In this document: piece after piece, positions 1 through 53,423 of the stretch
Position numbering within the stretch: the first letter of the stretch is position 1
How the letters are laid out: each line of letters begins with the position of its first letter
Source: Deltaproteobacteria bacterium
GTDB lineage: Bacteria; Desulfobacterota; Desulfobacteria; Desulfobacterales; Desulfobacteraceae
Assembly (NCBI GenBank): GCA_013151635.1
Contig: JAADHV010000123.1
Location: 1-53,423 of the forward strand
Direction of reading: 5' to 3'
DNA: 53,423 bases
The notes under the pieces: generated by a model
Databases searched by the model: none
What the model saw: only the letters and a program-made list of their open reading frames with translations
Told to the model about the DNA's origin: nothing
Program-made: the position numbers and the translations under genes

Positions 1-28
1 TAATAATTTAAGAAAAACAGGAGTAAAA

Positions 29-1951
29 ATGGGAACAAAAAAAACGCGTAAGTTTAAAACCGAGGTGCAGCAGCTCTTGCACCTTATCATTAATTCTTTG
101 TATTCCAACAGGGAAATATTTGTAAGAGAACTGATTTCAAATGCTTCCGATGCCATTGACAAGGCAAGGTTTAAAGAACAGACAGAACCGGATCTTTTTG
201 CCGGGGATAATGATTATCATATCCGCATATCCCTTGATTCCGAAAACAAGACCTTCCGGATTTCCGATAATGGTATTGGAATGACCTTTGATGAGGTCAA
301 TGATAATATCGGAACAATCGCCCAGTCCGGAACGGCTGCATTCATGAAAGCCCTTGAAAATTCCAAAAAGGAAAACACTCTTGCAAACGAATTGATAGGC
401 CAGTTCGGTGTGGGATTTTATTCGACATTTATTGTGGCAGACAAGGTAAGGCTCGATACAAAGGCACCGGGCGAAGCCATGGGAGTCAGATGGGAATCTG
501 ACGGGAAAGGGGCCTACACGGTTCAGGAGATTGAAAAAGAAAAACGCGGCACAACCATTACACTTTATTTAAAAGATCCTGGAGAAGGTGAGCAGGATTT
601 TACAGAAGAATACACAATACAGAATATTGTAAAAAAACATTCCGATTTTGTGACCTATCCTGTTATTATGAATGTTGAGAAAAGCGAGCCCATTCCTGAA
701 AATGAGATCATTAAGGATTCAGAAGGCAAACCAATTGGCGATACCTTCAGAAAAGTCAGGAAAGACGAAACCTTAAACTCCAGAAAAGCAATCTGGTCAA
801 AGCCCAAGGATGATGTGACAAAAAAAGAGCATGAAGAGTTCTATAAGCACATCAGCCACAACTGGGATGAACCAATGGAGATCATCCATAAAAAATTTGA
901 AGGGGTAACCGAATATGATGTCCTGATGTACCTGCCGTCCAAAGCACCCTTTGATTTGTTCAGGCCGGAAAGAAAGCACGGGATGCAGCTTTATTGCAAG
1001 CGCGTATTTATCATGGATGACTGCAAAGAACTTTTGCCGGAATATTTTGGTTTTGTCCAGGGTGTTGTGGATGCCCCTGATCTGAACCTTAACGTAAGCC
1101 GCGAGATTCTCCAGGAAGACCGCCTTGTCAGAAATATCAGGAAAAATCTTGTTAAACAGATTTTCAGCGTGCTGGAAGGCATGGAAAAAGAAAAATATGA
1201 AGAATTCTATAATGAGTTTGGCCAGGCCCTGAAAGCCGGTATCCCCACTGATTTTGAAAACAAGGAAAGGCTGGCCGCCCTTTTAAGGTACAAGACCACC
1301 AAGTCTGACGGCAAATATGTCACCCTGGATGAATATATTGAAAATATGAAAGAAGACCAGAAAGACATATATTACCTGACCGGGGAGAGCCTTACCTCTT
1401 TAATGAATTCTCCTTTGCTTGAGTCTTTGAAGGCAAAGGATTACGAAGTCCTCCTGATGGTAGATCCCATTGATGAATGGGTTACCCAGTCCCTTCCGGA
1501 GTACAAGGAAAAGAAACTCAAAAGCGCGGAAAAAGGTGATCTTGATCTTGAAAAAGTGGATGATGAAAAGAAAAACGAATATTCAGCCCTTTTGTCCTTT
1601 CTTAAAGGAAAACTTGAAAAAAAGGTCAAGGACGTGGTTGTGTCCAGCAGGCTTAAGGATTCTGTCTCATGCCTGTCCGGCGACGATTACGGCATGAGCG
1701 CCTACATGGAAAAAATCATGAAGGCATCGGGCCAGAAAACACCAGACCAGAAAAGGGTGATGGAAGTCAATGTAAACCATCCTGTCATGGGCAAGATGAA
1801 AGAAATTTTTGAGACCGACACCACTAATCCGGTTTTAAAAGACTATAGCGATCTTCTGTTTGATATTGCTGTTATAAGTGAAGGCGGCAAACTGGATAAT
1901 CCTTCAAGATTTTCCAAACAACTGGGAGACCTCATGGCAAGTTCCATATGA
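29..1951 (+). CDS. htpG: Molecular chaperone HtpG (Hsp90)
   Basis: Cytoplasmic ATP-dependent Hsp90 chaperone that helps client proteins fold under stress. The 640-aa length is normal for bacterial HtpG. The N-terminal GHKL ATPase domain is complete: the helix with [17 protein letters not shown] (about residues 26-42), the DNGIGM nucleotide loop (about 80-85), and GQFGVGFYS (about 123-131). The middle domain contains the catalytic-arginine region [16 protein letters not shown] (about 357-372), and the C-terminal dimerisation region follows. The start is supported by AGGAG at 20-24, four bases before the ATG. The stop overlaps the rimO start by four bases (ATGA), so it is the first visible gene of a tight run with rimO and the prenyl synthase. 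The promoter lies outside the window. Confidence 0.97.
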
Positions 1952-3276
1952 TCATTTTCCTTGAAACCCTTGGATGCTCAAGGAACCAGGTTGACAGTGA
2001 AATCATGCTGGGAAAACTTGTGGCAAAAGGCCACACCCTCACGGATGATCCTTCACAGGCCCGGGTGATCATTGTCAATACATGCGGATTTATATCAACA
2101 GCCTCTGATGAGGCTGTTGATGTTATTTTGGAAATGGCAGAATTCAGGGAAAAAGGAATTCTGGAAAAACTTATCGTCACAGGATGCCTTGCCCAGAGAT
2201 ATAAGGATGATAAGGATCTTATATCCACACTGCCGGAAGTGGATGCGTTTTTAGGCACTGGTGCATGTGATTATATCGTTGATGCTGTGGAAAATAAAGA
2301 AATCAAAACCTTGACCATTTTCCCTGATCCCGCCAAAAGACCATTCCAGAACCTTTCCGACAAAAGAGAACTTATTACCCAAAATTTTGCCTATATAAAG
2401 GTGTCGGAAGGGTGTAATCGAAAGTGTACATATTGCATAATTCCAAAGCTTCGCGGCACCCAGCGATCAAGGCCGGAGGATGATATCTGCCGGGAAGCCC
2501 GGAGACTTGTTTCCAAAGGCGTTCAAGAGATCATCCTGACCGCGGAAAATACAACGGATTATGGTCAAGATTTCAAGGATGATACAGGGTTTGAAAAAGT
2601 TCTCAATTCTCTTGCCCTGACCCTGGAAAATGATCCTGTCCGGATACGTTTTTTATATACCCACCCCGTGACATTGACCAGAGATGTGATCCTGGCTGTA
2701 AAAAAGCATAAAACTGTTTGCTCATATTATGATGTGCCAATACAGCACGCTTCTCCAAAAATACTGAAAAAAATGGGGAGGCCCTATACCAATGAAGATC
2801 TTTATGGGCTTTTTAAGACCATAAGGGAAATCGACCCGGATGCCGCTTTAAGGACAACTGTTATTGTGGGATTTCCCGGCGAGTCTGAAGAGGATTTTGA
2901 CATCTTGACAAATTTTATAAAAGATATCAGGTTCGACCATCTGGGTGTATTCATATATTCAGACTCCAGTGACCTTAAATCGCATTCTTTAAAAGACCAT
3001 GTCCCTTCCAAAATTGCAGAAAAAAGGCATGACATGATAATGGCGGCCCAGGCTGAAATTTCGCTGGCAATAAATGAAAACCATGTGGACAAAACCTTAA
3101 AAGTCCTTGTTGAAGAAAATCCGGAACCGGGTGTGTTCGTTGGCAGAACCATGTTCCAGGCCCCTGAGGTGGACGGGGTCACATTTATTTATGCTGACGG
3201 GCTTGAAATAGGTACCTTTGTTAATGTAAGAATTACCCAGTGCTTTGAATATGATATTGCAGGAGTGATTGCATGA
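1948..3276 (+). CDS. rimO: Ribosomal protein S12 methylthiotransferase RimO
   Basis: Radical-SAM enzyme that adds a methylthio group to the conserved aspartate of ribosomal protein S12. At 442 aa it shows the family architecture: an N-terminal MTTase domain with cluster cysteines in [11 protein letters not shown] (Cys10), NTCGFI and TGCLAQR; a radical-SAM domain with the CxxxCxxC motif in [14 protein letters not shown] (about 149-162); and a C-terminal TRAM-like RNA-binding region. The [18 protein letters not shown] form and the [10 protein letters not shown] start favour RimO over the tRNA enzyme MiaB. It overlaps both htpG and the downstream prenyl synthase by 4 bp, indicating translational coupling. 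Confidence 0.95.
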
Positions 3277-4256
3277 CAAAAGGCCTGAAACAAAGAATTA
3301 TTGAAAAGGTGTCACCTGATCTTGAAAAGGTTGAAATTGCCCTTGAACACCATTTAGAACCAAACCTGGAGCTGGTGAAAAAAATCGCTTCCCACCTTCT
3401 TTTCAGCGGCGGGAAAAGGCTGAGACCTCTTTTAATGATCCACAGTGCAAGGCTTTGCGGTTACAATAACGGCTTTGAAATAAAATTTTCCATTATTTTT
3501 GAATATCTCCATGCAGCCACGCTTTTGCATGATGATGTTGTGGATGAAGCAGATATCAGGCGAGGCAGAAAAGCGGCCCACACAAAATGGCCTGCTCCCG
3601 AAGTTGTACTGACAGGAGATTTCCTTTTAGCCCGCGCCCTTGATATCGCGGCCAAAACAAGAGAACCTGATATCATTTCCATAATTGCAAAGATCACAAG
3701 GGACATGTCCCAGGGGGAAATAGATCAGCTTGCGAAAAAAGGAAAGCTTGATCTTTCCGAAGAAGAATATCTTGAGGTCATTGAAAGAAAGACCGCTGTT
3801 TTGATCCAGGGCGCATGTAAGAGTGGCGCCATACTTGCAAAGGCCGGAAAAGAACAAGAAGAGGCATTGAGCCAATATGGGTTTCACCTGGGGATTGCTT
3901 TCCAGATGGCTGATGATCTGCTGGATTATACTGCAACTGCAGGGGAGCTTGGGAAAAACCCCGGTGCTGATATGCGTGAGGGAAAGCTCACCCTGCCTTT
4001 GATTCACACCCTTGCCAATGCATCCCCGGAGGATAAGGAGTGGATAAAGGGTGTTATAAAAGCTGCTTATTTTAATTCAAACCAGTTTGAAAAATTAAAA
4101 GAAAAATTATATTCGTATAAGGGAATCGAATATACGATGGATAAAGCAGAATATCATGTAAACAAAGCAAAGGCATGCCTGGATGGCTTCAAAGACAACC
4201 AGTCCAAACAGCTTTTGTGCCTGATAGCAGATTATTCCGTTGAAAGAAAGGTGTAA
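3273..4256 (+). CDS. Polyprenyl diphosphate synthase (IspB-like)
   Basis: Trans-prenyltransferase that condenses isopentenyl diphosphate with allylic diphosphates to make a long all-trans chain, most likely the menaquinone side chain in this respiratory anaerobe. Both aspartate-rich motifs are present: LLHDDVVDEADIRRG (about residues 86-100) and QMADDLLDYTATAGELGKNPGADMREGKLTLP (about 211-242). The GGKRLRPLL substrate motif is near residue 50. The length of 327 aa fits octa- or heptaprenyl synthases. Chain length cannot be read from the sequence, so I give no symbol. The start overlaps rimO by 4 bp. Confidence 0.9.
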   Translation: MTKGLKQRIIEKVSPDLEKVEIALEHHLEPNLELVKKIASHLLFSGGKRLRPLLMIHSARLCGYNNGFEIKFSIIFEYLHAATLLHDDVVDEADIRRGRKAAHTKWPAPEVVLTGDFLLARALDIAAKTREPDIISIIAKITRDMSQGEIDQLAKKGKLDLSEEEYLEVIERKTAVLIQGACKSGAILAKAGKEQEEALSQYGFHLGIAFQMADDLLDYTATAGELGKNPGADMREGKLTLPLIHTLANASPEDKEWIKGVIKAAYFNSNQFEKLKEKLYSYKGIEYTMDKAEYHVNKAKACLDGFKDNQSKQLLCLIADYSVERKV

Positions 4257-4261
4257 GAAAA

Positions 4262-5527
4262 ATGTTTAAGAAAGCGACAGCCATAGGCTTTTTTGTTTTA
4301 TTCATAAGTGCCTTATTCACGCCCGGCCCTGCATTGGCAGCCGGGAATTCTGAGGTATTAACCGGTGTGACCGCCGGTAAAAGAAGGATTGTTAACCACG
4401 ATATCCAGCAGGCAAAGCTGCAAGCCGTATCTGACGCTCTTGGCCTGGCAGTCCAGAATGCAGTTGCCGGGCTTTTATCAAGGCAGGTCTTTGCATCCAG
4501 CCTTGATTTTTTTTACGATCAGGTGATCTCCCATACATCAGACTATATCATTACTTATCGTGTCCTTGGCGGAATTGAAAATAAAGGTTATTATCTTGTG
4601 GGCGTTGAATCAAAAGTGGATATCAAACTGCTTGAAAAGACTTTGACCGATGCAAGGATATTAAATGCCGATAAGAACAAGCCCGTGATCCTGTTTTTTA
4701 TTGCAGAAAAGACCCCGTCGGATCTTCTGCCAAAATACTGGTGGGGAAATAACCTGATCCCTTACAAGTCTCTTGCCGAACAGGTTATAATTGAAAAAAT
4801 GGTCCAGGACAAATTTCTTGTTACGGGTAACGGCCCTGAACGTCCTGATCCGTCTTTTTATAATATTACCTTTGATTCCATTTATGACACTGCGGCAGCC
4901 ATGGATCTTGGCAGGGCAATGAAAGCCGATATGATCGTGTTTGGGAAAGCAAGTTCATCAGAAGCCATCAATCGCATGGGTGAAGAAAAAACTTTTAATG
5001 CCGAAATAAACCTGAAAGGCTATGACCTTGAGACAGGAGAAACTGTTGTTACATCAAAGGTCAGGGCCGTGGCCAAAAGCAACATGGACCGGGAAGGAAA
5101 TACAAAAGCAATTATCAAGGCGGCCAGATTGTCCGCCCTGGATTTGAGCAGTAAAATTGATACCTACTGGGCGCAGAACCTGAGAAAAGAGCATGTATTT
5201 GATGTCAAGCTGGAAGGGGAGATGTTCCTGCCAAGATTTATCGCTTTAAAACAAAGATTCAAACAAATGCCCGGCATTGAGAACATGCAGCCAAAGGAAA
5301 TGGGTTCAAACTATGCTGTCATGGAAATTTTTTATAAAGGCAAATCCTCTCAGTTTGCCGATGCTGTCATGCTGAAAACCTTTGATTCTTTTGGCCTGGA
5401 AATTTCAAGTGTCACAGATAAACTTGTCACCATTAAGTTTATAGAAAAAAAAGAAAATCCTTTATCTGATGAGAATTCCCGAATCATGACAAATCCTGTG
5501 GAGGGAAATCAGGATATAACGCAATAA
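4262..5527 (+). CDS. Secreted protein with FlgT-like N-terminal domain
   Basis: Exported protein of 421 aa. Residues 1-27 form a signal peptide: lysines, a hydrophobic stretch, then a PALAA cleavage site. The following region (roughly 30-120; GVTAGKRRIVNHDIQQAKLQAVSDALGLAVQNAV, then a segment ending in YYLVGVESKVDI) resembles the N-terminal domain of flagellar assembly protein FlgT and related periplasmic proteins. No flagellar genes are nearby, so a flagellar role is not supported. The rest looks like repeated alpha/beta periplasmic domains, with no catalytic motif that I recognise. The gene starts 5 bases after the prenyl synthase stop and is probably the last of the htpG operon. Confidence 0.6.
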   Translation: MFKKATAIGFFVLFISALFTPGPALAAGNSEVLTGVTAGKRRIVNHDIQQAKLQAVSDALGLAVQNAVAGLLSRQVFASSLDFFYDQVISHTSDYIITYRVLGGIENKGYYLVGVESKVDIKLLEKTLTDARILNADKNKPVILFFIAEKTPSDLLPKYWWGNNLIPYKSLAEQVIIEKMVQDKFLVTGNGPERPDPSFYNITFDSIYDTAAAMDLGRAMKADMIVFGKASSSEAINRMGEEKTFNAEINLKGYDLETGETVVTSKVRAVAKSNMDREGNTKAIIKAARLSALDLSSKIDTYWAQNLRKEHVFDVKLEGEMFLPRFIALKQRFKQMPGIENMQPKEMGSNYAVMEIFYKGKSSQFADAVMLKTFDSFGLEISSVTDKLVTIKFIEKKENPLSDENSRIMTNPVEGNQDITQ

Positions 5528-5540
5528 GTTTTACTTTTTC

Positions 5541-5569
5541 TTGACATAAAACAAGTCTTTTGTTAATAA
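5541..5569 (+). promoter_or_regulatory. Sigma-70 promoter of tRNA-Val
   Basis: TTGACA at 5541-5546, a 17-base spacer and TAATAA at 5564-5569. The -10 box ends 12 bases before the tRNA 5' end, so transcription should begin almost at the mature tRNA. Confidence 0.75.
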
Positions 5570-5581
5570 GACAAACGATTC

Positions 5582-5657
5582 AGGCGCGTAACTCAGTTGG
5601 TAGAGTGCTACCTCGACACGGTAGAAGTCAGCAGTTCAAGTCTGCTCGTGCCTACCA
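5582..5657 (+). tRNA. tRNA-Val (GAC anticodon)
   Basis: A full cloverleaf can be folded by hand. The acceptor stem pairs 5582-5588 with 5647-5653 (one G-U pair). The D stem is ACTC/GAGT, and the anticodon stem is CTACC/GGTAG around the loop TCGACAC (5613-5619), giving anticodon GAC at 5615-5617. The T arm is AGCAG/CTGCT with loop TTCAAGT. The discriminator is A and CCA is encoded (5655-5657). The one odd point is C at position 33, where nearly all tRNAs have U. The fold fixes the anticodon as GAC, which reads valine codons. Confidence 0.95.
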
Positions 5658-5670
5658 GAAATAACAAGGG

Positions 5671-5699
5671 CCTTGGAAAATTAATCCAGGGTCTTTTTT
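5671..5699 (+). terminator. Probable terminator after tRNA-Val
   Basis: CCTTGG (5671-5676) pairs with CCAGGG (5686-5691, one G-U) and is followed by six T at 5694-5699. The stem is short, so this is a modest candidate. Confidence 0.5.
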
Positions 5700-5765
5700 A
5701 GTTTTTGCTGCCATTATTTTAAAATTGCATCCTCAAATTTTCATATGGTGGGCGGGTTTTTTCTT

Positions 5766-6650
5766 TTATTTTCCTTCACCTGAAATACTCCATAAAGCCT
5801 CGACCCTGGGATTTGCAAAATTTTTTTTGCGGGTGCAGAGCCCGATGATAAAAGGCGGCAGCCCCGGCGCTTTATCCAGAATCCTTACCTGGTTGAAAAA
5901 AGGACTTTTTTCAAGCACCAGCCTTGGAACAAGCCCAATGCCGCAGCCAAGGCTGACCATTACAATAATGGCTTCATTTCCAGCCACCTGGGAGTAAATT
6001 TTCGGGATAAAATTTTCCTTTGCAAACCATTTGTCAATGCGGTCCCGGCTCAAGCCGTGGTCAGGGATGATCAAAGGGGTTTTTTCCCAGTCAATCCCTT
6101 TGCCAAAGGGTGTATGTATGACAGTACCAGGATATTTAAGAGGAGAAATAAAAACAAGCGGCGTCCGGGAGATAGCTTTAAAAATAAGGCCTTTAGGCAA
6201 GGTATCAGGCAGGGCTGCAATGGCCATATCCGCATCCCTGTTTGACAGCTTGATAAGTGCTTTGGCGGCATCGCCCGTTTCAAGGTGTATCCTGACACCG
6301 GGATGGGCCTTTCGATACTTTTCCATTATACCAGGGAGGATGCCGTAGGCTGCGGTCACAGAACAATACAAGGACAATTCCCCTATAAGGATATCATCAG
6401 AAGACAATTCATCTTGCAGCCTTTCCCACCTTTGAACCACATCATCTGCATATTTTTTAAATGCGGCCCCGGCCAGGGTCAGTTCCACAGACCTGTTGTC
6501 GCGGATAAAAAGCTTCTCACCAAGCTCCGCCTCAAGCCGCTGGATCACCCTTGTCAATGCTGAAGGTGTGATATAACAGGCCTGGCTCGTCCTTGCAAAA
6601 TGCAAGGTCCCGGCAAGGTGCCTGAAAAGCTTTAAGTTTCGAATATCCAT
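5766..6650 (-). CDS. ilvY: LysR-type regulator IlvY
   Basis: LysR-family activator, 294 aa. The N-terminal winged helix-turn-helix covers about residues 1-60 (LKLFRHLAGTLHFARTSQAC, then PSALTRVIQRLEAELGEKLF), and the C-terminal part is a LysR substrate-binding domain. In enterobacteria IlvY senses acetolactate or acetohydroxybutyrate and activates ilvC. The early HFARTSQACYITPSALTR segment and the divergent neighbour ilvC both match that pair. The 166-bp intergenic region contains a perfect 9-bp inverted repeat suited to a LysR dimer, 48 bp upstream of this start. A different ligand cannot be excluded from sequence alone. Confidence 0.9.
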   Translation of the reverse strand: MDIRNLKLFRHLAGTLHFARTSQACYITPSALTRVIQRLEAELGEKLFIRDNRSVELTLAGAAFKKYADDVVQRWERLQDELSSDDILIGELSLYCSVTAAYGILPGIMEKYRKAHPGVRIHLETGDAAKALIKLSNRDADMAIAALPDTLPKGLIFKAISRTPLVFISPLKYPGTVIHTPFGKGIDWEKTPLIIPDHGLSRDRIDKWFAKENFIPKIYSQVAGNEAIIVMVSLGCGIGLVPRLVLEKSPFFNQVRILDKAPGLPPFIIGLCTRKKNFANPRVEALWSISGEGK

Positions 6651-6697
6651 AACTTACCTGAATCTTAAATTCATAAATGCTTTATAAGTTTAACACC

Positions 6698-6718
6698 ATA
6701 TTTCAAAACTTGAAATAT
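6698..6718. promoter_or_regulatory. Candidate IlvY operator
   Basis: ATATTTCAA and TTGAAATAT form a perfect 9-bp inverted repeat with the 3-base spacer AAC. It lies between the divergent ilvY and ilvC genes. Three bases further on, the perfect 10-bp palindrome AATTGCAATT (6721-6730) could be part of a second site, as IlvY in E. coli is known to bind tandem operators. The binding protein is inferred from position. Confidence 0.6.
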
Positions 6719-6737
6719 ATAATTGCAATTAATTCAT

Positions 6738-6768
6738 TTGACGCAACGATAAATAGAGTCCATTAATA
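6738..6768 (+). promoter_or_regulatory. Possible ilvC promoter
   Basis: TTGACG at 6738-6743 has weak -10 candidates at 6761-6768 (CATTAA or TTAATA). A poor -10 box would suit an activator-dependent promoter. It lies just downstream of the candidate IlvY sites. Confidence 0.35.
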
Positions 6769-6816
6769 CAAGATATTAAACAAAAAAATATAAAATTTTT
6801 CAGCAAGGAGAAAACC

Positions 6817-8289
6817 ATGAGCCAAAATTATTTTAATACCCTGCCATTGAGAAGGCAGTTGGAAGAGCTGTCCCGATGCCGCTTTATGGATGCTTCCGAA
6901 TTCAACGGCGTTGATGCTTTAAAAGGCAAAGAGATCGTCATTATAGGATGCGGTTCACAGGGGTTGAACCAGGGGTTGAACCTTCGCGACAGCGGTCTTT
7001 TGGTCTCATATGCCCTCAGGGATTCAGCAATTAAAGAAAAACGGCAGTCCTGGAAAAATGCTACGGAAAACAATTTTTATGTGGGAACTTATGAAGAATT
7101 GATTCCCAAAGCAGACCTTTTGATAAACCTGACCCCCGACAAGCAGCACACCAGTGTAATTGAATCTGTCATGCCTCTTATGAAACAGGATGCGTGCCTG
7201 TCCTATTCCCACGGGTTTAACATTGTGGAAGAAGGCATCCGGATCAGAAAAGACATCACTGTCATCATGGTGGCACCAAAGTCCCCCGGGACAGAGGTCA
7301 GGGAAGAATACAAACGCGGGTTCGGAGTTCCGACATTGATTGCCGTTCATAAGGAAAATGATCCGAGGGGCGAAGGAATGGAACTTGCCAAAGCCTATGC
7401 CTGCGGTACTGGCGGCAACCGTGCAGGTGTCCTTCACTCTTCTTTTACAGCAGAAGTAAAATCCGATCTCATGGGAGAACAGACCATTCTCTGCGGCGTT
7501 CTCCAGACAGGTTCACTGCTGTGCTATGATAAAATGATTGAAAAAGGTGTTGATCCTCTTTATGCATCAAAACTTGTTCAATACGGGTGGGAAACCATTA
7601 CCGAAGCATTAAAACACGGTGGGGTGAAAAACATGATGGACAGGCTTGACAACCCTTCAAAGCTGATTGCCCATGAACTTTGCGAAAAATTAAAAACCGT
7701 TCTTAAACCCATGTTCCACCAGCACATGGATGACATCATGTCTGGAAATTTTTCTAAAACCATGATGGAAGACTGGGCAAATAATGATGCAAAACTGCTC
7801 AAATGGAGAGAGGAAACCGCCCACACCGCTTTTGAACAATCAAGTGCAACAGGCCTTGATATCCCTGAGCAGGAATATTTTGACAATGGTATTCTTATGG
7901 TTGCATTTGTTAAAGCAGGTGTGGAACTTGCCTTTGATACAATGGTTTCAACCGGTATCGGCGAAGAATCCGCATATTATGAATCCCTTCACGAGCTTCC
8001 GTTGATCGCCAATCTTATTGCAAGGAAAAAACTTTATGAAATGAACGTGGTTATCTCCGACACAGCCGAATACGGGTGCTATCTTTTCAACCACAAAGCT
8101 GTCCCCATGCTTCATGATTTCATGGAAAAACTTGATGCCGATGTCATAGGCAAAGGGCTTGATACTGAAAACAACGGCGTTGACAATATCAAGCTGATCA
8201 ATGTCAACAAGGCAATCACTAATACCGGCGTTGAACGTATCGGGAAAAAACTGCGGGCATACATGGGGGCAATGAAACCAATATATTAA
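6817..8289 (+). CDS. ilvC: Ketol-acid reductoisomerase, long (class II) form
   Basis: Catalyses isomerisation and NADPH-dependent reduction of acetolactate and acetohydroxybutyrate, the second common step of valine and isoleucine synthesis. The length of 490 aa marks the long class II form with a duplicated knotted C-terminal domain, as in E. coli (about 490 aa), rather than the roughly 330-aa class I form common in other bacteria. The Rossmann motif is visible as [19 protein letters not shown] (about residues 47-65), followed by SHGF (about 131-134) and VAPKSPG. The start is backed by AGGAG at 6806-6810, six bases before the ATG. It is transcribed divergently from ilvY, with no ilv genes downstream. 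Confidence 0.96.
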
Positions 8290-8377
8290 AGCATGCAAAA
8301 TAGCCGATTTTAGAATAATCCGGCACAAAAAATCAAGAGGGGGGCAAAGGGAAAACTCTCGTATTTATTTATGAGAT

Positions 8378-9212
8378 TCAAGCTTGTCCCCCGGCATGCT
8401 GTCTCAAATGCTTTTTATGGAGCACTTCCACTATGGGCAGCTCCCATGATTCCATCTTAAGATTTTGATATTTTGTTTCTTTTTCATCATCCGGTGGCCT
8501 TCGTCTTATAATGCCAAGCACCCTGGCGTTTAAAATATTGTGGGTATTGTGCCTCCATTTTGCCGACCCTTTTTTCGAAAGTGCTGCAACAACCTGGTTC
8601 TTATCATTTACGATATAAAGCCCTGTCTTTTTTTCCTTTAACCTGACTTTGTCACCTGTTTCAAGTTCCTTAAGGTTCCTGTGGATTGCATGGCCTTCCG
8701 GGAAAAGTCCGGGATAACTGATATAAAGGTCTTCCATGCCAAGGATTGAAACTGTCAGATCTTTGGAAAATCCTTTGATCCCTGAAGTTTTTGCCGCTGT
8801 TTCATATATAAAACTATTTTCCTTTAAGGACATTATATGCGGGTTTAAAGAATTTTTTATGTGACATAGGCAGAGACGTTCTTCTGCCCTTGTCATCCCG
8901 ACATAAAAAAGCCTTCGCTCTTCTTCAATATTGTTTGATTCCCATCCTCCGTCCAGGATGAAAACATAAGGGAACTGCATTCCTTTCACGCTGTGAACGG
9001 TTCCCATGAATACACCGTTTCCTGTTTTGTGTTCCCGCCTTTCTTCCAGAAGGATTTCAAGGGCGAAATCCCTTGCCCGTAAAATTGAAATTTCCATATC
9101 CCGGTTGATCCGGCACCATGAATCAAGAATCACTTCAACCTGATGTGTCCATGTATTTTTCTTTTTAAATTTTTCAAGAACCTCCTGCTGCAGGTCAGAA
9201 GGCCTCATGCGC
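8378..9212 (-). pseudogene. C-terminal part of the RecQ/UvrD helicase, in the +1 frame
   Basis: This segment carries the last motifs of a UvrD-type superfamily 1 helicase: GTVHSVKGMQFPYVFILDGG (motif V region) and EEERRLFYVGMTRAEERLCL (motif VI). It lacks any helicase N-terminus of its own. It lies directly downstream of, and in the +1 frame relative to, the 1416-codon frame that ends at 9195. Joining the two frames inside the A9 run (minus strand, 9213-9221) gives one protein of about 1,690 aa. The residues after motif VI form a basic tail with GDKVRLKEKKTGLYIVNDKNQVVAALSKKG, perhaps a nucleic-acid-binding fold. It is either the decayed end of a frameshifted gene, a sequencing error at the homopolymer, or is expressed by slippage. 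Confidence 0.8.
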
Positions 9213-12200
9213 TTTTTTTTTGTGTGTATTAAGAAAAGATATGAATTCCTGTATCTCCCTGACCCGGAATATGGGAAAACCTGAATTATTTTTAATAGTA
9301 TGGCAAAAATCAATACCTGCCTTTGCCAGAGCCATTCTGACAGAAACAAGAAAAGGGTATGAAATCCCCTGCCGGGAAACAATTGCGAAATCACCCGGCA
9401 TGGCTTTCTTGTCATCGTGCATGATCTGCTTTATCTTTTTTGCCACAAAAACAGCCTGTGAAGCTGTATCTTCTGCATGAACGATTTTCACAAGGGTCTT
9501 TTGCGGGATATTACAGGGATCAAGTTCCAGGGATTTTCTTTTCCTGTTTATGCGGCAGGGCCGGTCATTTTTCATCCTGGTTTTATTCAAGGCTATAAAT
9601 GAGGCCGACACCTTTATTATTGGATATGATGACCTGTAGTTTTCAACCAGGTAAAAAGTTTTGGCATCATAGTCATGTTTAAACTTTTTGATAAATAAAA
9701 GATTTGCATTTCGAAACCCGTATATGCTCTGGTCATCATCCCCGACCGCCATAATGGAAATCCTGGAGTCGCGATCCTTTTCAAGCCTTCCTGTCAGTGC
9801 AGAAATAAAAAGGTACTGCCTTTGATCAATATCCTGGTATTCGTCCACGAGAATATGCCTGTATCCTGCAAGGAAATATTCCCTTGCCTCGGAAGGGTCA
9901 ATGCCTGCTACTTCCCTGGTCCCGTTTAATATATCAATGGCCTCATCAATGATGTCATCAAAATTTTTAAGTTTGTTATCTGGTGTGTCATGAAAGGCTT
10001 TTTCCATCAATGACCTGCCGGTAAGTCTCATGGCAAAACCATGGTAGGTCATGGCAGTCACGGAATCTGCAGCTTTTCCCGCAAGCTTTTTGATCCTTTT
10101 TCTAAGCTCCAGCATGGCCTGGTGGTTAAAGCACAGGACCAGAATTGAAGACGGATCGACCGACTTGGCCTTTATCAGCCAGGCACACCTGTGTACAATG
10201 GTTTTTGTCTTGCCTGAACCCGGGCCCGCAAGCACCAGCATGTTTTTCCAGGGCGATGAGGCCACAATGGTTTCCTGGATATTATTTTCAAGGGACTGGA
10301 TGATATTTTTATAGGCTTCCTGGGTCATGGCGGTTGTTATGATTTTTTTCTGGCCGGGAAAATAGCGGGTGATAAAAGAATCGCAGGAAGATGAAAAATA
10401 ATCATTTACAAAATTCAAAGCTGTCTTTATCTTTTCCAGACCCAGCCTTGCAAATTTTTCCATGACATGGACCTGTATGTTCTTTTGTGCGTAATGGTGT
10501 GACAAGGGCTCATAATCCCCGCTGGTATACTGCCTTTTTTTACTTTCCTCCAGCATAGTAAGTGTCATGGCCTGCCTGAACACGCCAAGCCCGTTCTGCA
10601 GGGTAATGATTTTCAAGTCATGCAGGTATAAAAGGCTTTGTTCCACTAATAATCTTTTATCCCCCAAAAAACCTGAAAGAAAAATATCTGACACCATGGC
10701 CTCAAAAATGTCTGTAATGAAAAACTGTGCCAGGACCTCGGCCTTGCCTTTCCTCTGGTCAGCGGGAAGATTTAAAATGATTGTCTTAAGGATAATCCTT
10801 GCCGCCTGGTGCCGCAGCTCCACCCTTTTTTTAATCTCCTGCCAGGAAAACTTCACATATACCTGGAGCTGGTCAGTCCCCCTCCTACCGGTAATTTTTA
10901 TGCTTTTTCCAAGATTTTTCCCCTTATCATCAGCAATAGACCTTAAGATTCTTTCCACAATATTGGAATTGACATTTTCCAACCCTCTGTCTTTCAGGCG
11001 CTGTGACATGAGACGAAGGTTAAAAATGTCAGGCATGTCAGGGGCGGTCCATGAATCAGGGGCCATTTCTTCCATTAGCAGAACCATTTGCTTTTCAACA
11101 TCTGCAAGGTATTCAAAAGACTTTGGGGAACTTTGTTTCCCCTTTGGTTTTACAAAGGCTGACATGACAGCCCCCTGCCTTATCAGGCCAGCATTTGCCA
11201 TGTCAGAAAGCAGGCTTATGACATGACGCGAATCCAGGTATTTTTCCGGCAGGTTCCTTATGCTTCCAAGAGCCTGGCATATCTCGTCCGCCGATATAAG
11301 CGTATTGGGGTCGGCATTGAATAAAAAATTTAAAATAGTTATAAAAACAGCTTTCATGACAATGGAAAGGTTCAGCTTCTTTATTTTTTCTGCAGCTTCT
11401 TCCATGTTTTTCACAGCAGGTGCGCCCTTAAAAAAGAGTGTCCGGTTAAATGAACGTTCCAAAAAACCTTTTCTTTCGAGCCAGCTTATGCCGATCCTGG
11501 CCCTGGCGTCATTGCCGCCTGAATCAGTGTACCCGAGCAGGCGCATGATCTCGCCCGGGGTGATGACAATTTCAGGTGTTTTAGCCCCTCTTTTTTTCAA
11601 TATCCCAAGGATTTTTTTTATGTCCTTTATGGAAAGCTTTGAATAGGCATTTAAAGAGAACTGATTTTCTATATCCTCTTTTTCATATAGGAGGATGCAG
11701 TCCGAAGGTTCCATATCCCTTCCTGCACGGCCTGCCTCCTGGAGGTAATTTTCAAGGGAACCCGGAATATCAGCGTGGATGACAAGCCTTATATCCTTTT
11801 TGTCTATTCCCATGCCAAAGGCGTTTGTGGCACAGATCACAAAAATTTTTCCCTCTACAAAATCATCCTGGATATTTCTTTTATCAGGTTCACTTCTTCC
11901 TGCATGGAATGCCTCTGAAATAATACCTTTTTCATTTTTTGTGACCGGCCACACATGGAAATTAAGATTATCCCTTTGCACACCACCGGTAAAACACTCA
12001 AGGTCAATGGACAGTTTTTCTGTAAAATGGCTTACAATCTCTTCTATGACATCCTTTTTGGCAGTGGCTGTAAAAGCCCCCACAAGAGCCGGCCTTCCGC
12101 AGGCCCTGGTGTAATTTGCGATAAACTCGGAAACATGGAGATAATCAGGCCTGAAATCATGTCCCCACTTGGAAAGACAATGGGCCTCGTCAAACACCCA

Positions 12201-13445
12201 ATAGCCTATATCCCTTGATTTGATAAGCTTTGCAACACTGAAATTACGCAATTGTTCCGGGGAAATATATAAAATACCAATGTCACCCAGCCTTACTTTC
12301 TCTATCATAAGTCCCCGCTCAGGAAGGGTCAGACTGCCATTGATGGCTGCGGCTGTTTCTTTTCCGGTGGCCCTGTTTAAATTATCCACCTGGTCTTTCA
12401 TTAATGCCTTGAGAGGTGAAATAACAATTGTCAACTCGCCCAGCCTGTCATGCCTGTGAAGGGCCGGAATCTGGTAGCAGATGGATTTCCCCCCGCCCGT
12501 GGGCAGGATGCCAAGCAGGGACTTTCCTTTCAGGTTTGACTCAATGATTTGTTTTTGAAGTGGTCTTCCATCCGGCAGGGTTCTGTACTTTTCAAATCCG
12601 AAATATGTTTTTAATAATTTTCCCGGGTTATTGTATTTACGGCAAAACCCGCAGGATTCACTGCCGCATGAATATCGAAGTTTTCTTACAACCCCCCTGA
12701 TTTCCGGAAATTCATGCTTTACCCAGGGCGGTATGATGGAATTACCCCCTGCGACCTTTATCCAGGAAAGCACATAAGCTAGCAAAGGCCTTTTATCTCC
12801 ATGCCCGGAAAAATCTTCCCAGGTTTTCCCAAAACCTGTCCTGCATACTTTCTCTTTGGCAAAATCCTGGAATATTGTTTTTGCCTCCTTTGCCGTAGGG
12901 ACATTTTTTGTGAAAAGAAAAAACAAATCAAAAATTCCCTTTAACCTGATTTTTTCATCGCCAAAACAACCTTGCTCAAAGGCAAAGGCAAAAAACTCAT
13001 TCATACCCGGTTCTTTCTTATTCAGCTCCAGGAAAGCCGCCAACTGGTCTTCAAAAACAGCCAGGGCAAGCCTGGCATCAGCAATGGGATCATTTTTATA
13101 ATTTTTAACAAGCTTATAGTCTTTCACCAGTTTATGGTAGGGGTTTTCAGGAAAGGCAAGGGGGGATAAAAAAAGGGTGTCAATAACAGGAAGATTCAAA
13201 AAAAAGGCTTCCGGGAAAGCTTCCCTGGCAATGGGCAGGTCATGATTGACAATATTGTGGCCCAGGACATAATCTGCGCCTTTTGAAAATTCAGACAGAT
13301 CACCAAGTGCTGTTTTTAAATCCTTGATATCCTTTCTTTCAAAAGTTCTGTTCTTGAAAACCGCCCCTATGTGGTAGGTATTTCCATTGGGAACAGTCTC
13401 AAAATCAAGGGGAAGAATATTTTGTGGCCCTGGTTTTAAAATCAT
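9195..13445 (-). CDS. Exonuclease-RecQ-UvrD multidomain helicase (frame broken near its end)
   Basis: A 1416-codon frame combining three machines. (1) Residues about 10-130 are a DnaQ/RNase-T-like 3'-5' exonuclease fold: DFE (14-16), GHNIVNHD (62-69) and NDPIADA (118-124); the histidine usual five residues before the last aspartate is replaced here by Asn118. (2) Residues about 255-650 are a RecQ helicase preceded by cysteines 260, 265 and 268: Walker A GILPTGGGKS (312-321), DEAH (419-422), and QEAGRAGRD motif VI. (3) From about residue 1070 there is a UvrD-type helicase: GPGSGKTKT, VDEYQDID and GDDDQSIYGFRNA. The frame ends soon after an A9 run, before the last UvrD motifs, which continue in the +1 frame at 8378-9212. 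Such fusions are known in bacteria; the role is presumably DNA repair or recombination. Confidence 0.88.
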   Translation of the reverse strand: MILKPGPQNILPLDFETVPNGNTYHIGAVFKNRTFERKDIKDLKTALGDLSEFSKGADYVLGHNIVNHDLPIAREAFPEAFFLNLPVIDTLFLSPLAFPENPYHKLVKDYKLVKNYKNDPIADARLALAVFEDQLAAFLELNKKEPGMNEFFAFAFEQGCFGDEKIRLKGIFDLFFLFTKNVPTAKEAKTIFQDFAKEKVCRTGFGKTWEDFSGHGDKRPLLAYVLSWIKVAGGNSIIPPWVKHEFPEIRGVVRKLRYSCGSESCGFCRKYNNPGKLLKTYFGFEKYRTLPDGRPLQKQIIESNLKGKSLLGILPTGGGKSICYQIPALHRHDRLGELTIVISPLKALMKDQVDNLNRATGKETAAAINGSLTLPERGLMIEKVRLGDIGILYISPEQLRNFSVAKLIKSRDIGYWVFDEAHCLSKWGHDFRPDYLHVSEFIANYTRACGRPALVGAFTATAKKDVIEEIVSHFTEKLSIDLECFTGGVQRDNLNFHVWPVTKNEKGIISEAFHAGRSEPDKRNIQDDFVEGKIFVICATNAFGMGIDKKDIRLVIHADIPGSLENYLQEAGRAGRDMEPSDCILLYEKEDIENQFSLNAYSKLSIKDIKKILGILKKRGAKTPEIVITPGEIMRLLGYTDSGGNDARARIGISWLERKGFLERSFNRTLFFKGAPAVKNMEEAAEKIKKLNLSIVMKAVFITILNFLFNADPNTLISADEICQALGSIRNLPEKYLDSRHVISLLSDMANAGLIRQGAVMSAFVKPKGKQSSPKSFEYLADVEKQMVLLMEEMAPDSWTAPDMPDIFNLRLMSQRLKDRGLENVNSNIVERILRSIADDKGKNLGKSIKITGRRGTDQLQVYVKFSWQEIKKRVELRHQAARIILKTIILNLPADQRKGKAEVLAQFFITDIFEAMVSDIFLSGFLGDKRLLVEQSLLYLHDLKIITLQNGLGVFRQAMTLTMLEESKKRQYTSGDYEPLSHHYAQKNIQVHVMEKFARLGLEKIKTALNFVNDYFSSSCDSFITRYFPGQKKIITTAMTQEAYKNIIQSLENNIQETIVASSPWKNMLVLAGPGSGKTKTIVHRCAWLIKAKSVDPSSILVLCFNHQAMLELRKRIKKLAGKAADSVTAMTYHGFAMRLTGRSLMEKAFHDTPDNKLKNFDDIIDEAIDILNGTREVAGIDPSEAREYFLAGYRHILVDEYQDIDQRQYLFISALTGRLEKDRDSRISIMAVGDDDQSIYGFRNANLLFIKKFKHDYDAKTFYLVENYRSSYPIIKVSASFIALNKTRMKNDRPCRINRKRKSLELDPCNIPQKTLVKIVHAEDTASQAVFVAKKIKQIMHDDKKAMPGDFAIVSRQGISYPFLVSVRMALAKAGIDFCHTIKNNSGFPIFRVREIQEFISFLNTHKKKAHEAF
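9213..9221 (-). other. A9 homopolymer at the helicase frame break
   Basis: Nine consecutive T on the plus strand (nine A in the mRNA), encoding three lysines. One A fewer joins the two helicase frames without loss of motifs, giving ...THKKKRMRPSD.... It is a classic site for polymerase slippage, indel mutation or sequencing error. Confidence 0.85.
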
Positions 13446-13462
13446 GGTTTGTTTTTAAAGAA

Positions 13463-13663
13463 TCATATCGTCATGACAGCCTTTGCAGCGCTTCTGAAAG
13501 CAGAGCCAAGATTACCGGGTGATGCCGCATTTCCCACTGTCAGGATTTTTTTGTTTACTTTGCTTTGGGTGGCATATTTTGTTGGAAAAAGGGGCATGAT
13601 GATCCTGTTTTTCAGAGTACAATCCCCTATTTTCCCAGGTGAAAAAAGATGTGAAAGCTTCAT
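13463..13663 (-). pseudogene. Old Yellow Enzyme-family remnant with internal deletion
   Basis: The 66-codon frame reads as the two ends of one large enzyme. Residues 1-37 (LFSPGKIGDCTLKNRIIMPLF...) are the N-terminus of an NADH:flavin oxidoreductase/2-enoate reductase. Residues about 42-66 (VGNAASPGNLGSAFRSAAKA) look like the C-terminal FAD-domain end of the same roughly 650-aa class. The ribosome site AAGGGGAG and the ATG are intact, so a large in-frame deletion is more likely than chance similarity. The frame ends 17 bases before the helicase start on the same strand. A tiny translated peptide is possible, but without the TIM barrel it cannot be an active reductase. Confidence 0.65.
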
Positions 13664-13761
13664 ATCTCCCCTTTTAAATCATTGCTTAATAACCTGTATG
13701 GAGATCAATATCTTCTTTTATAATCCAAATCAGGCTCAACAGCAACGGATTTAAGCCTTTT

Positions 13762-15012
13762 TTAACTAAACCGGTGAATGCCAAAGGGGGCAATATTGAT
13801 CTCCGGCTTCTTGCCGCAGACCATGTCGCAGACTATTTTCCCGGTTCCGGTTGCCAGGGTCAACCCCAGCATGCCGTGACCAGTGGCAATAATCATGTTT
13901 TCCCAGGCAGGTGCCCGGTCTATTATGGGCATATCATCATAGGTCATGGGCCGGAGACCCGTCCATTCTTCAATAACAGGATACCCCGCAGGTTCCCTTA
14001 AAAAGGCGGTTGCACCCGAAATAAGCTTTGACAGCCGGTCAGGGTTTAAATAGTCATTGTGTCCTGAAAATTCCATTGTTCCGCCCAGGCGATAGGCGCT
14101 TTTCCAGGGGGTGGCCACCATATTGCTTTCATAAAGGATCAAGGGAAACAAAGGGCATATGCCGGGCCTTTCCATGGTGATGCTATAGCCCTTTCCCGGC
14201 TGTACCGGCAGGTCCAGCTTCAATTGTTTTAAGGTCTGACAGGTCCATGCACCGGTTGCCAGTACAAAGGCATCGGCCTTAAAATTTCCCTTGGCAGTGT
14301 TTACCCCGGTCACTGCATTGCCGTTAATTTCAAAGTCCGACACTTTGCAGTATTCTTCTATGATTACCCCTTTTTGGCTCAAATATTTCCGCCAGGAAGC
14401 CATGAGCATGTCCGGCCTGAGATGCCAGTCTGTTTCATTGAGCCAGGCACCTTCGACATCATCGGAAATGGCAGGCTCAAGTTCCTGCAGCTCTTTTTTA
14501 TCAATTTTTTTTGCCCCCATGCCATAGGTGCCCAGAAAAGCACTTGTTTTTCCATAGTTTTTAAAATTTTTACTTTTCTTGAAAACGGTTAGCAGTCCTT
14601 TTTTTTCAAAATCGCAGTTTATCTCCTCCAATGCCATCAGTGTATCAAAAAGGCTGATAGAGTAGTGCAGGAGTTCATATTTTTCGCCTGCTGCCCGTGT
14701 CATATGGGAGCTGTTACACTTAAAAGCAAATTTCAACAGCCAGATCAAACGTTTTATATCCCAGGCGGGTTTAATATAAAGAGGAGACGTCCTTTTCAAA
14801 GTTCTTATAATTTCATGGCTGACCGTTCCTGGAGAACACAAAGGGATGACATCGCTGAAATAAAGCAGGCCGCAGTTCCCATGTGAAGCCCCGTCTCCTA
14901 TGGCCTCTTTTTCAATTATTCTGACACTGGCCCCATTTTCTATTAAATAGTGTGCGCAGGCAAGTCCGATGACCCCGCCACCGATAATAATGACTTCTTT
15001 TTTCGATCCCAT
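13762..15012 (-). CDS. DadA-like FAD-dependent D-amino-acid dehydrogenase
   Basis: FAD-dependent amine/amino-acid oxidoreductase of the DAO superfamily, 416 aa. The N-terminal FAD-binding motif VIIIGGGVIGLACAHYLIENGASVRIIEKE is at about residues 6-35, followed by GASHGNCGLL. The C-terminal TGLRPMTYDDMPIIDRAP and ATGHGMLGLTLATGTGK close the FAD fold as in DadA, which oxidatively deaminates D-amino acids and passes electrons to the respiratory chain. I chose the ATG at 15012 over the longer frame because AAGGAAA lies about nine bases upstream and the family begins there. It is divergent from a GntR regulator and near an amino-acid transporter, which supports a role in amino-acid use. Glycine or a substituted amino acid are alternative substrates. 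Confidence 0.8.
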   Translation of the reverse strand: MGSKKEVIIIGGGVIGLACAHYLIENGASVRIIEKEAIGDGASHGNCGLLYFSDVIPLCSPGTVSHEIIRTLKRTSPLYIKPAWDIKRLIWLLKFAFKCNSSHMTRAAGEKYELLHYSISLFDTLMALEEINCDFEKKGLLTVFKKSKNFKNYGKTSAFLGTYGMGAKKIDKKELQELEPAISDDVEGAWLNETDWHLRPDMLMASWRKYLSQKGVIIEEYCKVSDFEINGNAVTGVNTAKGNFKADAFVLATGAWTCQTLKQLKLDLPVQPGKGYSITMERPGICPLFPLILYESNMVATPWKSAYRLGGTMEFSGHNDYLNPDRLSKLISGATAFLREPAGYPVIEEWTGLRPMTYDDMPIIDRAPAWENMIIATGHGMLGLTLATGTGKIVCDMVCGKKPEINIAPFGIHRFS

Positions 15013-15106
15013 GATGAATTTTCCTTTTGTTAACAAATACAAAAAACAGGGGCACAATAAAATTGTTTTCCAAAGAATTCAATAAAAATAGCATTGTTGC
15101 CGGCGT

Positions 15107-15112
15107 ATTATA
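15107..15112 (-). promoter_or_regulatory. Possible -10 box of the dadA-like gene
   Basis: A consensus TATAAT on the minus strand, 95 bp upstream of the dadA-like start. No clear -35 box is present. It lies back to back with the GntR promoter. Confidence 0.35.
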
Positions 15113-15134
15113 AAAAAAATATTTGAAAAAAATG

Positions 15135-15172
15135 TTGACAAATAGAAAAACATCAAGTTATGTATACATTAA
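15135..15172 (+). promoter_or_regulatory. gntR promoter overlapped by a GntR operator
   Basis: TTGACA at 15135-15140 is followed by a 17-base spacer and a -10 box TTATGT at 15158-15163. The -10 box is embedded in TTATGTATACATTAA (15158-15172), whose core ATGTATACAT is a perfect palindrome of the form bound by FCD-type GntR regulators. A repressor there would block its own gene. The same 15 bases recur at 15890-15904. Confidence 0.65.
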
Positions 15173-15191
15173 TGTCTTTAAGGAGAGCCTG

Positions 15192-15851
15192 ATGGCAAAA
15201 AAGAACCTGGAAGAATTTGCATACAAATCAATCATAAAATTAATTCTTGAAAATTACTTCAAGCCTGGTGATTTCCTTCTGGAAACAGAACTTGCTGAAT
15301 TTCTTAAACTTAGCAGGACCCCGGTCAGGCATGCCCTGGGCCGGCTTGTAGCCGAAGGGTTTCTGGACAAGAAAAAAAAGAAAGGCTGCTTTATTCCCTC
15401 ACCAAGTCCTGAGGATGCCAGGAATGTATTCTATGCAAGGGAACATATTGAAGGTCTGACAGCGGCGTCAGCCGCGTGCCATGCCACAGACAGGGATATT
15501 AAGTATCTCTATGGCCTGATCGAAAAAGAAAAAAATGTCGAATGCCCGGGGACTCAGGACGCAAAAATGACCTATGTCTCTATTAACGAAAGCTTTCATC
15601 TCGGCATTGCAAGGATCAGTCTCAACAAATACCTGGAACAGTATTGCCGGCACAGTTTCTGGCGGTCGAATACCTATATCTTCTTTTTCGACAACTACTA
15701 TACCGGACTGGATTCAGGCGGGCAGAAAACCGGGCCAAGGCAACATATTGAAATTGCAGAGGCCATTGAAAACAGGAACGAAGAAAAGGCGGGCAATCTA
15801 ATGAGACAGCATGTGAGAACCACCTTTGAAAAATTGTTTTTAACCATATAA
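15192..15851 (+). CDS. GntR-family regulator (FCD domain)
   Basis: Transcription factor of 219 aa. The winged helix-turn-helix is at about residues 5-75 (ETELAEFLKLSRTPVRHALGRLVAEGFL) and is followed by an all-helical FCD ligand domain (ESFHLGIARISLNKYLEQYC, then RQHIEIAEAIENRNEEKAGNLMRQHVRTT). The histidines in these last segments sit where FCD proteins bind a metal and an organic-acid effector. I chose the ATG at 15192 because AGGAG (15181-15185) is six bases upstream. The longer frame to 15123 would place the promoter inside the gene. It probably controls itself and the saccharopine-dehydrogenase-like/ABC-transporter operon downstream. Confidence 0.88.
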   Translation: MAKKNLEEFAYKSIIKLILENYFKPGDFLLETELAEFLKLSRTPVRHALGRLVAEGFLDKKKKKGCFIPSPSPEDARNVFYAREHIEGLTAASAACHATDRDIKYLYGLIEKEKNVECPGTQDAKMTYVSINESFHLGIARISLNKYLEQYCRHSFWRSNTYIFFFDNYYTGLDSGGQKTGPRQHIEIAEAIENRNEEKAGNLMRQHVRTTFEKLFLTI

Positions 15852-15889
15852 AAAAACAGCAGGCCTGGTTCAGGCAGAACTCCGGCCAT

Positions 15890-15904
15890 TTATGTATACA
15901 TTAA
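15890..15904. promoter_or_regulatory. Second GntR operator candidate
   Basis: TTATGTATACATTAA, identical over 15 bases to the site on the gntR promoter. It lies 21 bases before the start of the saccharopine-dehydrogenase-like gene. The gap between gntR and that gene is 73 bases. Confidence 0.6.
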
Positions 15905-15924
15905 AGAATACTGAAAAGGGAAAA

Positions 15925-17100
15925 ATGAAAATACTTATTCTTGGCGGGTGCGGGCTTCAGGGAAGAACAGCTCTTTATGACCTGTCATCTGATCCTGACG
16001 TCACCCATATCATATGTGCGGATATCAGGTTGGATGGCCTGGAAAAAATAAAAAAATTCACTGATATGAGCAAAATTTCAGCTGTAACATTAGATGTCAG
16101 AAATAAGGATGCTCTTATAGACCTTTACCGGAAGGTCGATGTGGTCATGGATCTTCTTCCAAAAGATTTTAAGCGGTTTGTCAATCAGGCTGCCCTGGAA
16201 GCAAAAGTCAGTGTGGTTAATACCAATTACGCCTTTAATTCGGGAAATCTTGATGTACAGGCAAAAAAGGCCGGAATTGCCATCATGCCCGAATGTGGCC
16301 TGGATCCCGGAATTGACCTTGTGATTTACGGCGATGCAATAAACAGGTTTGATGAAGTTCAGGTAATAAATTCGTATTGTGGCGGATTTCCCGAGAAAAA
16401 AGCCTGCACAAATCCCATGAACTACAAATTGTCATGGACATGGAAAGGGGTGTTAAGTTCCCTTGTGAGAGAGGCCAGGATCATCAGGGACAAGAAAATT
16501 ATTGAGATTCCGGCCATGAACCAGCACGATGAAGAGTATCTTGCCACCATCAATTTTCCGGGGTTAGGAGAGTTGGAAGCCATTCCCAACGGCGATGCCG
16601 TATATTTTACAGACCTGTTGGGCCTGACCGGCACCATCATACAGACGGGCCGCTATTCTCTCAGGTGGCCTGGCTGGAGTGCTTTCTGGAGACCCTTAAA
16701 ATACCTGGGCTTTTTAAATGAAGCCCCGGTGGCGGGGCTTGCCGGCAAAGTCACACCTCTTGAGTTCCTTGATAAGCTTTTAGGGCCTCAGCTGGAATAC
16801 AAGGATGATGAAAAAGACCTGACCGTCATGATCAATGTATTTGAGGGCATCAAGGACAAAAAAAAGAAAAGATTCACCAGCACCATGCTCATTAAAAGGG
16901 ACCTTGACACGGGAATAATGGCCATGAGCAAAGGCGTGGGATACACCGCCGCCATTGTGGCCAGAATGATTGCTAAAGGTGAGATCAAAGAAAAAGGACT
17001 GCTTTCACCGATAAGGCATATTCCTGCCAAAAAATTTATGGCCAGCCTGAAGAAAAGAGGCATACAGATCAATGAGGAAACCCTGATCCTGGAAGAATAA
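15925..17100 (+). CDS. Saccharopine dehydrogenase-like NAD(P)-dependent enzyme
   Basis: Oxidoreductase of 391 aa with an N-terminal Rossmann motif ILILGGCGLQGRTALYDL (about residues 3-20) and the typical saccharopine-dehydrogenase segment PECGLDPGIDLVIYG (about 124-138). Family members act on amino-acid C-N bonds (saccharopine, carboxynorspermidine, or lysine 6-dehydrogenase); the size fits all three. The position, first in line with a polar amino-acid ABC transporter and next to a DadA-like enzyme, points to amino-acid catabolism, with lysine or a diamino acid as a guess. The start at 15925 is preferred to the ATG at 15892: AAGGG is four bases upstream, and the 15892 codon lies within the operator palindrome. 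Confidence 0.75.
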   Translation: MKILILGGCGLQGRTALYDLSSDPDVTHIICADIRLDGLEKIKKFTDMSKISAVTLDVRNKDALIDLYRKVDVVMDLLPKDFKRFVNQAALEAKVSVVNTNYAFNSGNLDVQAKKAGIAIMPECGLDPGIDLVIYGDAINRFDEVQVINSYCGGFPEKKACTNPMNYKLSWTWKGVLSSLVREARIIRDKKIIEIPAMNQHDEEYLATINFPGLGELEAIPNGDAVYFTDLLGLTGTIIQTGRYSLRWPGWSAFWRPLKYLGFLNEAPVAGLAGKVTPLEFLDKLLGPQLEYKDDEKDLTVMINVFEGIKDKKKKRFTSTMLIKRDLDTGIMAMSKGVGYTAAIVARMIAKGEIKEKGLLSPIRHIPAKKFMASLKKRGIQINEETLILEE

Positions 17101-17157
17101 TTTTATTGAAAAAAAGGAGTTGTCTGATAAAACGTAAATCAAAAAAAGGAGAAAAAA

Positions 17158-17961
17158 ATGAAATTGAAAAAATTGGTATCAATCATCCTTGTCATGTCAT
17201 TGGCGTTATTTTTTACCGGGATTTGTTTTGCCGGAACCTTGAGCGAGATTGTGAAACGGGGGGAACTGCGCGTGGCAGTTCAGTCCGGTTCCGCTCCCTA
17301 TGCCTTTTTTGACAAGAAAGGAGAACAGGCAGGATCCATGATCGATTTTACAAAAGGAATGGCAGATGCCATGGGGGTAAAACTCAAAGTCCTGGATTTT
17401 GACTGGGACGGCCTTATTCCAGCCCTCCTGTCCGGTAAAGCTGACGTGCTGGCAGCAGACATGACACCAACCCTTAAACGGGCACTCAAAATCTCTTTTA
17501 CTGATCCCTGGATCTATGTCCAGCCCTGTGTTTTTACCAAGGCAGGAGCTAGTTATAAGACCCTTGAAGATGTTAACAAATCCGGTGTCACAGTTGGGGT
17601 CCTCTTAGGTTCCACCGGTGAAACTATTGCTAAAAAATACCTGCCCAACGCAAAGATAAAATCTTATAAAGGCGGTGGCAGGATGATTGTCCAGGCGCTG
17701 CTTGCCGGTCATGTGGATGCGGGTGTCAATGATGACCTCGCGGTTCTTACCGTACTGCCGGATTTTCCGCCCAATTCCATTCGCCTTCTGGACAAACGCC
17801 TGGGGCAGGGTAAAGACCCGCTTGCCTTTGCAGTCCGCCAGGAGTCTGTAAACCTATGGCAGTGGATCAACCTCTATTTCAAAACCATCCGGGCCAATGG
17901 CACCTATGATAAGAATATTTCCTATTGGATGAAAGGTGTTGAGTGGAAAAAGGATCATTAA
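17158..17961 (+). CDS. Amino-acid ABC transporter substrate-binding protein
   Basis: Periplasmic binding protein of family 3 (polar amino acids), 267 aa. Residues 1-23 are a signal peptide ending FAG. The first lobe begins LSEIVKRGELRVAVQSGSAPYAFFDKKGEQAG, and the hinge and second lobe contain GVLLGSTGETIAKKYLP and AGVNDDLAVLTVLP. The family signature region around DFDWDGLIPALLSGKADVLAADMTPTLKRA is intact. AGGAG at 17147-17151 supports the start. It is the first component of a complete transporter with two permeases and an ATPase. Substrate specificity cannot be read directly. Confidence 0.88.
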   Translation: MKLKKLVSIILVMSLALFFTGICFAGTLSEIVKRGELRVAVQSGSAPYAFFDKKGEQAGSMIDFTKGMADAMGVKLKVLDFDWDGLIPALLSGKADVLAADMTPTLKRALKISFTDPWIYVQPCVFTKAGASYKTLEDVNKSGVTVGVLLGSTGETIAKKYLPNAKIKSYKGGGRMIVQALLAGHVDAGVNDDLAVLTVLPDFPPNSIRLLDKRLGQGKDPLAFAVRQESVNLWQWINLYFKTIRANGTYDKNISYWMKGVEWKKDH

Positions 17962-17999
17962 CCGCTTGATTTCATAAGGTTTAAGCAAAATTAAATAAT

Positions 18000-18029
18000 G
18001 GTGCACACCCTTTCCTATGGGCGTGCACC
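18000..18029 (+). other. Stable hairpin between binding protein and permease genes
   Basis: GGTGCACACCC (18000-18010) pairs with GGGCGTGCACC (18019-18029), 10 of 11 positions, with an 8-base loop. No T-run follows. Such elements often protect the 3' end of the abundant binding-protein mRNA. Confidence 0.7.
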
Positions 18030-18044
18030 CATAAACCCGAACGG

Positions 18045-18722
18045 ATGGCGTCAATGCTCATTGATTTCAATTTCAGAATCATATTGGAGTACCTGCCCCT
18101 GTTTTTAACCGGGCTGCGATCCACATTTTTTATTTCCATTGTATCTATTGCCCTTGCCCTTACAACCGGAATCATTGCCTGTGCATGCCGGATTTCAGGT
18201 GTCCGGATAATCAAGTACCCTGCGATTGCCTATATTGAGGTCATCCGGTCCACGCCTCTTCTCGTCCAGATCTATTTCCTTTATTTCGGTCTTCCCACCC
18301 TGGGGCTGATGATTCCTGAAATCCAGACCGGGATACTGGCATTAATGCTGAATTCAGGGGCCTATATTGCAGAAATTATCCGGGCAGGGATTAACTCGGT
18401 AGATGAAGGCCAGCTTGAGGCAGGAATTTCTTCAGGCCTTAATTATATTCAGAGGATGCGGTTTATCATTCTGCCCCAGGCCCTGGGAGTGACGATTCCC
18501 CCGCTGCTGGGACAAGCCATTGTCCTGGTCAAGGACTCGGCATTACTCTCCTTGATATCGGTCATGGAACTGACCAGGTGCGGTCAGACCATGACATCCG
18601 AACGGTTCATGCCTGCAGAAGCTTTTTTTACCGTGGCATTTTTCTACATGTGTATCTATTTTGTTCTCAAGGCTGTTGCAGACTGGTCCCAGCGAAAATT
18701 GATCTTCAGGGAGGCATATTAA
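18045..18722 (+). CDS. Amino-acid ABC transporter permease 1
   Basis: Inner-membrane permease of the HisM/GlnP type, 225 aa, with several hydrophobic spans (for example residues about 15-45 and 55-85) and the EAA loop SVDEGQLEAGISSGLNYIQRMRFIILPQALGVTIPPLLGQ (about 126-165), which contacts the ATPase. The segment IEVIRSTPLLVQIYFLYFGLP is typical of polar amino-acid permeases. The start is uncertain: no strong ribosome site precedes 18045, and the ATG at 18054 is an alternative. It pairs with the next gene to form a heterodimeric channel. Confidence 0.88.
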   Translation: MASMLIDFNFRIILEYLPLFLTGLRSTFFISIVSIALALTTGIIACACRISGVRIIKYPAIAYIEVIRSTPLLVQIYFLYFGLPTLGLMIPEIQTGILALMLNSGAYIAEIIRAGINSVDEGQLEAGISSGLNYIQRMRFIILPQALGVTIPPLLGQAIVLVKDSALLSLISVMELTRCGQTMTSERFMPAEAFFTVAFFYMCIYFVLKAVADWSQRKLIFREAY

Positions 18723-18723
18723 C

Positions 18724-19377
18724 ATGATGGCATTTTATTTTGCCCGGCTTGTGGAAATTTTTCCTTTTTTCCTAAAAGGCTTGTGGATGACCAGTAAAAT
18801 CGCCTTTATCAGCCTTGTAACCTGTACTTTGATCGGGTTTGCCCTGGGAATGATCCGGTCTGGTAACAATATTATTTTAAAACGCATCGTTGGAATCTAT
18901 GTAGCATTTGTCAGAGGCACTCCCTTTGTTGTCCAGATTTTCATCGTTTTTTTTATCCTGCCGGAATGGGGGATTCAATTGGAGGCTTTTCCTGCTGCCC
19001 TTCTGGCTATGGCCATCATGGGTTCGGCTTTTATCTGTGAAATTGTGGCCGGCGGGATTGATTCCATCTCCAGGGGCCAGTGGGAGGCTGCTGCCTCTTC
19101 CGGGCTTACCCTGGTCCAGCAGCTCCGCCTTATCATAGTGCCCCAGGCCATGAAAGTAATTTTACCCCCTCTGGTGGGTCAATATGTTCTTTTAATTAAA
19201 GACACCTCTGTTGTGTCGGTGATCGGGGTCATGGAATTAACAAGGGTGGGATGGGTTACCGTTGTCAGGATTCCCGAAGGCTTGATGGTTTTTTCACTGG
19301 TCGGGGCTCTCTATTTTATAATCTCATATCCCCTTATACTGATTTCCAATTACCTGGAGCAGAAAATGGCGGTTTAA
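18724..19377 (+). CDS. Amino-acid ABC transporter permease 2
   Basis: Second permease, 217 aa, one base after the first. It has the same fold, with [22 protein letters not shown] and an EAA loop [37 protein letters not shown] (about residues 115-151). The two permeases are clearly related but not near-identical, as expected for a heterodimer. A second methionine at residue 2 is an alternative start. Confidence 0.88.
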
Positions 19378-19408
19378 AGCAAAGGCAAGGGAAGGATTCA
19401 AGGAAAAC

Positions 19409-20137
19409 ATGATAGAATTTAAAAATGTGAACAAATGGTTTGGCAAGCTCCATGTGTTGAACCATATTAATTTAAAAATTCCAAAGGGCGAAGTGCTGGT
19501 GATCTGTGGTCCCAGCGGCTCTGGTAAATCCACCCTGATCCGGTGCATTAACCGGCTTGAAAAGATCCAGAAAGGTGAAATCATTGTCAACAACACCCTG
19601 GTACACGATAAATCCATAAATCTCACAAAACTGAGGGGCCAGATCGGGTTTGTGTTCCAGCAGTTTCATCTGTATCCTCACATGACAGTATTGCAGAATG
19701 TCATGCTGGCACCGGTGAATGTAAAAAAGATAGCCAGAGAAAAAGCTGAGAAAATCGCCATGAAAAAATTGGACCAGGTGGGACTCACGGGGAAATCGGG
19801 TTCCTTCCCGGCCCAGCTGTCCGGTGGTCAGCAGCAGCGGGTGGCCATAGCCAGGGGGCTTGCCATGTCTCCTGAAATCATGCTCTTTGATGAACCCACC
19901 TCTGCCCTGGATCCGGAGATGATAGGCGAGGTTCTTGATGTCATGGTCAATCTTGTGTCCGAAGGCATGACCATGTGCGTGGTCACCCATGAAATGGGAT
20001 TTGCCAAAAAAGTTGCCGACCGGGTATTGTTCATGGATGAAGGAAAGATTATTGAAACCGGCACACCTGATGATTTTTTTGATAATCCCAAAACAGACCG
20101 GGCCGCAGATTTTATCGGCAAAATCCTGACCCATTAA
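19409..20137 (+). CDS. Amino-acid ABC transporter ATP-binding protein
   Basis: ATPase of 242 aa that powers the transporter. Walker [10 protein letters not shown] (about residues 32-40), Q-loop [13 protein letters not shown], signature [16 protein letters not shown] (about 137-152), Walker [15 protein letters not shown]-like segment ([14 protein letters not shown], about 157-170) and the H-loop VVTHEMGFA are all present. It is most like GlnQ/HisP enzymes for polar amino acids. It closes the transporter operon; no terminator hairpin is obvious in the 105 bases that follow. Confidence 0.92.
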
Positions 20138-20242
20138 GCCACAATTTGTAATTTATCTGATATTTCTTGATTTCTCATATGAATTTGAATATTTGTATGG
20201 AGTTGAAAATAAAAGCTTTAGATTATGGAGCAGTCAGGAAAA

Positions 20243-21112
20243 ATGATAATTGATGGTCACGCCCACTTGTTTCACCCGAAAGTCATATCAAATGTTAAAA
20301 AAAGAAAAAACATGGTTGAAATATTGGATTTGCAGACAAATGGGGCCAAAGAAAGAACCGGGGTTTCATCCCTTGAAAACGCACTGAAGTCCAATGGTGT
20401 CAGGGGATGTCTTGTCCTTCCCACTGCCGGGGCAAAAGAGGTGGGAAGAACAAACGAATCCTTTTACAGGATGGTTAAAGGCTCTAAGCTTTTATATACT
20501 GCGGGAACGCTGCACCCGGGTTATGACGCAAATAAAGAAGAACTTATTAAATTCAAATCAAGAGATATAAAAGGGATCAAGTTTTGTTCCTTTTCACAAA
20601 AGTTTGCTTTGGATGATCCTGCGACTTATCAACTTTTTAATTTAATAAGAAAATTCAATAAAAAGGAAAACTCCGGTTTTTTTGTGATTTTAGACACCCT
20701 CTACGGGGCAGACAAATTCTTTGGAAGCAACTCTAAACATAACACAACACCAGGGCTTCTGGCAAAGTTAATCAGAAATTTTCCGGAAATTAATTTTATT
20801 GCCGCACACATGGGCGGGCTTGCAGCCCCTTTCAGTGAAATCTGCAAGAATCTTACACCCATGGACAACCTGTTTCTTGATACTTCCAATGCAGCCCATG
20901 TATTAAGTGAAAAAGAGTTTGTTTATCTTTTGAAAACCCATGGGCCGGAGCATATTATTTTTGGAACCGACTGGCCATGGTTTACCCATTTGCCCGAGAT
21001 AAATTTACAAAAATCCATGCTTGAAAAAGCCGGGTTCTCAAGCATGGACATGGAATTTGTATTTTCAAAAAATATGGCTTGCCTTGCTGGAATAACCCTT
21101 CTGACTGCTTAA
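20243..21112 (+). CDS. Amidohydrolase-family metal-dependent hydrolase
   Basis: TIM-barrel enzyme of the amidohydrolase-2 type, 289 aa. Metal ligands are visible as DGHAHLF (HxH, residues 4-10), AAHMGG (about 198-203) and the distal FGTDWPWF (about 245-252). The superfamily includes hydrolases and aromatic-acid decarboxylases, so the reaction is open. I chose the ATG at 20243 because AGGAA is four bases upstream; an in-frame ATG at 20225 has no ribosome site. It is the first of three plus-strand genes that meet the end of the bam operon head-on, which makes a link to aromatic metabolism possible but unproven. Confidence 0.7.
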   Translation: MIIDGHAHLFHPKVISNVKKRKNMVEILDLQTNGAKERTGVSSLENALKSNGVRGCLVLPTAGAKEVGRTNESFYRMVKGSKLLYTAGTLHPGYDANKEELIKFKSRDIKGIKFCSFSQKFALDDPATYQLFNLIRKFNKKENSGFFVILDTLYGADKFFGSNSKHNTTPGLLAKLIRNFPEINFIAAHMGGLAAPFSEICKNLTPMDNLFLDTSNAAHVLSEKEFVYLLKTHGPEHIIFGTDWPWFTHLPEINLQKSMLEKAGFSSMDMEFVFSKNMACLAGITLLTA

Positions 21113-21122
21113 GGACAATGAT

Positions 21123-21458
21123 ATGAACACAAAAGATGAGTTTGGCCATGATCCGAATATTCAAAGAACCAGAAAATATTTTGCCCGGATGGAGGCCATG
21201 GACCTGGAGTTAATAAAAGGTTCAGGCATATCTTTTTTTGATCCAAAGCTGCGCCAGGCACGGGATATGAGATTGCGGCTTTTTGGCCGCGCCTGTACCG
21301 GGGCTGCGAGAAAAGGAATTTTTCTGGATGAAGAAACAGGAATAATGCTTTTTAATATATGCCAGGACACGGCATTCAAAAAATGCGGGTTCAAGGTTTC
21401 ATCTTTGATTCAGACAAATAATCCAGAACTTTTGTCCCTGGTAAAGGAGGCGCTTTAA
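21123..21458 (+). CDS. Small protein of unknown function
   Basis: I do not recognise this 111-aa protein. It is soluble in appearance, with charged N- and C-terminal ends, a central RLRLFGRACTGAARKGIFLDEETG segment (about residues 51-74) and three cysteines. It sits 10 bases after the amidohydrolase and one base before another small gene, so the three are probably translated together. The tripeptide spacing and coding bias look real. The peptide RLRLFGR is repeated at the very start of the next protein. Confidence 0.55.
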   Translation: MNTKDEFGHDPNIQRTRKYFARMEAMDLELIKGSGISFFDPKLRQARDMRLRLFGRACTGAARKGIFLDEETGIMLFNICQDTAFKKCGFKVSSLIQTNNPELLSLVKEAL

Positions 21459-21459
21459 A

Positions 21460-21795
21460 ATGCTTAGATTAAGACTGTTTGGAAGATGCCGCATTTATCA
21501 CGATCCTGTCAGCCCTGTTTTAAAGGAACTACCACAGATTGGATGGGCCTCCTTTTTCAGGGACATTGATCTTGTGACTCCCCGGAAATTAAAAGGGCAG
21601 GAGCTTCTCATGCGCACCCGGGGCTGGTGGACTGTTGAACCATCAATTGTGGCCAATGTGGTTGAACGGCACGGAAAGCTTGTAACAGGGGACAAAGGCG
21701 AACTCATGGTTGAATTTGAAACCGAGGATGAAATTAAGGCACTTTCCCTGGATCTGGCGGCAAATTTTGACGACCAGGTACTTATTGCACCTTGA
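21460..21795 (+). CDS. Small protein, paralogue of the 23035-23391 product
   Basis: Function unknown, 111 aa. It aligns along almost its whole length with the product of the minus-strand gene at 23035-23391. Shared positions include HDPV.PV.K (about residues 15-23), GW (28-29), LKG.ELL (48-54), the GW[WF]T motif (about 59-62) and the C-terminal E.ED/PE...L..DL region. The conserved GW[WF]T and HDP residues suggest a small binding domain, but I know of no named family. GGAGG ten bases upstream supports the start, inside the end of the previous gene. Confidence 0.6.
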   Translation: MLRLRLFGRCRIYHDPVSPVLKELPQIGWASFFRDIDLVTPRKLKGQELLMRTRGWWTVEPSIVANVVERHGKLVTGDKGELMVEFETEDEIKALSLDLAANFDDQVLIAP

Positions 21796-21980
21796 AATCC
21801 GGGAATGCGCAAAACAAAATCATGAATAGAATCATTGTTTCAGATCAAAAAAGCTTAAACCAAAACAAAACGTAACAATCCACCAGTCCGGATTCGGACA
21901 CGGGTTTATGAATTTTTATTCAGACAATTTCAGCAGGACTGCTTACAATCAATATCTGCAAGCACTCTGCAAGGACCCGT

Positions 21981-22322
21981 CTAAAAATTGCTTCCAGCCA
22001 CCACCAGGATAACTAAGATATCAGGTCCATTGTTCAGAAGACTATGGGCGGAGCCCGCAGGAATCCAGGTGGCATCTCCGGGTTTGACCTGCTGTTCATC
22101 ATCATCAACGCGCATCATTCCTGTCCCGCTTACCACGAAATAAATCTCTTCCATGGGGTCGATATGGGATTTTATTTCATTACCCGGTTCAAGCCTTGCT
22201 ATGGCAAGAAATCCAAGTTCCTGCAAGGTTCTCCGGTCAAGAATCATCTGGGCGATAGCGCCGCCATGGGCGCGGTAGGTGGTTTCAAGCACTTTTTCAT
22301 CATTGATATTTCTGACAATCAC
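21981..22322 (-). CDS. Cupin-domain protein
   Basis: Single-domain cupin of 113 aa. The first motif, with the metal-binding histidine and acidic residue, is KSHIDPMEEIYFVVSGTG (about residues 50-67); the second is PGDATWIPAGSAHSLLNNG (about 81-99). Such proteins bind metals and small organic acids and act as isomerases, dioxygenases or sensors. Here there is no extra domain to decide. The start codon is GTG, supported by AGGAG eight bases upstream. It is the last gene of the minus-strand series that begins with bamB and lies 20 bases after the nitroreductase. Confidence 0.75.
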   Translation of the reverse strand: MIVRNINDEKVLETTYRAHGGAIAQMILDRRTLQELGFLAIARLEPGNEIKSHIDPMEEIYFVVSGTGMMRVDDDEQQVKPGDATWIPAGSAHSLLNNGPDILVILVVAGSNF

Positions 22323-22342
22323 TCGATTTTCTCCTGGTTCAC

Positions 22343-22996
22343 TTATTCATACCATGTTAAGATTTCGTTCAAAGGTGCCCGGTCCGGTTTAAAATTATTC
22401 TCGAGTGCGGTTTCATCTGCATATCCAAGAGCAATGGCAAGCAGGACTTTTTTATCCCTGGAAATATTTAAAGCATCCAGGATATCATCGCCATATTCAG
22501 TAACAAGTCCGATGGGGCAGGTGGAAAGGCCCATTTCCTCGGCAGCAAGAAAAAGATAAGACACGGACAGGCCCACGTCCAGATATCGCAGTTCCGGGAA
22601 AATTTTATCCATTACGACAATAATGGCCACAGGTGCGCCATAAAAAGAACAACTGCCCTCCTCAATGAATCGGTTAAAAGGCATGCCGGGTTTTTCAATC
22701 TTAGGTTTCATGACCTTCAGGGCTCCACGGCTTCGATTTGCAAATTTTTCCGGCAATGGGGCTGAAGTTCCGGGCCCGCAGGAGGTGTTTTTAATTGCAT
22801 GGACTTTTTTAAGGCGGCGGACCAGGCGATCCTTTTCCTCGCCATATGTCACAACATATTCCCAGGGTTGCAGATTAATGGCGGAAGGCGCCATGCCGGC
22901 ACTCTTAATAAGCTTTTCAATATCAGCGCGTGAAACTGGTTTATCAAGGTAATTCCTTGCGCTTTTTCTTTGTTTCATTAATTTTTGCACGTCCAT
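22343..22996 (-). CDS. Nitroreductase-family FMN protein
   Basis: FMN-dependent oxidoreductase of 217 aa. The FMN-phosphate-binding RKSARNYLDKPVSRADIEKL is near residues 9-28, SAGMAPSAINLQPWEYVV at about 32-49, and the C-terminal LGLSTCPIGL-type segment (EMGLSTCPIGL, about 160-170) completes the fold. The family reduces nitro groups, quinones or enones, or handles flavins; the substrate is unknown. I chose the ATG at 22996 because AAAGGAGC lies just upstream. The longer frame to 23038 lacks one and overlaps the preceding gene. Confidence 0.8.
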   Translation of the reverse strand: MDVQKLMKQRKSARNYLDKPVSRADIEKLIKSAGMAPSAINLQPWEYVVTYGEEKDRLVRRLKKVHAIKNTSCGPGTSAPLPEKFANRSRGALKVMKPKIEKPGMPFNRFIEEGSCSFYGAPVAIIVVMDKIFPELRYLDVGLSVSYLFLAAEEMGLSTCPIGLVTEYGDDILDALNISRDKKVLLAIALGYADETALENNFKPDRAPLNEILTWYE

Positions 22997-23034
22997 GGGG
23001 CGCTCCTTTGGCTCAGTTAGATGGATGGAGGCTG

Positions 23035-23391
23035 TCATGCAAGCCTGTCACGGGGCATTACCTCGATCCATACTTCCTTTTTAAAAACCCTGATAAGTTC
23101 TTTGGAAAGCAGGTCCAATTGTTCCGGATCCCTTGTTTCCACCACCAGATCAACATCATCCAGGATCTTTAACCTGCCATATTGCGTGAATATTTCAATT
23201 GCTTTATAGACATCAGCGGTAAACCAGCCATTCATCTTTTTCAGCAGCTCATCCCCTTTTAAAGGGCCTTCTATCGTAAGGTCAACCTTGCGGTTTTTGG
23301 CTTCCCAGCCGACCTCAGCCTGCCTTTTTATCACCGGCCGTACAGGATCATGCACGGCCGCGCATTTAAACCAGAGCATTGCTCTTTCCAT
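23035..23391 (-). CDS. Small protein, paralogue of the 21460-21795 product
   Basis: Function unknown, 118 aa. It shares HDPVRPVIK, GW, the vDLt...LKGDELL segment and GWFT with the plus-strand gene at 21460-21795. It is soluble and lacks a signal peptide. GGAGGAG about ten bases before the ATG is a strong ribosome site and directly follows a large hairpin that separates this gene from bamA. Its presence in the bam operon, with a paralogue just outside, suggests an accessory role in aromatic metabolism; this is inference only. Confidence 0.65.
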   Translation of the reverse strand: MERAMLWFKCAAVHDPVRPVIKRQAEVGWEAKNRKVDLTIEGPLKGDELLKKMNGWFTADVYKAIEIFTQYGRLKILDDVDLVVETRDPEQLDLLSKELIRVFKKEVWIEVMPRDRLA

Positions 23392-23410
23392 GATCTTATC
23401 TCTCCTCCAA

Positions 23411-23462
23411 AAACAATTTATGGTTCAAAGCCAGGAACCCTGGCTTGAACCATAAATTGTTT
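23411..23462 (-). terminator. Very long hairpin between bamA and the next gene (attenuator or processing site)
   Basis: Positions 23411-23435 pair with 23439-23462 as 24 base pairs interrupted by one bulged A, with the 3-base loop AAC. Read in the direction of transcription (minus), the stem ends in TTGTTTTT, so it can act as an intrinsic terminator, at least partly. The next gene's ribosome site begins right after it. Confidence 0.75.
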
Positions 23463-23477
23463 AAACCTTAATTTTAA

Positions 23478-24614
23478 TTATTCCTGTGGTTTGCCCATTA
23501 CATCAGCAAACATTTCATCACTCCAGAGCTTGGAATCAGCAACGTTCTGACGGAATTTAATAAAATCTATGGTATCCTGGCCCGTGATCTTCTTTGTATT
23601 GAAGGCGCCAAATCCCAGGAATGCTTCACCGGACATATTTGCAGCAAGCCAATGTCTGTGGTCATTTTTCATTGTATCCCAGAAGAATTTCTTTTTCTGG
23701 CGGATGCCGTCAATGGATTTGATAAGGCATCCGGGGAAAAGGTTGGCAAATTTCCAGATAACATTATTTACTTCCTTGTCAAGAAGTTCAAAATCAGCAG
23801 TTGCCTGGTACTGTTTAAGAATGGCACGGCCGTCTTTAAAATCCTGACCGGATTTGTATTCACCGTAAACGATCTCACCGTCATCAATATATTTATCCGT
23901 GATAATGGTTGGGTTTCTTACCCATTCACCGTCAATTTTAAGGACCGGGACAACCTTGGAAAGCATGCCTTTTTGTTTCATTTTATAGGCAGACCACATC
24001 TCGCATGATACGCAGTTCCACATGGCATCTTCAGCACTTAGAAACCAGGGGAGGAAATCCGAAGACCCGCCGGCAGGTGCTGAACCATGCCTTGGACCTG
24101 CCTGGCCGAAAATGGCAAGGTCGGAAGATATGGCAATATCACATGCAAGGCCGATTTCCTGGCCGCCTGCGACCCTCATGCCGTTCACACGGCAGATAAC
24201 CGGTTTTTTACAGGCAAGGATCGAATCAACCATGTGGTTAAAAAGCTCCATGTACTGGCCATATTCATCACATCTTTTTGAATAGAATTCAGAATATTCT
24301 TTTGTATTGCCGCCTGTACAAAATGCATAGGGGCCGGTCCCGGTAAAGACCACGGCAACAACGCTTCTGTCAAGCGATGCGTTTTCAAATCCGGCAATAA
24401 CGCCTTTTACCATGTCTGTTGTATAAGAGTTAAACTGTTTTGGATTGTTCAAGGTAATCCATGCAACAAACAATTTGTCCGTAACATTGCCTTTCGGGTC
24501 TGTTAACGGTCTTTTCTCATACACGACGCATGGGGCTTCTGTGCCCCAATGGGGGTTTCTATGCAATGCATGGTCCTTAACTTCGTTTTCTCTTGGCATC
24601 CACTCAAGGCTCAT
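23478..24614 (-). CDS. bamA: 6-oxocyclohex-1-ene-1-carbonyl-CoA hydrolase
   Basis: Ring-opening enzyme of anaerobic benzoyl-CoA degradation: it adds water to 6-oxocyclohex-1-ene-1-carbonyl-CoA and hydrolyses the ring to 3-hydroxypimeloyl-CoA. The protein is 378 aa, the usual BamA/Oah length and longer than ordinary crotonases. The MSLEWMPRENEVKDHALHRNP start, the oxyanion-hole segments TGTGPYAFCTGGNTKEYSEFY (about residues 91-111) and RVNGMRVAGGQEIGLACDIAIS (about 143-164), and GQAGPRHGSAPAGGSSDFLPWF are characteristic. It lies downstream of bamQ and the SDR in the bam operon. Confidence 0.95.
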   Translation of the reverse strand: MSLEWMPRENEVKDHALHRNPHWGTEAPCVVYEKRPLTDPKGNVTDKLFVAWITLNNPKQFNSYTTDMVKGVIAGFENASLDRSVVAVVFTGTGPYAFCTGGNTKEYSEFYSKRCDEYGQYMELFNHMVDSILACKKPVICRVNGMRVAGGQEIGLACDIAISSDLAIFGQAGPRHGSAPAGGSSDFLPWFLSAEDAMWNCVSCEMWSAYKMKQKGMLSKVVPVLKIDGEWVRNPTIITDKYIDDGEIVYGEYKSGQDFKDGRAILKQYQATADFELLDKEVNNVIWKFANLFPGCLIKSIDGIRQKKKFFWDTMKNDHRHWLAANMSGEAFLGFGAFNTKKITGQDTIDFIKFRQNVADSKLWSDEMFADVMGKPQE

Positions 24615-24693
24615 TTTATTCTCCTTTAATATTGAATTGTTATTATATTACTTCTCATTTGCCATTTCATCCGGTCTATTTAAAAAAGGTTAA

Positions 24694-25443
24694 TCAACCG
24701 ATATACCCGCCGTCCACACCAAGCACCTGGCCTGTGATATAACTTGCATCATCAGATGCCAGGAATACAAAGGCAGGAGCAACTTCTTCAGGTTCTGCAA
24801 ACCTGCCAAGCTGGATCCTGCTTTCGTAAATTTTTCTTAGCTTTTCATCGGACTGAAGCTTTCCTGTCATTTCTGTTTTGGTAATTCCGGGGCATATCAC
24901 GTTTACGTTAATACCGTACCTGCCAAGTTCACGAGAGGCAGATTTTGTAAATCCGATGATCCCGGCTTTTGCAGATGCATAGTTGATCTGGCCGATGGTG
25001 CCGAAAATACCGGCAGTTGAAATCACGTTAATAATTTTACCGTATTTTTTTTCTTTCATATGGCGGCCTGCGGCCTGGGTGGTGTTAAAGGCTGCTTTAA
25101 GATGAATATCAATAATGGCATCCCAGTCTTCCTCTTTCATTTTAAGAAGCATGGAAGGCTTGGAAACCCCGGCGTTATTTACAACAATATCAACGCTGCC
25201 CAGTTTTTTTACACACTCATCAACCATGTTCTGTGCGCTTTTGTAATCTGCAACATCAGCGGCAACAGCAACGCCTTTGCGACCAAGTTTTTCAATTTCT
25301 TCCACAGTCTCTTTTGCCGCAGCATCATTAGAATGGTAATTCACAAGGATATCAGCACCCTCTTTTGCAAACAGCAGGGCAATGGCTCTCCCGATTCCTC
25401 GGCTTCCGCCTGTAACTATGGCTTTTTTTCCTTCAAGTTTCAT
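24694..25443 (-). CDS. Short-chain dehydrogenase, candidate 3-hydroxyacyl-CoA dehydrogenase
   Basis: NAD(P)-dependent SDR of 249 aa, FabG-like. Visible motifs are TGGSRGIGRA (about residues 9-18), NNAG (about 89-92), catalytic Ser and YxxxK in ISTAGIFGTIGQINYASAKAG (about 140-160), and GVDGGYIG at the end. In this operon, between bamQ and bamA, a likely substrate is 3-hydroxypimeloyl-CoA, the product of BamA, which must be oxidised to 3-oxopimeloyl-CoA. That assignment is inferred from position. A fatty-acid reductase role is the alternative. Confidence 0.8.
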   Translation of the reverse strand: MKLEGKKAIVTGGSRGIGRAIALLFAKEGADILVNYHSNDAAAKETVEEIEKLGRKGVAVAADVADYKSAQNMVDECVKKLGSVDIVVNNAGVSKPSMLLKMKEEDWDAIIDIHLKAAFNTTQAAGRHMKEKKYGKIINVISTAGIFGTIGQINYASAKAGIIGFTKSASRELGRYGINVNVICPGITKTEMTGKLQSDEKLRKIYESRIQLGRFAEPEEVAPAFVFLASDDASYITGQVLGVDGGYIG

Positions 25444-25460
25444 ATTTACCTCATGCTTAA

Positions 25461-26564
25461 TTAAAAATCAGGGACAAGAACGATTCTCTTCTCCGGGGAT
25501 TGTGCATGTGCTTCTTCAAAAACCTCATTAATGGTACTCATGGGTCTTGTCTGGACATAATCGCTAATATTGATTTTTTTACCTGTCACCATGCCAAGTA
25601 CGGTTGGATAGTACTCAGGAAGGCATCCCCAGGTTCCTTTGATTTCCGCGTCAAAGGCCATGAGGCGGCTTAAGGCATAATCAATCTTATAAGCGCCGTA
25701 GCCCACAACAACCATGGTTCCTGTAAAACTTAACAGTGAAAGTGCAAGCTCGGCACCGGGTTTGGAACCGGTTGCCTCAAAAATTTTCCAGTCTGTTGAG
25801 GCAAGGCCCTTTTCCTTTCTGATGGCCTTGATTTCCCCTGCAACATCCCTTGAAGATTTATCCTTGATATTTACAGCAAAATCAGCGCCGTTGAGAAGCA
25901 TTTTATCTAAAGGTTCCTGGCGGCGGGCAAGGGCAATAACTGTATTTGCACCCATGGCTTTAAGTTCCTGTACAATGTATTGGCCGATACCGCCGATACC
26001 CATTACAATGGCGTTGTCACCCATCTTAAAGCCTGACCTTAAAATGGCCTGGTAGGGTGAAGTTGCTGCATCTGCAACAACGGCCAGGTGTTCAAGAGGG
26101 ATGTCACCCCGGTCCTTTACTTCGCAAAGGTCAATAGAGGGGACAGGGATATGGCTTGAAAACCCACCATAAATTCCCATGCTGTTCCCTGGCATTTTCT
26201 GTCCAAGGCAACGGTTTCCTTTTCCGGTCTTGCAGAGGATACATTGTCTGCACGGCATGACAGCCGGGATAATGACTTCTTTTCCAACCCATTTTGCATC
26301 CCCTGCCACAACCGTTCCTGAAATCTCATGTCCCAGGGTCAAAGGAGGTTTGCTCACCGTGGGAACGCCGTCGTAAAAATACCCAAGATCGGTATGGCAG
26401 ACACCGCACCCTGCAACTTCAACCAGCACCTCGCCAGGCTTAAGTTCAGGAACCGCAATCTCGGCTTTTTCAAGTTTGCCAGGAGTAACTTCGCCTGTTT
26501 CCCTGTCTTTTCTAAATGGGGTTGCCATTTGCCAGGTTTGAATTTTATCTGGTACATTCGTCAT
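25461..26564 (-). CDS. bamQ: 6-hydroxycyclohex-1-ene-1-carbonyl-CoA dehydrogenase
   Basis: Zinc-dependent medium-chain dehydrogenase, 367 aa, that oxidises 6-hydroxycyclohex-1-ene-1-carbonyl-CoA to the 6-oxo compound with NAD+. Catalytic zinc ligands are in GCGVCHTDLG (about residues 52-61) and LGHEISG (about 77-83). Structural-zinc cysteines are in MPCRQCILCKTGKGNRCLG (about 103-121), and the NAD motif is GIGGIGQYIVQEL (about 188-200). The length and the WQMATPF start resemble Had/BamQ enzymes. Its place in the same operon as bamA and bamBCDEF makes the assignment firm. Confidence 0.9.
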   Translation of the reverse strand: MTNVPDKIQTWQMATPFRKDRETGEVTPGKLEKAEIAVPELKPGEVLVEVAGCGVCHTDLGYFYDGVPTVSKPPLTLGHEISGTVVAGDAKWVGKEVIIPAVMPCRQCILCKTGKGNRCLGQKMPGNSMGIYGGFSSHIPVPSIDLCEVKDRGDIPLEHLAVVADAATSPYQAILRSGFKMGDNAIVMGIGGIGQYIVQELKAMGANTVIALARRQEPLDKMLLNGADFAVNIKDKSSRDVAGEIKAIRKEKGLASTDWKIFEATGSKPGAELALSLLSFTGTMVVVGYGAYKIDYALSRLMAFDAEIKGTWGCLPEYYPTVLGMVTGKKINISDYVQTRPMSTINEVFEEAHAQSPEKRIVLVPDF

Positions 26565-26670
26565 TTTTTTCTCCTTTTAATTATCAACAGGTTTTAACCC
26601 TTTTCAGCAAAACCGGAAAAACTTGGCTTATTGTTCCGTATGCCGGCCCGCTGTACTATTAAAATATTAT

Positions 26671-28779
26671 CTAAATCATTGCCTTGGCCACAAGTTCACA
26701 GATATCCTGTGTTTTTATCTCCTCTTCTTTCCCCAGTTCTTTCATGCCGTCTTCAATCATGGTCAGGCAAAAAGGGCAGGCCACAGCCACATTTTCCACA
26801 TCTTTGCCTGCAATTTCTCCTGCACGTTCCAGGTTGATCCTTGTGCCAATGGTTTCTTCCATCCACATTCTTCCCCCGCCTGCTCCGCAGCAGAAACTTT
26901 CAGGGCCATGGCGGTCAAGCTCTTTTGCCCCGTCTTGTGATAAGGCTTTTAAAATTGATCTTGGTTGATCATAAATCGAATTGTACCGCCCGAGAAAGCA
27001 GGGGTCATGATAAGTCAAAGAGCCATTTATTGATTTACCAAGGGTGATTTTTCCGGAACTTATAAGCTGTTTGATAAACACGGTATGATGAATCACTTCA
27101 TAATTGCCACCCATCTGCGGGTAGTCATGCTTGAGCGTGTTGAGACAATGCGGGCAGGCAGTAATAATCTTTTTTACCTTGTAATTGTTCAGGGTTTCAA
27201 TATTGTCCAGGGCCATCATCTGGTACATCATTTCATTTCCGACACGTCTTGCAAAATCGCCGGTGCATTTTTCCTGAGTACCAAGGATGGCAAAGCTGAC
27301 ACCCGCTTTTTGCAGGATCTTGACAAGGCTTACAGATACTTTTTTGGTCCGGTCATCAAATGACCCGGCACAGCCTATCCACAGCAGGTATTCAACATCA
27401 GGGTCATCAGCCATTGTTTTTACATCAAGCCCCTTAGCCCAGTCAGCACGTTTGTCATAGCCAATACCCCAGGGATTTCCGTTGCGCTCAAGGCCTTTTA
27501 AGGCGGTGTTCAATTCCTGGGGGTAGACTCCGGCCATCAGGGTCTGCCCCTGCCTCATGGCTATGACGCGGGGAACCTGTTCAATGGTCACAGGGCAGAC
27601 TTGTTCACAGGCCCGGCAGGTAGTACAGGCCCAGAGCGTATCTTCTGAGATCACATCCCCGATCAATTGTTTTTTGCTGTTAAGTCCGGCCATCTTAGTC
27701 TTAATTTCATCATTCTGCCCGCTGCCGTCCTCCGGTTTAAGGGTGGCAGCAAGCTTTGCCCTTTGAATAATATTGTCTGCATTATCCAATAGTTCAAATT
27801 TGAGTTTGTCATTAAACTCATGCAGGCTGAGCGGTTTATCAGTGACATAGGCAGGACAGACCTCTTTGCACCGGCCGCATTCGGTGCAGGTATAAAGATC
27901 AAGTCCCTGTTTCCAGTTAAGCTGGTGGATGTGATTGATGCCAAGGGATTCATCTTCCCAGACAGATTCATCTTCCAGGTCTAAAAGCCTGGTTTTTTCA
28001 TGGGGATAGCCAAGCGATTTTAAAAATACGTTGGGTAACGCTGTTATGACATGGAAATGTTTTCCCAGGGGTAAAAAATTAAGAAAAGTCAACTGGGTAA
28101 TGATATGCAGCCAGAACATGCATACCAGGACAATCTTGCTGGCACCTGCACCCATCCCGGAAATAAGGGCGGAAGCTCCCACGGAAAAAGGTGTCCAGGC
28201 AAATTCGGGACCATATTGGGGATTGTTAAAAAAATCAAGGTTGCCCGGGTTATTAAACAAGGTGATCAAATTATACCTGGCCCCGTCATATAGGAGGTCC
28301 GATATCATCAAAACACCGATCATGCCAAGAACAAAATAGGCTTCCCACGTATTGTGCAAACGTTCAGGCTTTAAAACCTTCCTGCGAAAAACAGCATAAA
28401 GGACCATTAATAACACAATAGGTTCCATGATGTCTTTTACAGCGATATAAATATACCCCAGTAAAAACTCATCGCCCAGAAAGGGAAGATGAAATCCTTT
28501 TACAAACGCTTCTCCATATATACTCAGGCTTCTAATTAAAAGAATGCAGAATCCCCAGAAGATCAAAGCGTGCATGATACCCGGAACCCGCTCTTTTTTT
28601 CTTCCTACCAGGCGTTTTTGTCCCAGTGCTATTACCACCATGTTTTTAAGCCGTTCTTTGACATGACTGGCCCGGTCAGCAGGCTCAAGTGCCCTCAGCA
28701 AAAGGATTTTATAATACATTGTGCGGCCGAAAACTGCCAGTCCTGCAATAAGAAGTATTGACATTAAAAGGGGGTTCAT
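26671..28779 (-). CDS. Membrane ETF:menaquinone oxidoreductase (EMO-like)
   Basis: Membrane iron-sulfur oxidoreductase of 702 aa. Residues about 5-270 contain five or six hydrophobic spans with histidines, like a NarI-type haem b domain. Two [4Fe-4S] motifs follow, CTECGRCKEVCP (about residues 304-315) and CTTCRACEQVCP (about 397-408). Two CCG domains then end in CTGD and HDPCFLGRYN...CCGAGGG. Proteins of this type, next to etfBA, pass electrons from acyl-CoA dehydrogenases via ETF to menaquinone. In this operon the donors would be the dehydrogenases acting after ring cleavage (for example glutaryl-CoA dehydrogenase). It follows etfA by 13 bases. Confidence 0.85.
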   Translation of the reverse strand: MNPLLMSILLIAGLAVFGRTMYYKILLLRALEPADRASHVKERLKNMVVIALGQKRLVGRKKERVPGIMHALIFWGFCILLIRSLSIYGEAFVKGFHLPFLGDEFLLGYIYIAVKDIMEPIVLLMVLYAVFRRKVLKPERLHNTWEAYFVLGMIGVLMISDLLYDGARYNLITLFNNPGNLDFFNNPQYGPEFAWTPFSVGASALISGMGAGASKIVLVCMFWLHIITQLTFLNFLPLGKHFHVITALPNVFLKSLGYPHEKTRLLDLEDESVWEDESLGINHIHQLNWKQGLDLYTCTECGRCKEVCPAYVTDKPLSLHEFNDKLKFELLDNADNIIQRAKLAATLKPEDGSGQNDEIKTKMAGLNSKKQLIGDVISEDTLWACTTCRACEQVCPVTIEQVPRVIAMRQGQTLMAGVYPQELNTALKGLERNGNPWGIGYDKRADWAKGLDVKTMADDPDVEYLLWIGCAGSFDDRTKKVSVSLVKILQKAGVSFAILGTQEKCTGDFARRVGNEMMYQMMALDNIETLNNYKVKKIITACPHCLNTLKHDYPQMGGNYEVIHHTVFIKQLISSGKITLGKSINGSLTYHDPCFLGRYNSIYDQPRSILKALSQDGAKELDRHGPESFCCGAGGGRMWMEETIGTRINLERAGEIAGKDVENVAVACPFCLTMIEDGMKELGKEEEIKTQDICELVAKAMI

Positions 28780-28792
28780 GTGCTACCTCGGC

Positions 28793-29752
28793 CTAACTTT
28801 TGATTTTTTTAATTTGTTCTCTTAAAATAGGAACTACCTCAAAAAGGTCTCCTACAATACCATAGTCAGCCACATTGAATATGGGGGCCTCAGGATCTTT
28901 ATTAACAGCCAGGATCACTTTTGAGCCGTTCATCCCGGCAAGGTGCTGGATGGCGCCTGAAATACCGATTGCAATATAAAGGGTTGGCGCCACAATCTTA
29001 CCGGTTTGCCCGACTTGCTTGTTATGTGCCATGAAACCGCCGTCGACCATGGCGCGGGAAGAACCGAAACCCGCTTTTAAATCACTGGCCAGTTCTTTTA
29101 CAAGATCAACACCGGCCTGGTCCCTGGCGCCACGCCCGACAGAGATAACAACATCGGCATCGGCAAGATCAATTTCACCGCTTGCATCTGATACAAGTTC
29201 CTTGATCACGGCCTTTAAATCAGGCTCCGGGGCAGCTAGTTTTACTATGTTTTGTGTTCCTTTGATGCCTTCTTTTGCCTCAAAAGCGCCTGCTCTGACA
29301 ACCGCCACCAATTGTTCGGTATTGACCAGAATTTTCTGCATCACTTTATTTGCAATGGCAGGCCTTGTGACTTTTATCTTGCCGCCTTCAATCTCCACAT
29401 CGGTAATTTCAGTGGCACAGGCAGCCGAAAGTTGAGCTGCCACCCTTGGTGCGGCAGCTTTGCCGCTTTCTGAAAACCCGAACCAGATAAGATTTGCATT
29501 AAACTGGTTTGCGGCATCAACAACACAGGAGGCATAAGGTCCGGCTGAAAATAATTCAAGCCCTGGATCGTCTGCAATATATTGTGTGTCGGAACCTGCG
29601 TTCACAAGATCGGGGATAAGAGATTCGATATCAGACCCAATGGCCAAAACTGCGGTTTCAGCGCCAATGGCACGGGCCTTTGATAAAAGTTCTGCAGTGC
29701 TGCTTTTGAGTACACCCAGTTTGATGTCTGCGATTACGAGTACTTTAGCCAT
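28793..29752 (-). CDS. etfA: Electron transfer flavoprotein subunit alpha
   Basis: ETF alpha subunit, 319 aa, FAD-binding. The N-terminal domain begins [18 protein letters not shown]. The C-terminal FAD domain shows [50 protein letters not shown] and the closing [23 protein letters not shown], all diagnostic. I placed the start at 29752, where the family begins and AAGGAAA lies upstream, instead of the longer frame to 29851, which would overlap etfB. It works with EtfB to carry electrons from acyl-CoA dehydrogenases to the membrane oxidoreductase encoded next. Confidence 0.95.
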
Positions 29753-29780
29753 AATATTATTTTCCTTGTATGAATTTGTA

Positions 29781-30563
29781 TTATAAAACCTTTGCTTCAT
29801 TGGCCAGGAGATCAACAACCTTGGCTGTGATTTCAGCAGCGTCGCCTTCAAATTTTTGCCCGGCCTTGCGAGTTTCTGATTTCATAAATTCAATAATTTC
29901 CGATTTTGGACTATCTCCCCTGATTTCATCAATTGAAGTTCCAAGAGCCTGCAAATCCATTACATTGATTTTCTTTTTCTTTGCCATCATAATACCGCGC
30001 ATGGCAGGCAGCCGGGGCTCATTAATGCTGTCACTCACCGTGACCACTGCGGGCAGTTCAAGTTCAACAATTTCAGTTCCCGCATCCCCGAGCCTGGATA
30101 CTTTAACGTGCTGATCGTCCGTCACCTCAAGGGCAATTACATTACTTACGCAGGGCACCTGCAAAGCCTCTGCCAGCATGATCCCGGTCTGGCCGCTGTC
30201 CGTATCCTGGGCCTGTTTGCCGGTGATTACAAGATCATAGTTTCCATTCTCGCAAACCTTTTGCAGCACTTTGGCAAAAACAGATGAATCAGCATCAGCC
30301 AGTGCAGGATCATTAATATGAATCGCGTTATCAATTCCCATGGCATAACATTTACGGATTATATCGGTGTTGTCTTCCACGCCGATGCTGACAAGGGTCG
30401 TCTCGGCATTATTATTTTCCTTTAACCGGATACAAGCTTCCACTGCATTTTCATCCCAGGCGTTTATAACATATTGCAGCCCGTCTTCGACAATGGCGCC
30501 GTCTTTTACGTGGATGTTTAATTCCACATCAACTACTTTTTTGACTGTTGCGAGAATTTTCAA
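29781..30563 (-). CDS. etfB: Electron transfer flavoprotein subunit beta
   Basis: ETF beta subunit, 260 aa. The MKILATVKKVVDVELNIHV start, INAWDENAVEACIRLKE, the AMP-binding region around DLVITGKQAQDTDSGQTGIMLAEAL (about residues 109-133) and the ETF-beta signature VSRLGDAGTEIVELELPAVVTVSDSINEPRLP (about 154-185) are present. The start codon is TTG, supported by GGAGG six bases upstream and by conserved N-terminal sequence. It forms the standard etfB-etfA-emo order. Confidence 0.95.
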   Translation of the reverse strand: MKILATVKKVVDVELNIHVKDGAIVEDGLQYVINAWDENAVEACIRLKENNNAETTLVSIGVEDNTDIIRKCYAMGIDNAIHINDPALADADSSVFAKVLQKVCENGNYDLVITGKQAQDTDSGQTGIMLAEALQVPCVSNVIALEVTDDQHVKVSRLGDAGTEIVELELPAVVTVSDSINEPRLPAMRGIMMAKKKKINVMDLQALGTSIDEIRGDSPKSEIIEFMKSETRKAGQKFEGDAAEITAKVVDLLANEAKVL

Positions 30564-30620
30564 TTTGTCCTCCTGATTATTTGTTGGGTCGCTTAAATTT
30601 GTGATATCCTTTTCAAAGCT

Positions 30621-31433
30621 TTATTGTTTTACGATCCTGTCTTCTCCGCAAACTACTATTAATTCAGATTGTGCAAAAGCGCAGGCCAGTGTCATGTTAA
30701 GGGCCTTGCCCATTTTAACGGCAAGGGCGGTGGGCCTTGATTTACTGATCATCACAGGAAGATGCGCCCTTGCAGCTTTTTGAACCAGTTCATAACTTAT
30801 CCTTGAAGACAGGACAAGAACGCGGGCAAAAGATAGTTTTTTGTTCATAAAAGCTTTGCCTATTGCCTTATCAAGCGCATTATGACGGCCTACATCCTCG
30901 GCAAAAGAAATCATTTCCAATTGATTGTCAAAGATTAATGCAGCGTGTGAGCCCCGGGTCCTGGGGTAATAGTTCTGGTTTTCGGAAAGTTGTTTGATGC
31001 AGTCAAAAATACGGTTAATTTCAATCTCAAACCCGTTTTTGGCCGGTATTAATATCTGATGGAGATCCTTGATCATTTCTTTCCCGCATATGCCGCAACT
31101 TGTCTGGCTGACATAGCTTCTCCTGTTGAGAATATTATCAACCTTTTTTCGCCTTTCAGGTTTGAGCCAGATATCTACGACATTCGGGTCCAGGTTTTTA
31201 TCATATCCTATGGTCAAAAAATCATCAGGGGAGTTTGCAATTCCCTCCCCAAGACATAGACCTGCCGCATGGGATACCTCTTCGCCAGGGGTTCTCATCA
31301 CCACTGAATAAGGCTTGTCCTCGACTCGAATCAAAAGAGGTTCCTCCCCGATCAGTTCAAGAGAACGGGTCTCACAGGTTCCTTTCTTACACCGAAGTGC
31401 CTGGTAAAATTCAGTATTCCTTGCTGCACTCAA
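30621..31433 (-). CDS. fdhD: Sulfurtransferase FdhD
   Basis: FdhD transfers sulfur to the bis-pyranopterin Mo/W cofactor of formate dehydrogenases. The 270-aa protein has the catalytic cysteine pair in TSCGICGKEM (about residues 112-121), the TRGSHAALIFD and ISFAEDVGRHNALDKAIG motifs (about 160-196), and ISRSRPTALAV-type sequence near the end. The start is TTG, with AAGGAG nine bases upstream, and overlaps the end of bamF by 23 bases. No formate dehydrogenase is in the window. Its location between bamF and etfB suggests that it serves the tungsten cofactor of BamB; this is inference. Confidence 0.9.
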   Translation of the reverse strand: MSAARNTEFYQALRCKKGTCETRSLELIGEEPLLIRVEDKPYSVVMRTPGEEVSHAAGLCLGEGIANSPDDFLTIGYDKNLDPNVVDIWLKPERRKKVDNILNRRSYVSQTSCGICGKEMIKDLHQILIPAKNGFEIEINRIFDCIKQLSENQNYYPRTRGSHAALIFDNQLEMISFAEDVGRHNALDKAIGKAFMNKKLSFARVLVLSSRISYELVQKAARAHLPVMISKSRPTALAVKMGKALNMTLACAFAQSELIVVCGEDRIVKQ

Positions 31434-32280
31434 TAGTTTTTGCTCCTTTTTCTTTGCTCTTTCTTACTATAATTCTTTCTTCTTCAGGAACAGGAGAAGG
31501 GACAGGCCTGCCCAAAATCTTTGTTACCGCAGCAAAGCGGGAAGGGCAGGCTTCAAAACAGGTCCCGCATCTTATGCATTTTTCCTGGTCAATTATATGA
31601 ACCAGGTCCTTTTTGCCGTCAATCGCATCCACAGGGCATTTCCTCTTGCAAATTCCACAGGCCTGGCATTTTTCCCGGTCAATATAATACGAGGGGATTT
31701 CATTAAATAAATTTTCTATCTCTTCTATGGTATAAAGCTCATTATATTCTTCTTTATTATCAAAATGCTTTCCAAGCTTTTCATTTTTTGAAAGCTTGAT
31801 ATAGGGGATAAGCTTGATAACTTTTTCAAGCTTTGACTTTAATTTTTTTCTTTGTATTCCTTCTTTTTTACCAAGCGGTCCCAGCTCCTTTACCTGACTT
31901 GTAAAACTATCAGTAATTTTAGCCATAAGGATTCCGTCAGCGCCGGACATAAATTCGATTCTCAGCCTTTCCGGGTCCAGGCCTATATATTCCATTATTT
32001 TTTTGCAAAGATGCGTCATGTTTAATGCATCGTAATTTCCATGAGTTGTATAGTTGCATTCACCAAGGCGGCAACCACCGACAAACACCCCGTCCTGCCC
32101 GTTCAAGAAGGCCCTGAGTATAAATTTCAGGTCGACTCTGCCGGAACACATGACTCGAATAAGCCTGATTTCACTTGCATATTGCAGTCTGGAAACTCCA
32201 GCCAGGTCAGCAGCACCGTATGCTCACCAATGGCATACAAAACCTAATATGCTTGGTTTAAATTCAAGACCTGTACTCAT
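31411..32280 (-). CDS. bamF: BamF: MvhD-like electron-transfer subunit with selenocysteine
   Basis: 289-aa protein if the in-frame TGA at 32224-32226 is read as selenocysteine (residue 19). The N-terminus then reads GFVCHW-Sec-AYGAADLAGVSR, matching the CxxC-type cluster motif of MvhD-family proteins with Sec in place of a cysteine. The MvhD region continues through IRVMCSGRVD (about 41-50) and GGCRLGECNY (about 69-78). Two [4Fe-4S] motifs follow near the C-terminus: CQACGICKRKCP and CIRCGTCFEACP. GGAG ten bases before the ATG at 32280 supports the start. A shorter frame from 32151 would lose the conserved N-terminus. BamF subunits with Sec are known in class II benzoyl-CoA reductase complexes. 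Confidence 0.88.
32189..32201 (-). promoter_or_regulatory. Possible SECIS hairpin in bamF
   Basis: CTGGA/TCCAG, five base pairs with a 3-base GTT loop, beginning 22 bases after the TGA codon of residue 19. The position is right for a bacterial SECIS, though the loop lacks a clear GGTC. Confidence 0.45.
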
Positions 32281-32359
32281 CCGTTCTGATCTCCTTTATT
32301 AATCATCTATGGCTTTATTCATTTGTATACTTCTACACATCTTCAAGGTTTGCGTCAAT

Positions 32360-35300
32360 TTATTGCATAATCTTATCTTTTTCAACAGCAGCATCAATCT
32401 GGCTCAAGAGTTCTTCGTCGGTAAAATGTTTCAGCACAATGGCACCTGTCGGACATTTAGCATTACAAAGGCCGTCCCCTTTACAAAGGACAGGATTAAC
32501 AAGGGCTTTTTGGTTTTGCTTTTTACCATGAAACTCTATGGCGCCATAGGTACAGGCCTGAATACATGCACCGCAGGCAATGCACTTTTTATCATCTACC
32601 TCGCAAACAGAACCCGAGGCTATGACAGTATCTTTTGAAAGAAGTGTTAAAACCCTGCCGGCAGCACCATAAGCCTGGTTGATCGTTTCAGGTATATGCT
32701 TGGGATAGTGGGCCATCCCACAAAGGTATACACCATCTGCTGCAAACTCAACAGGCCTTAATTTCACATGGGCTTCTTTGAAAAAACCATCCGGACTCAG
32801 GCTTACTTTGAACTGTCCTGCAATTTCCATGGTTGATGCAGATGGAATAACAGCAGCAGCCAGGGACAGGACATCAGCATCCAGCTCAAGCCTCTGGCCA
32901 AGGATGGAATCTGGAACCGTGACCCTTAGTACAGACTTGCCCCCTTCTTCAACGGCTTCAACCTGTGGCTTGTCATCAGGGTCATAACGGATGAACCTTA
33001 CTTCTTTATCAGAGGCTTCCCGATACGCATCTTCCCTGAACCCATAGGTCCTCATATCCCTGAAAAGGATATAGATATGCATTTGGGGGTTTATCTCTTT
33101 TAATTTCAAGGCGTTCTTCACGGCATGGCTGCAACAAACCCTGGAGCAATAATCTCTGTCTTTATTTCTGCACCCGACACATTGGATCATAACCAGGCTC
33201 TCGGCATTAACAATAGTTTCGTCCCTGTTTGCAATCTTTTCCCCCAGCTCGAGATGGGTAAACACATTATGGTTTTCCCCATAAAGATATTCAACAGGTT
33301 TATACTCATCCGCACCTGTTGCAAGTACGGATGCCCCATATTTTATCTTTTTAACCCGGCCTTCTGTTTTAACCAAGGTTTCAAAATTGCCCACATAACC
33401 TGAAACATCCTTTATGGTGGCTTCATGGGATACATGAATTAAGGGATTTTTATAGACCCTGCCTGTCAAATCATCCAGAAAGGATTGAACATCCAGTCCT
33501 TCCAGGGTGGTGTGAAGCCGCCTTGCCATTCCGCCCAGGTCTTTATTTTTTTCCAGTAAATGCACCTCATGCCCCTGTTCTGCTATGGAAAGCGCACATG
33601 TCATACCGGCTATGCCACCGCCAACTACCAGGGCCGTTTTGTTTACAGGCAGGTCAAACTCCTGTAAGGGCTCAAGATAGCAGGCCCTTGCCACCGACAT
33701 CCTGATGATATCCTGTGCTTTTAAAGTAGCCTCTTCCTTTTGCCTGGAATGGACCCAGGAGCAATGTTCCCTGATATTTGCCATATCACAATAATATTGA
33801 TTCAGTCCCGCCTCCCTTAGGGTGTCACGGAATAAGGGTTCAAGCGTTCTGGGGGAGCAGGCGGCTATTACCACTCGATTTAGTCCTTTTTCCTTTGCAA
33901 GGTCGGTTATTTCCTGGGCAGAATTGGTCGCACATGAAAAAAGCTGTTCCCGGGCATAGACAACATTGGGCAGGGTTGAAGCATACTCAACTGTAGAAGG
34001 GATATTGACTACGCTTGAAATATTAGCTCCGCAATGACAGACAAATACGCCTATTCTCGCCTCTTCTCCGGAAACATCTCTTTCTTGTGGATATATTCTT
34101 TCTTTGGCAAGCTTGTCCCGCCTGTAATCAAGAAGTTCACCACACTGGGCGCTGGCACCGCTCGCAGTAAAAACCGATTCCGGGATATCAGCGGGTCCCT
34201 GGAAAGCCCCGCTGACAAAAATCCCGGGCCTTGTGGTCTCAATGGGGTTGGAAGAATCCACCTTGCAGAATCCGTGTGAATTAAGCTTAATGCCAAATTT
34301 ATCTTTCAGTCCCTCATAATCAGCAGGCGGGTTCAATCCAATGGATAATACCACCATATCGAACTCTTCCTCTTTTACTCCATCGCTGGGAGTTGCATAT
34401 CGGACAAGCACATTTTCAGTCTTGCCAACCTCTTTTGCTATGGATGCATAGCTTCTTATAAACCGGACTTGTGGAAGTTTTTCCGCTCTCTTAAAGTATC
34501 GTTCAAAATCTTTGCCAAAGGAGCGGATATCATTATGGAATACCGTACATTCCGCCTTTTCATCATGATCTTTTGTCAAAATAACCTGTTTCTGGGTATA
34601 GGTGCAGCATACGCCGGAACAATAGCTGTTTTCTCCTTCTATAACCCGTCTTGACCCCACACACTGAATCCAGGCTATCTTTTTGGGGTGTTTTTTATCA
34701 GAAGGACGCAGCACCTCACCTTCGTATGGTCCTGTGGAAGATAAAAGCCTTTCATAGTCCATGCTGGTGATCACATTCTTAAACTTCTTGTAGCCATATT
34801 TATCATTTACCCCGGGATCAAACGGCTTAATGCCTGAAGCCAGGATAACAGCCCCTACATTTATATCAAGCTTACGCTTTGTCTGTGTGAAATCTATGGC
34901 ATCTGCCTGGCAGACGCCCCTGCAAATATCGCATTTTTTTTCTTTAAGGAAAAGACAGCTTTCATCAATATAAGACACAAGGGGAATTGCCTGGGAAAAA
35001 TATACATGCACAGCTTTATTCTTGGACATTTCCTGGTTAAATTGATCAGGATATTCCACAGGGCAGTATTCCACACAGGTTGTACAACCCGTGCATTTTT
35101 CCTCTATAATGTATCTGGGCTTGATTTTAAGACTAACCTTAAAGTCTCCTTGTTCCCCTTCTAACCCCTCAACTTCAGTAAATGTCAGAATCTCTATATT
35201 CGGATGCCGGCCGACCTCGACCAGTTTAGGTGAAAGAATTCACATGGAGCAGTCATTTGTGGGAAAAGTCTTGTCAAGCTGGGCCATATGCCCGCCAATG

Positions 35301-35470
35301 CTCGGTCCTTTCTCAACCAGGTAAACCTTAAACCCGGCAGTGGCAAGATCAAGAGAGGCCTGGATACCGCTTACCCCTCCACCAACAACCATTACGTCCC
35401 CGAAATTTTTATTTCCAAGACTTTGAATAAATTGTTGATTTTCTTCTTTTGACAATAATTTGTTTTCCAC
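32360..35470 (-). CDS. bamE: BamE: long HdrA-like flavoprotein with selenocysteine
   Basis: 1036-aa protein if the in-frame TGA at 35240-35242 is selenocysteine (residue 77); the same frame continues without further stops. The context is TNDCSM[18 protein letters not shown], the conserved HdrA segment where other members have Cys. FAD motif 1 is [16 protein letters not shown] (about residues 28-43). A CxxCxxCxxxC cluster follows at Cys126-136. A second HdrA-like unit contains [20 protein letters not shown]. The C-terminus has ferredoxin motifs [11 protein letters not shown] and [12 protein letters not shown]. HdrA proteins carry out flavin-based electron bifurcation; BamE is thought to do so for the endergonic reduction at BamB. 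Without recoding the gene appears as two frames, 35240-35470 and 32360-35074. Confidence 0.9.
35207..35224 (-). promoter_or_regulatory. SECIS-like hairpin in bamE
   Basis: CTGGTC pairs with GGCCGG (six pairs, three of them G-U or wobble-tolerant) around the 6-base loop GAGGTC. It starts 15 bases after the TGA. The loop contains GGTC, as in the E. coli fdhF element. Confidence 0.65.
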
Positions 35471-35537
35471 TTTCTATCTCCTATCATGTTTTTTGGGCCT
35501 GCAGCATCCGGGACGGCTGCTTAGTCTGATCTCTTCC

Positions 35538-36689
35538 CTAAAGCATATCATTGATTATTTCTGTAATGTCTTTAATTTCCATGGCATCTTCATACTCAAG
35601 GTTAAGCCGGCTTTCTTCAAAATTGGTGATGCAGTACGGGCAGGCGGTTACCAGGATTTCAGCCCCGGTCTGTCTTGCCTGTTTGAGCCTGAGATCGGAA
35701 AACCTTTCTTCTTTTGGGGTGTCCATCCAGATCCTGCCGCCGCCGCCGCCGCAGCAAAGACTGTTTTTGTCAGAATCTGACATCTCCACAAGTTCCAATC
35801 CTGAAATCTTCTTTAATACTTCCCTTGGTTCGTCATATATGCCATTGTGCCTTCCCAGGTAGCACGGGTCATGATAGGTCACTTTTTTTTCAAGATCACC
35901 TTTAAGTTCAAGCCTTCCCTCATTGATAAGATCAAGCAGGTATTGGGACATATGAACCACCTCAAAATTCACCATAAAATCAGGATATTCATTTTTAAAG
36001 GTATGAAAGCAATGCGGGGAAGAAACAATAATTTTTTTTATGCCATTATCGATAAACGTTTTGATATTCTCCCTGGCCAGGCGCTTAAATAATTCCTCGC
36101 TGCCTGTCTTCCGGATACTTTCCCCGCAGCAGTTCTCCTTTGAACCCAGTATTCCGAAATCAATGCCTGCGCTGTTAAGGATATTTGCCGTGGCAGCAGC
36201 AACCTTTTTCATCCTTGGATCATAACTTAAGTAACAACCGACAAAATATAAGGCTTCCATCCCTTCTTCATAAAGTTTCACAGGAAGTTCCTTTGCCCAG
36301 TCAGAGCGTTTTTTTCTCTCTCCCTGCAAAGGGTTGCCCTCGGAAATAAGGCTTGCCCTTGCAGTTCGGGCCGACCGGACAGAGGCTGGAAAAACTTCAT
36401 ACTCGGTCGCCACCCTGCGAAGTGCTACGCTTATGTCTATCTGTTTTACTCCCCTGGGGCAATGGGAAGGGCAATTCCCGCAGGTAGTGCAACGCCAGAT
36501 ATCTTCACCTTCAATCTCAGTTAAGCCAAAGGCAGCCTCCCGGATAATCCTGCGCATGCTAAAGGGCCTGACCTTATTCCATGGGCAGACAGTATCGCAC
36601 AGCCCGCATTGGAAGCATAACTTAAAGACTTCTCCACCTGCCTGTTTTATCTCATCTATGACTTCTATGAAGGGGGCTATGGTCTCCAC
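35538..36689 (-). CDS. bamD: BamD: HdrD-like iron-sulfur protein
   Basis: Soluble iron-sulfur subunit of 383 aa. Two [4Fe-4S] motifs, CFQCGLCDTVCP (about residues 25-36) and CTTCGNCPSHCP (about 68-79), precede two CCG domains: YFVGCYLSYDPR with ENCCGE, and HDPCYLGRHNGIYDEPREVL with CCGGGGG. This is the HdrB/HdrD architecture, which moves electrons to and from HdrA-type flavoproteins, here BamE. The order bamB-C-D-E-F matches known class II benzoyl-CoA reductase clusters. The gap to bamE is 67 bases and contains a small GC hairpin with no clear role. Confidence 0.88.
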   Translation of the reverse strand: METIAPFIEVIDEIKQAGGEVFKLCFQCGLCDTVCPWNKVRPFSMRRIIREAAFGLTEIEGEDIWRCTTCGNCPSHCPRGVKQIDISVALRRVATEYEVFPASVRSARTARASLISEGNPLQGERKKRSDWAKELPVKLYEEGMEALYFVGCYLSYDPRMKKVAAATANILNSAGIDFGILGSKENCCGESIRKTGSEELFKRLARENIKTFIDNGIKKIIVSSPHCFHTFKNEYPDFMVNFEVVHMSQYLLDLINEGRLELKGDLEKKVTYHDPCYLGRHNGIYDEPREVLKKISGLELVEMSDSDKNSLCCGGGGGRIWMDTPKEERFSDLRLKQARQTGAEILVTACPYCITNFEESRLNLEYEDAMEIKDITEIINDML

Positions 36690-36721
36690 TTTATTTATCT
36701 ATCCTTTTTTACCTTAAAATT

Positions 36722-37264
36722 CTAGTCCTTCTTTGACAACCGGGCAACACTATCCATTAATTTCTCAAGGCCGTATTTGCTGGCCAGTGATTCCAACCCG
36801 ATCTCCAATTCTTCCCGGTCTTCTTTTTCATCATCTTCTTCTATTTCCTCTTCCCTTTCCTTGTATGTCAGGGCATCAACCAGGCACCACTTTACACAAA
36901 GGGGTTCTTCTTCTCCTTCACACATATCGCATTTCAGGGGAAGGCCGGAGTCAGGTTCTTTGAACTCGTCCCTGGAAGGGCAGGAAGCCCTGCAAAAGGA
37001 ACACTCGTCATATTCTTTTCCGTCAATGGTGTACTTGTCCCTGCCTGCACATTCGGCCACAGCATATTCGCCCGCATATACAGGGACATAGACATCTCTT
37101 AACGGATCACGGACCACGCGGATACGGGATCTTGCAGGGTTATTGCTGCTGTATTTCGGTGCAGCGTGAAAACAAGAGCAGATAACCTCGCATGCCCGGC
37201 AGCCATTGCATTGGTTAACATCAATATTTATTGTTTTAATTATTTTCTTTTTTTTATCACCCAA
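36722..37264 (-). CDS. bamC: BamC: ferredoxin-like subunit of benzoyl-CoA reductase
   Basis: Iron-sulfur protein of 180 aa that forms the BC core with the tungsten subunit. Cysteine clusters are CNGCRACEVICSC (about residues 18-30), ECAGRDKY...ECSFCRASCP (about 70-92) and CDMCEGEEEPLCVKWC (about 110-125), enough for three [4Fe-4S] clusters. The C-terminal third is a highly acidic segment (EEEIEEDDEKEDREELE). It lies 21 bases after bamB. Confidence 0.9.
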   Translation of the reverse strand: MGDKKKKIIKTINIDVNQCNGCRACEVICSCFHAAPKYSSNNPARSRIRVVRDPLRDVYVPVYAGEYAVAECAGRDKYTIDGKEYDECSFCRASCPSRDEFKEPDSGLPLKCDMCEGEEEPLCVKWCLVDALTYKEREEEIEEDDEKEDREELEIGLESLASKYGLEKLMDSVARLSKKD

Positions 37265-37285
37265 GACTTACCCCCCCCCTCCAGT

Positions 37286-39307
37286 CTAATTTGTCTCTTT
37301 TCCGGCCAAAGCCTTTTTGGAAGAGGCATCTTTGGAAGGCATATCTTTGCCGTCCGTCAAGATACCCCTCTTTAAAAAATCTTCACTCACATAATCCAAA
37401 TCCAGTTCATGCAGGGCTTCTTTGGTCGGGATACCGTCATTATTCCACCCCTTGAGTTTGTAATACCCATCCAGGAGATCGTTTTCAAGTTCGGGAAATC
37501 TTTTTTTCCAATGATTTTCAGGCGGCTTCTCATCTTTTCTTCTCATGCCCCTTCTTATATTGATCGCCCTGACAAGAGTCCTGTATCTTTTGGCTGCTTT
37601 TGTCAATTTTTCTTCATCCATATCAATCCCTGCCCCTGATGAGATAAATTTCGGGTAATTGTGGATATGATACGGGGGTTTTAATGGGAATGATGATAAC
37701 CCGGCGCACTGGCCAAGAGCGTCATCAATGTAGTGCATCCTCTCCTGCCAGTCAACAATCTCACAAGTCATTTCAACCGTCGGGTAATATGGAATCGAAT
37801 TTTCTCCGCGCAGTTCCCAGTCCAGGAAATATTGCTTGAATTTTTCATCAGGGACCTGTATCCAATCCTTTACAAATTCTTCCCTCTGCTCTCTTGTCGG
37901 AAAAGGTGCCTGGGGAAACTGCCCTTCAATCTGGGTAATATTCATCTTTTCGCCGGTGGAATACATCAAAAAATAGATGGGATTCAGCATGGAAAGTTTT
38001 AGAGGCAGCTGCTCATGTTTCTTAATATTATTATGGGCGTAATTTTCTGCTCCGTTACCAATCTCTTTGGCCGCCCAATACGTGCCATTGGCCAGGACGT
38101 CTCCTATCCCTTCCCGCCTTACAATTTTATCAAGCAAATAGTAGAACCTGCCTTCGTTGTCCTCTGGCATTCCGGGGAAATCTTTTTTGGTTAAAATACC
38201 GTTTTCCAGAAGCTCAAGTGCAAATGCCATAACCTGCGGGGCTGAAAACCCGTCCACCCCATACTCTGTTGCACGCTGGGCTATTTTTAAACCAAAATCC
38301 AGGTCTGAAAATGCTCCCATTGTATAGGTAAGTTTGGTAAAACATTTCATCATGTATGTAGGAAACCCGGGCATGGAAATCGTTGCCCCGCATTTCATGG
38401 GACAGTTAAAGCAACTGATCAGCCTTGTCCTGGCATTTTCCATTGTCTTTTTCCACTGTTTTTTGACATCTTCGGTCCAGAAACCTTTTCGCCGCGTGCG
38501 TGAATTTCCCCACATGAAATTCTCGGTATGCCACTTTTCATCATGAACTTTCATCTCCTGGGGCGAACCAAGTCCTGACAGGATGGCCATTACACCCGGA
38601 ATTGGGTTTTCTTCCCGGAATTTTATATATTCCAGAACTTCGTTGCAAAGCCCCATGTATTCCTCTGGCCGGGCAACATTGATGTCCTTTGTTCCGCGAA
38701 CAACAATGGCTTTAACCCCTTTGTCGCCCATGACAGCCCCTATCCCGCCCCGGCTGGCACTGGATCTGCCCTGCTCAATGGAGGCATAATAAACCCTGTT
38801 TTCACCAGCCATGCCAATGGCGGCCACCTGTGCTTTTGGCTGATTCAGTTCCTTTTTGAGGATTTCTGCTGTTTCAATAGAACCTTTACCTTTTAAATGA
38901 GAGGCATCGCGTATTTCTACATTGTCATTATTTATCCACAAATAAACCAGGTCAGGGGACTTGCCGCGAAGGATCACTTTATCGAAACCCGCATATTTTA
39001 ATTCAGGTGCCCAGAACCCCCCCATCATTGAAAATGCCATCAACCTGGTCTGGGGAGAAATAGTGGAAACAATAGTACGGTTGCAGCCGGTAGCAGGTGT
39101 GCCGCATAAAAGCCCGGCGCCGAATATCAGCAGATTGTCAGGAGAAAAGGGTTCAACTTCAGGGGGAACCCTGTCCCACAGTATTTTGGCGTTAGTGCCC
39201 AGGCCTCCCAGGTAAAGCCCGGTTTCTCTTGGGTCAGTCGCTACCTTTTCGATGTTTCCCCGGGACAGATCAATTTCTAAATTAAACCCTGTCTCTGCGT
39301 ACCTCAT
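37286..39307 (-). CDS. bamB: BamB: tungsten-containing active-site subunit of class II benzoyl-CoA reductase
   Basis: Aldehyde:ferredoxin oxidoreductase-family enzyme, 673 aa, that reduces benzoyl-CoA to cyclohexa-1,5-diene-1-carbonyl-CoA at a tungsten-bis-pyranopterin site. The [4Fe-4S] ligands are Cys299, Cys302 and Cys306 (CFNCPMKC) plus Cys534 in DDALGQC. Cys322 (MMKCFTKL) falls at the number I remember for the tungsten ligand of the Geobacter BamB structure, and His260 at the number of its active-site histidine. The AOR segments GFDKVILRGKSP, RGGIGAVMGDKGVKAIVVRG and INIRRG are present. It is the first gene of the operon, with a strong promoter about 100 bases upstream. Confidence 0.95.
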   Translation of the reverse strand: MRYAETGFNLEIDLSRGNIEKVATDPRETGLYLGGLGTNAKILWDRVPPEVEPFSPDNLLIFGAGLLCGTPATGCNRTIVSTISPQTRLMAFSMMGGFWAPELKYAGFDKVILRGKSPDLVYLWINNDNVEIRDASHLKGKGSIETAEILKKELNQPKAQVAAIGMAGENRVYYASIEQGRSSASRGGIGAVMGDKGVKAIVVRGTKDINVARPEEYMGLCNEVLEYIKFREENPIPGVMAILSGLGSPQEMKVHDEKWHTENFMWGNSRTRRKGFWTEDVKKQWKKTMENARTRLISCFNCPMKCGATISMPGFPTYMMKCFTKLTYTMGAFSDLDFGLKIAQRATEYGVDGFSAPQVMAFALELLENGILTKKDFPGMPEDNEGRFYYLLDKIVRREGIGDVLANGTYWAAKEIGNGAENYAHNNIKKHEQLPLKLSMLNPIYFLMYSTGEKMNITQIEGQFPQAPFPTREQREEFVKDWIQVPDEKFKQYFLDWELRGENSIPYYPTVEMTCEIVDWQERMHYIDDALGQCAGLSSFPLKPPYHIHNYPKFISSGAGIDMDEEKLTKAAKRYRTLVRAINIRRGMRRKDEKPPENHWKKRFPELENDLLDGYYKLKGWNNDGIPTKEALHELDLDYVSEDFLKRGILTDGKDMPSKDASSKKALAGKETN

Positions 39308-39393
39308 TTTTTTCCCCTTCTATATATCCATGCCATAAGTTCAGGGCCAGCAAGCCTTTAATACCGGATGAAAAAATTATCTTTATCACTCGG

Positions 39394-39428
39394 TACAATG
39401 TGACTATATATAAGCTATATCATAACTA
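39394..39428 (-). repeat. TATAGCT regulatory element, copy a (bam promoter)
   Basis: A 35-base stretch on the minus strand with TAGTTA, TATAGCT, TATAGT and ACATTGTA in that order. It agrees with the element at the dctP promoter (40792-40828) at about 29 of 35 aligned positions, the latter having two extra bases. It covers the spacer and -10 box of the bam promoter. Confidence 0.65.
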
Positions 39429-39436
39429 CGTGTCAA
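39408..39436 (-). promoter_or_regulatory. Sigma-70 promoter of the bam operon
   Basis: Minus-strand TTGACA (39436-39431), a 17-base spacer and TTATAT (39413-39408). The -10 box ends about 100 bases before the bamB start. The core looks strong, so control by a repressor bound to the overlapping TATAGCT element is plausible. Confidence 0.7.
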
Positions 39437-39579
39437 GAAAAAATCTAAGCTTTTTCAGAACCTGTTTTATTTTTTTTAAAACCGCTATGGCTCTCATTTC
39501 ACTTGTTAAACAGGACGCTCATGATCATGCGCAAGCCAGGCGGCAGGCAGGCAGGGGGAGGTGAGAGGGTTAATAAAAA

Positions 39580-40032
39580 TCAAATATCCAGCTCAAGATT
39601 TATCATATCACCTTTCTGGAAACCCAAGTTGTTAAAAAATTTCAAGAGAACCCAGTCCCGCCGCGTTACAAACGTGGTTATTGTATCCACACCCAGTTTC
39701 TTCAAGTTATCAGTCATTTCAGCGAACAGGCTCCTTGCAATGCCTTTCCTTTGGTAGTCAGGGTCTACACCAATGGTATCAACCCATCCAATGTTTTCAG
39801 GAACACCATACTCCCACCTGCTTGCACCACCTATAATAAAACCTGCGACCTTGCCGTCCAATTGGGCGACAAGACAGGAAAACTGCGAGCGTTTTTCCAG
39901 TGACTCAAGCTTCATTTCCCAATATTGGGGCCTTGGTTTTCCCAGAACCTTGATGTCTATTTCAACTATCCGGTCCAGATCCGAGGGAGCCATTGTTCGA
40001 ATAACAGGTGAGCCAGAAGATCCATTACTCAT
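39580..40032 (-). CDS. GNAT-family N-acetyltransferase
   Basis: Acetyl-CoA-dependent acetyltransferase, 150 aa, single GNAT domain: VAGFIIGG (about residues 61-68), then the acetyl-CoA loop GVDPDYQRKGIARSLFAEM (about 88-106) with the Q/RxxGxG/A signature, and a C-terminal NLGFQKGD. The acceptor is unknown. It lies between bamB and a small AbrB-like gene on the same strand. It might modify proteins of the pathway, because acyl-CoA-rich metabolism often involves protein acylation, but nothing in the sequence shows this. GGAGGG lies just before the ATG. Confidence 0.85.
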   Translation of the reverse strand: MSNGSSGSPVIRTMAPSDLDRIVEIDIKVLGKPRPQYWEMKLESLEKRSQFSCLVAQLDGKVAGFIIGGASRWEYGVPENIGWVDTIGVDPDYQRKGIARSLFAEMTDNLKKLGVDTITTFVTRRDWVLLKFFNNLGFQKGDMINLELDI

Positions 40033-40142
40033 ATTACCCTCCTCATTTATTTATAGAATCAATTTTTAATAAAATTATTCACCAGGAAACATGCAAAGTT
40101 TATCATATAAAATCTGTCATGTCCAAAAACCGTGGATTTATT

Positions 40143-40322
40143 TTAACATTTCACCACTTTAACTTTTGTCCCTATCCATTCAGGCGGCAGGTAAACCCTT
40201 CCACTGTTCCCACTGGAATTAACAGTTTTTTCAATCATTTCTTCACCATAGATTTCAAATTTCACCTTGCGGCGGGAATAATCATCTTCATATCCATCAT
40301 TTTTTTCATTGTCAACCGGCAT
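40143..40322 (-). CDS. Small DUF2080/AbrB-like protein
   Basis: A 59-aa protein with RRKVKFEIYGEEMIEKTV followed by SGNSGRVYLPPEWIGTKVKVV (about residues 37-57). The latter looks like the swapped-hairpin core of AbrB/SpoVT DNA-binding proteins. The whole resembles small 'transposon-encoded' DUF2080 proteins known mainly from archaea. I chose the ATG at 40322 because AGGAG lies ten bases upstream; the TTG at 40331 is too close to it. It has its own promoter carrying a TATAGCT element, so it is a candidate local regulator of bam and the TRAP transporter. No transposase is nearby. Confidence 0.65.
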   Translation of the reverse strand: MPVDNEKNDGYEDDYSRRKVKFEIYGEEMIEKTVNSSGNSGRVYLPPEWIGTKVKVVKC

Positions 40323-40383
40323 GACGCTCAAACTCCTGTTGCAAACTTTAAGAATAAGACATAGCTCAAGCTATTATTTAAGT

Positions 40384-40413
40384 ACTAAATAGTTATATTG
40401 CAGCTATATGTCA
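40384..40413 (-). repeat. TATAGCT regulatory element, copy c
   Basis: Thirty bases beginning GACATATAGCT on the minus strand. They match copy d (40628-40657) at 24 of 30 positions and overlap the promoter of the DUF2080-like gene. Confidence 0.6.
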
Positions 40414-40414
40414 A
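40386..40414 (-). promoter_or_regulatory. Promoter of the DUF2080-like gene
   Basis: Minus-strand TTGACA (40414-40409), a 17-base spacer and TATTTA (40391-40386), about 64 bases before the ATG at 40322. The GNAT gene may be read from it as well. Confidence 0.65.
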
Positions 40415-40530
40415 GAATTTATTTAATTTATTTAGTATAGGTCATCATCTAATAAATAAGGGCAGGGTGTCATATATTTGGAAAACAAGAAAAAAATTAA
40501 GATAGTTAACTTGAACTGATATTTATATAT

Positions 40531-40546
40531 TAGTTGATATATCAAC
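40531..40546. repeat. Palindromic operator candidate, copy 1
   Basis: TAGTTGATATATCAAC, containing the perfect 14-bp palindrome GTTGATATATCAAC (16 bp perfect here: AGTTGATATATCAACT at 40532-40547). It recurs at 40709-40724. The form fits a dimeric helix-turn-helix regulator (TetR or MarR type). The 2-base centre excludes an FNR box, which needs four. Confidence 0.7.
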
Positions 40547-40627
40547 TTTATTGTAATTTTACCATGTCAGGGTAAAAAATCTGGTACCCGTTGAGGCAAT
40601 ACTGCCTTGACGCTTTTGCCATGTGAT

Positions 40628-40657
40628 TAATAAATAACCATATTATAGCTATATGTC
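40628..40657 (-). repeat. TATAGCT regulatory element, copy d
   Basis: Thirty bases beginning GACATATAGCT on the minus strand, 24 of 30 identical to copy c. Here AGGACA stands where copy c has TTGACA, so it is not a promoter copy. Confidence 0.55.
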
Positions 40658-40708
40658 CTATTAGGTTTGAACTTAGCCAGACACTGCCTCTTTTTTGCCT
40701 TTAAAGAA

Positions 40709-40724
40709 TAGTTGATATATCAAC
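40709..40724. repeat. Palindromic operator candidate, copy 2
   Basis: TAGTTGATATATCAAC, identical over 16 bases to copy 1. The centre-to-centre distance of 178 bp is close to 17 turns of B-DNA. This copy ends 42 bases before the dctP -35 box. Confidence 0.7.
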
Positions 40725-40765
40725 GGCATAGTTTCTTTTTTTATTTTCCAAATCCAATTTTTTCC

Positions 40766-40795
40766 TTGACATGGTTTCTTTCTTTTAAATATAGT
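40766..40795 (+). promoter_or_regulatory. Promoter of the TRAP transporter operon
   Basis: TTGACA (40766-40771), an 18-base spacer and TATAGT (40790-40795). The leader before dctP is about 155 bases long and contains the shared TATAGCT element and a strong Shine-Dalgarno-like sequence. Confidence 0.7.
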
Positions 40796-40828
40796 TACTT
40801 ATTATAGCTGATTTATAGTTACATTGTA
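40792..40828 (+). repeat. TATAGCT regulatory element, copy b (dctP promoter)
   Basis: Contains TAGTTA, TATAGCT, TATAGT and ACATTGTA in the same order as the bam promoter copy. It starts in the -10 box and runs into the transcribed region. Its end overlaps the inverted repeat GTTACATTGTAAC (40818-40830). Confidence 0.65.
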
Positions 40829-40850
40829 ACACTATTACTTAATTTTCTGT

Positions 40851-40862
40851 GAAAGGAGGTGA
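40851..40862 (+). promoter_or_regulatory. Orphan 12-base Shine-Dalgarno sequence in the dctP leader
   Basis: GAAAGGAGGTGA is fully complementary to the usual 3' end of 16S rRNA, yet no start codon follows at a usable distance. The real dctP ribosome site is AGGAGGT at 40943-40949. It resembles the STAB-SD elements that protect some mRNAs. Confidence 0.5.
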
Positions 40863-40956
40863 AACCCCGGCTAAAACGAATAGTTGCATTTTTCAAATCA
40901 CAGGGTCTCAAGTTAATTTTTGGCTCCGTTACAAACACTTTTAGGAGGTCAACAAA

Positions 40957-41952
40957 ATGAAAAGAATCACCTTTCTGACTTTTTTGTTTTTTTGTTTCAG
41001 TGCATTTTTTGTTTTCAACGCAAGTGCAAAAACCCAACTCACCTACGCCAACTTTTTTCCCCCGACACATATTCAAAGTAAACTTGCAGAAAGCTGGTGC
41101 AGAGAAGTAGAAAAAAGAACCAACGGCGAAATCAGTATTAAATATTTTCCTGCAGGCACCTTGTTAAAAGCCCCTCAAACTTATGACGGCGTTGTTCAGG
41201 GGATTGCAGATATCGGTATGACTGTTCTTGCTTATTCAAGGGGACGTTTCCCGGTGGCATCCGCCATTGACCTTCCGCTGGGCTACAAAAGCGGCGTACA
41301 GGCAACAAGGGTCGCCAATGCTGTTTTAAACAAATTCCACCCCAAGGAATTTAATGATTCAAAAATTATGTTTCTCCATGCTCATGGCCCAGGACTGATC
41401 CATACCCGCAACAAACCTGTTTACACCATGGCAGACCTGAAAGGCCTTAAACTCAGAGGAACCGGAACAAGTGGCCTCGTCGCCGCCGCCCTTGGTGCCT
41501 CTCCTGTTGGTAAATCCATGAGAGAATGCTACCAGATGCTTCAAAAAGGCGTTGTTGACGGATCACTCCATCCAATGGAATCAAATAAAGGATGGAAACT
41601 GGGCGAAGTTGTTCATTACCTGACTTTGAATTATTCAACAGCCTATACCACCACATTTGCTGTTTTCATGAACAAAGACAAATGGAACAAATTGACCCCG
41701 GCCCAGCAGAAAACCATAAAAGATATCAATGCAGAATGGTCTGTAAAACATGGCGAAGCCTGGGATGCTGCTGACAAAGCAGGTCTTGCGTTCTTTAAAT
41801 CCAAAGGCGGAAAAGTGATCACCCTTTCTGACGCTGAATCCAAAAAATGGAAAGCTGCTGTTGCTCCTGTAATCGATGGATACATCAAAAAAGCAGATGC
41901 AAAAGGCATTGACGGAAAAGCTGTTGTGGATTTCATCAAAGCCAACATGTAA
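40957..41952 (+). CDS. dctP: TRAP transporter substrate-binding protein DctP
   Basis: Periplasmic solute receptor of a TRAP transporter, 331 aa, with a signal peptide (residues 1-24, ending ASA). Family features: TYANFFPPTHIQSKLAESWCREVEKRTNGEI near the N-terminus; the DLKGLKLRGTG segment (about 166-176), whose arginine normally binds a carboxylate; and the YQMLQKGVVDGSLHPMESNKGWKLGEV region. AGGAGGT seven bases before the ATG supports the start. The receptor should bind an organic acid. The shared promoter elements with the bam operon point to an aromatic acid such as benzoate. Confidence 0.92.
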   Translation: MKRITFLTFLFFCFSAFFVFNASAKTQLTYANFFPPTHIQSKLAESWCREVEKRTNGEISIKYFPAGTLLKAPQTYDGVVQGIADIGMTVLAYSRGRFPVASAIDLPLGYKSGVQATRVANAVLNKFHPKEFNDSKIMFLHAHGPGLIHTRNKPVYTMADLKGLKLRGTGTSGLVAAALGASPVGKSMRECYQMLQKGVVDGSLHPMESNKGWKLGEVVHYLTLNYSTAYTTTFAVFMNKDKWNKLTPAQQKTIKDINAEWSVKHGEAWDAADKAGLAFFKSKGGKVITLSDAESKKWKAAVAPVIDGYIKKADAKGIDGKAVVDFIKANM

Positions 41953-41968
41953 TAATAAGCATTAACTC

Positions 41969-42016
41969 ATCAATAAATGACCGGCCTTTTTGTATTAAAG
42001 CCGGTCATTTATTGAT
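41969..42016 (+). other. Perfect 17-bp hairpin between dctP and dctQ
   Basis: ATCAATAAATGACCGGC (41969-41985) pairs perfectly with 42000-42016 around a 14-base loop. No T-run follows the stem, so it is more likely an mRNA processing or stabilising element than a terminator. Confidence 0.75.
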
Positions 42017-42045
42017 ATGGATTTAGTTTATAATCAGGATATTTT

Positions 42046-42540
42046 ATGAGCATTTTTTCCAAAGGACTGGACAAATTTTCCGGTCTGTTAAAAGTAATTG
42101 GCGGTGTTGCCCTGACCGGCATGATGCTGCTGACTGTTGTTGATGTTATCGGCCGTTTTTTCAAGCATCCTATCTTCGGCTCTGTTGAACTTGTCGGTTT
42201 CCTGGCCACAATTGTGGTTGCCGCGGCCTTACCTTATACCTATAAGGTTGATGGTCACGTTGGCGTGGAAATCCTGGTACGCCTGCTGTCTGAAAAAACA
42301 CAATTGATCATTGATATTTTTACCCGCACATTAAGCTTTGCCCTTTTCAGTATTGTGACCTGGCAGATGTTTCTTTATGCCAGGGACATACACAAGACAG
42401 GAGAAGTCTCAATGAACCTTGAGTTTCCCATTTATTACATTATATATCTGCTGTCTTTCGGGTTATTTATCTTTTCTATTACCATACTTGAGTCTATTTT
42501 TAAAAACATTAAGCAATTGAAAGAATTAAAAACAAAATGA
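42046..42540 (+). CDS. dctQ: TRAP transporter small permease DctQ
   Basis: Small membrane subunit of 164 aa with four hydrophobic spans at about residues 17-37, 50-70, 90-115 and 130-150. The segment VDVIGRFFKHPIFGSVELVGFLATIVVAAALPYTYKVDGHVGVEIL (about 27-73) is the usual DctQ signature. AGGA seven bases before the ATG supports the start. Its stop overlaps the dctM start by four bases. Confidence 0.92.
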   Translation: MSIFSKGLDKFSGLLKVIGGVALTGMMLLTVVDVIGRFFKHPIFGSVELVGFLATIVVAAALPYTYKVDGHVGVEILVRLLSEKTQLIIDIFTRTLSFALFSIVTWQMFLYARDIHKTGEVSMNLEFPIYYIIYLLSFGLFIFSITILESIFKNIKQLKELKTK

Positions 42541-43853
42541 GTCCAACTATTATTGGCATAATCGGTGTTGTAATCATGATCCTTTTGTTTCTGACAAGAA
42601 TGCCTGTTGCATTTGTCATGGCCATAGTAGGCTTTGTTGGATTCAGTATAATGATCACCTCTAATGCAGGCCTGGTTCTTTTATCCAGAAATGTGTATGA
42701 AGTTTTCGGATCATACGATTTGACAACAATCCCCTTATTTATCCTCATGGGGCAACTCGGGTTTAACTCGGGAATCAGCAAGCGTCTTTATGATGTCGGT
42801 TACAAATTCCTGGGAAGCACCAGGGGTGGACTTGCCATGGCAACAGTCTCAGCATGTACGGCCTTTGGTGCTGTATGCGGTTCCAGCCCTGCCACAGCAG
42901 CTACCATGGCTACAGTTGGTCTTCCAGAGATGAAACGCTACAATTATGCTGATGAACTTGCTACGGGCTGTGTTGCATCCGGCGGCGGAATCGGCATGAT
43001 CATGCCCCCAAGTGTAGTCCTGATTATATATGGTATCCTTACTGAGCAATCCATAGGAGCATTATTTGTTGCCGGGATTTTTCCTGCCCTGCTTGTCACC
43101 ATTCTTTTCATAATTTCCATTTATATTAAGTGCCGCATTAACCCTGAACAGGGACCCTGCGGTGAAAAATTCACCTGGGCGGAAAAATTCAAGGCTTTAC
43201 TGGGCTTAGGTGAAACCCTGGCAGTATTTACCCTTGTAATCGGTGGTATCTTCATCGGTCTTTTTACGCCGACAGAGGCGGCTGCAATCGGTGCTTTCGG
43301 TATTCTTATCATTGCGGTCGTCAGAAAGCAGATCACCTGGGCCGGATTTTACAAATCCTTAAAGGAGACATTAAGAACATCGTGCATGGTGATGATGCTC
43401 ATTGCCGGTGCTGTTATTTTTGGAAAATTTTTAGCCGTCACAAGAATACCCTTTGAAATAGCAGGGTGGGTCAGCAGACTTCAAATGGCACCCTACCTGG
43501 TCATGGCGGTTATCATCATGATATACTTCTTTGGCGGGTGCTTTATGGACGCCCTGGCTTTTGTCACCTTGACCGTTCCTATCTTTTTCCCGGTTGTCAT
43601 GGGACTTGGCTATGACCCCATCTGGTTTGGTATTATCATCGTTATGGTAACTGAAATGGGGGTTATTACACCGCCGGTCGGCATTAACGTGTATGTCGTC
43701 TATGGGGTTGCAAAAAATGTATTGGAACAAGAAATCCCTCTGGAAAAAATATTCAAGGGAATTTTTCCTTTCCTCCTTGCTGTTATTGTGGGTGTGATCA
43801 TCCTGATCATCTTCCCGGAAATCATACTCTATCTGCCCAACCTCATGTATTGA
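42537..43853 (+). CDS. dctM: TRAP transporter large permease DctM
   Basis: Large membrane subunit of 438 aa with about twelve hydrophobic spans; it catalyses sodium-coupled uptake. The typical DctM stretches are present: TIPLFILMGQLGFNSGISKRLYDVGYKFLG (about residues 62-91), AFGAVCGSSPATAATMATVGLPEMKRYNY, GGGIGMIMPPSVVLIIYGILTEQSIG, FTPTEAAAIGAFG, and VTEMGVITPPVGINVYVV (about 372-389). It is coupled to dctQ by an ATGA overlap and followed by a strong terminator. Confidence 0.95.
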   Translation: MSPTIIGIIGVVIMILLFLTRMPVAFVMAIVGFVGFSIMITSNAGLVLLSRNVYEVFGSYDLTTIPLFILMGQLGFNSGISKRLYDVGYKFLGSTRGGLAMATVSACTAFGAVCGSSPATAATMATVGLPEMKRYNYADELATGCVASGGGIGMIMPPSVVLIIYGILTEQSIGALFVAGIFPALLVTILFIISIYIKCRINPEQGPCGEKFTWAEKFKALLGLGETLAVFTLVIGGIFIGLFTPTEAAAIGAFGILIIAVVRKQITWAGFYKSLKETLRTSCMVMMLIAGAVIFGKFLAVTRIPFEIAGWVSRLQMAPYLVMAVIIMIYFFGGCFMDALAFVTLTVPIFFPVVMGLGYDPIWFGIIIVMVTEMGVITPPVGINVYVVYGVAKNVLEQEIPLEKIFKGIFPFLLAVIVGVIILIIFPEIILYLPNLMY

Positions 43854-43874
43854 CCAGGATTGAAAAAATTTCAC

Positions 43875-43913
43875 GCCCCCATTTGGACCAGGTTCAAATG
43901 GGGGTGTTTTTTT
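43875..43913 (+). terminator. Rho-independent terminator after dctM
   Basis: GCCCCCATTTG (43875-43885) pairs with 43895-43905 (one G-U) around a 9-base loop, followed by seven T at 43907-43913. On the minus strand the stem is followed closely by six T, so it may also end the convergent acyltransferase gene. Confidence 0.9.
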
Positions 43914-43916
43914 GTC

Positions 43917-44612
43917 TTATTTAAATATTTCCCTGACCTTTTCAGGGTAGAACCAGATTCTGTCCGTATCCTCATACAAGTTTCTCATTTGTTTTTCAAT
44001 AAGCAGTCGTTTCTCCTCAAATTCTCCCCTGCCAAGTTCCGGCAGAACACTGATGGCATCTCCGAACCTTATAATAACGCGGGAAAAAGGCTTTGGAACC
44101 ATAAACCTGTCCCAGCTTTTGAACACCCATTTGTTCTGGGAGGATGTAATTGTCGGGACAATGGGAAGGTCAGCTGCCTGGGCAATTTTAAGCAACCCTG
44201 GTTTGACAATGCCAAAAGGTCCTCTCGGACCGTCCACAATATGACCTATTTTATAATTTAAAAACGCAAGTTCCTTGACTTTCTGCAAGGCTTTTTTCCC
44301 ACCCCGGGAAGATGACCCCCTGACAGGATACCACCCTAAGGCATCCACGGCCCTGGCAATAAGTTCGCCGTCCAGGCTCTTACTGATCATAATGGCAATG
44401 GGTTTACGCGTTGAGAAAAACGTAATCCCGGGGAAAAATCGCTGGTGCCATGAAGCGTAAATAAGACCTTTTTTGCTGAGTAAAACATCTGTTTCTTTTT
44501 TTTGATCCAGGATCCTGACCCGGTAGGTAAAAAAAATAAGTTTAACCATGAAAAGCCCGGCATAGGGTAAAACGTACCGATACAATATATGCTTGAATTT
44601 TTCCTTGATCAT
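43917..44612 (-). CDS. DUF374 lysophospholipid acyltransferase-family protein
   Basis: Membrane-associated acyltransferase of 231 aa. The DUF374 features are a hydrophobic N-terminus (about residues 10-30), ASWHQRFFPG (about 53-62), ISKSLDGELIARAVDALGWYPVRGSSSRGGKKAL (about 76-109) and DGPRGPFGIVKPGLLKIAQAADLPIVP (about 123-149). The family is thought to add an acyl chain to lipid A or a related lipid, but the substrate is not evident. It converges on dctM and shares its terminator region. Confidence 0.85.
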   Translation of the reverse strand: MIKEKFKHILYRYVLPYAGLFMVKLIFFTYRVRILDQKKETDVLLSKKGLIYASWHQRFFPGITFFSTRKPIAIMISKSLDGELIARAVDALGWYPVRGSSSRGGKKALQKVKELAFLNYKIGHIVDGPRGPFGIVKPGLLKIAQAADLPIVPTITSSQNKWVFKSWDRFMVPKPFSRVIIRFGDAISVLPELGRGEFEEKRLLIEKQMRNLYEDTDRIWFYPEKVREIFK

Positions 44613-44781
44613 GTGACCCAGCCTTTTTTATTTTCCATCTAAGGGAATATTCAATAGGTCAGATGGATTTAACAGACCAACTGTGCGCAAAGCTTGTTAT
44701 AACTGAAGGTTTCTCCTGTACTCGGTACCGCAACCCCTGTCTCTGTTTGTCCCCTTTCCCAGGGGCTCTTGGTTATTCAGA

Positions 44782-45390
44782 TCAGATACTGTCCCAAAGA
44801 TCCAGTGCATCAATGCCTGAACTTTGTGTTAAAAGGGATTCATATTCATATACAAGTTTTGAAAGCTCATTGAACCGCTCATTATATTGATCCATACAAT
44901 CTTTCATTTCCGGGCTCCAGGCAAGGGGAAGACGATACATAACGGTTCCTTCATTTTTTTCCCAGTTTTTATCTGTATCAAGTCCGTGGCTTATTAGAAG
45001 TTCACCAACCGGAGATAATATTTTTTTTACAGGTTTTTCAAAAATACCGGGGCCTTTGTTTTTTTTTGCAAGGTATTGGTCTATTGGAAAATTTTCTGCA
45101 CTAAGGCTTTGTTCCGTATGGCGCCAGAGTTCCGGTCGATTGATAATCTTTTCAACAAGATCCGAGACATTGTCGATCATTTTGTTTACATGGCTCTTTA
45201 TAGGCGTAAGTCCTGCTTTCCCAAGAGCCATTGTCTTTTCAGGGTTTGATGAAATAGCAAAGCGGACTTTGCCCTCAATGCTCCTTGCAGCAAATCGTTT
45301 GCATTCAACCAGGAATTGCTGTTGTAAAAAATCAAGTTCAATCTTTTTGCTGTCAATTTCGAAAAGTTTTTCTTTAACATCCCTGGCCAT
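44782..45390 (-). CDS. Hypothetical protein
   Basis: I do not recognise this 202-aa protein. It is charged and apparently helical, with no signal peptide, membrane span or metal motif. The segment FEIDSKKIELDFLQQQFLVECKRFAARSIEGK near the N-terminus could form a coiled coil. It is separated from the acyltransferase by 169 bases that hold no convincing signal, and it is divergent from the pilin gene across about 190 bases. Confidence 0.65.
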   Translation of the reverse strand: MARDVKEKLFEIDSKKIELDFLQQQFLVECKRFAARSIEGKVRFAISSNPEKTMALGKAGLTPIKSHVNKMIDNVSDLVEKIINRPELWRHTEQSLSAENFPIDQYLAKKNKGPGIFEKPVKKILSPVGELLISHGLDTDKNWEKNEGTVMYRLPLAWSPEMKDCMDQYNERFNELSKLVYEYESLLTQSSGIDALDLWDSI

Positions 45391-45519
45391 TTAATGCCTC
45401 CTTCAGATAAGCAAGGTATAAAATCATATCATAATCTTTGTTTCAAAAATTTTTATTTTTGTATCTGTATATCTTTAAAAACCTATATTAATCAATCATT
45501 ATTTTCAGGTTTGATTTTC

Positions 45520-45548
45520 TTGACAGAAGTTCATACAAATCATAGGTA
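45520..45548 (+). promoter_or_regulatory. Possible pilin promoter
   Basis: TTGACA (45520-45525), a 17-base spacer and TAGGTA (45543-45548), about 35 bases before the pilin start. The -10 box is weak. Confidence 0.4.
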
Positions 45549-45583
45549 TAAAGACAAAGACGATTAAAAGGATAAAAAATTTC

Positions 45584-46276
45584 ATGGTGTATGTTTTACA
45601 ATCTAAAATTAAATTTAAAAAAGGCTGTGACAAGGGATTCACATTGATTGAAATGGCCATGGTCATGGTGATTGCAGGAATTATTATTTCAACCATTATG
45701 ACAGTGATGCCGGCTATTATCAAAGCTGGAAAAATAAAACAGGCCCGTGCCATGCTTGCAAAATATGATTATGCACTTCAGGGCTATGCCATAACCAATT
45801 TCAGGCTGCCGTTTGCAGATTCAAGCGGGGACGGCCTTGAAAACAATAATGTTTTTATCGGGGATTTGCCTTATTTAACCCTGGGATTATCCAACGGGAA
45901 TGATGTCTGGGGAAACAGGATCAAATATGCGGTGTATGGCAGGACAGGCAATCCTTACAACCTTACGGACACATCAGATAAAGCAACACTTTGTGCCGCG
46001 CTTTCGGCCATCTCCGGGTTTGATTCAAATATAGTTTATACCACATCTTCTAATAATTGCGCAGGTGCCAATGCCGGTAATTCGGCAAACCAGGCCTATG
46101 CCGTTTCAAGCGGCGGTCCAAAGGACCTTGACGGGAATAATGGTTTTTTTGACCTCTGCACGGGAACGTCAGGTGCCGGGTTTAATGCAGACAATAAAAT
46201 CCAGGCACTTGATTATGATGACCTTGTAAGATCTTTTTCCCTTGTGGAACTTGCCCAGAAAAATTGCGGCCCTTAA
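45584..46276 (+). CDS. Type IV prepilin-like protein
   Basis: Prepilin of 230 aa. After a basic leader, the peptidase site is KGFTLIEMAMVMVIAGIIIS (G18/F19), with glutamate at mature position 5 and a hydrophobic helix. The C-terminal globular part is rich in Gly, Asn and Ser and has four cysteines (LCAAL, NNCAG, DLCTG, KNCGP), enough for two disulfides. It is larger than a typical major pilin subunit and may be a minor or MSHA-type pilin. It points toward the msh cluster on the other strand and ends three bases from mshG. Confidence 0.88.
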   Translation: MVYVLQSKIKFKKGCDKGFTLIEMAMVMVIAGIIISTIMTVMPAIIKAGKIKQARAMLAKYDYALQGYAITNFRLPFADSSGDGLENNNVFIGDLPYLTLGLSNGNDVWGNRIKYAVYGRTGNPYNLTDTSDKATLCAALSAISGFDSNIVYTTSSNNCAGANAGNSANQAYAVSSGGPKDLDGNNGFFDLCTGTSGAGFNADNKIQALDYDDLVRSFSLVELAQKNCGP

Positions 46277-46279
46277 AAA

Positions 46280-47515
46280 TTACATGGCGCCAAGGTTTCC
46301 CACAAGGTCGTAAATCGGCAGAAACAGCCCGGCCATAATAACAGCGAACATGATGCCTGCCACGACAAGAACCAGGGGTTCAATCATTTTTCCAAGACCT
46401 GCCACAAGGGTTGTAAGTTTTTGCTTATAATCCCGGGCAATATAGCTTAACTGGTGAGGAAGGGTTCCGCTTATTTCTCCTATATTGATCATCCTGCATA
46501 TGAACCCCGGAAAAACACGGGCCCTTGTGAATGAATCGCAGATACTTGCCCCGGCTCCTAGGTTAGTTTTAATTTCTCCAAGTTTAATGCGATAGATTTC
46601 GTTTCCCACTGATTCCTCAAGAATTTTTACTGATTGGATAATATCAATCCCGGCATTTAAAAGGAGCGAAAAATATTCTGTGATAAAAGCCAGGGATGAG
46701 GCTTGAATCAGGGTGCCTGCAACGGGAATCTTTAAAAAAACACCATCCAGGATTTTTTTAAAGGGTTTAAAGTTTTTGTACAGCATCACGGTTAAAACAC
46801 CCAAAAGGAAGGAAAAGACTATTATTTCAAAAAAATACGTCTGGACAAATTTTGAAATGGCGATAATAAAAAGCGTCAGGGGCGGCAGGGTTACATCCAT
46901 ATCTTTAAAAAGACCTACAATTTTCGGGACAACATAATAAAACCAGAAGATCATTCCGCCTCCCATGGTTACAAATACAAAGAACGGGTACAACAATGCC
47001 TGTCTGGTGTCACTGATAATTGCCTGGATCCTTGTTAAATGGTCTGCTGCATCTTTCAGCCGGTCATCCAGGGTTCCTGATTCCTCACCGATCCTGATGA
47101 GATACATGGCTGTTTTTGGAAAAATGTGGCTTTGACGTTCAACAGCAGCGGAAAAACTGCTGCCCTGCCGGATATTTAATATCATGTCGTTGACATTACT
47201 TTTGAAATCAGACCGGTCCGAGCCCGCAGCCGACTCTTCAAGTGCTGTTGCAAGGGGCATTCCCGCTTTGATCATCATAGAAAGGTTATTAAACCATTCT
47301 GCAAGAAATTTTCTTTCAATTTTTCTATGAATGCCTGTTTTTAAAAACCTGAAAATAAATGAAGAGAAAACACCCATTTTCTTTACAAAAATTGTAGTAT
47401 TTTCACCGCCTTCCAGGTACGAGATAACAGAAAGAATGTCTTCGTACGGAAGGGATACAATACCTGAGACGACCTCTCCTGAAGGCTTCATCATCTTGTA
47501 TCTGAAATAATTCAT
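46280..47515 (-). CDS. mshG: Pilus/type II secretion inner-membrane platform protein (GspF/MshG)
   Basis: Polytopic platform protein of 411 aa with two GspF domains. The first has EWFNNLSMMIKAGMPLATALEES (about residues 71-93) and a MYLIRIGEESGTLDDRLKDAADHL segment. The second has TEYFSLLLNAGIDIIQSVKILEESVGNEIYR and FICRMINIGEISGTLPHQLSYIARDY. Hydrophobic spans lie at about 172-200, 220-245 and 380-400. It assembles pilus fibres together with the ATPase encoded nine bases upstream. The MSHA assignment rests on the cluster as a whole. Confidence 0.88.
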   Translation of the reverse strand: MNYFRYKMMKPSGEVVSGIVSLPYEDILSVISYLEGGENTTIFVKKMGVFSSFIFRFLKTGIHRKIERKFLAEWFNNLSMMIKAGMPLATALEESAAGSDRSDFKSNVNDMILNIRQGSSFSAAVERQSHIFPKTAMYLIRIGEESGTLDDRLKDAADHLTRIQAIISDTRQALLYPFFVFVTMGGGMIFWFYYVVPKIVGLFKDMDVTLPPLTLFIIAISKFVQTYFFEIIVFSFLLGVLTVMLYKNFKPFKKILDGVFLKIPVAGTLIQASSLAFITEYFSLLLNAGIDIIQSVKILEESVGNEIYRIKLGEIKTNLGAGASICDSFTRARVFPGFICRMINIGEISGTLPHQLSYIARDYKQKLTTLVAGLGKMIEPLVLVVAGIMFAVIMAGLFLPIYDLVGNLGAM

Positions 47516-47524
47516 AAGGCTTTT

Positions 47525-49192
47525 TTATACCTGTTTTAAATTGCCGATCACGCGGACAGCTTCTTCTATGCTTGTGATACCCATTTTGGTTTTCTGGGCC
47601 GTGACGTCGAAAATATCCCGGAACCCTTTATCCTTTGCTGCTCTGGTAACCTCGTTGAGCCCCTCTTCTGCTTCAATCATTAAGGACAATTCAGAATCAA
47701 GGCTTAAAAATTCATAAACAAGGGTTCGGCCGAAATACCCTGAGTTATTGCAAAGGTCGCAGCCTTTCCCCCGGTACAGCTTGTCAATGGTTGGGTCTTT
47801 CAAGTATTCAAGCTCCCATTGTTCAGGGGTATATTCTTCCTTGCAGGACCGGCATATGCGCCTGATGAGCCTCTGGCTTACAACGCCGATAAGGGAATCG
47901 GAAATCATATATGGTTTTATCCCAAGATCCCGGAGGCGCGGAATCGCACCAATTGCACTGTTCGTGTGAAGGGTGGACAGCACCAGGTGACCTGTGCTGG
48001 AAGCTGAAATTGCAGTGCCGGCTGTTTCAGCATCCCTTATTTCACCCACGAGAATAACATCAGGATCATGTCTTAAAAAGTGGCGGATGGCAGAAGAAAA
48101 AGTATATCCTGCTTTTTCATTAACCTGGGTCTGCCTTAAAAGGGACATATTGACCTCAATCGGGTCTTCAACCGTAAGAACATTTTTTTCAAGCAGGTTA
48201 AGGCACCTGATACCGGAATAAAGGGTTGTAGACTTACCGGAACCTGTGGGACCGGTTAATAGAATAATTCCAAAGGGCTCGTTAAACATTTTCTTTATAC
48301 ACTCGATATCCTGGTCAAAAAATCCCAGTTCTTTCAGGCCCATAAAGGATCGGCTCACAGGAAGCACCCTTAAGACCATATTTTCCCCATAGGGAGATAT
48401 TTCCGTTGACACCCTGAATTCGTATCTATTGCTCAGGACTGATTCTGAAAACCGGCCGTCCTGGGGAACCCTTTGCTCTGCTATATCCATGTCCGCTTTC
48501 ATTTTCAAACTTGATACAAGCCTTCCAATGGAAGAAGGCAATGCCAGCACGGACTGCATGACTCCGTCAATCCTGAACCCGATATTAAGGGTCTGTTCCA
48601 TGGGACGCAGATGAATATCAGTGGCACGCATTTTTATGGCAAGATGAAGGATGTGCCGGGTAAGATTATCCATGCTTCTTGCCATCTCAGCGTCATGGGA
48701 CAAAAGCTTTACTTCCGACTCAATCGCCTGCTCAACAGGGTTTTCAAGAAAATAGTAAAATTTATTAATTGCATTGATAATTTTGCTTTTCTCAGCAATA
48801 TAAAATCTTGGGGTAAGCCCGGTATTCCTACTGACAAGCTGGCCGATTTTGAGATTATTTAAATTGCTGACAGCAATGTCGGTATATTTTTCATCCACGT
48901 TATAGGGCAGAAAAATATTATTCAGGCACAGTTTCTTATTAAAAAGCTTTAAAAGCCTTTCATCGGGGAGCAGTTCGTCCACATCAACATAAGGCACATT
49001 TTCCTGCTTTGACAATACTGAAACAACATCCATTTCAGTGGCAAAGCTCAATCTTTCCAATACCTCTCCAAGCATTTCCTTTGTTATTTTCTGCTCTTTT
49101 AAGGCAAATTGAATATGCGCTTCGTTAATAATCCCTTTTTCCTGCAAAAGCATTCCAATCGGTTTGGTTTTTTTAGGCTCATCCATGGTCAA
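47525..49192 (-). CDS. mshE: Pilus assembly ATPase (GspE/MshE)
   Basis: Extension ATPase of 555 aa. The N-terminal GspE-N domain (about residues 1-150; GMLLQEKGIINEAHIQFALKEQK) is followed by the motor. Motor motifs are Walker A GPTGSGKSTTLYSG (about 315-328), Asp box EDPIEV, Walker B ILVGEIRDAETA (about 379-390) and the zinc-binding tetracysteine CRSCKEEY...CDLCNNSG (about 450-485). It drives pilin polymerisation. An in-frame ribosome site and its position in the row mshM-mshE-mshG support the assignment. Confidence 0.92.
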   Translation of the reverse strand: MTMDEPKKTKPIGMLLQEKGIINEAHIQFALKEQKITKEMLGEVLERLSFATEMDVVSVLSKQENVPYVDVDELLPDERLLKLFNKKLCLNNIFLPYNVDEKYTDIAVSNLNNLKIGQLVSRNTGLTPRFYIAEKSKIINAINKFYYFLENPVEQAIESEVKLLSHDAEMARSMDNLTRHILHLAIKMRATDIHLRPMEQTLNIGFRIDGVMQSVLALPSSIGRLVSSLKMKADMDIAEQRVPQDGRFSESVLSNRYEFRVSTEISPYGENMVLRVLPVSRSFMGLKELGFFDQDIECIKKMFNEPFGIILLTGPTGSGKSTTLYSGIRCLNLLEKNVLTVEDPIEVNMSLLRQTQVNEKAGYTFSSAIRHFLRHDPDVILVGEIRDAETAGTAISASSTGHLVLSTLHTNSAIGAIPRLRDLGIKPYMISDSLIGVVSQRLIRRICRSCKEEYTPEQWELEYLKDPTIDKLYRGKGCDLCNNSGYFGRTLVYEFLSLDSELSLMIEAEEGLNEVTRAAKDKGFRDIFDVTAQKTKMGITSIEEAVRVIGNLKQV

Positions 49193-49221
49193 TATCCTTG
49201 ATTATTTATAAGGCAAGTCTG

Positions 49222-50748
49222 TCATTTTTCCATATCTGCCAGGGCAAAAATTGTTTCCGGGTCAGGAAAACCTGTAACAGGCAGGCTGCTCAGCCTTTGA
49301 AACTCTTTTACACTCTTCATTATTATTTGTCCAACAATACCGTCAATATTATAATCATACAAATGAACCCGGACTAACAGGCGTTGAAGGTCTTTTATTT
49401 CTTCCGCCCTGTACCCGGTATAGAATTTTACTATTTTAAGCCCGGGTTTCCAGAAAAGGTAGAATCCTGTTTTCCCGGTATCAGGATCAATGCTTGACAG
49501 GATATCATATTTTTGTCTTACATGAGTTGATACGGCATTAAGCCTGATGAGTTGTAACCCTGTCCTGTCAAAAATAAGTTCCCCTATATCTTTCAGCTTT
49601 TTCCGGTTTAATGCCTGCTGGAATTGAATGGAAAAAGATTCCAGGCCATAGGCTGAAAGAAAAGATGCAACTGAGTCTGCTACAAAAGTTTTTATTTTTT
49701 TTTTATTGTCTTTATTATTCTTTAAAAGAGTATTGGAAACAGGGTTTTGGACTATTGCAATATTGCTTTTTTTTGTTGCTTTCTTTTTTTTATTGCTTGA
49801 ATGATAATAAAAAAAGGCTGTTCCCGCCCCTGTTCCGATAATAATGAGAACAAGCAAAAAAAGAGTGAACTTAAAAAATAAACCCGTATTTTTTCCTGCC
49901 GGGATATCAAAATCAAGCTCTTTGTCGGCTTTTGAAATAAATCCGGGTTTAATTGTATGCGTATTATTCAAAAACGCCTGGTGCAGCGCCTGGTCCATGA
50001 GAATATTAAGTTTGCGAAGGTTGCCCGATGTTAATTTATAAAGGTTTTTAAGAGTGTCTGGCCTTACTGTGATCTTACCTTGATCCCCTGCCATATTCAA
50101 TTTAAATTGAATATACTTTTCAATTTCAGTCTTTTTTAACGGGATGGGATTCTGCCGTATTGCCACCCGGCTTTTAAGCTGTCGAAGCTCATGGCAATTG
50201 AGTTTGTCTAAAAGTTCAGGCTGGCCTACCAGAAGAATCTGGACAAGTTTTTCACGGTCCGCCTCAAGATTGGATATCATCCTGATCAGCTCCAGGCTTT
50301 CAATGCTGAGGTTCTGTGCATCATCTATGACTATGGCGCAGTTGATACCGGCTTTGTTTTTTTCCAGTAAAAAATCATTAAGGCCTGTCATGAGTGTTGA
50401 AAGGTCATCCCCGGTATCTTTTGTGGGCATGCCAAAATCCCTGATAATTTCCTTAAGCAGGTTTTCTCCCTGGAAAAAAGATTGGAGGATGAGCGACGTT
50501 TCAACATCCTGCTCTTCTAACACCTGGATAATTCTACGGCTCAAAGTTGTTTTGCCAAGTCCGACTTCTCCTGTTAAAAGCATAAAGCCTTTTCTTGAAA
50601 GAACTGCCTGGATAAGTTTTGTAATGACGATGTCATTATGCTGTGAAATGTAAAAATCAGTGTTGTCCGGGGCCACGGGGAAAGGATTGTGTGAAAGCCC
50701 TAAAAACTCCAGGTGTTTTCGGAAATTATAATTCCCAGATACCTGCAT
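49222..50748 (-). CDS. ExeA/MshM-like AAA ATPase with peptidoglycan-binding domain
   Basis: A 508-aa protein. Residues about 15-265 are an ExeA-type AAA ATPase (FLGLSHNPFPVAPD; Walker A LLTGEVGLGKTTLSRR; Walker B AIVIDDAQNLS). One membrane span follows at about 290-312, and a periplasmic region ends in a peptidoglycan-binding-1-like domain (LYDYNIDGIVGQIIMKSVKEFQRLSSLPVTG, about 470-500). Such proteins help insert the secretin through the cell wall, as ExeA does in type II secretion and MshM in MSHA pili. Its start overlaps the preceding gene by 23 bases. Confidence 0.85.
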   Translation of the reverse strand: MQVSGNYNFRKHLEFLGLSHNPFPVAPDNTDFYISQHNDIVITKLIQAVLSRKGFMLLTGEVGLGKTTLSRRIIQVLEEQDVETSLILQSFFQGENLLKEIIRDFGMPTKDTGDDLSTLMTGLNDFLLEKNKAGINCAIVIDDAQNLSIESLELIRMISNLEADREKLVQILLVGQPELLDKLNCHELRQLKSRVAIRQNPIPLKKTEIEKYIQFKLNMAGDQGKITVRPDTLKNLYKLTSGNLRKLNILMDQALHQAFLNNTHTIKPGFISKADKELDFDIPAGKNTGLFFKFTLFLLVLIIIGTGAGTAFFYYHSSNKKKKATKKSNIAIVQNPVSNTLLKNNKDNKKKIKTFVADSVASFLSAYGLESFSIQFQQALNRKKLKDIGELIFDRTGLQLIRLNAVSTHVRQKYDILSSIDPDTGKTGFYLFWKPGLKIVKFYTGYRAEEIKDLQRLLVRVHLYDYNIDGIVGQIIMKSVKEFQRLSSLPVTGFPDPETIFALADMEK

Positions 50749-51226
50749 AGCAGTCCTTGTCCTTTTGGAATTTCCCTCTAAATTTACCCTTGTTCCTGCC
50801 TAATTTTCCGTCTATGTTTTTATCTAACATGTTAAATGTTGTTTTGGAAAGCCCGTAAAGAATGATCTTTTTTTCAAAGCACATTAAAAAAACATCCCGG
50901 TGTTTTGAAAATTCTTTGTCAAACATCTGGTATATATAGGCGTGGCGGGTATTTGATCGGGGCACTTTAATGGAAAGCTTTCCCATGAGCTTGACCAGGT
51001 TGTCCATGTACTCCATACGGTTTATGCCTGTGAAACGGGGCAGTGCAAGGTCTTTTGAAGAAAGTATTGTTAAAGCGGTTTCCCATTTGAGAAGATAATT
51101 ATAGTAAAAGTTCAGATCTTTTGAATAACGGACAGCTTTTATGCCTGCCCCTGCTGCAATGATTATAAAAACCACATAAATAAAAAAAGAAGTCAAACGA
51201 TTAGTTTTCTTTGCAAAACCGGGCAT
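50726..51226 (-). CDS. Small membrane protein of the pilus cluster
   Basis: A 166-aa protein with one N-terminal membrane span (about residues 12-32), a short helical region and a basic C-terminus. The size and layout are like PilO- or MshJ/K-type alignment proteins, but no motif proves this. It lies between the TPR protein and the ExeA-like ATPase in one transcription unit, which supports a pilus-assembly role. Confidence 0.6.
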   Translation of the reverse strand: MPGFAKKTNRLTSFFIYVVFIIIAAGAGIKAVRYSKDLNFYYNYLLKWETALTILSSKDLALPRFTGINRMEYMDNLVKLMGKLSIKVPRSNTRHAYIYQMFDKEFSKHRDVFLMCFEKKIILYGLSKTTFNMLDKNIDGKLGRNKGKFRGKFQKDKDCYAGIWEL

Positions 51227-51253
51227 AAAATCTCCGCTTGATCCAATTTGTGT

Positions 51254-52261
51254 CTACAGCCTGTTGATAAGATCATCTATCATGCTCCGGGAAGGATAGA
51301 GTTCCTTTAGCTTTATCAGCCTTTGCCTGGCCCTTGCAAATTTTTTCTCCCTGATTTCAATGATTGCCATATTAATACCTGCATCAAAGTCGTTTTTTTC
51401 TTTTGCAAGCACTTTATTTAAAAGCTTTCTTGCAAGACTATAATTATTTTGCCTTATTTCCATGAAGGCTTTTAACTTTAAATAATAAGGGCTGTTATTT
51501 CCTTTTTCCTTTTCAAGTTTTGCAAGAAGCCTGTATGCACCGGCATTGTCATTTTCTTCAAAAGCCTGTTCAATATCAGTTGCAAGCATTGCAATATCAG
51601 AAACTTTCCGTGTTCTCTTCTTTTTTGCAAGCCTTAGAACCTCTTTTCGGGCCTGGTTTTTTTTCTCCCGGGAGACTTTTTTTACCACGGCTTCAGGGCG
51701 GGTGTCTTTTTCCGGGTTTAAGGGCTTAAGGGCTTTTTGGGGCAAAGATACCAAAGAAGGCTTATTAAAGTTTTTCAAAGAAGGCAGGAAAAAAGTTTTT
51801 AAAGGTTCAATACCGGTTTTTCCCTTTGTTTTATTTATAAAATATTCAGGCACTTTAAATTTTTCAGGCTTTTTGGATGACAGGCCCTGACCTGGCACGG
51901 TATCACGGCTTTGGATGATTTCAGGCCCTTTGGGGAGTTCACTTCCAGGAGGGGGGACCGGCATGCCGCCTGTATCGGGCAAAATATCATTTCCCGGCAT
52001 GGGTTCCTCGTGGGAATGCTGGACAACAACGGCTTTATCGCTCGCAGAATCAAGGCGGTTTTTTAAAAAAGATAAAGAATAAAAGCTTAAAAGCCCGAAT
52101 CCTGCAATGATTGTAACAGCAAGCAAGACTCCCTTTGTCGAAAAAATAAACTTTTTAAAGGTAAGAATATTTTTCGGATGTTGAAATCCTGCCCCCGGCA
52201 GGTCTTCCCGGCCTGAAGATTTCTGTTTCAAATCTTTAAGTTTCTGGAATATAATGCTCAT
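51254..52261 (-). CDS. Membrane-anchored TPR protein (MshN-like)
   Basis: A 335-aa protein with a cytoplasmic N-terminus, one span at about residues 41-62, a long proline- and lysine-rich linker (about 70-210), and C-terminal tetratricopeptide repeats (AYRLLAKLEKEKGNNSPYYLKLKAFMEIRQNNYSLARKLLNKVLAKEKNDFDAGINMAIIEIREKKFARARQRL split over about 239-315). MshN in MSHA systems has this layout. It starts 8 bases after the secretin gene ends. Low-complexity lysine runs make the linker hard to align. Confidence 0.65.
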   Translation of the reverse strand: MSIIFQKLKDLKQKSSGREDLPGAGFQHPKNILTFKKFIFSTKGVLLAVTIIAGFGLLSFYSLSFLKNRLDSASDKAVVVQHSHEEPMPGNDILPDTGGMPVPPPGSELPKGPEIIQSRDTVPGQGLSSKKPEKFKVPEYFINKTKGKTGIEPLKTFFLPSLKNFNKPSLVSLPQKALKPLNPEKDTRPEAVVKKVSREKKNQARKEVLRLAKKKRTRKVSDIAMLATDIEQAFEENDNAGAYRLLAKLEKEKGNNSPYYLKLKAFMEIRQNNYSLARKLLNKVLAKEKNDFDAGINMAIIEIREKKFARARQRLIKLKELYPSRSMIDDLINRL

Positions 52262-52269
52262 GCCGACCT

Positions 52270-53423
52270 TTAAATGATTCTCACATTTAAAACAATTACA
52301 AGTTCTTTGCGCTCTTTGCTAACATAATCATTTTGAAACAAATACCCCAATACCGGTATTTTAGATAACAAGGGAACACCTTTGTCCCTTTTGACATCCT
52401 CGCTGCTGATCAGCCCTCCCAGGATAACAATATCCCCGTCATTGACGGAAATTGTGGTGCTGATTTCCTTTATGCCGACCTTTGGCAGAGAAATGGTTAC
52501 ACCGCCCCCTACACTTTCAGGATGGCTGATGGATTCAGTATCAACATCACTTTTAACAGGATTGATCAGAAGATTAATTTTCCCTGAAGGTTCAATAAAG
52601 GGGATAACGCCCAGAATCAGTCCGTCAAACACAGTGGAGACTTCAACCTGGGTTTTTTCCGTCTGCCCGAGGTCGGTTTTTTCTATTGTGGTTTCCACGC
52701 TCTTTTTATAGGTGATTGAATTTCCGACGCTGATAACGGCAGGGCATCCATGTTTTACCCGGATGGTTGGGTTGGATACGATTTTCACCTTGCCAAAGGT
52801 TTCCAGCGCTGAAATCACGGAATTGAAGGTAAACGAGCCGTTATAGCCGTTAAACACAAGGCCGTTGGTTAAGTCCCACGCCACCTTGGATAATTTTATG
52901 GAGGATGCTGACGAACTTGCCTTGATAAGGTCCCAGTCTATTCCATATTCAAACCCTTTGGACAGAGTGACTTCAATAATTCTTGCCTCAATTAAAATTT
53001 GGCGGGACAGCATTTCTTTAAAATGGTTCAACAGTTTTGCAACGGTTTTTACAATGGAGGGTTTGTCCTTTATATAAAGGCTGCCTGATAATTTGTTTAT
53101 GGATAAAATACCTTTTTCAGATTTAACTTTCTTGATCATTTCTTCAAGAATAATATAGGGATTTGCCTTTTGCGCGCCCTTGCCGGTCATGGTCACACTG
53201 CCGGACAACCCGGATGCAGCTTTAGTTCCACCGCTGCCAAGGACATCCCCCCCGACATCAAAGCCCATCTCAACATTGGTATCAAGAAAATTTAAGGAAA
53301 AAAACTGCTCGGCCCAGGGTCTGATCCTGATAATATTTCCATCAATTTTATAATCAAGGTCAAACTGCTCTGTCAGCTCTTTTAACACCTTTTTTGCAGG
53401 CACATTCTGGAAGTCAAGGGTGA
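52270..53423 (-). CDS. mshL: Outer-membrane secretin, MshL type (5' end outside the window)
   Basis: Partial CDS, at least 384 codons. Translation runs to the window edge without a start: TLDFQNVPAKKVLKELTEQF is part of the N-terminal STN/N0 domain, so the GTG at 53403 is not the true start. The secretin domain ends with GVPLLSKIPVLGYLFQNDYVSKERKELVIVL (about the last 35 residues), the classic C-terminal signature. EARIIEVTLSKGFEYGIDW and VGGGVTISLPKVGIKEISTTISVNDGDIVILGG are also typical. It forms the outer-membrane channel for the pilus. Confidence 0.9.
   Translation of the reverse strand, partial: TLDFQNVPAKKVLKELTEQFDLDYKIDGNIIRIRPWAEQFFSLNFLDTNVEMGFDVGGDVLGSGGTKAASGLSGSVTMTGKGAQKANPYIILEEMIKKVKSEKGILSINKLSGSLYIKDKPSIVKTVAKLLNHFKEMLSRQILIEARIIEVTLSKGFEYGIDWDLIKASSSASSIKLSKVAWDLTNGLVFNGYNGSFTFNSVISALETFGKVKIVSNPTIRVKHGCPAVISVGNSITYKKSVETTIEKTDLGQTEKTQVEVSTVFDGLILGVIPFIEPSGKINLLINPVKSDVDTESISHPESVGGGVTISLPKVGIKEISTTISVNDGDIVILGGLISSEDVKRDKGVPLLSKIPVLGYLFQNDYVSKERKELVIVLNVRII

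Follow-up and report, generated by a model that had tools for sequence, protein, structure and literature searches.

A putative shared operator links a bam benzoyl-CoA reductase operon with a TRAP transporter in Desulfobacteraceae and points to a small DUF2080-family protein as candidate repressor

In the 4.2-Mb genome of a Desulfobacteraceae member (Deltaproteobacteria bacterium, assembly GCA_013151635.1), a cluster of benzoyl-CoA reductase (bam) genes and a TRAP transporter operon lie on opposite strands of contig JAADHV010000123.1, which raises the question of whether ring reduction and substrate uptake are controlled together and, if so, by what. The window analyzed here comprises 53,423 nt of this contig. 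The reductase cluster contains an AFOR-type BamB with Fe-S and Hdr-type partners in order, as in class II benzoyl-CoA reductases; bam letter names were assigned by analogy. The features relevant to the argument are as follows.

22343–37264, minus strand: rest of the same-strand bam cluster, with bamC, bamD, bamE, an FlpD/BamF-like gene, fdhD and etfBA, and also genes for a CCG/Fe-S protein, ADH, SDR, ECH, a 118-residue ORF and a nitroreductase-family protein
37286–39307, minus strand: bamB, AFOR-type class II benzoyl-CoA reductase subunit
39392–39430, minus strand: putative bam operator ladder with nodes GTAGTT, ATAGCT, ATAGTC and TGTACC in 11-bp steps, containing O1 (39414–39426) and O2 (39392–39408)
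39432–39437, minus strand: bam promoter −35 hexamer TTGACA, also aligned in the bamB-class sites
39580–40032, minus strand: GNAT acetyltransferase gene, between SP (upstream) and bamB (downstream)
40146–40322, minus strand: SP, 59 residues, candidate DNA-binding regulator, between the bam and dctP operons (stop codon 40143–40145)
40388–40414, minus strand: element C, promoter and putative operator of SP (TTGACA 40409–40414; operator 40388–40404)
40533–40546, no strand assigned: second copy of palindrome GTTGATATATCAAC, at about −270
40633–40649, no strand assigned: element D, operator-like with one mismatch, midway between the two palindromes
40711–40724, no strand assigned: palindrome GTTGATATATCAAC, a second conserved site 92 bp upstream of the dctP element
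40766–40795, plus strand: dctP core promoter TTGACA-18 bp-TATAGT, matching 11 of 12 sigma-70 consensus positions, a layout repeated in the dctP-class alignment
40803–40834, plus strand: putative dctP operator TATAGCTGATTTATAGTTACATTGTAACACTA with centre GTTACATTGTAAC (40818–40830), at about +1 to +30
40957–43853, plus strand: dctP, dctQ and dctM, TRAP transporter

The likeness of the bam and dctP promoters, put at about 29 of 35 bases in a previous sequence-only reading of this DNA, proved slightly closer, a gapped alignment with two one-base gaps giving 31 identical positions across the 35-base bam stretch. An ungapped 28-bp core TATAGCTNATNTATAGTNACATTGTANC, with 24 fixed positions, fits both sites without a mismatch; the distance from the TAGTTA block to the next node is 11 bp at bam vs 13 bp at dctP. 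Together the blocks make up a ladder of TAGYT-like nodes over the core promoter, spaced by 11 bp at bam; a TAG lies 11 bp before the core node in all 18 bamB sites with sufficient upstream sequence, one site near a contig end (L087) being left out. The proposal that the element sits on the −10 region in both operons holds at bam, where it fills the stretch past TTGACA and so includes any −10. At dctP it holds for the first block alone, which is the −10 of the best promoter (40790–40795), but not for the conserved core (40803–40830), which covers about +1 to +28 from the predicted start site. Within the whole window WATAGNYAYATTRYANC occurs four times at ≤1 mismatch: at bam, C, D and dctP.

Is this likeness meaningful? 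To the eye both promoter regions are rich in AT, and sites resembling promoters occur there at about twice the shuffled expectation (11 vs 5.8), so that chance similarity between AT-rich promoters, or a recent promoter duplication with no regulatory meaning, had to be weighed. However, at ≤3 mismatches the core is found at exactly two sites in the genome, bam and dctP, rather than scattered through it, the outcome that would have told against the sequence-only reading, and the reversed core pattern has no match either in this genome or among all 145 genomes searched. Across those 145 genomes (own genome counted), 38 carry 54 core sites at the same threshold, each on the strand of its gene and each preceding a related catabolic or TRAP gene: 19 precede bamB, 32 dctP, two fdhD and one a dctQ. 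Sites of both the bamB and the dctP class occur together in 14 genomes. An operator palindrome is also retained at bamB outside the family, at ≤1 mismatch in 8 of the 11 promoters examined from other families, which include 19 genomes with BamB. Chance or an idle duplication is therefore extremely improbable, and comparison across genomes establishes the shared operator and the membership of its regulon; on these comparative grounds, the co-regulation of bam and TRAP as one regulon, also the suggestion of that reading, appears nearly certain. Within the family, a bamB site at ≤3 mismatches is present in just 18 of the 41 genomes that encode BamB. In some of the family's BamB genomes without the site the contig stops there, and others carry diverged sites.

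Between the two operons, C (40383–40412) and D (40628–40657) lie 245 bp apart and are identical at 24 of 30 positions, as previously claimed, although the coordinates then given for C (40384–40413) are off by one base and give 3 of 30. The two elements differ in conservation. Element C is well conserved and is the promoter, and putative operator, of SP, a small unlisted gene that the sequence-only reading had missed. Element D is kept in position but degenerate: in each of the eight dctP loci that have two palindromes upstream, the closest match to it lies between −169 and −172, with 1–4 mismatches, a match level that in five of the eight is by itself no better than shuffles at 5%. The fixed palindrome upstream of dctP had likewise been overlooked. 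The form GTTGA-N4-TCAAC occurs at −95 to −89 exactly in 31 of 35 dctP loci and at ≤1 mismatch in 33; in this genome GTTGATATATCAAC has two exact copies, and its two one-mismatch copies both lie within unrelated ORFs. An Rfam search gave one sub-threshold chance match.

SP is assigned to DUF2080 by profile (PF09853, 23.6 bits, cut-off 21.5; NF033496, 64.7 bits, cut-off 22), and its AbrB-like reading depends on a match to the MazE profile of 13.5 bits, below the cut-off of 24.7. A PDB profile search with SP found no credible relative, and its structure model is poor (mean pLDDT 55, pTM 0.24). SP tracks the presence of bamB: with one genome taken for each other family of the order, it is found in 18 of 19 bamB-positive vs 6 of 40 bamB-negative genomes (Fisher p 3e-9, inflated, as are all p-values here, by kinship among genomes), and within the family in 39 of 41 vs 13 of 45. 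Its placement is conserved, beside an ADH gene, between TRAP and bam, or in the order SP-GNAT-bamB (L315, L333, L335 and L353).

A position-weight matrix built from 30 sites of the own genus was too narrow to score SP promoters (bam-type SP operators gave z of about −0.6 to 2.4 against shuffles) and was replaced by degenerate consensus patterns with shuffled controls and natural-sequence control windows; these patterns were composed after inspection of sequences from the family and some from other families. With a 17-bp pattern, and one bam-type locus with <100 bp upstream (L103) dropped, the operator was found upstream of all 35 bam-type SP genes at ≤2 mismatches (shuffles 0.069) and of 28 at ≤1 mismatch (shuffles 0.003). 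At ≤1 mismatch it also precedes 9 of 32 SP paralogues of the family (shuffles 0.003) and 3 of 24 SP genes of other families (shuffles 0.000), while 11 of the 32 paralogues, including that of this genome, and 20 of the 24 other-family genes have no operator within 2 mismatches. A palindrome pattern was matched upstream of SP at 20 of 42 further loci, mostly from distant Desulfobacterota, vs 19 of 1806 control windows; these loci are not fully independent, since they partly overlap genomes used before (e.g. L341/L268, and L318, which appears to be G030 of the own family). Just 7 of 32 bam-type SP promoters score with it (one locus with <120 bp upstream, L311, dropped), because their operator is a diverged form. 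Comparison thus ties SP both to the operator and to bam, and SP is a likely candidate for the protein that binds the shared operator. A member of a regulon may share an operator without being its regulator.

A different view would keep the regulon but assign the binding to a regulator encoded elsewhere, such as a BadM-like Rrf2, MarR, TetR or two-component protein, with SP as a co-regulated member that has another task. The only genes found between the operons, those for SP and GNAT, both lack a classical regulator domain, and the factor could be anywhere; BadM of Rhodopseudomonas palustris represses class I reductase genes (PMC6191541). No SP was recovered from three of the 38 genomes with core sites (G021, G023 and G037), although in G023 a paralogue-type operator lies 192 bases from a contig start, so that SP may have been lost in assembly there; three others (G001, G017 and G064) have SP of the paralogue type only. 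The G001 assembly is 97% complete. A MarR gene, P0001, lies in the dctP–bamB interval of G085 and next to bamB in G087, but matches to it occur in 16 of the 145 genomes, with none in this genome at E 1e-12, and it was rejected as the general regulator. A histidine kinase/NtrC-type pair that flanks TRAP in some genomes was set aside for the sigma-70-like dctP promoter here. Against a regulator encoded elsewhere, SP is the gene whose promoter bears the operator in different families, and some SP paralogues have it too; we regard such a regulator as possible but rather unlikely.

SP and GNAT could instead form a toxin-antitoxin pair, in which SP would be a self-controlling, DNA-binding antitoxin, GNAT the toxin, and the operator at bam and dctP borrowed or secondary. 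A DUF2080 protein is reported among the antitoxins validated against nuclease-type toxins (PMC10440598), and in group C 38 of 42 loci have a GNAT gene no more than 700 bp downstream of SP. However, no GNAT gene adjoins SP at any of the 33 bam-type loci, SP follows bamB rather than being scattered, and the clearest operator sites are catabolic promoters; a toxin-antitoxin role is correspondingly improbable. The GNAT encoded here shares 28–33% identity with two GNATs encoded after SP at other loci, and close relatives (77–79%) precede bamB in L068, L082, L111 and L123.

The best explanation overall is a bam-TRAP regulon that is probably repressed by SP through the shared operator. In this model (G/A)TAGYT nodes would pair into palindromes close to GYTAYANTRTARC and recur at every helical turn (11 bp) on a single face of the DNA, starting just past the −35 of bam and SP, and at dctP lying over the first transcribed bases. 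A protein bound to them would block RNA polymerase, which makes repression the most likely mode, and a fairly probable one. Through the operator in element C, SP would also repress its own promoter (negative autoregulation). In the presence of an aromatic substrate the repression would end, and the genes for the TRAP importer, for benzoyl-CoA reductase and for ring beta-oxidation would be expressed together. Candidate signals are an aromatic-CoA or a product of the GNAT acetyltransferase; that GNAT makes or tunes the signal seems unlikely, because of its absence beside bam-type SP genes.

The proposal that the TRAP system imports aromatic acids is strengthened by the fold of DctP. In a Foldseek search of the PDB with the DctP model, the best 27 matches (E up to 1.4e-26; the next, 5.3e-22) include 5i5p, 5i7i, 5iga, 5izz and TarP structures, with 28–37% identity in the alignments; the single best match is 4n6d, the displayed title of which names no ligand. 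By fold and sequence (Foldseek, phmmer), DctP falls with the TarP-like receptors, sharing its fold and closest sequences with TarPQM and related aromatic-acid transporters, and its cargo is quite likely an aromatic carboxylate. In the same family of sulfate reducers, aromatic-acid TRAP uptake is represented by DctM4Q4P4 of Desulfococcus multivorans, which resembles DctM9Q9P9 of Desulfobacula toluolica; DctM4Q4P4 is linked to phenylacetate genes, and the available part of that report describes no operator for it (PMC5109826).

The closest regulatory parallel is BadM-BadL of R. palustris, which controls badDEFGAB, BadL making acetamidobenzoates that release BadM, and BadL-BadM clusters have been reported from Geobacter metallireducens and Magnetospirillum magneticum as well (PMC6191541). 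In both cases a repressor of benzoyl-CoA reductase genes, here a candidate, is linked to a GNAT. In contrast, BadM is an Rrf2 protein (PMC6191541), whereas the candidate here is DUF2080, the GNAT neighbour at this locus is DUF2080 rather than Rrf2, the reductase is class II (Bam), and most bam-type SP genes have no GNAT beside them. An AbrB-type regulator also acts in anaerobic aromatic oxidation in Geotalea daltonii, but there it recognises a TGGNA-type site in the promoter of the rpoN operon (PMC11497800), a target and site unlike those here. A pair from a study of benzene degradation is, going by names alone, probably a relative of SP-GNAT; in the part of that study available it was judged perhaps uninvolved in benzene degradation, and no regulatory role is proposed. 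Proteomic data indicate that the control of Bam proteins is conserved (PMC11887813), although the literature consulted names no operator or DNA-binding regulator for bam genes of sulfate reducers.

The analysis yields a sequence-defined operator for bam genes, together with a candidate regulator small enough for ORF cut-offs to skip, a specific importer with a screenable ligand, and a proposed function for DUF2080 proteins in these bacteria. More tentatively, the DUF2080 'transposase-associated' micro-proteins might form a new class of metabolic regulators across Desulfobacterota. Aligned on an operator with 11-bp steps, they would shut down a TRAP importer of aromatic acids as well as class II benzoyl-CoA reductase and the genes of ring beta-oxidation, and either a CoA-bound aromatic or a signal made by GNAT would tune this control. 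How ring reduction is regulated in major carbon oxidisers of the seabed becomes directly testable, and it is likely that sulfate-reducing seabed bacteria switch on the uptake and the breakdown of aromatic compounds together.

The window is contig C85 of the 4.21 Mb assembly (136 contigs). Its ORF list had a limit of 100 aa, below which SP, a small DUF2080-family protein, falls.

37286-39307, minus: bamB, first gene of a long same-strand cluster
behind bamB, minus: bamCDE, FlpD/BamF-like, fdhD, etfBA, CCG/Fe-S protein, ADH, SDR, ECH
39580-40032, minus: GNAT gene, between bamB and dctPQM
40146-40322, minus: SP, 59 aa, between bamB and dctPQM
40533-40546 and 40711-40724: the two copies of the perfect palindrome GTTGATATATCAAC, which has no other exact match in the genome
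40957-43853, plus: dctPQM

By eye, bamE (minus) carries an in-frame TGA at 35240-35242 (context NDCSM-TGA-ILSPKL), likely a selenocysteine codon; HdrA-type proteins presumably have a cysteine at this place.

The sequence-only reading had the bam and dctP promoters sharing an element alike at about 29 of 35 bases. The two stretches agree at 31 of 35 bases with two gaps, and the finding as a whole is sound and stronger than claimed. At ≤3 mismatches, the 28-bp ungapped core matches the genome at these two sites alone (reversed pattern, none), and the 17-bp operator pattern WATAGNYAYATTRYANC (≤1 mismatch) matches across the whole window only at bam, dctP, and elements C and D between them. Element C exists, one base away from where it had been placed.

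Across 145 genomes, the own one counted, the core at ≤3 mismatches gave 54 sites in 38 genomes; these genomes all belong to the own family and represent 5 of 73 genera. With the reversed pattern no genome gave a site. The expectation that the motif would stand upstream of bamB and dctP homologues in relatives, and not be scattered, was borne out: mapping the surroundings of all 54 sites with the window's genes placed 32 before dctP, 19 before bamB, 2 before fdhD, and 1 before dctQ, always on the strand of the gene, with bamB and dctP sites together in 14 genomes. In G001, fdhD-etf shares a contig with bam, some 15 kb past the bamB site, and has its own operator; G017, where bamB was not found, has the same site-fdhD arrangement on a short contig. 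These operator copies (L067, ~4634; L081, ~3819) each precede the fdhD match by 41 bp. Sites with 4-5 mismatches comprised 5 before bamB, 3 before dctP, and 1 without an assigned gene.

Among own-family genomes with BamB, 18 of 41 have a bamB site at ≤3 mismatches. The complete genome G007 gave no site with the 28-bp core, but on the dctP side it matches the 17-bp core with a single mismatch; in seven Desulfotignum-group stretches (L089, L090, L091, L094, L097, L099, L114) a 17-bp match with 1-2 mismatches precedes the dctP element by 146-214 bp, on the side of bamB. For other families, 11 bamB upstream regions were examined, out of 19 such genomes with BamB, and the palindrome GYTAYANTRTARC (≤1 mismatch, within 400 bp) was present in 8; at the same threshold and distance it was not found in L055, L056, and L123.

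The four blocks described earlier are present, but form a single ladder, since the bam nodes (GTAGTT, (A/G)TAGCT, ATAGTY or ATAATC, and a TGTACC-like end, after TTGACA) stand at 0, 11, 22, and 33 bp. All 18 bamB sites whose upstream sequence is long enough have TAG 11 bp ahead of the core node, and their third node has TAG in 12 and TAA in 6. The SP ladder (consensus GTAGCT, GTATCT, GTATCT, ATAGCT) directly follows TTGACA, with 11-bp steps as judged by eye; at dctP a first step of 13 bp is followed by one of 11 bp, and TAG stands at 13 bp in 27/32. Adjacent nodes pair into palindromes, the bam cores O1 (39414-39426) and O2 (39392-39408) starting 22 bp apart. The proposed location on the -10 region holds for the first dctP block, but the conserved core would span about +1 to +28 from the predicted start site. 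This placement at the bam, SP, and dctP promoters fits a repressor-like mode.

Autoregulation usually shows itself in an operator that stands both at the gene of the regulator and at the genes it controls and is conserved across families. The 17-bp pattern is found upstream of all 35 bam-type SP genes at ≤2 mismatches (shuffles 0.069) and of 28 at ≤1 (0.003). The corresponding counts are 21/32 (0.022) and 9/32 (0.003) for own-family SP paralogues, and 4/24 (0.004) and 3/24 (0.000) for other-family SP genes, rising to 12/24 (0.125) at ≤3. In 42 further named loci, ≤300 bp upstream of SP, the palindrome is present at ≤1 mismatch in 20 and exact in 6, and, at ≤1 mismatch, in 19 of 1806 control windows taken from these loci. 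Own-family SP promoters score low with the palindrome pattern (bam-type 7/32, paralogues 1/5) because their operators diverged. Several paralogue promoters of relatives carry TRTAGCCANATTATATC-type sites; that of the own genome (C45) has none within 2 mismatches. As the operator stands at the SP gene and at the targets, and is kept across families, the DUF2080 micro-protein is the best candidate regulator. Nevertheless, no SP was found in G021, G023, and G037, which have operator sites, and site-bearing G001, G017, and G064 have the paralogue type only; in G023 a paralogue-type operator lies close to the beginning of a contig. Some of the missing SP genes may have fallen into assembly gaps, yet the completeness of G001 is 97%. 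For SP, neither fold prediction nor a PDB profile search was informative.

SP scores above the DUF2080 profile cut-off and has relatives in 76/145 genomes. Its occurrence was compared with that of BamB (E ≤1e-100; Fisher test) in 59 outside genomes, one per family, and 86 family genomes: SP is present in 18/19 genomes with BamB versus 6/40 without outside the family, and in 39/41 versus 13/45 within it. The sole outside exception, G096, has a BamB just 66% identical. PMC10440598 has a DUF2080 protein among its validated antitoxins. PMC13101534 describes two neighbours of BamQ, a GNAT and a 'transposase-associated protein', as perhaps not involved; AbrB appears in the reference lists of PMC13101534 and PMC13416013. 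Among the titles listed in the literature searches, none describes this operator.

Two SP types occur in the own family. The bam-type is found either upstream of the ADH gene or between the TRAP and bam genes, and the paralogue has GNAT as the next gene in 5/5 named loci, the own-genome pair being on C45 (L216, 89500-94000). There, by gene names read off translations, the pair is preceded by a sigma-54-type regulator gene and followed by branched-chain-type ABC transporter genes. GNAT lies ≤700 bp downstream of an SP in 38 of 42 other named, mostly distant loci, and the window's SP-GNAT-bamB order recurs in L315, L333, L335, and L353. SP and GNAT are usually parted in Desulfobacula and near relatives: none of 33 bam-type loci has an adjacent GNAT, which weakens a role for GNAT like that of BadL, the GNAT of the R. 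palustris BadM-BadL system. Besides the SP-paired GNAT, the distant bam clusters of L333 (10045) and L335 (11799) hold, downstream of the bamF-like gene, an extra GNAT with 42% identity to that of the window.

A MarR-type gene lies between dctP and bamB in G085 (L117, 8260-8760) and beside bamB in G087; in both genomes the operator is diverged or was not detected, and regulator replacement is possible. In some relatives, genes for a Cache-domain histidine kinase and an NtrC-like response regulator follow the TRAP operon (L070, 1-3684).

A distinct element, GTTGA-N4-TCAAC, precedes the dctP element by 89-95 bp (exact in 31/35 loci, ≤1 mismatch in 33/35); in L100 it is at -80, and upstream of dctP in L117 it is absent. 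Standing at about -92 from the dctP element in most relatives, the GTTGATATATCAAC palindrome is a candidate site for a second TRAP-promoter regulator. Where two copies exist, element D lies midway between them, its best match falling at -169 to -172 in 8/8 such loci. As D keeps its position but has 1-4 mismatches, it may act as a weak accessory site.

The best of five DctP models has a mean pLDDT of 85 (range 63 to 85). Its first 27 Foldseek PDB matches, behind which E jumps from 1.4e-26 to 5.3e-22, are 4n6d, 4nap, 4p56, 5im2, TarP receptors, and the marine receptors titled 'specific for aromatic acid ligands', and most titles name coumarate, caffeate, ferulate, cinnamate, or 4-hydroxyphenylacetate. 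These matches support an aromatic or arylalkyl carboxylate as the predicted TRAP cargo. Judged from the conserved operators, ring reduction and the TRAP importer are nearly certain to be co-regulated.
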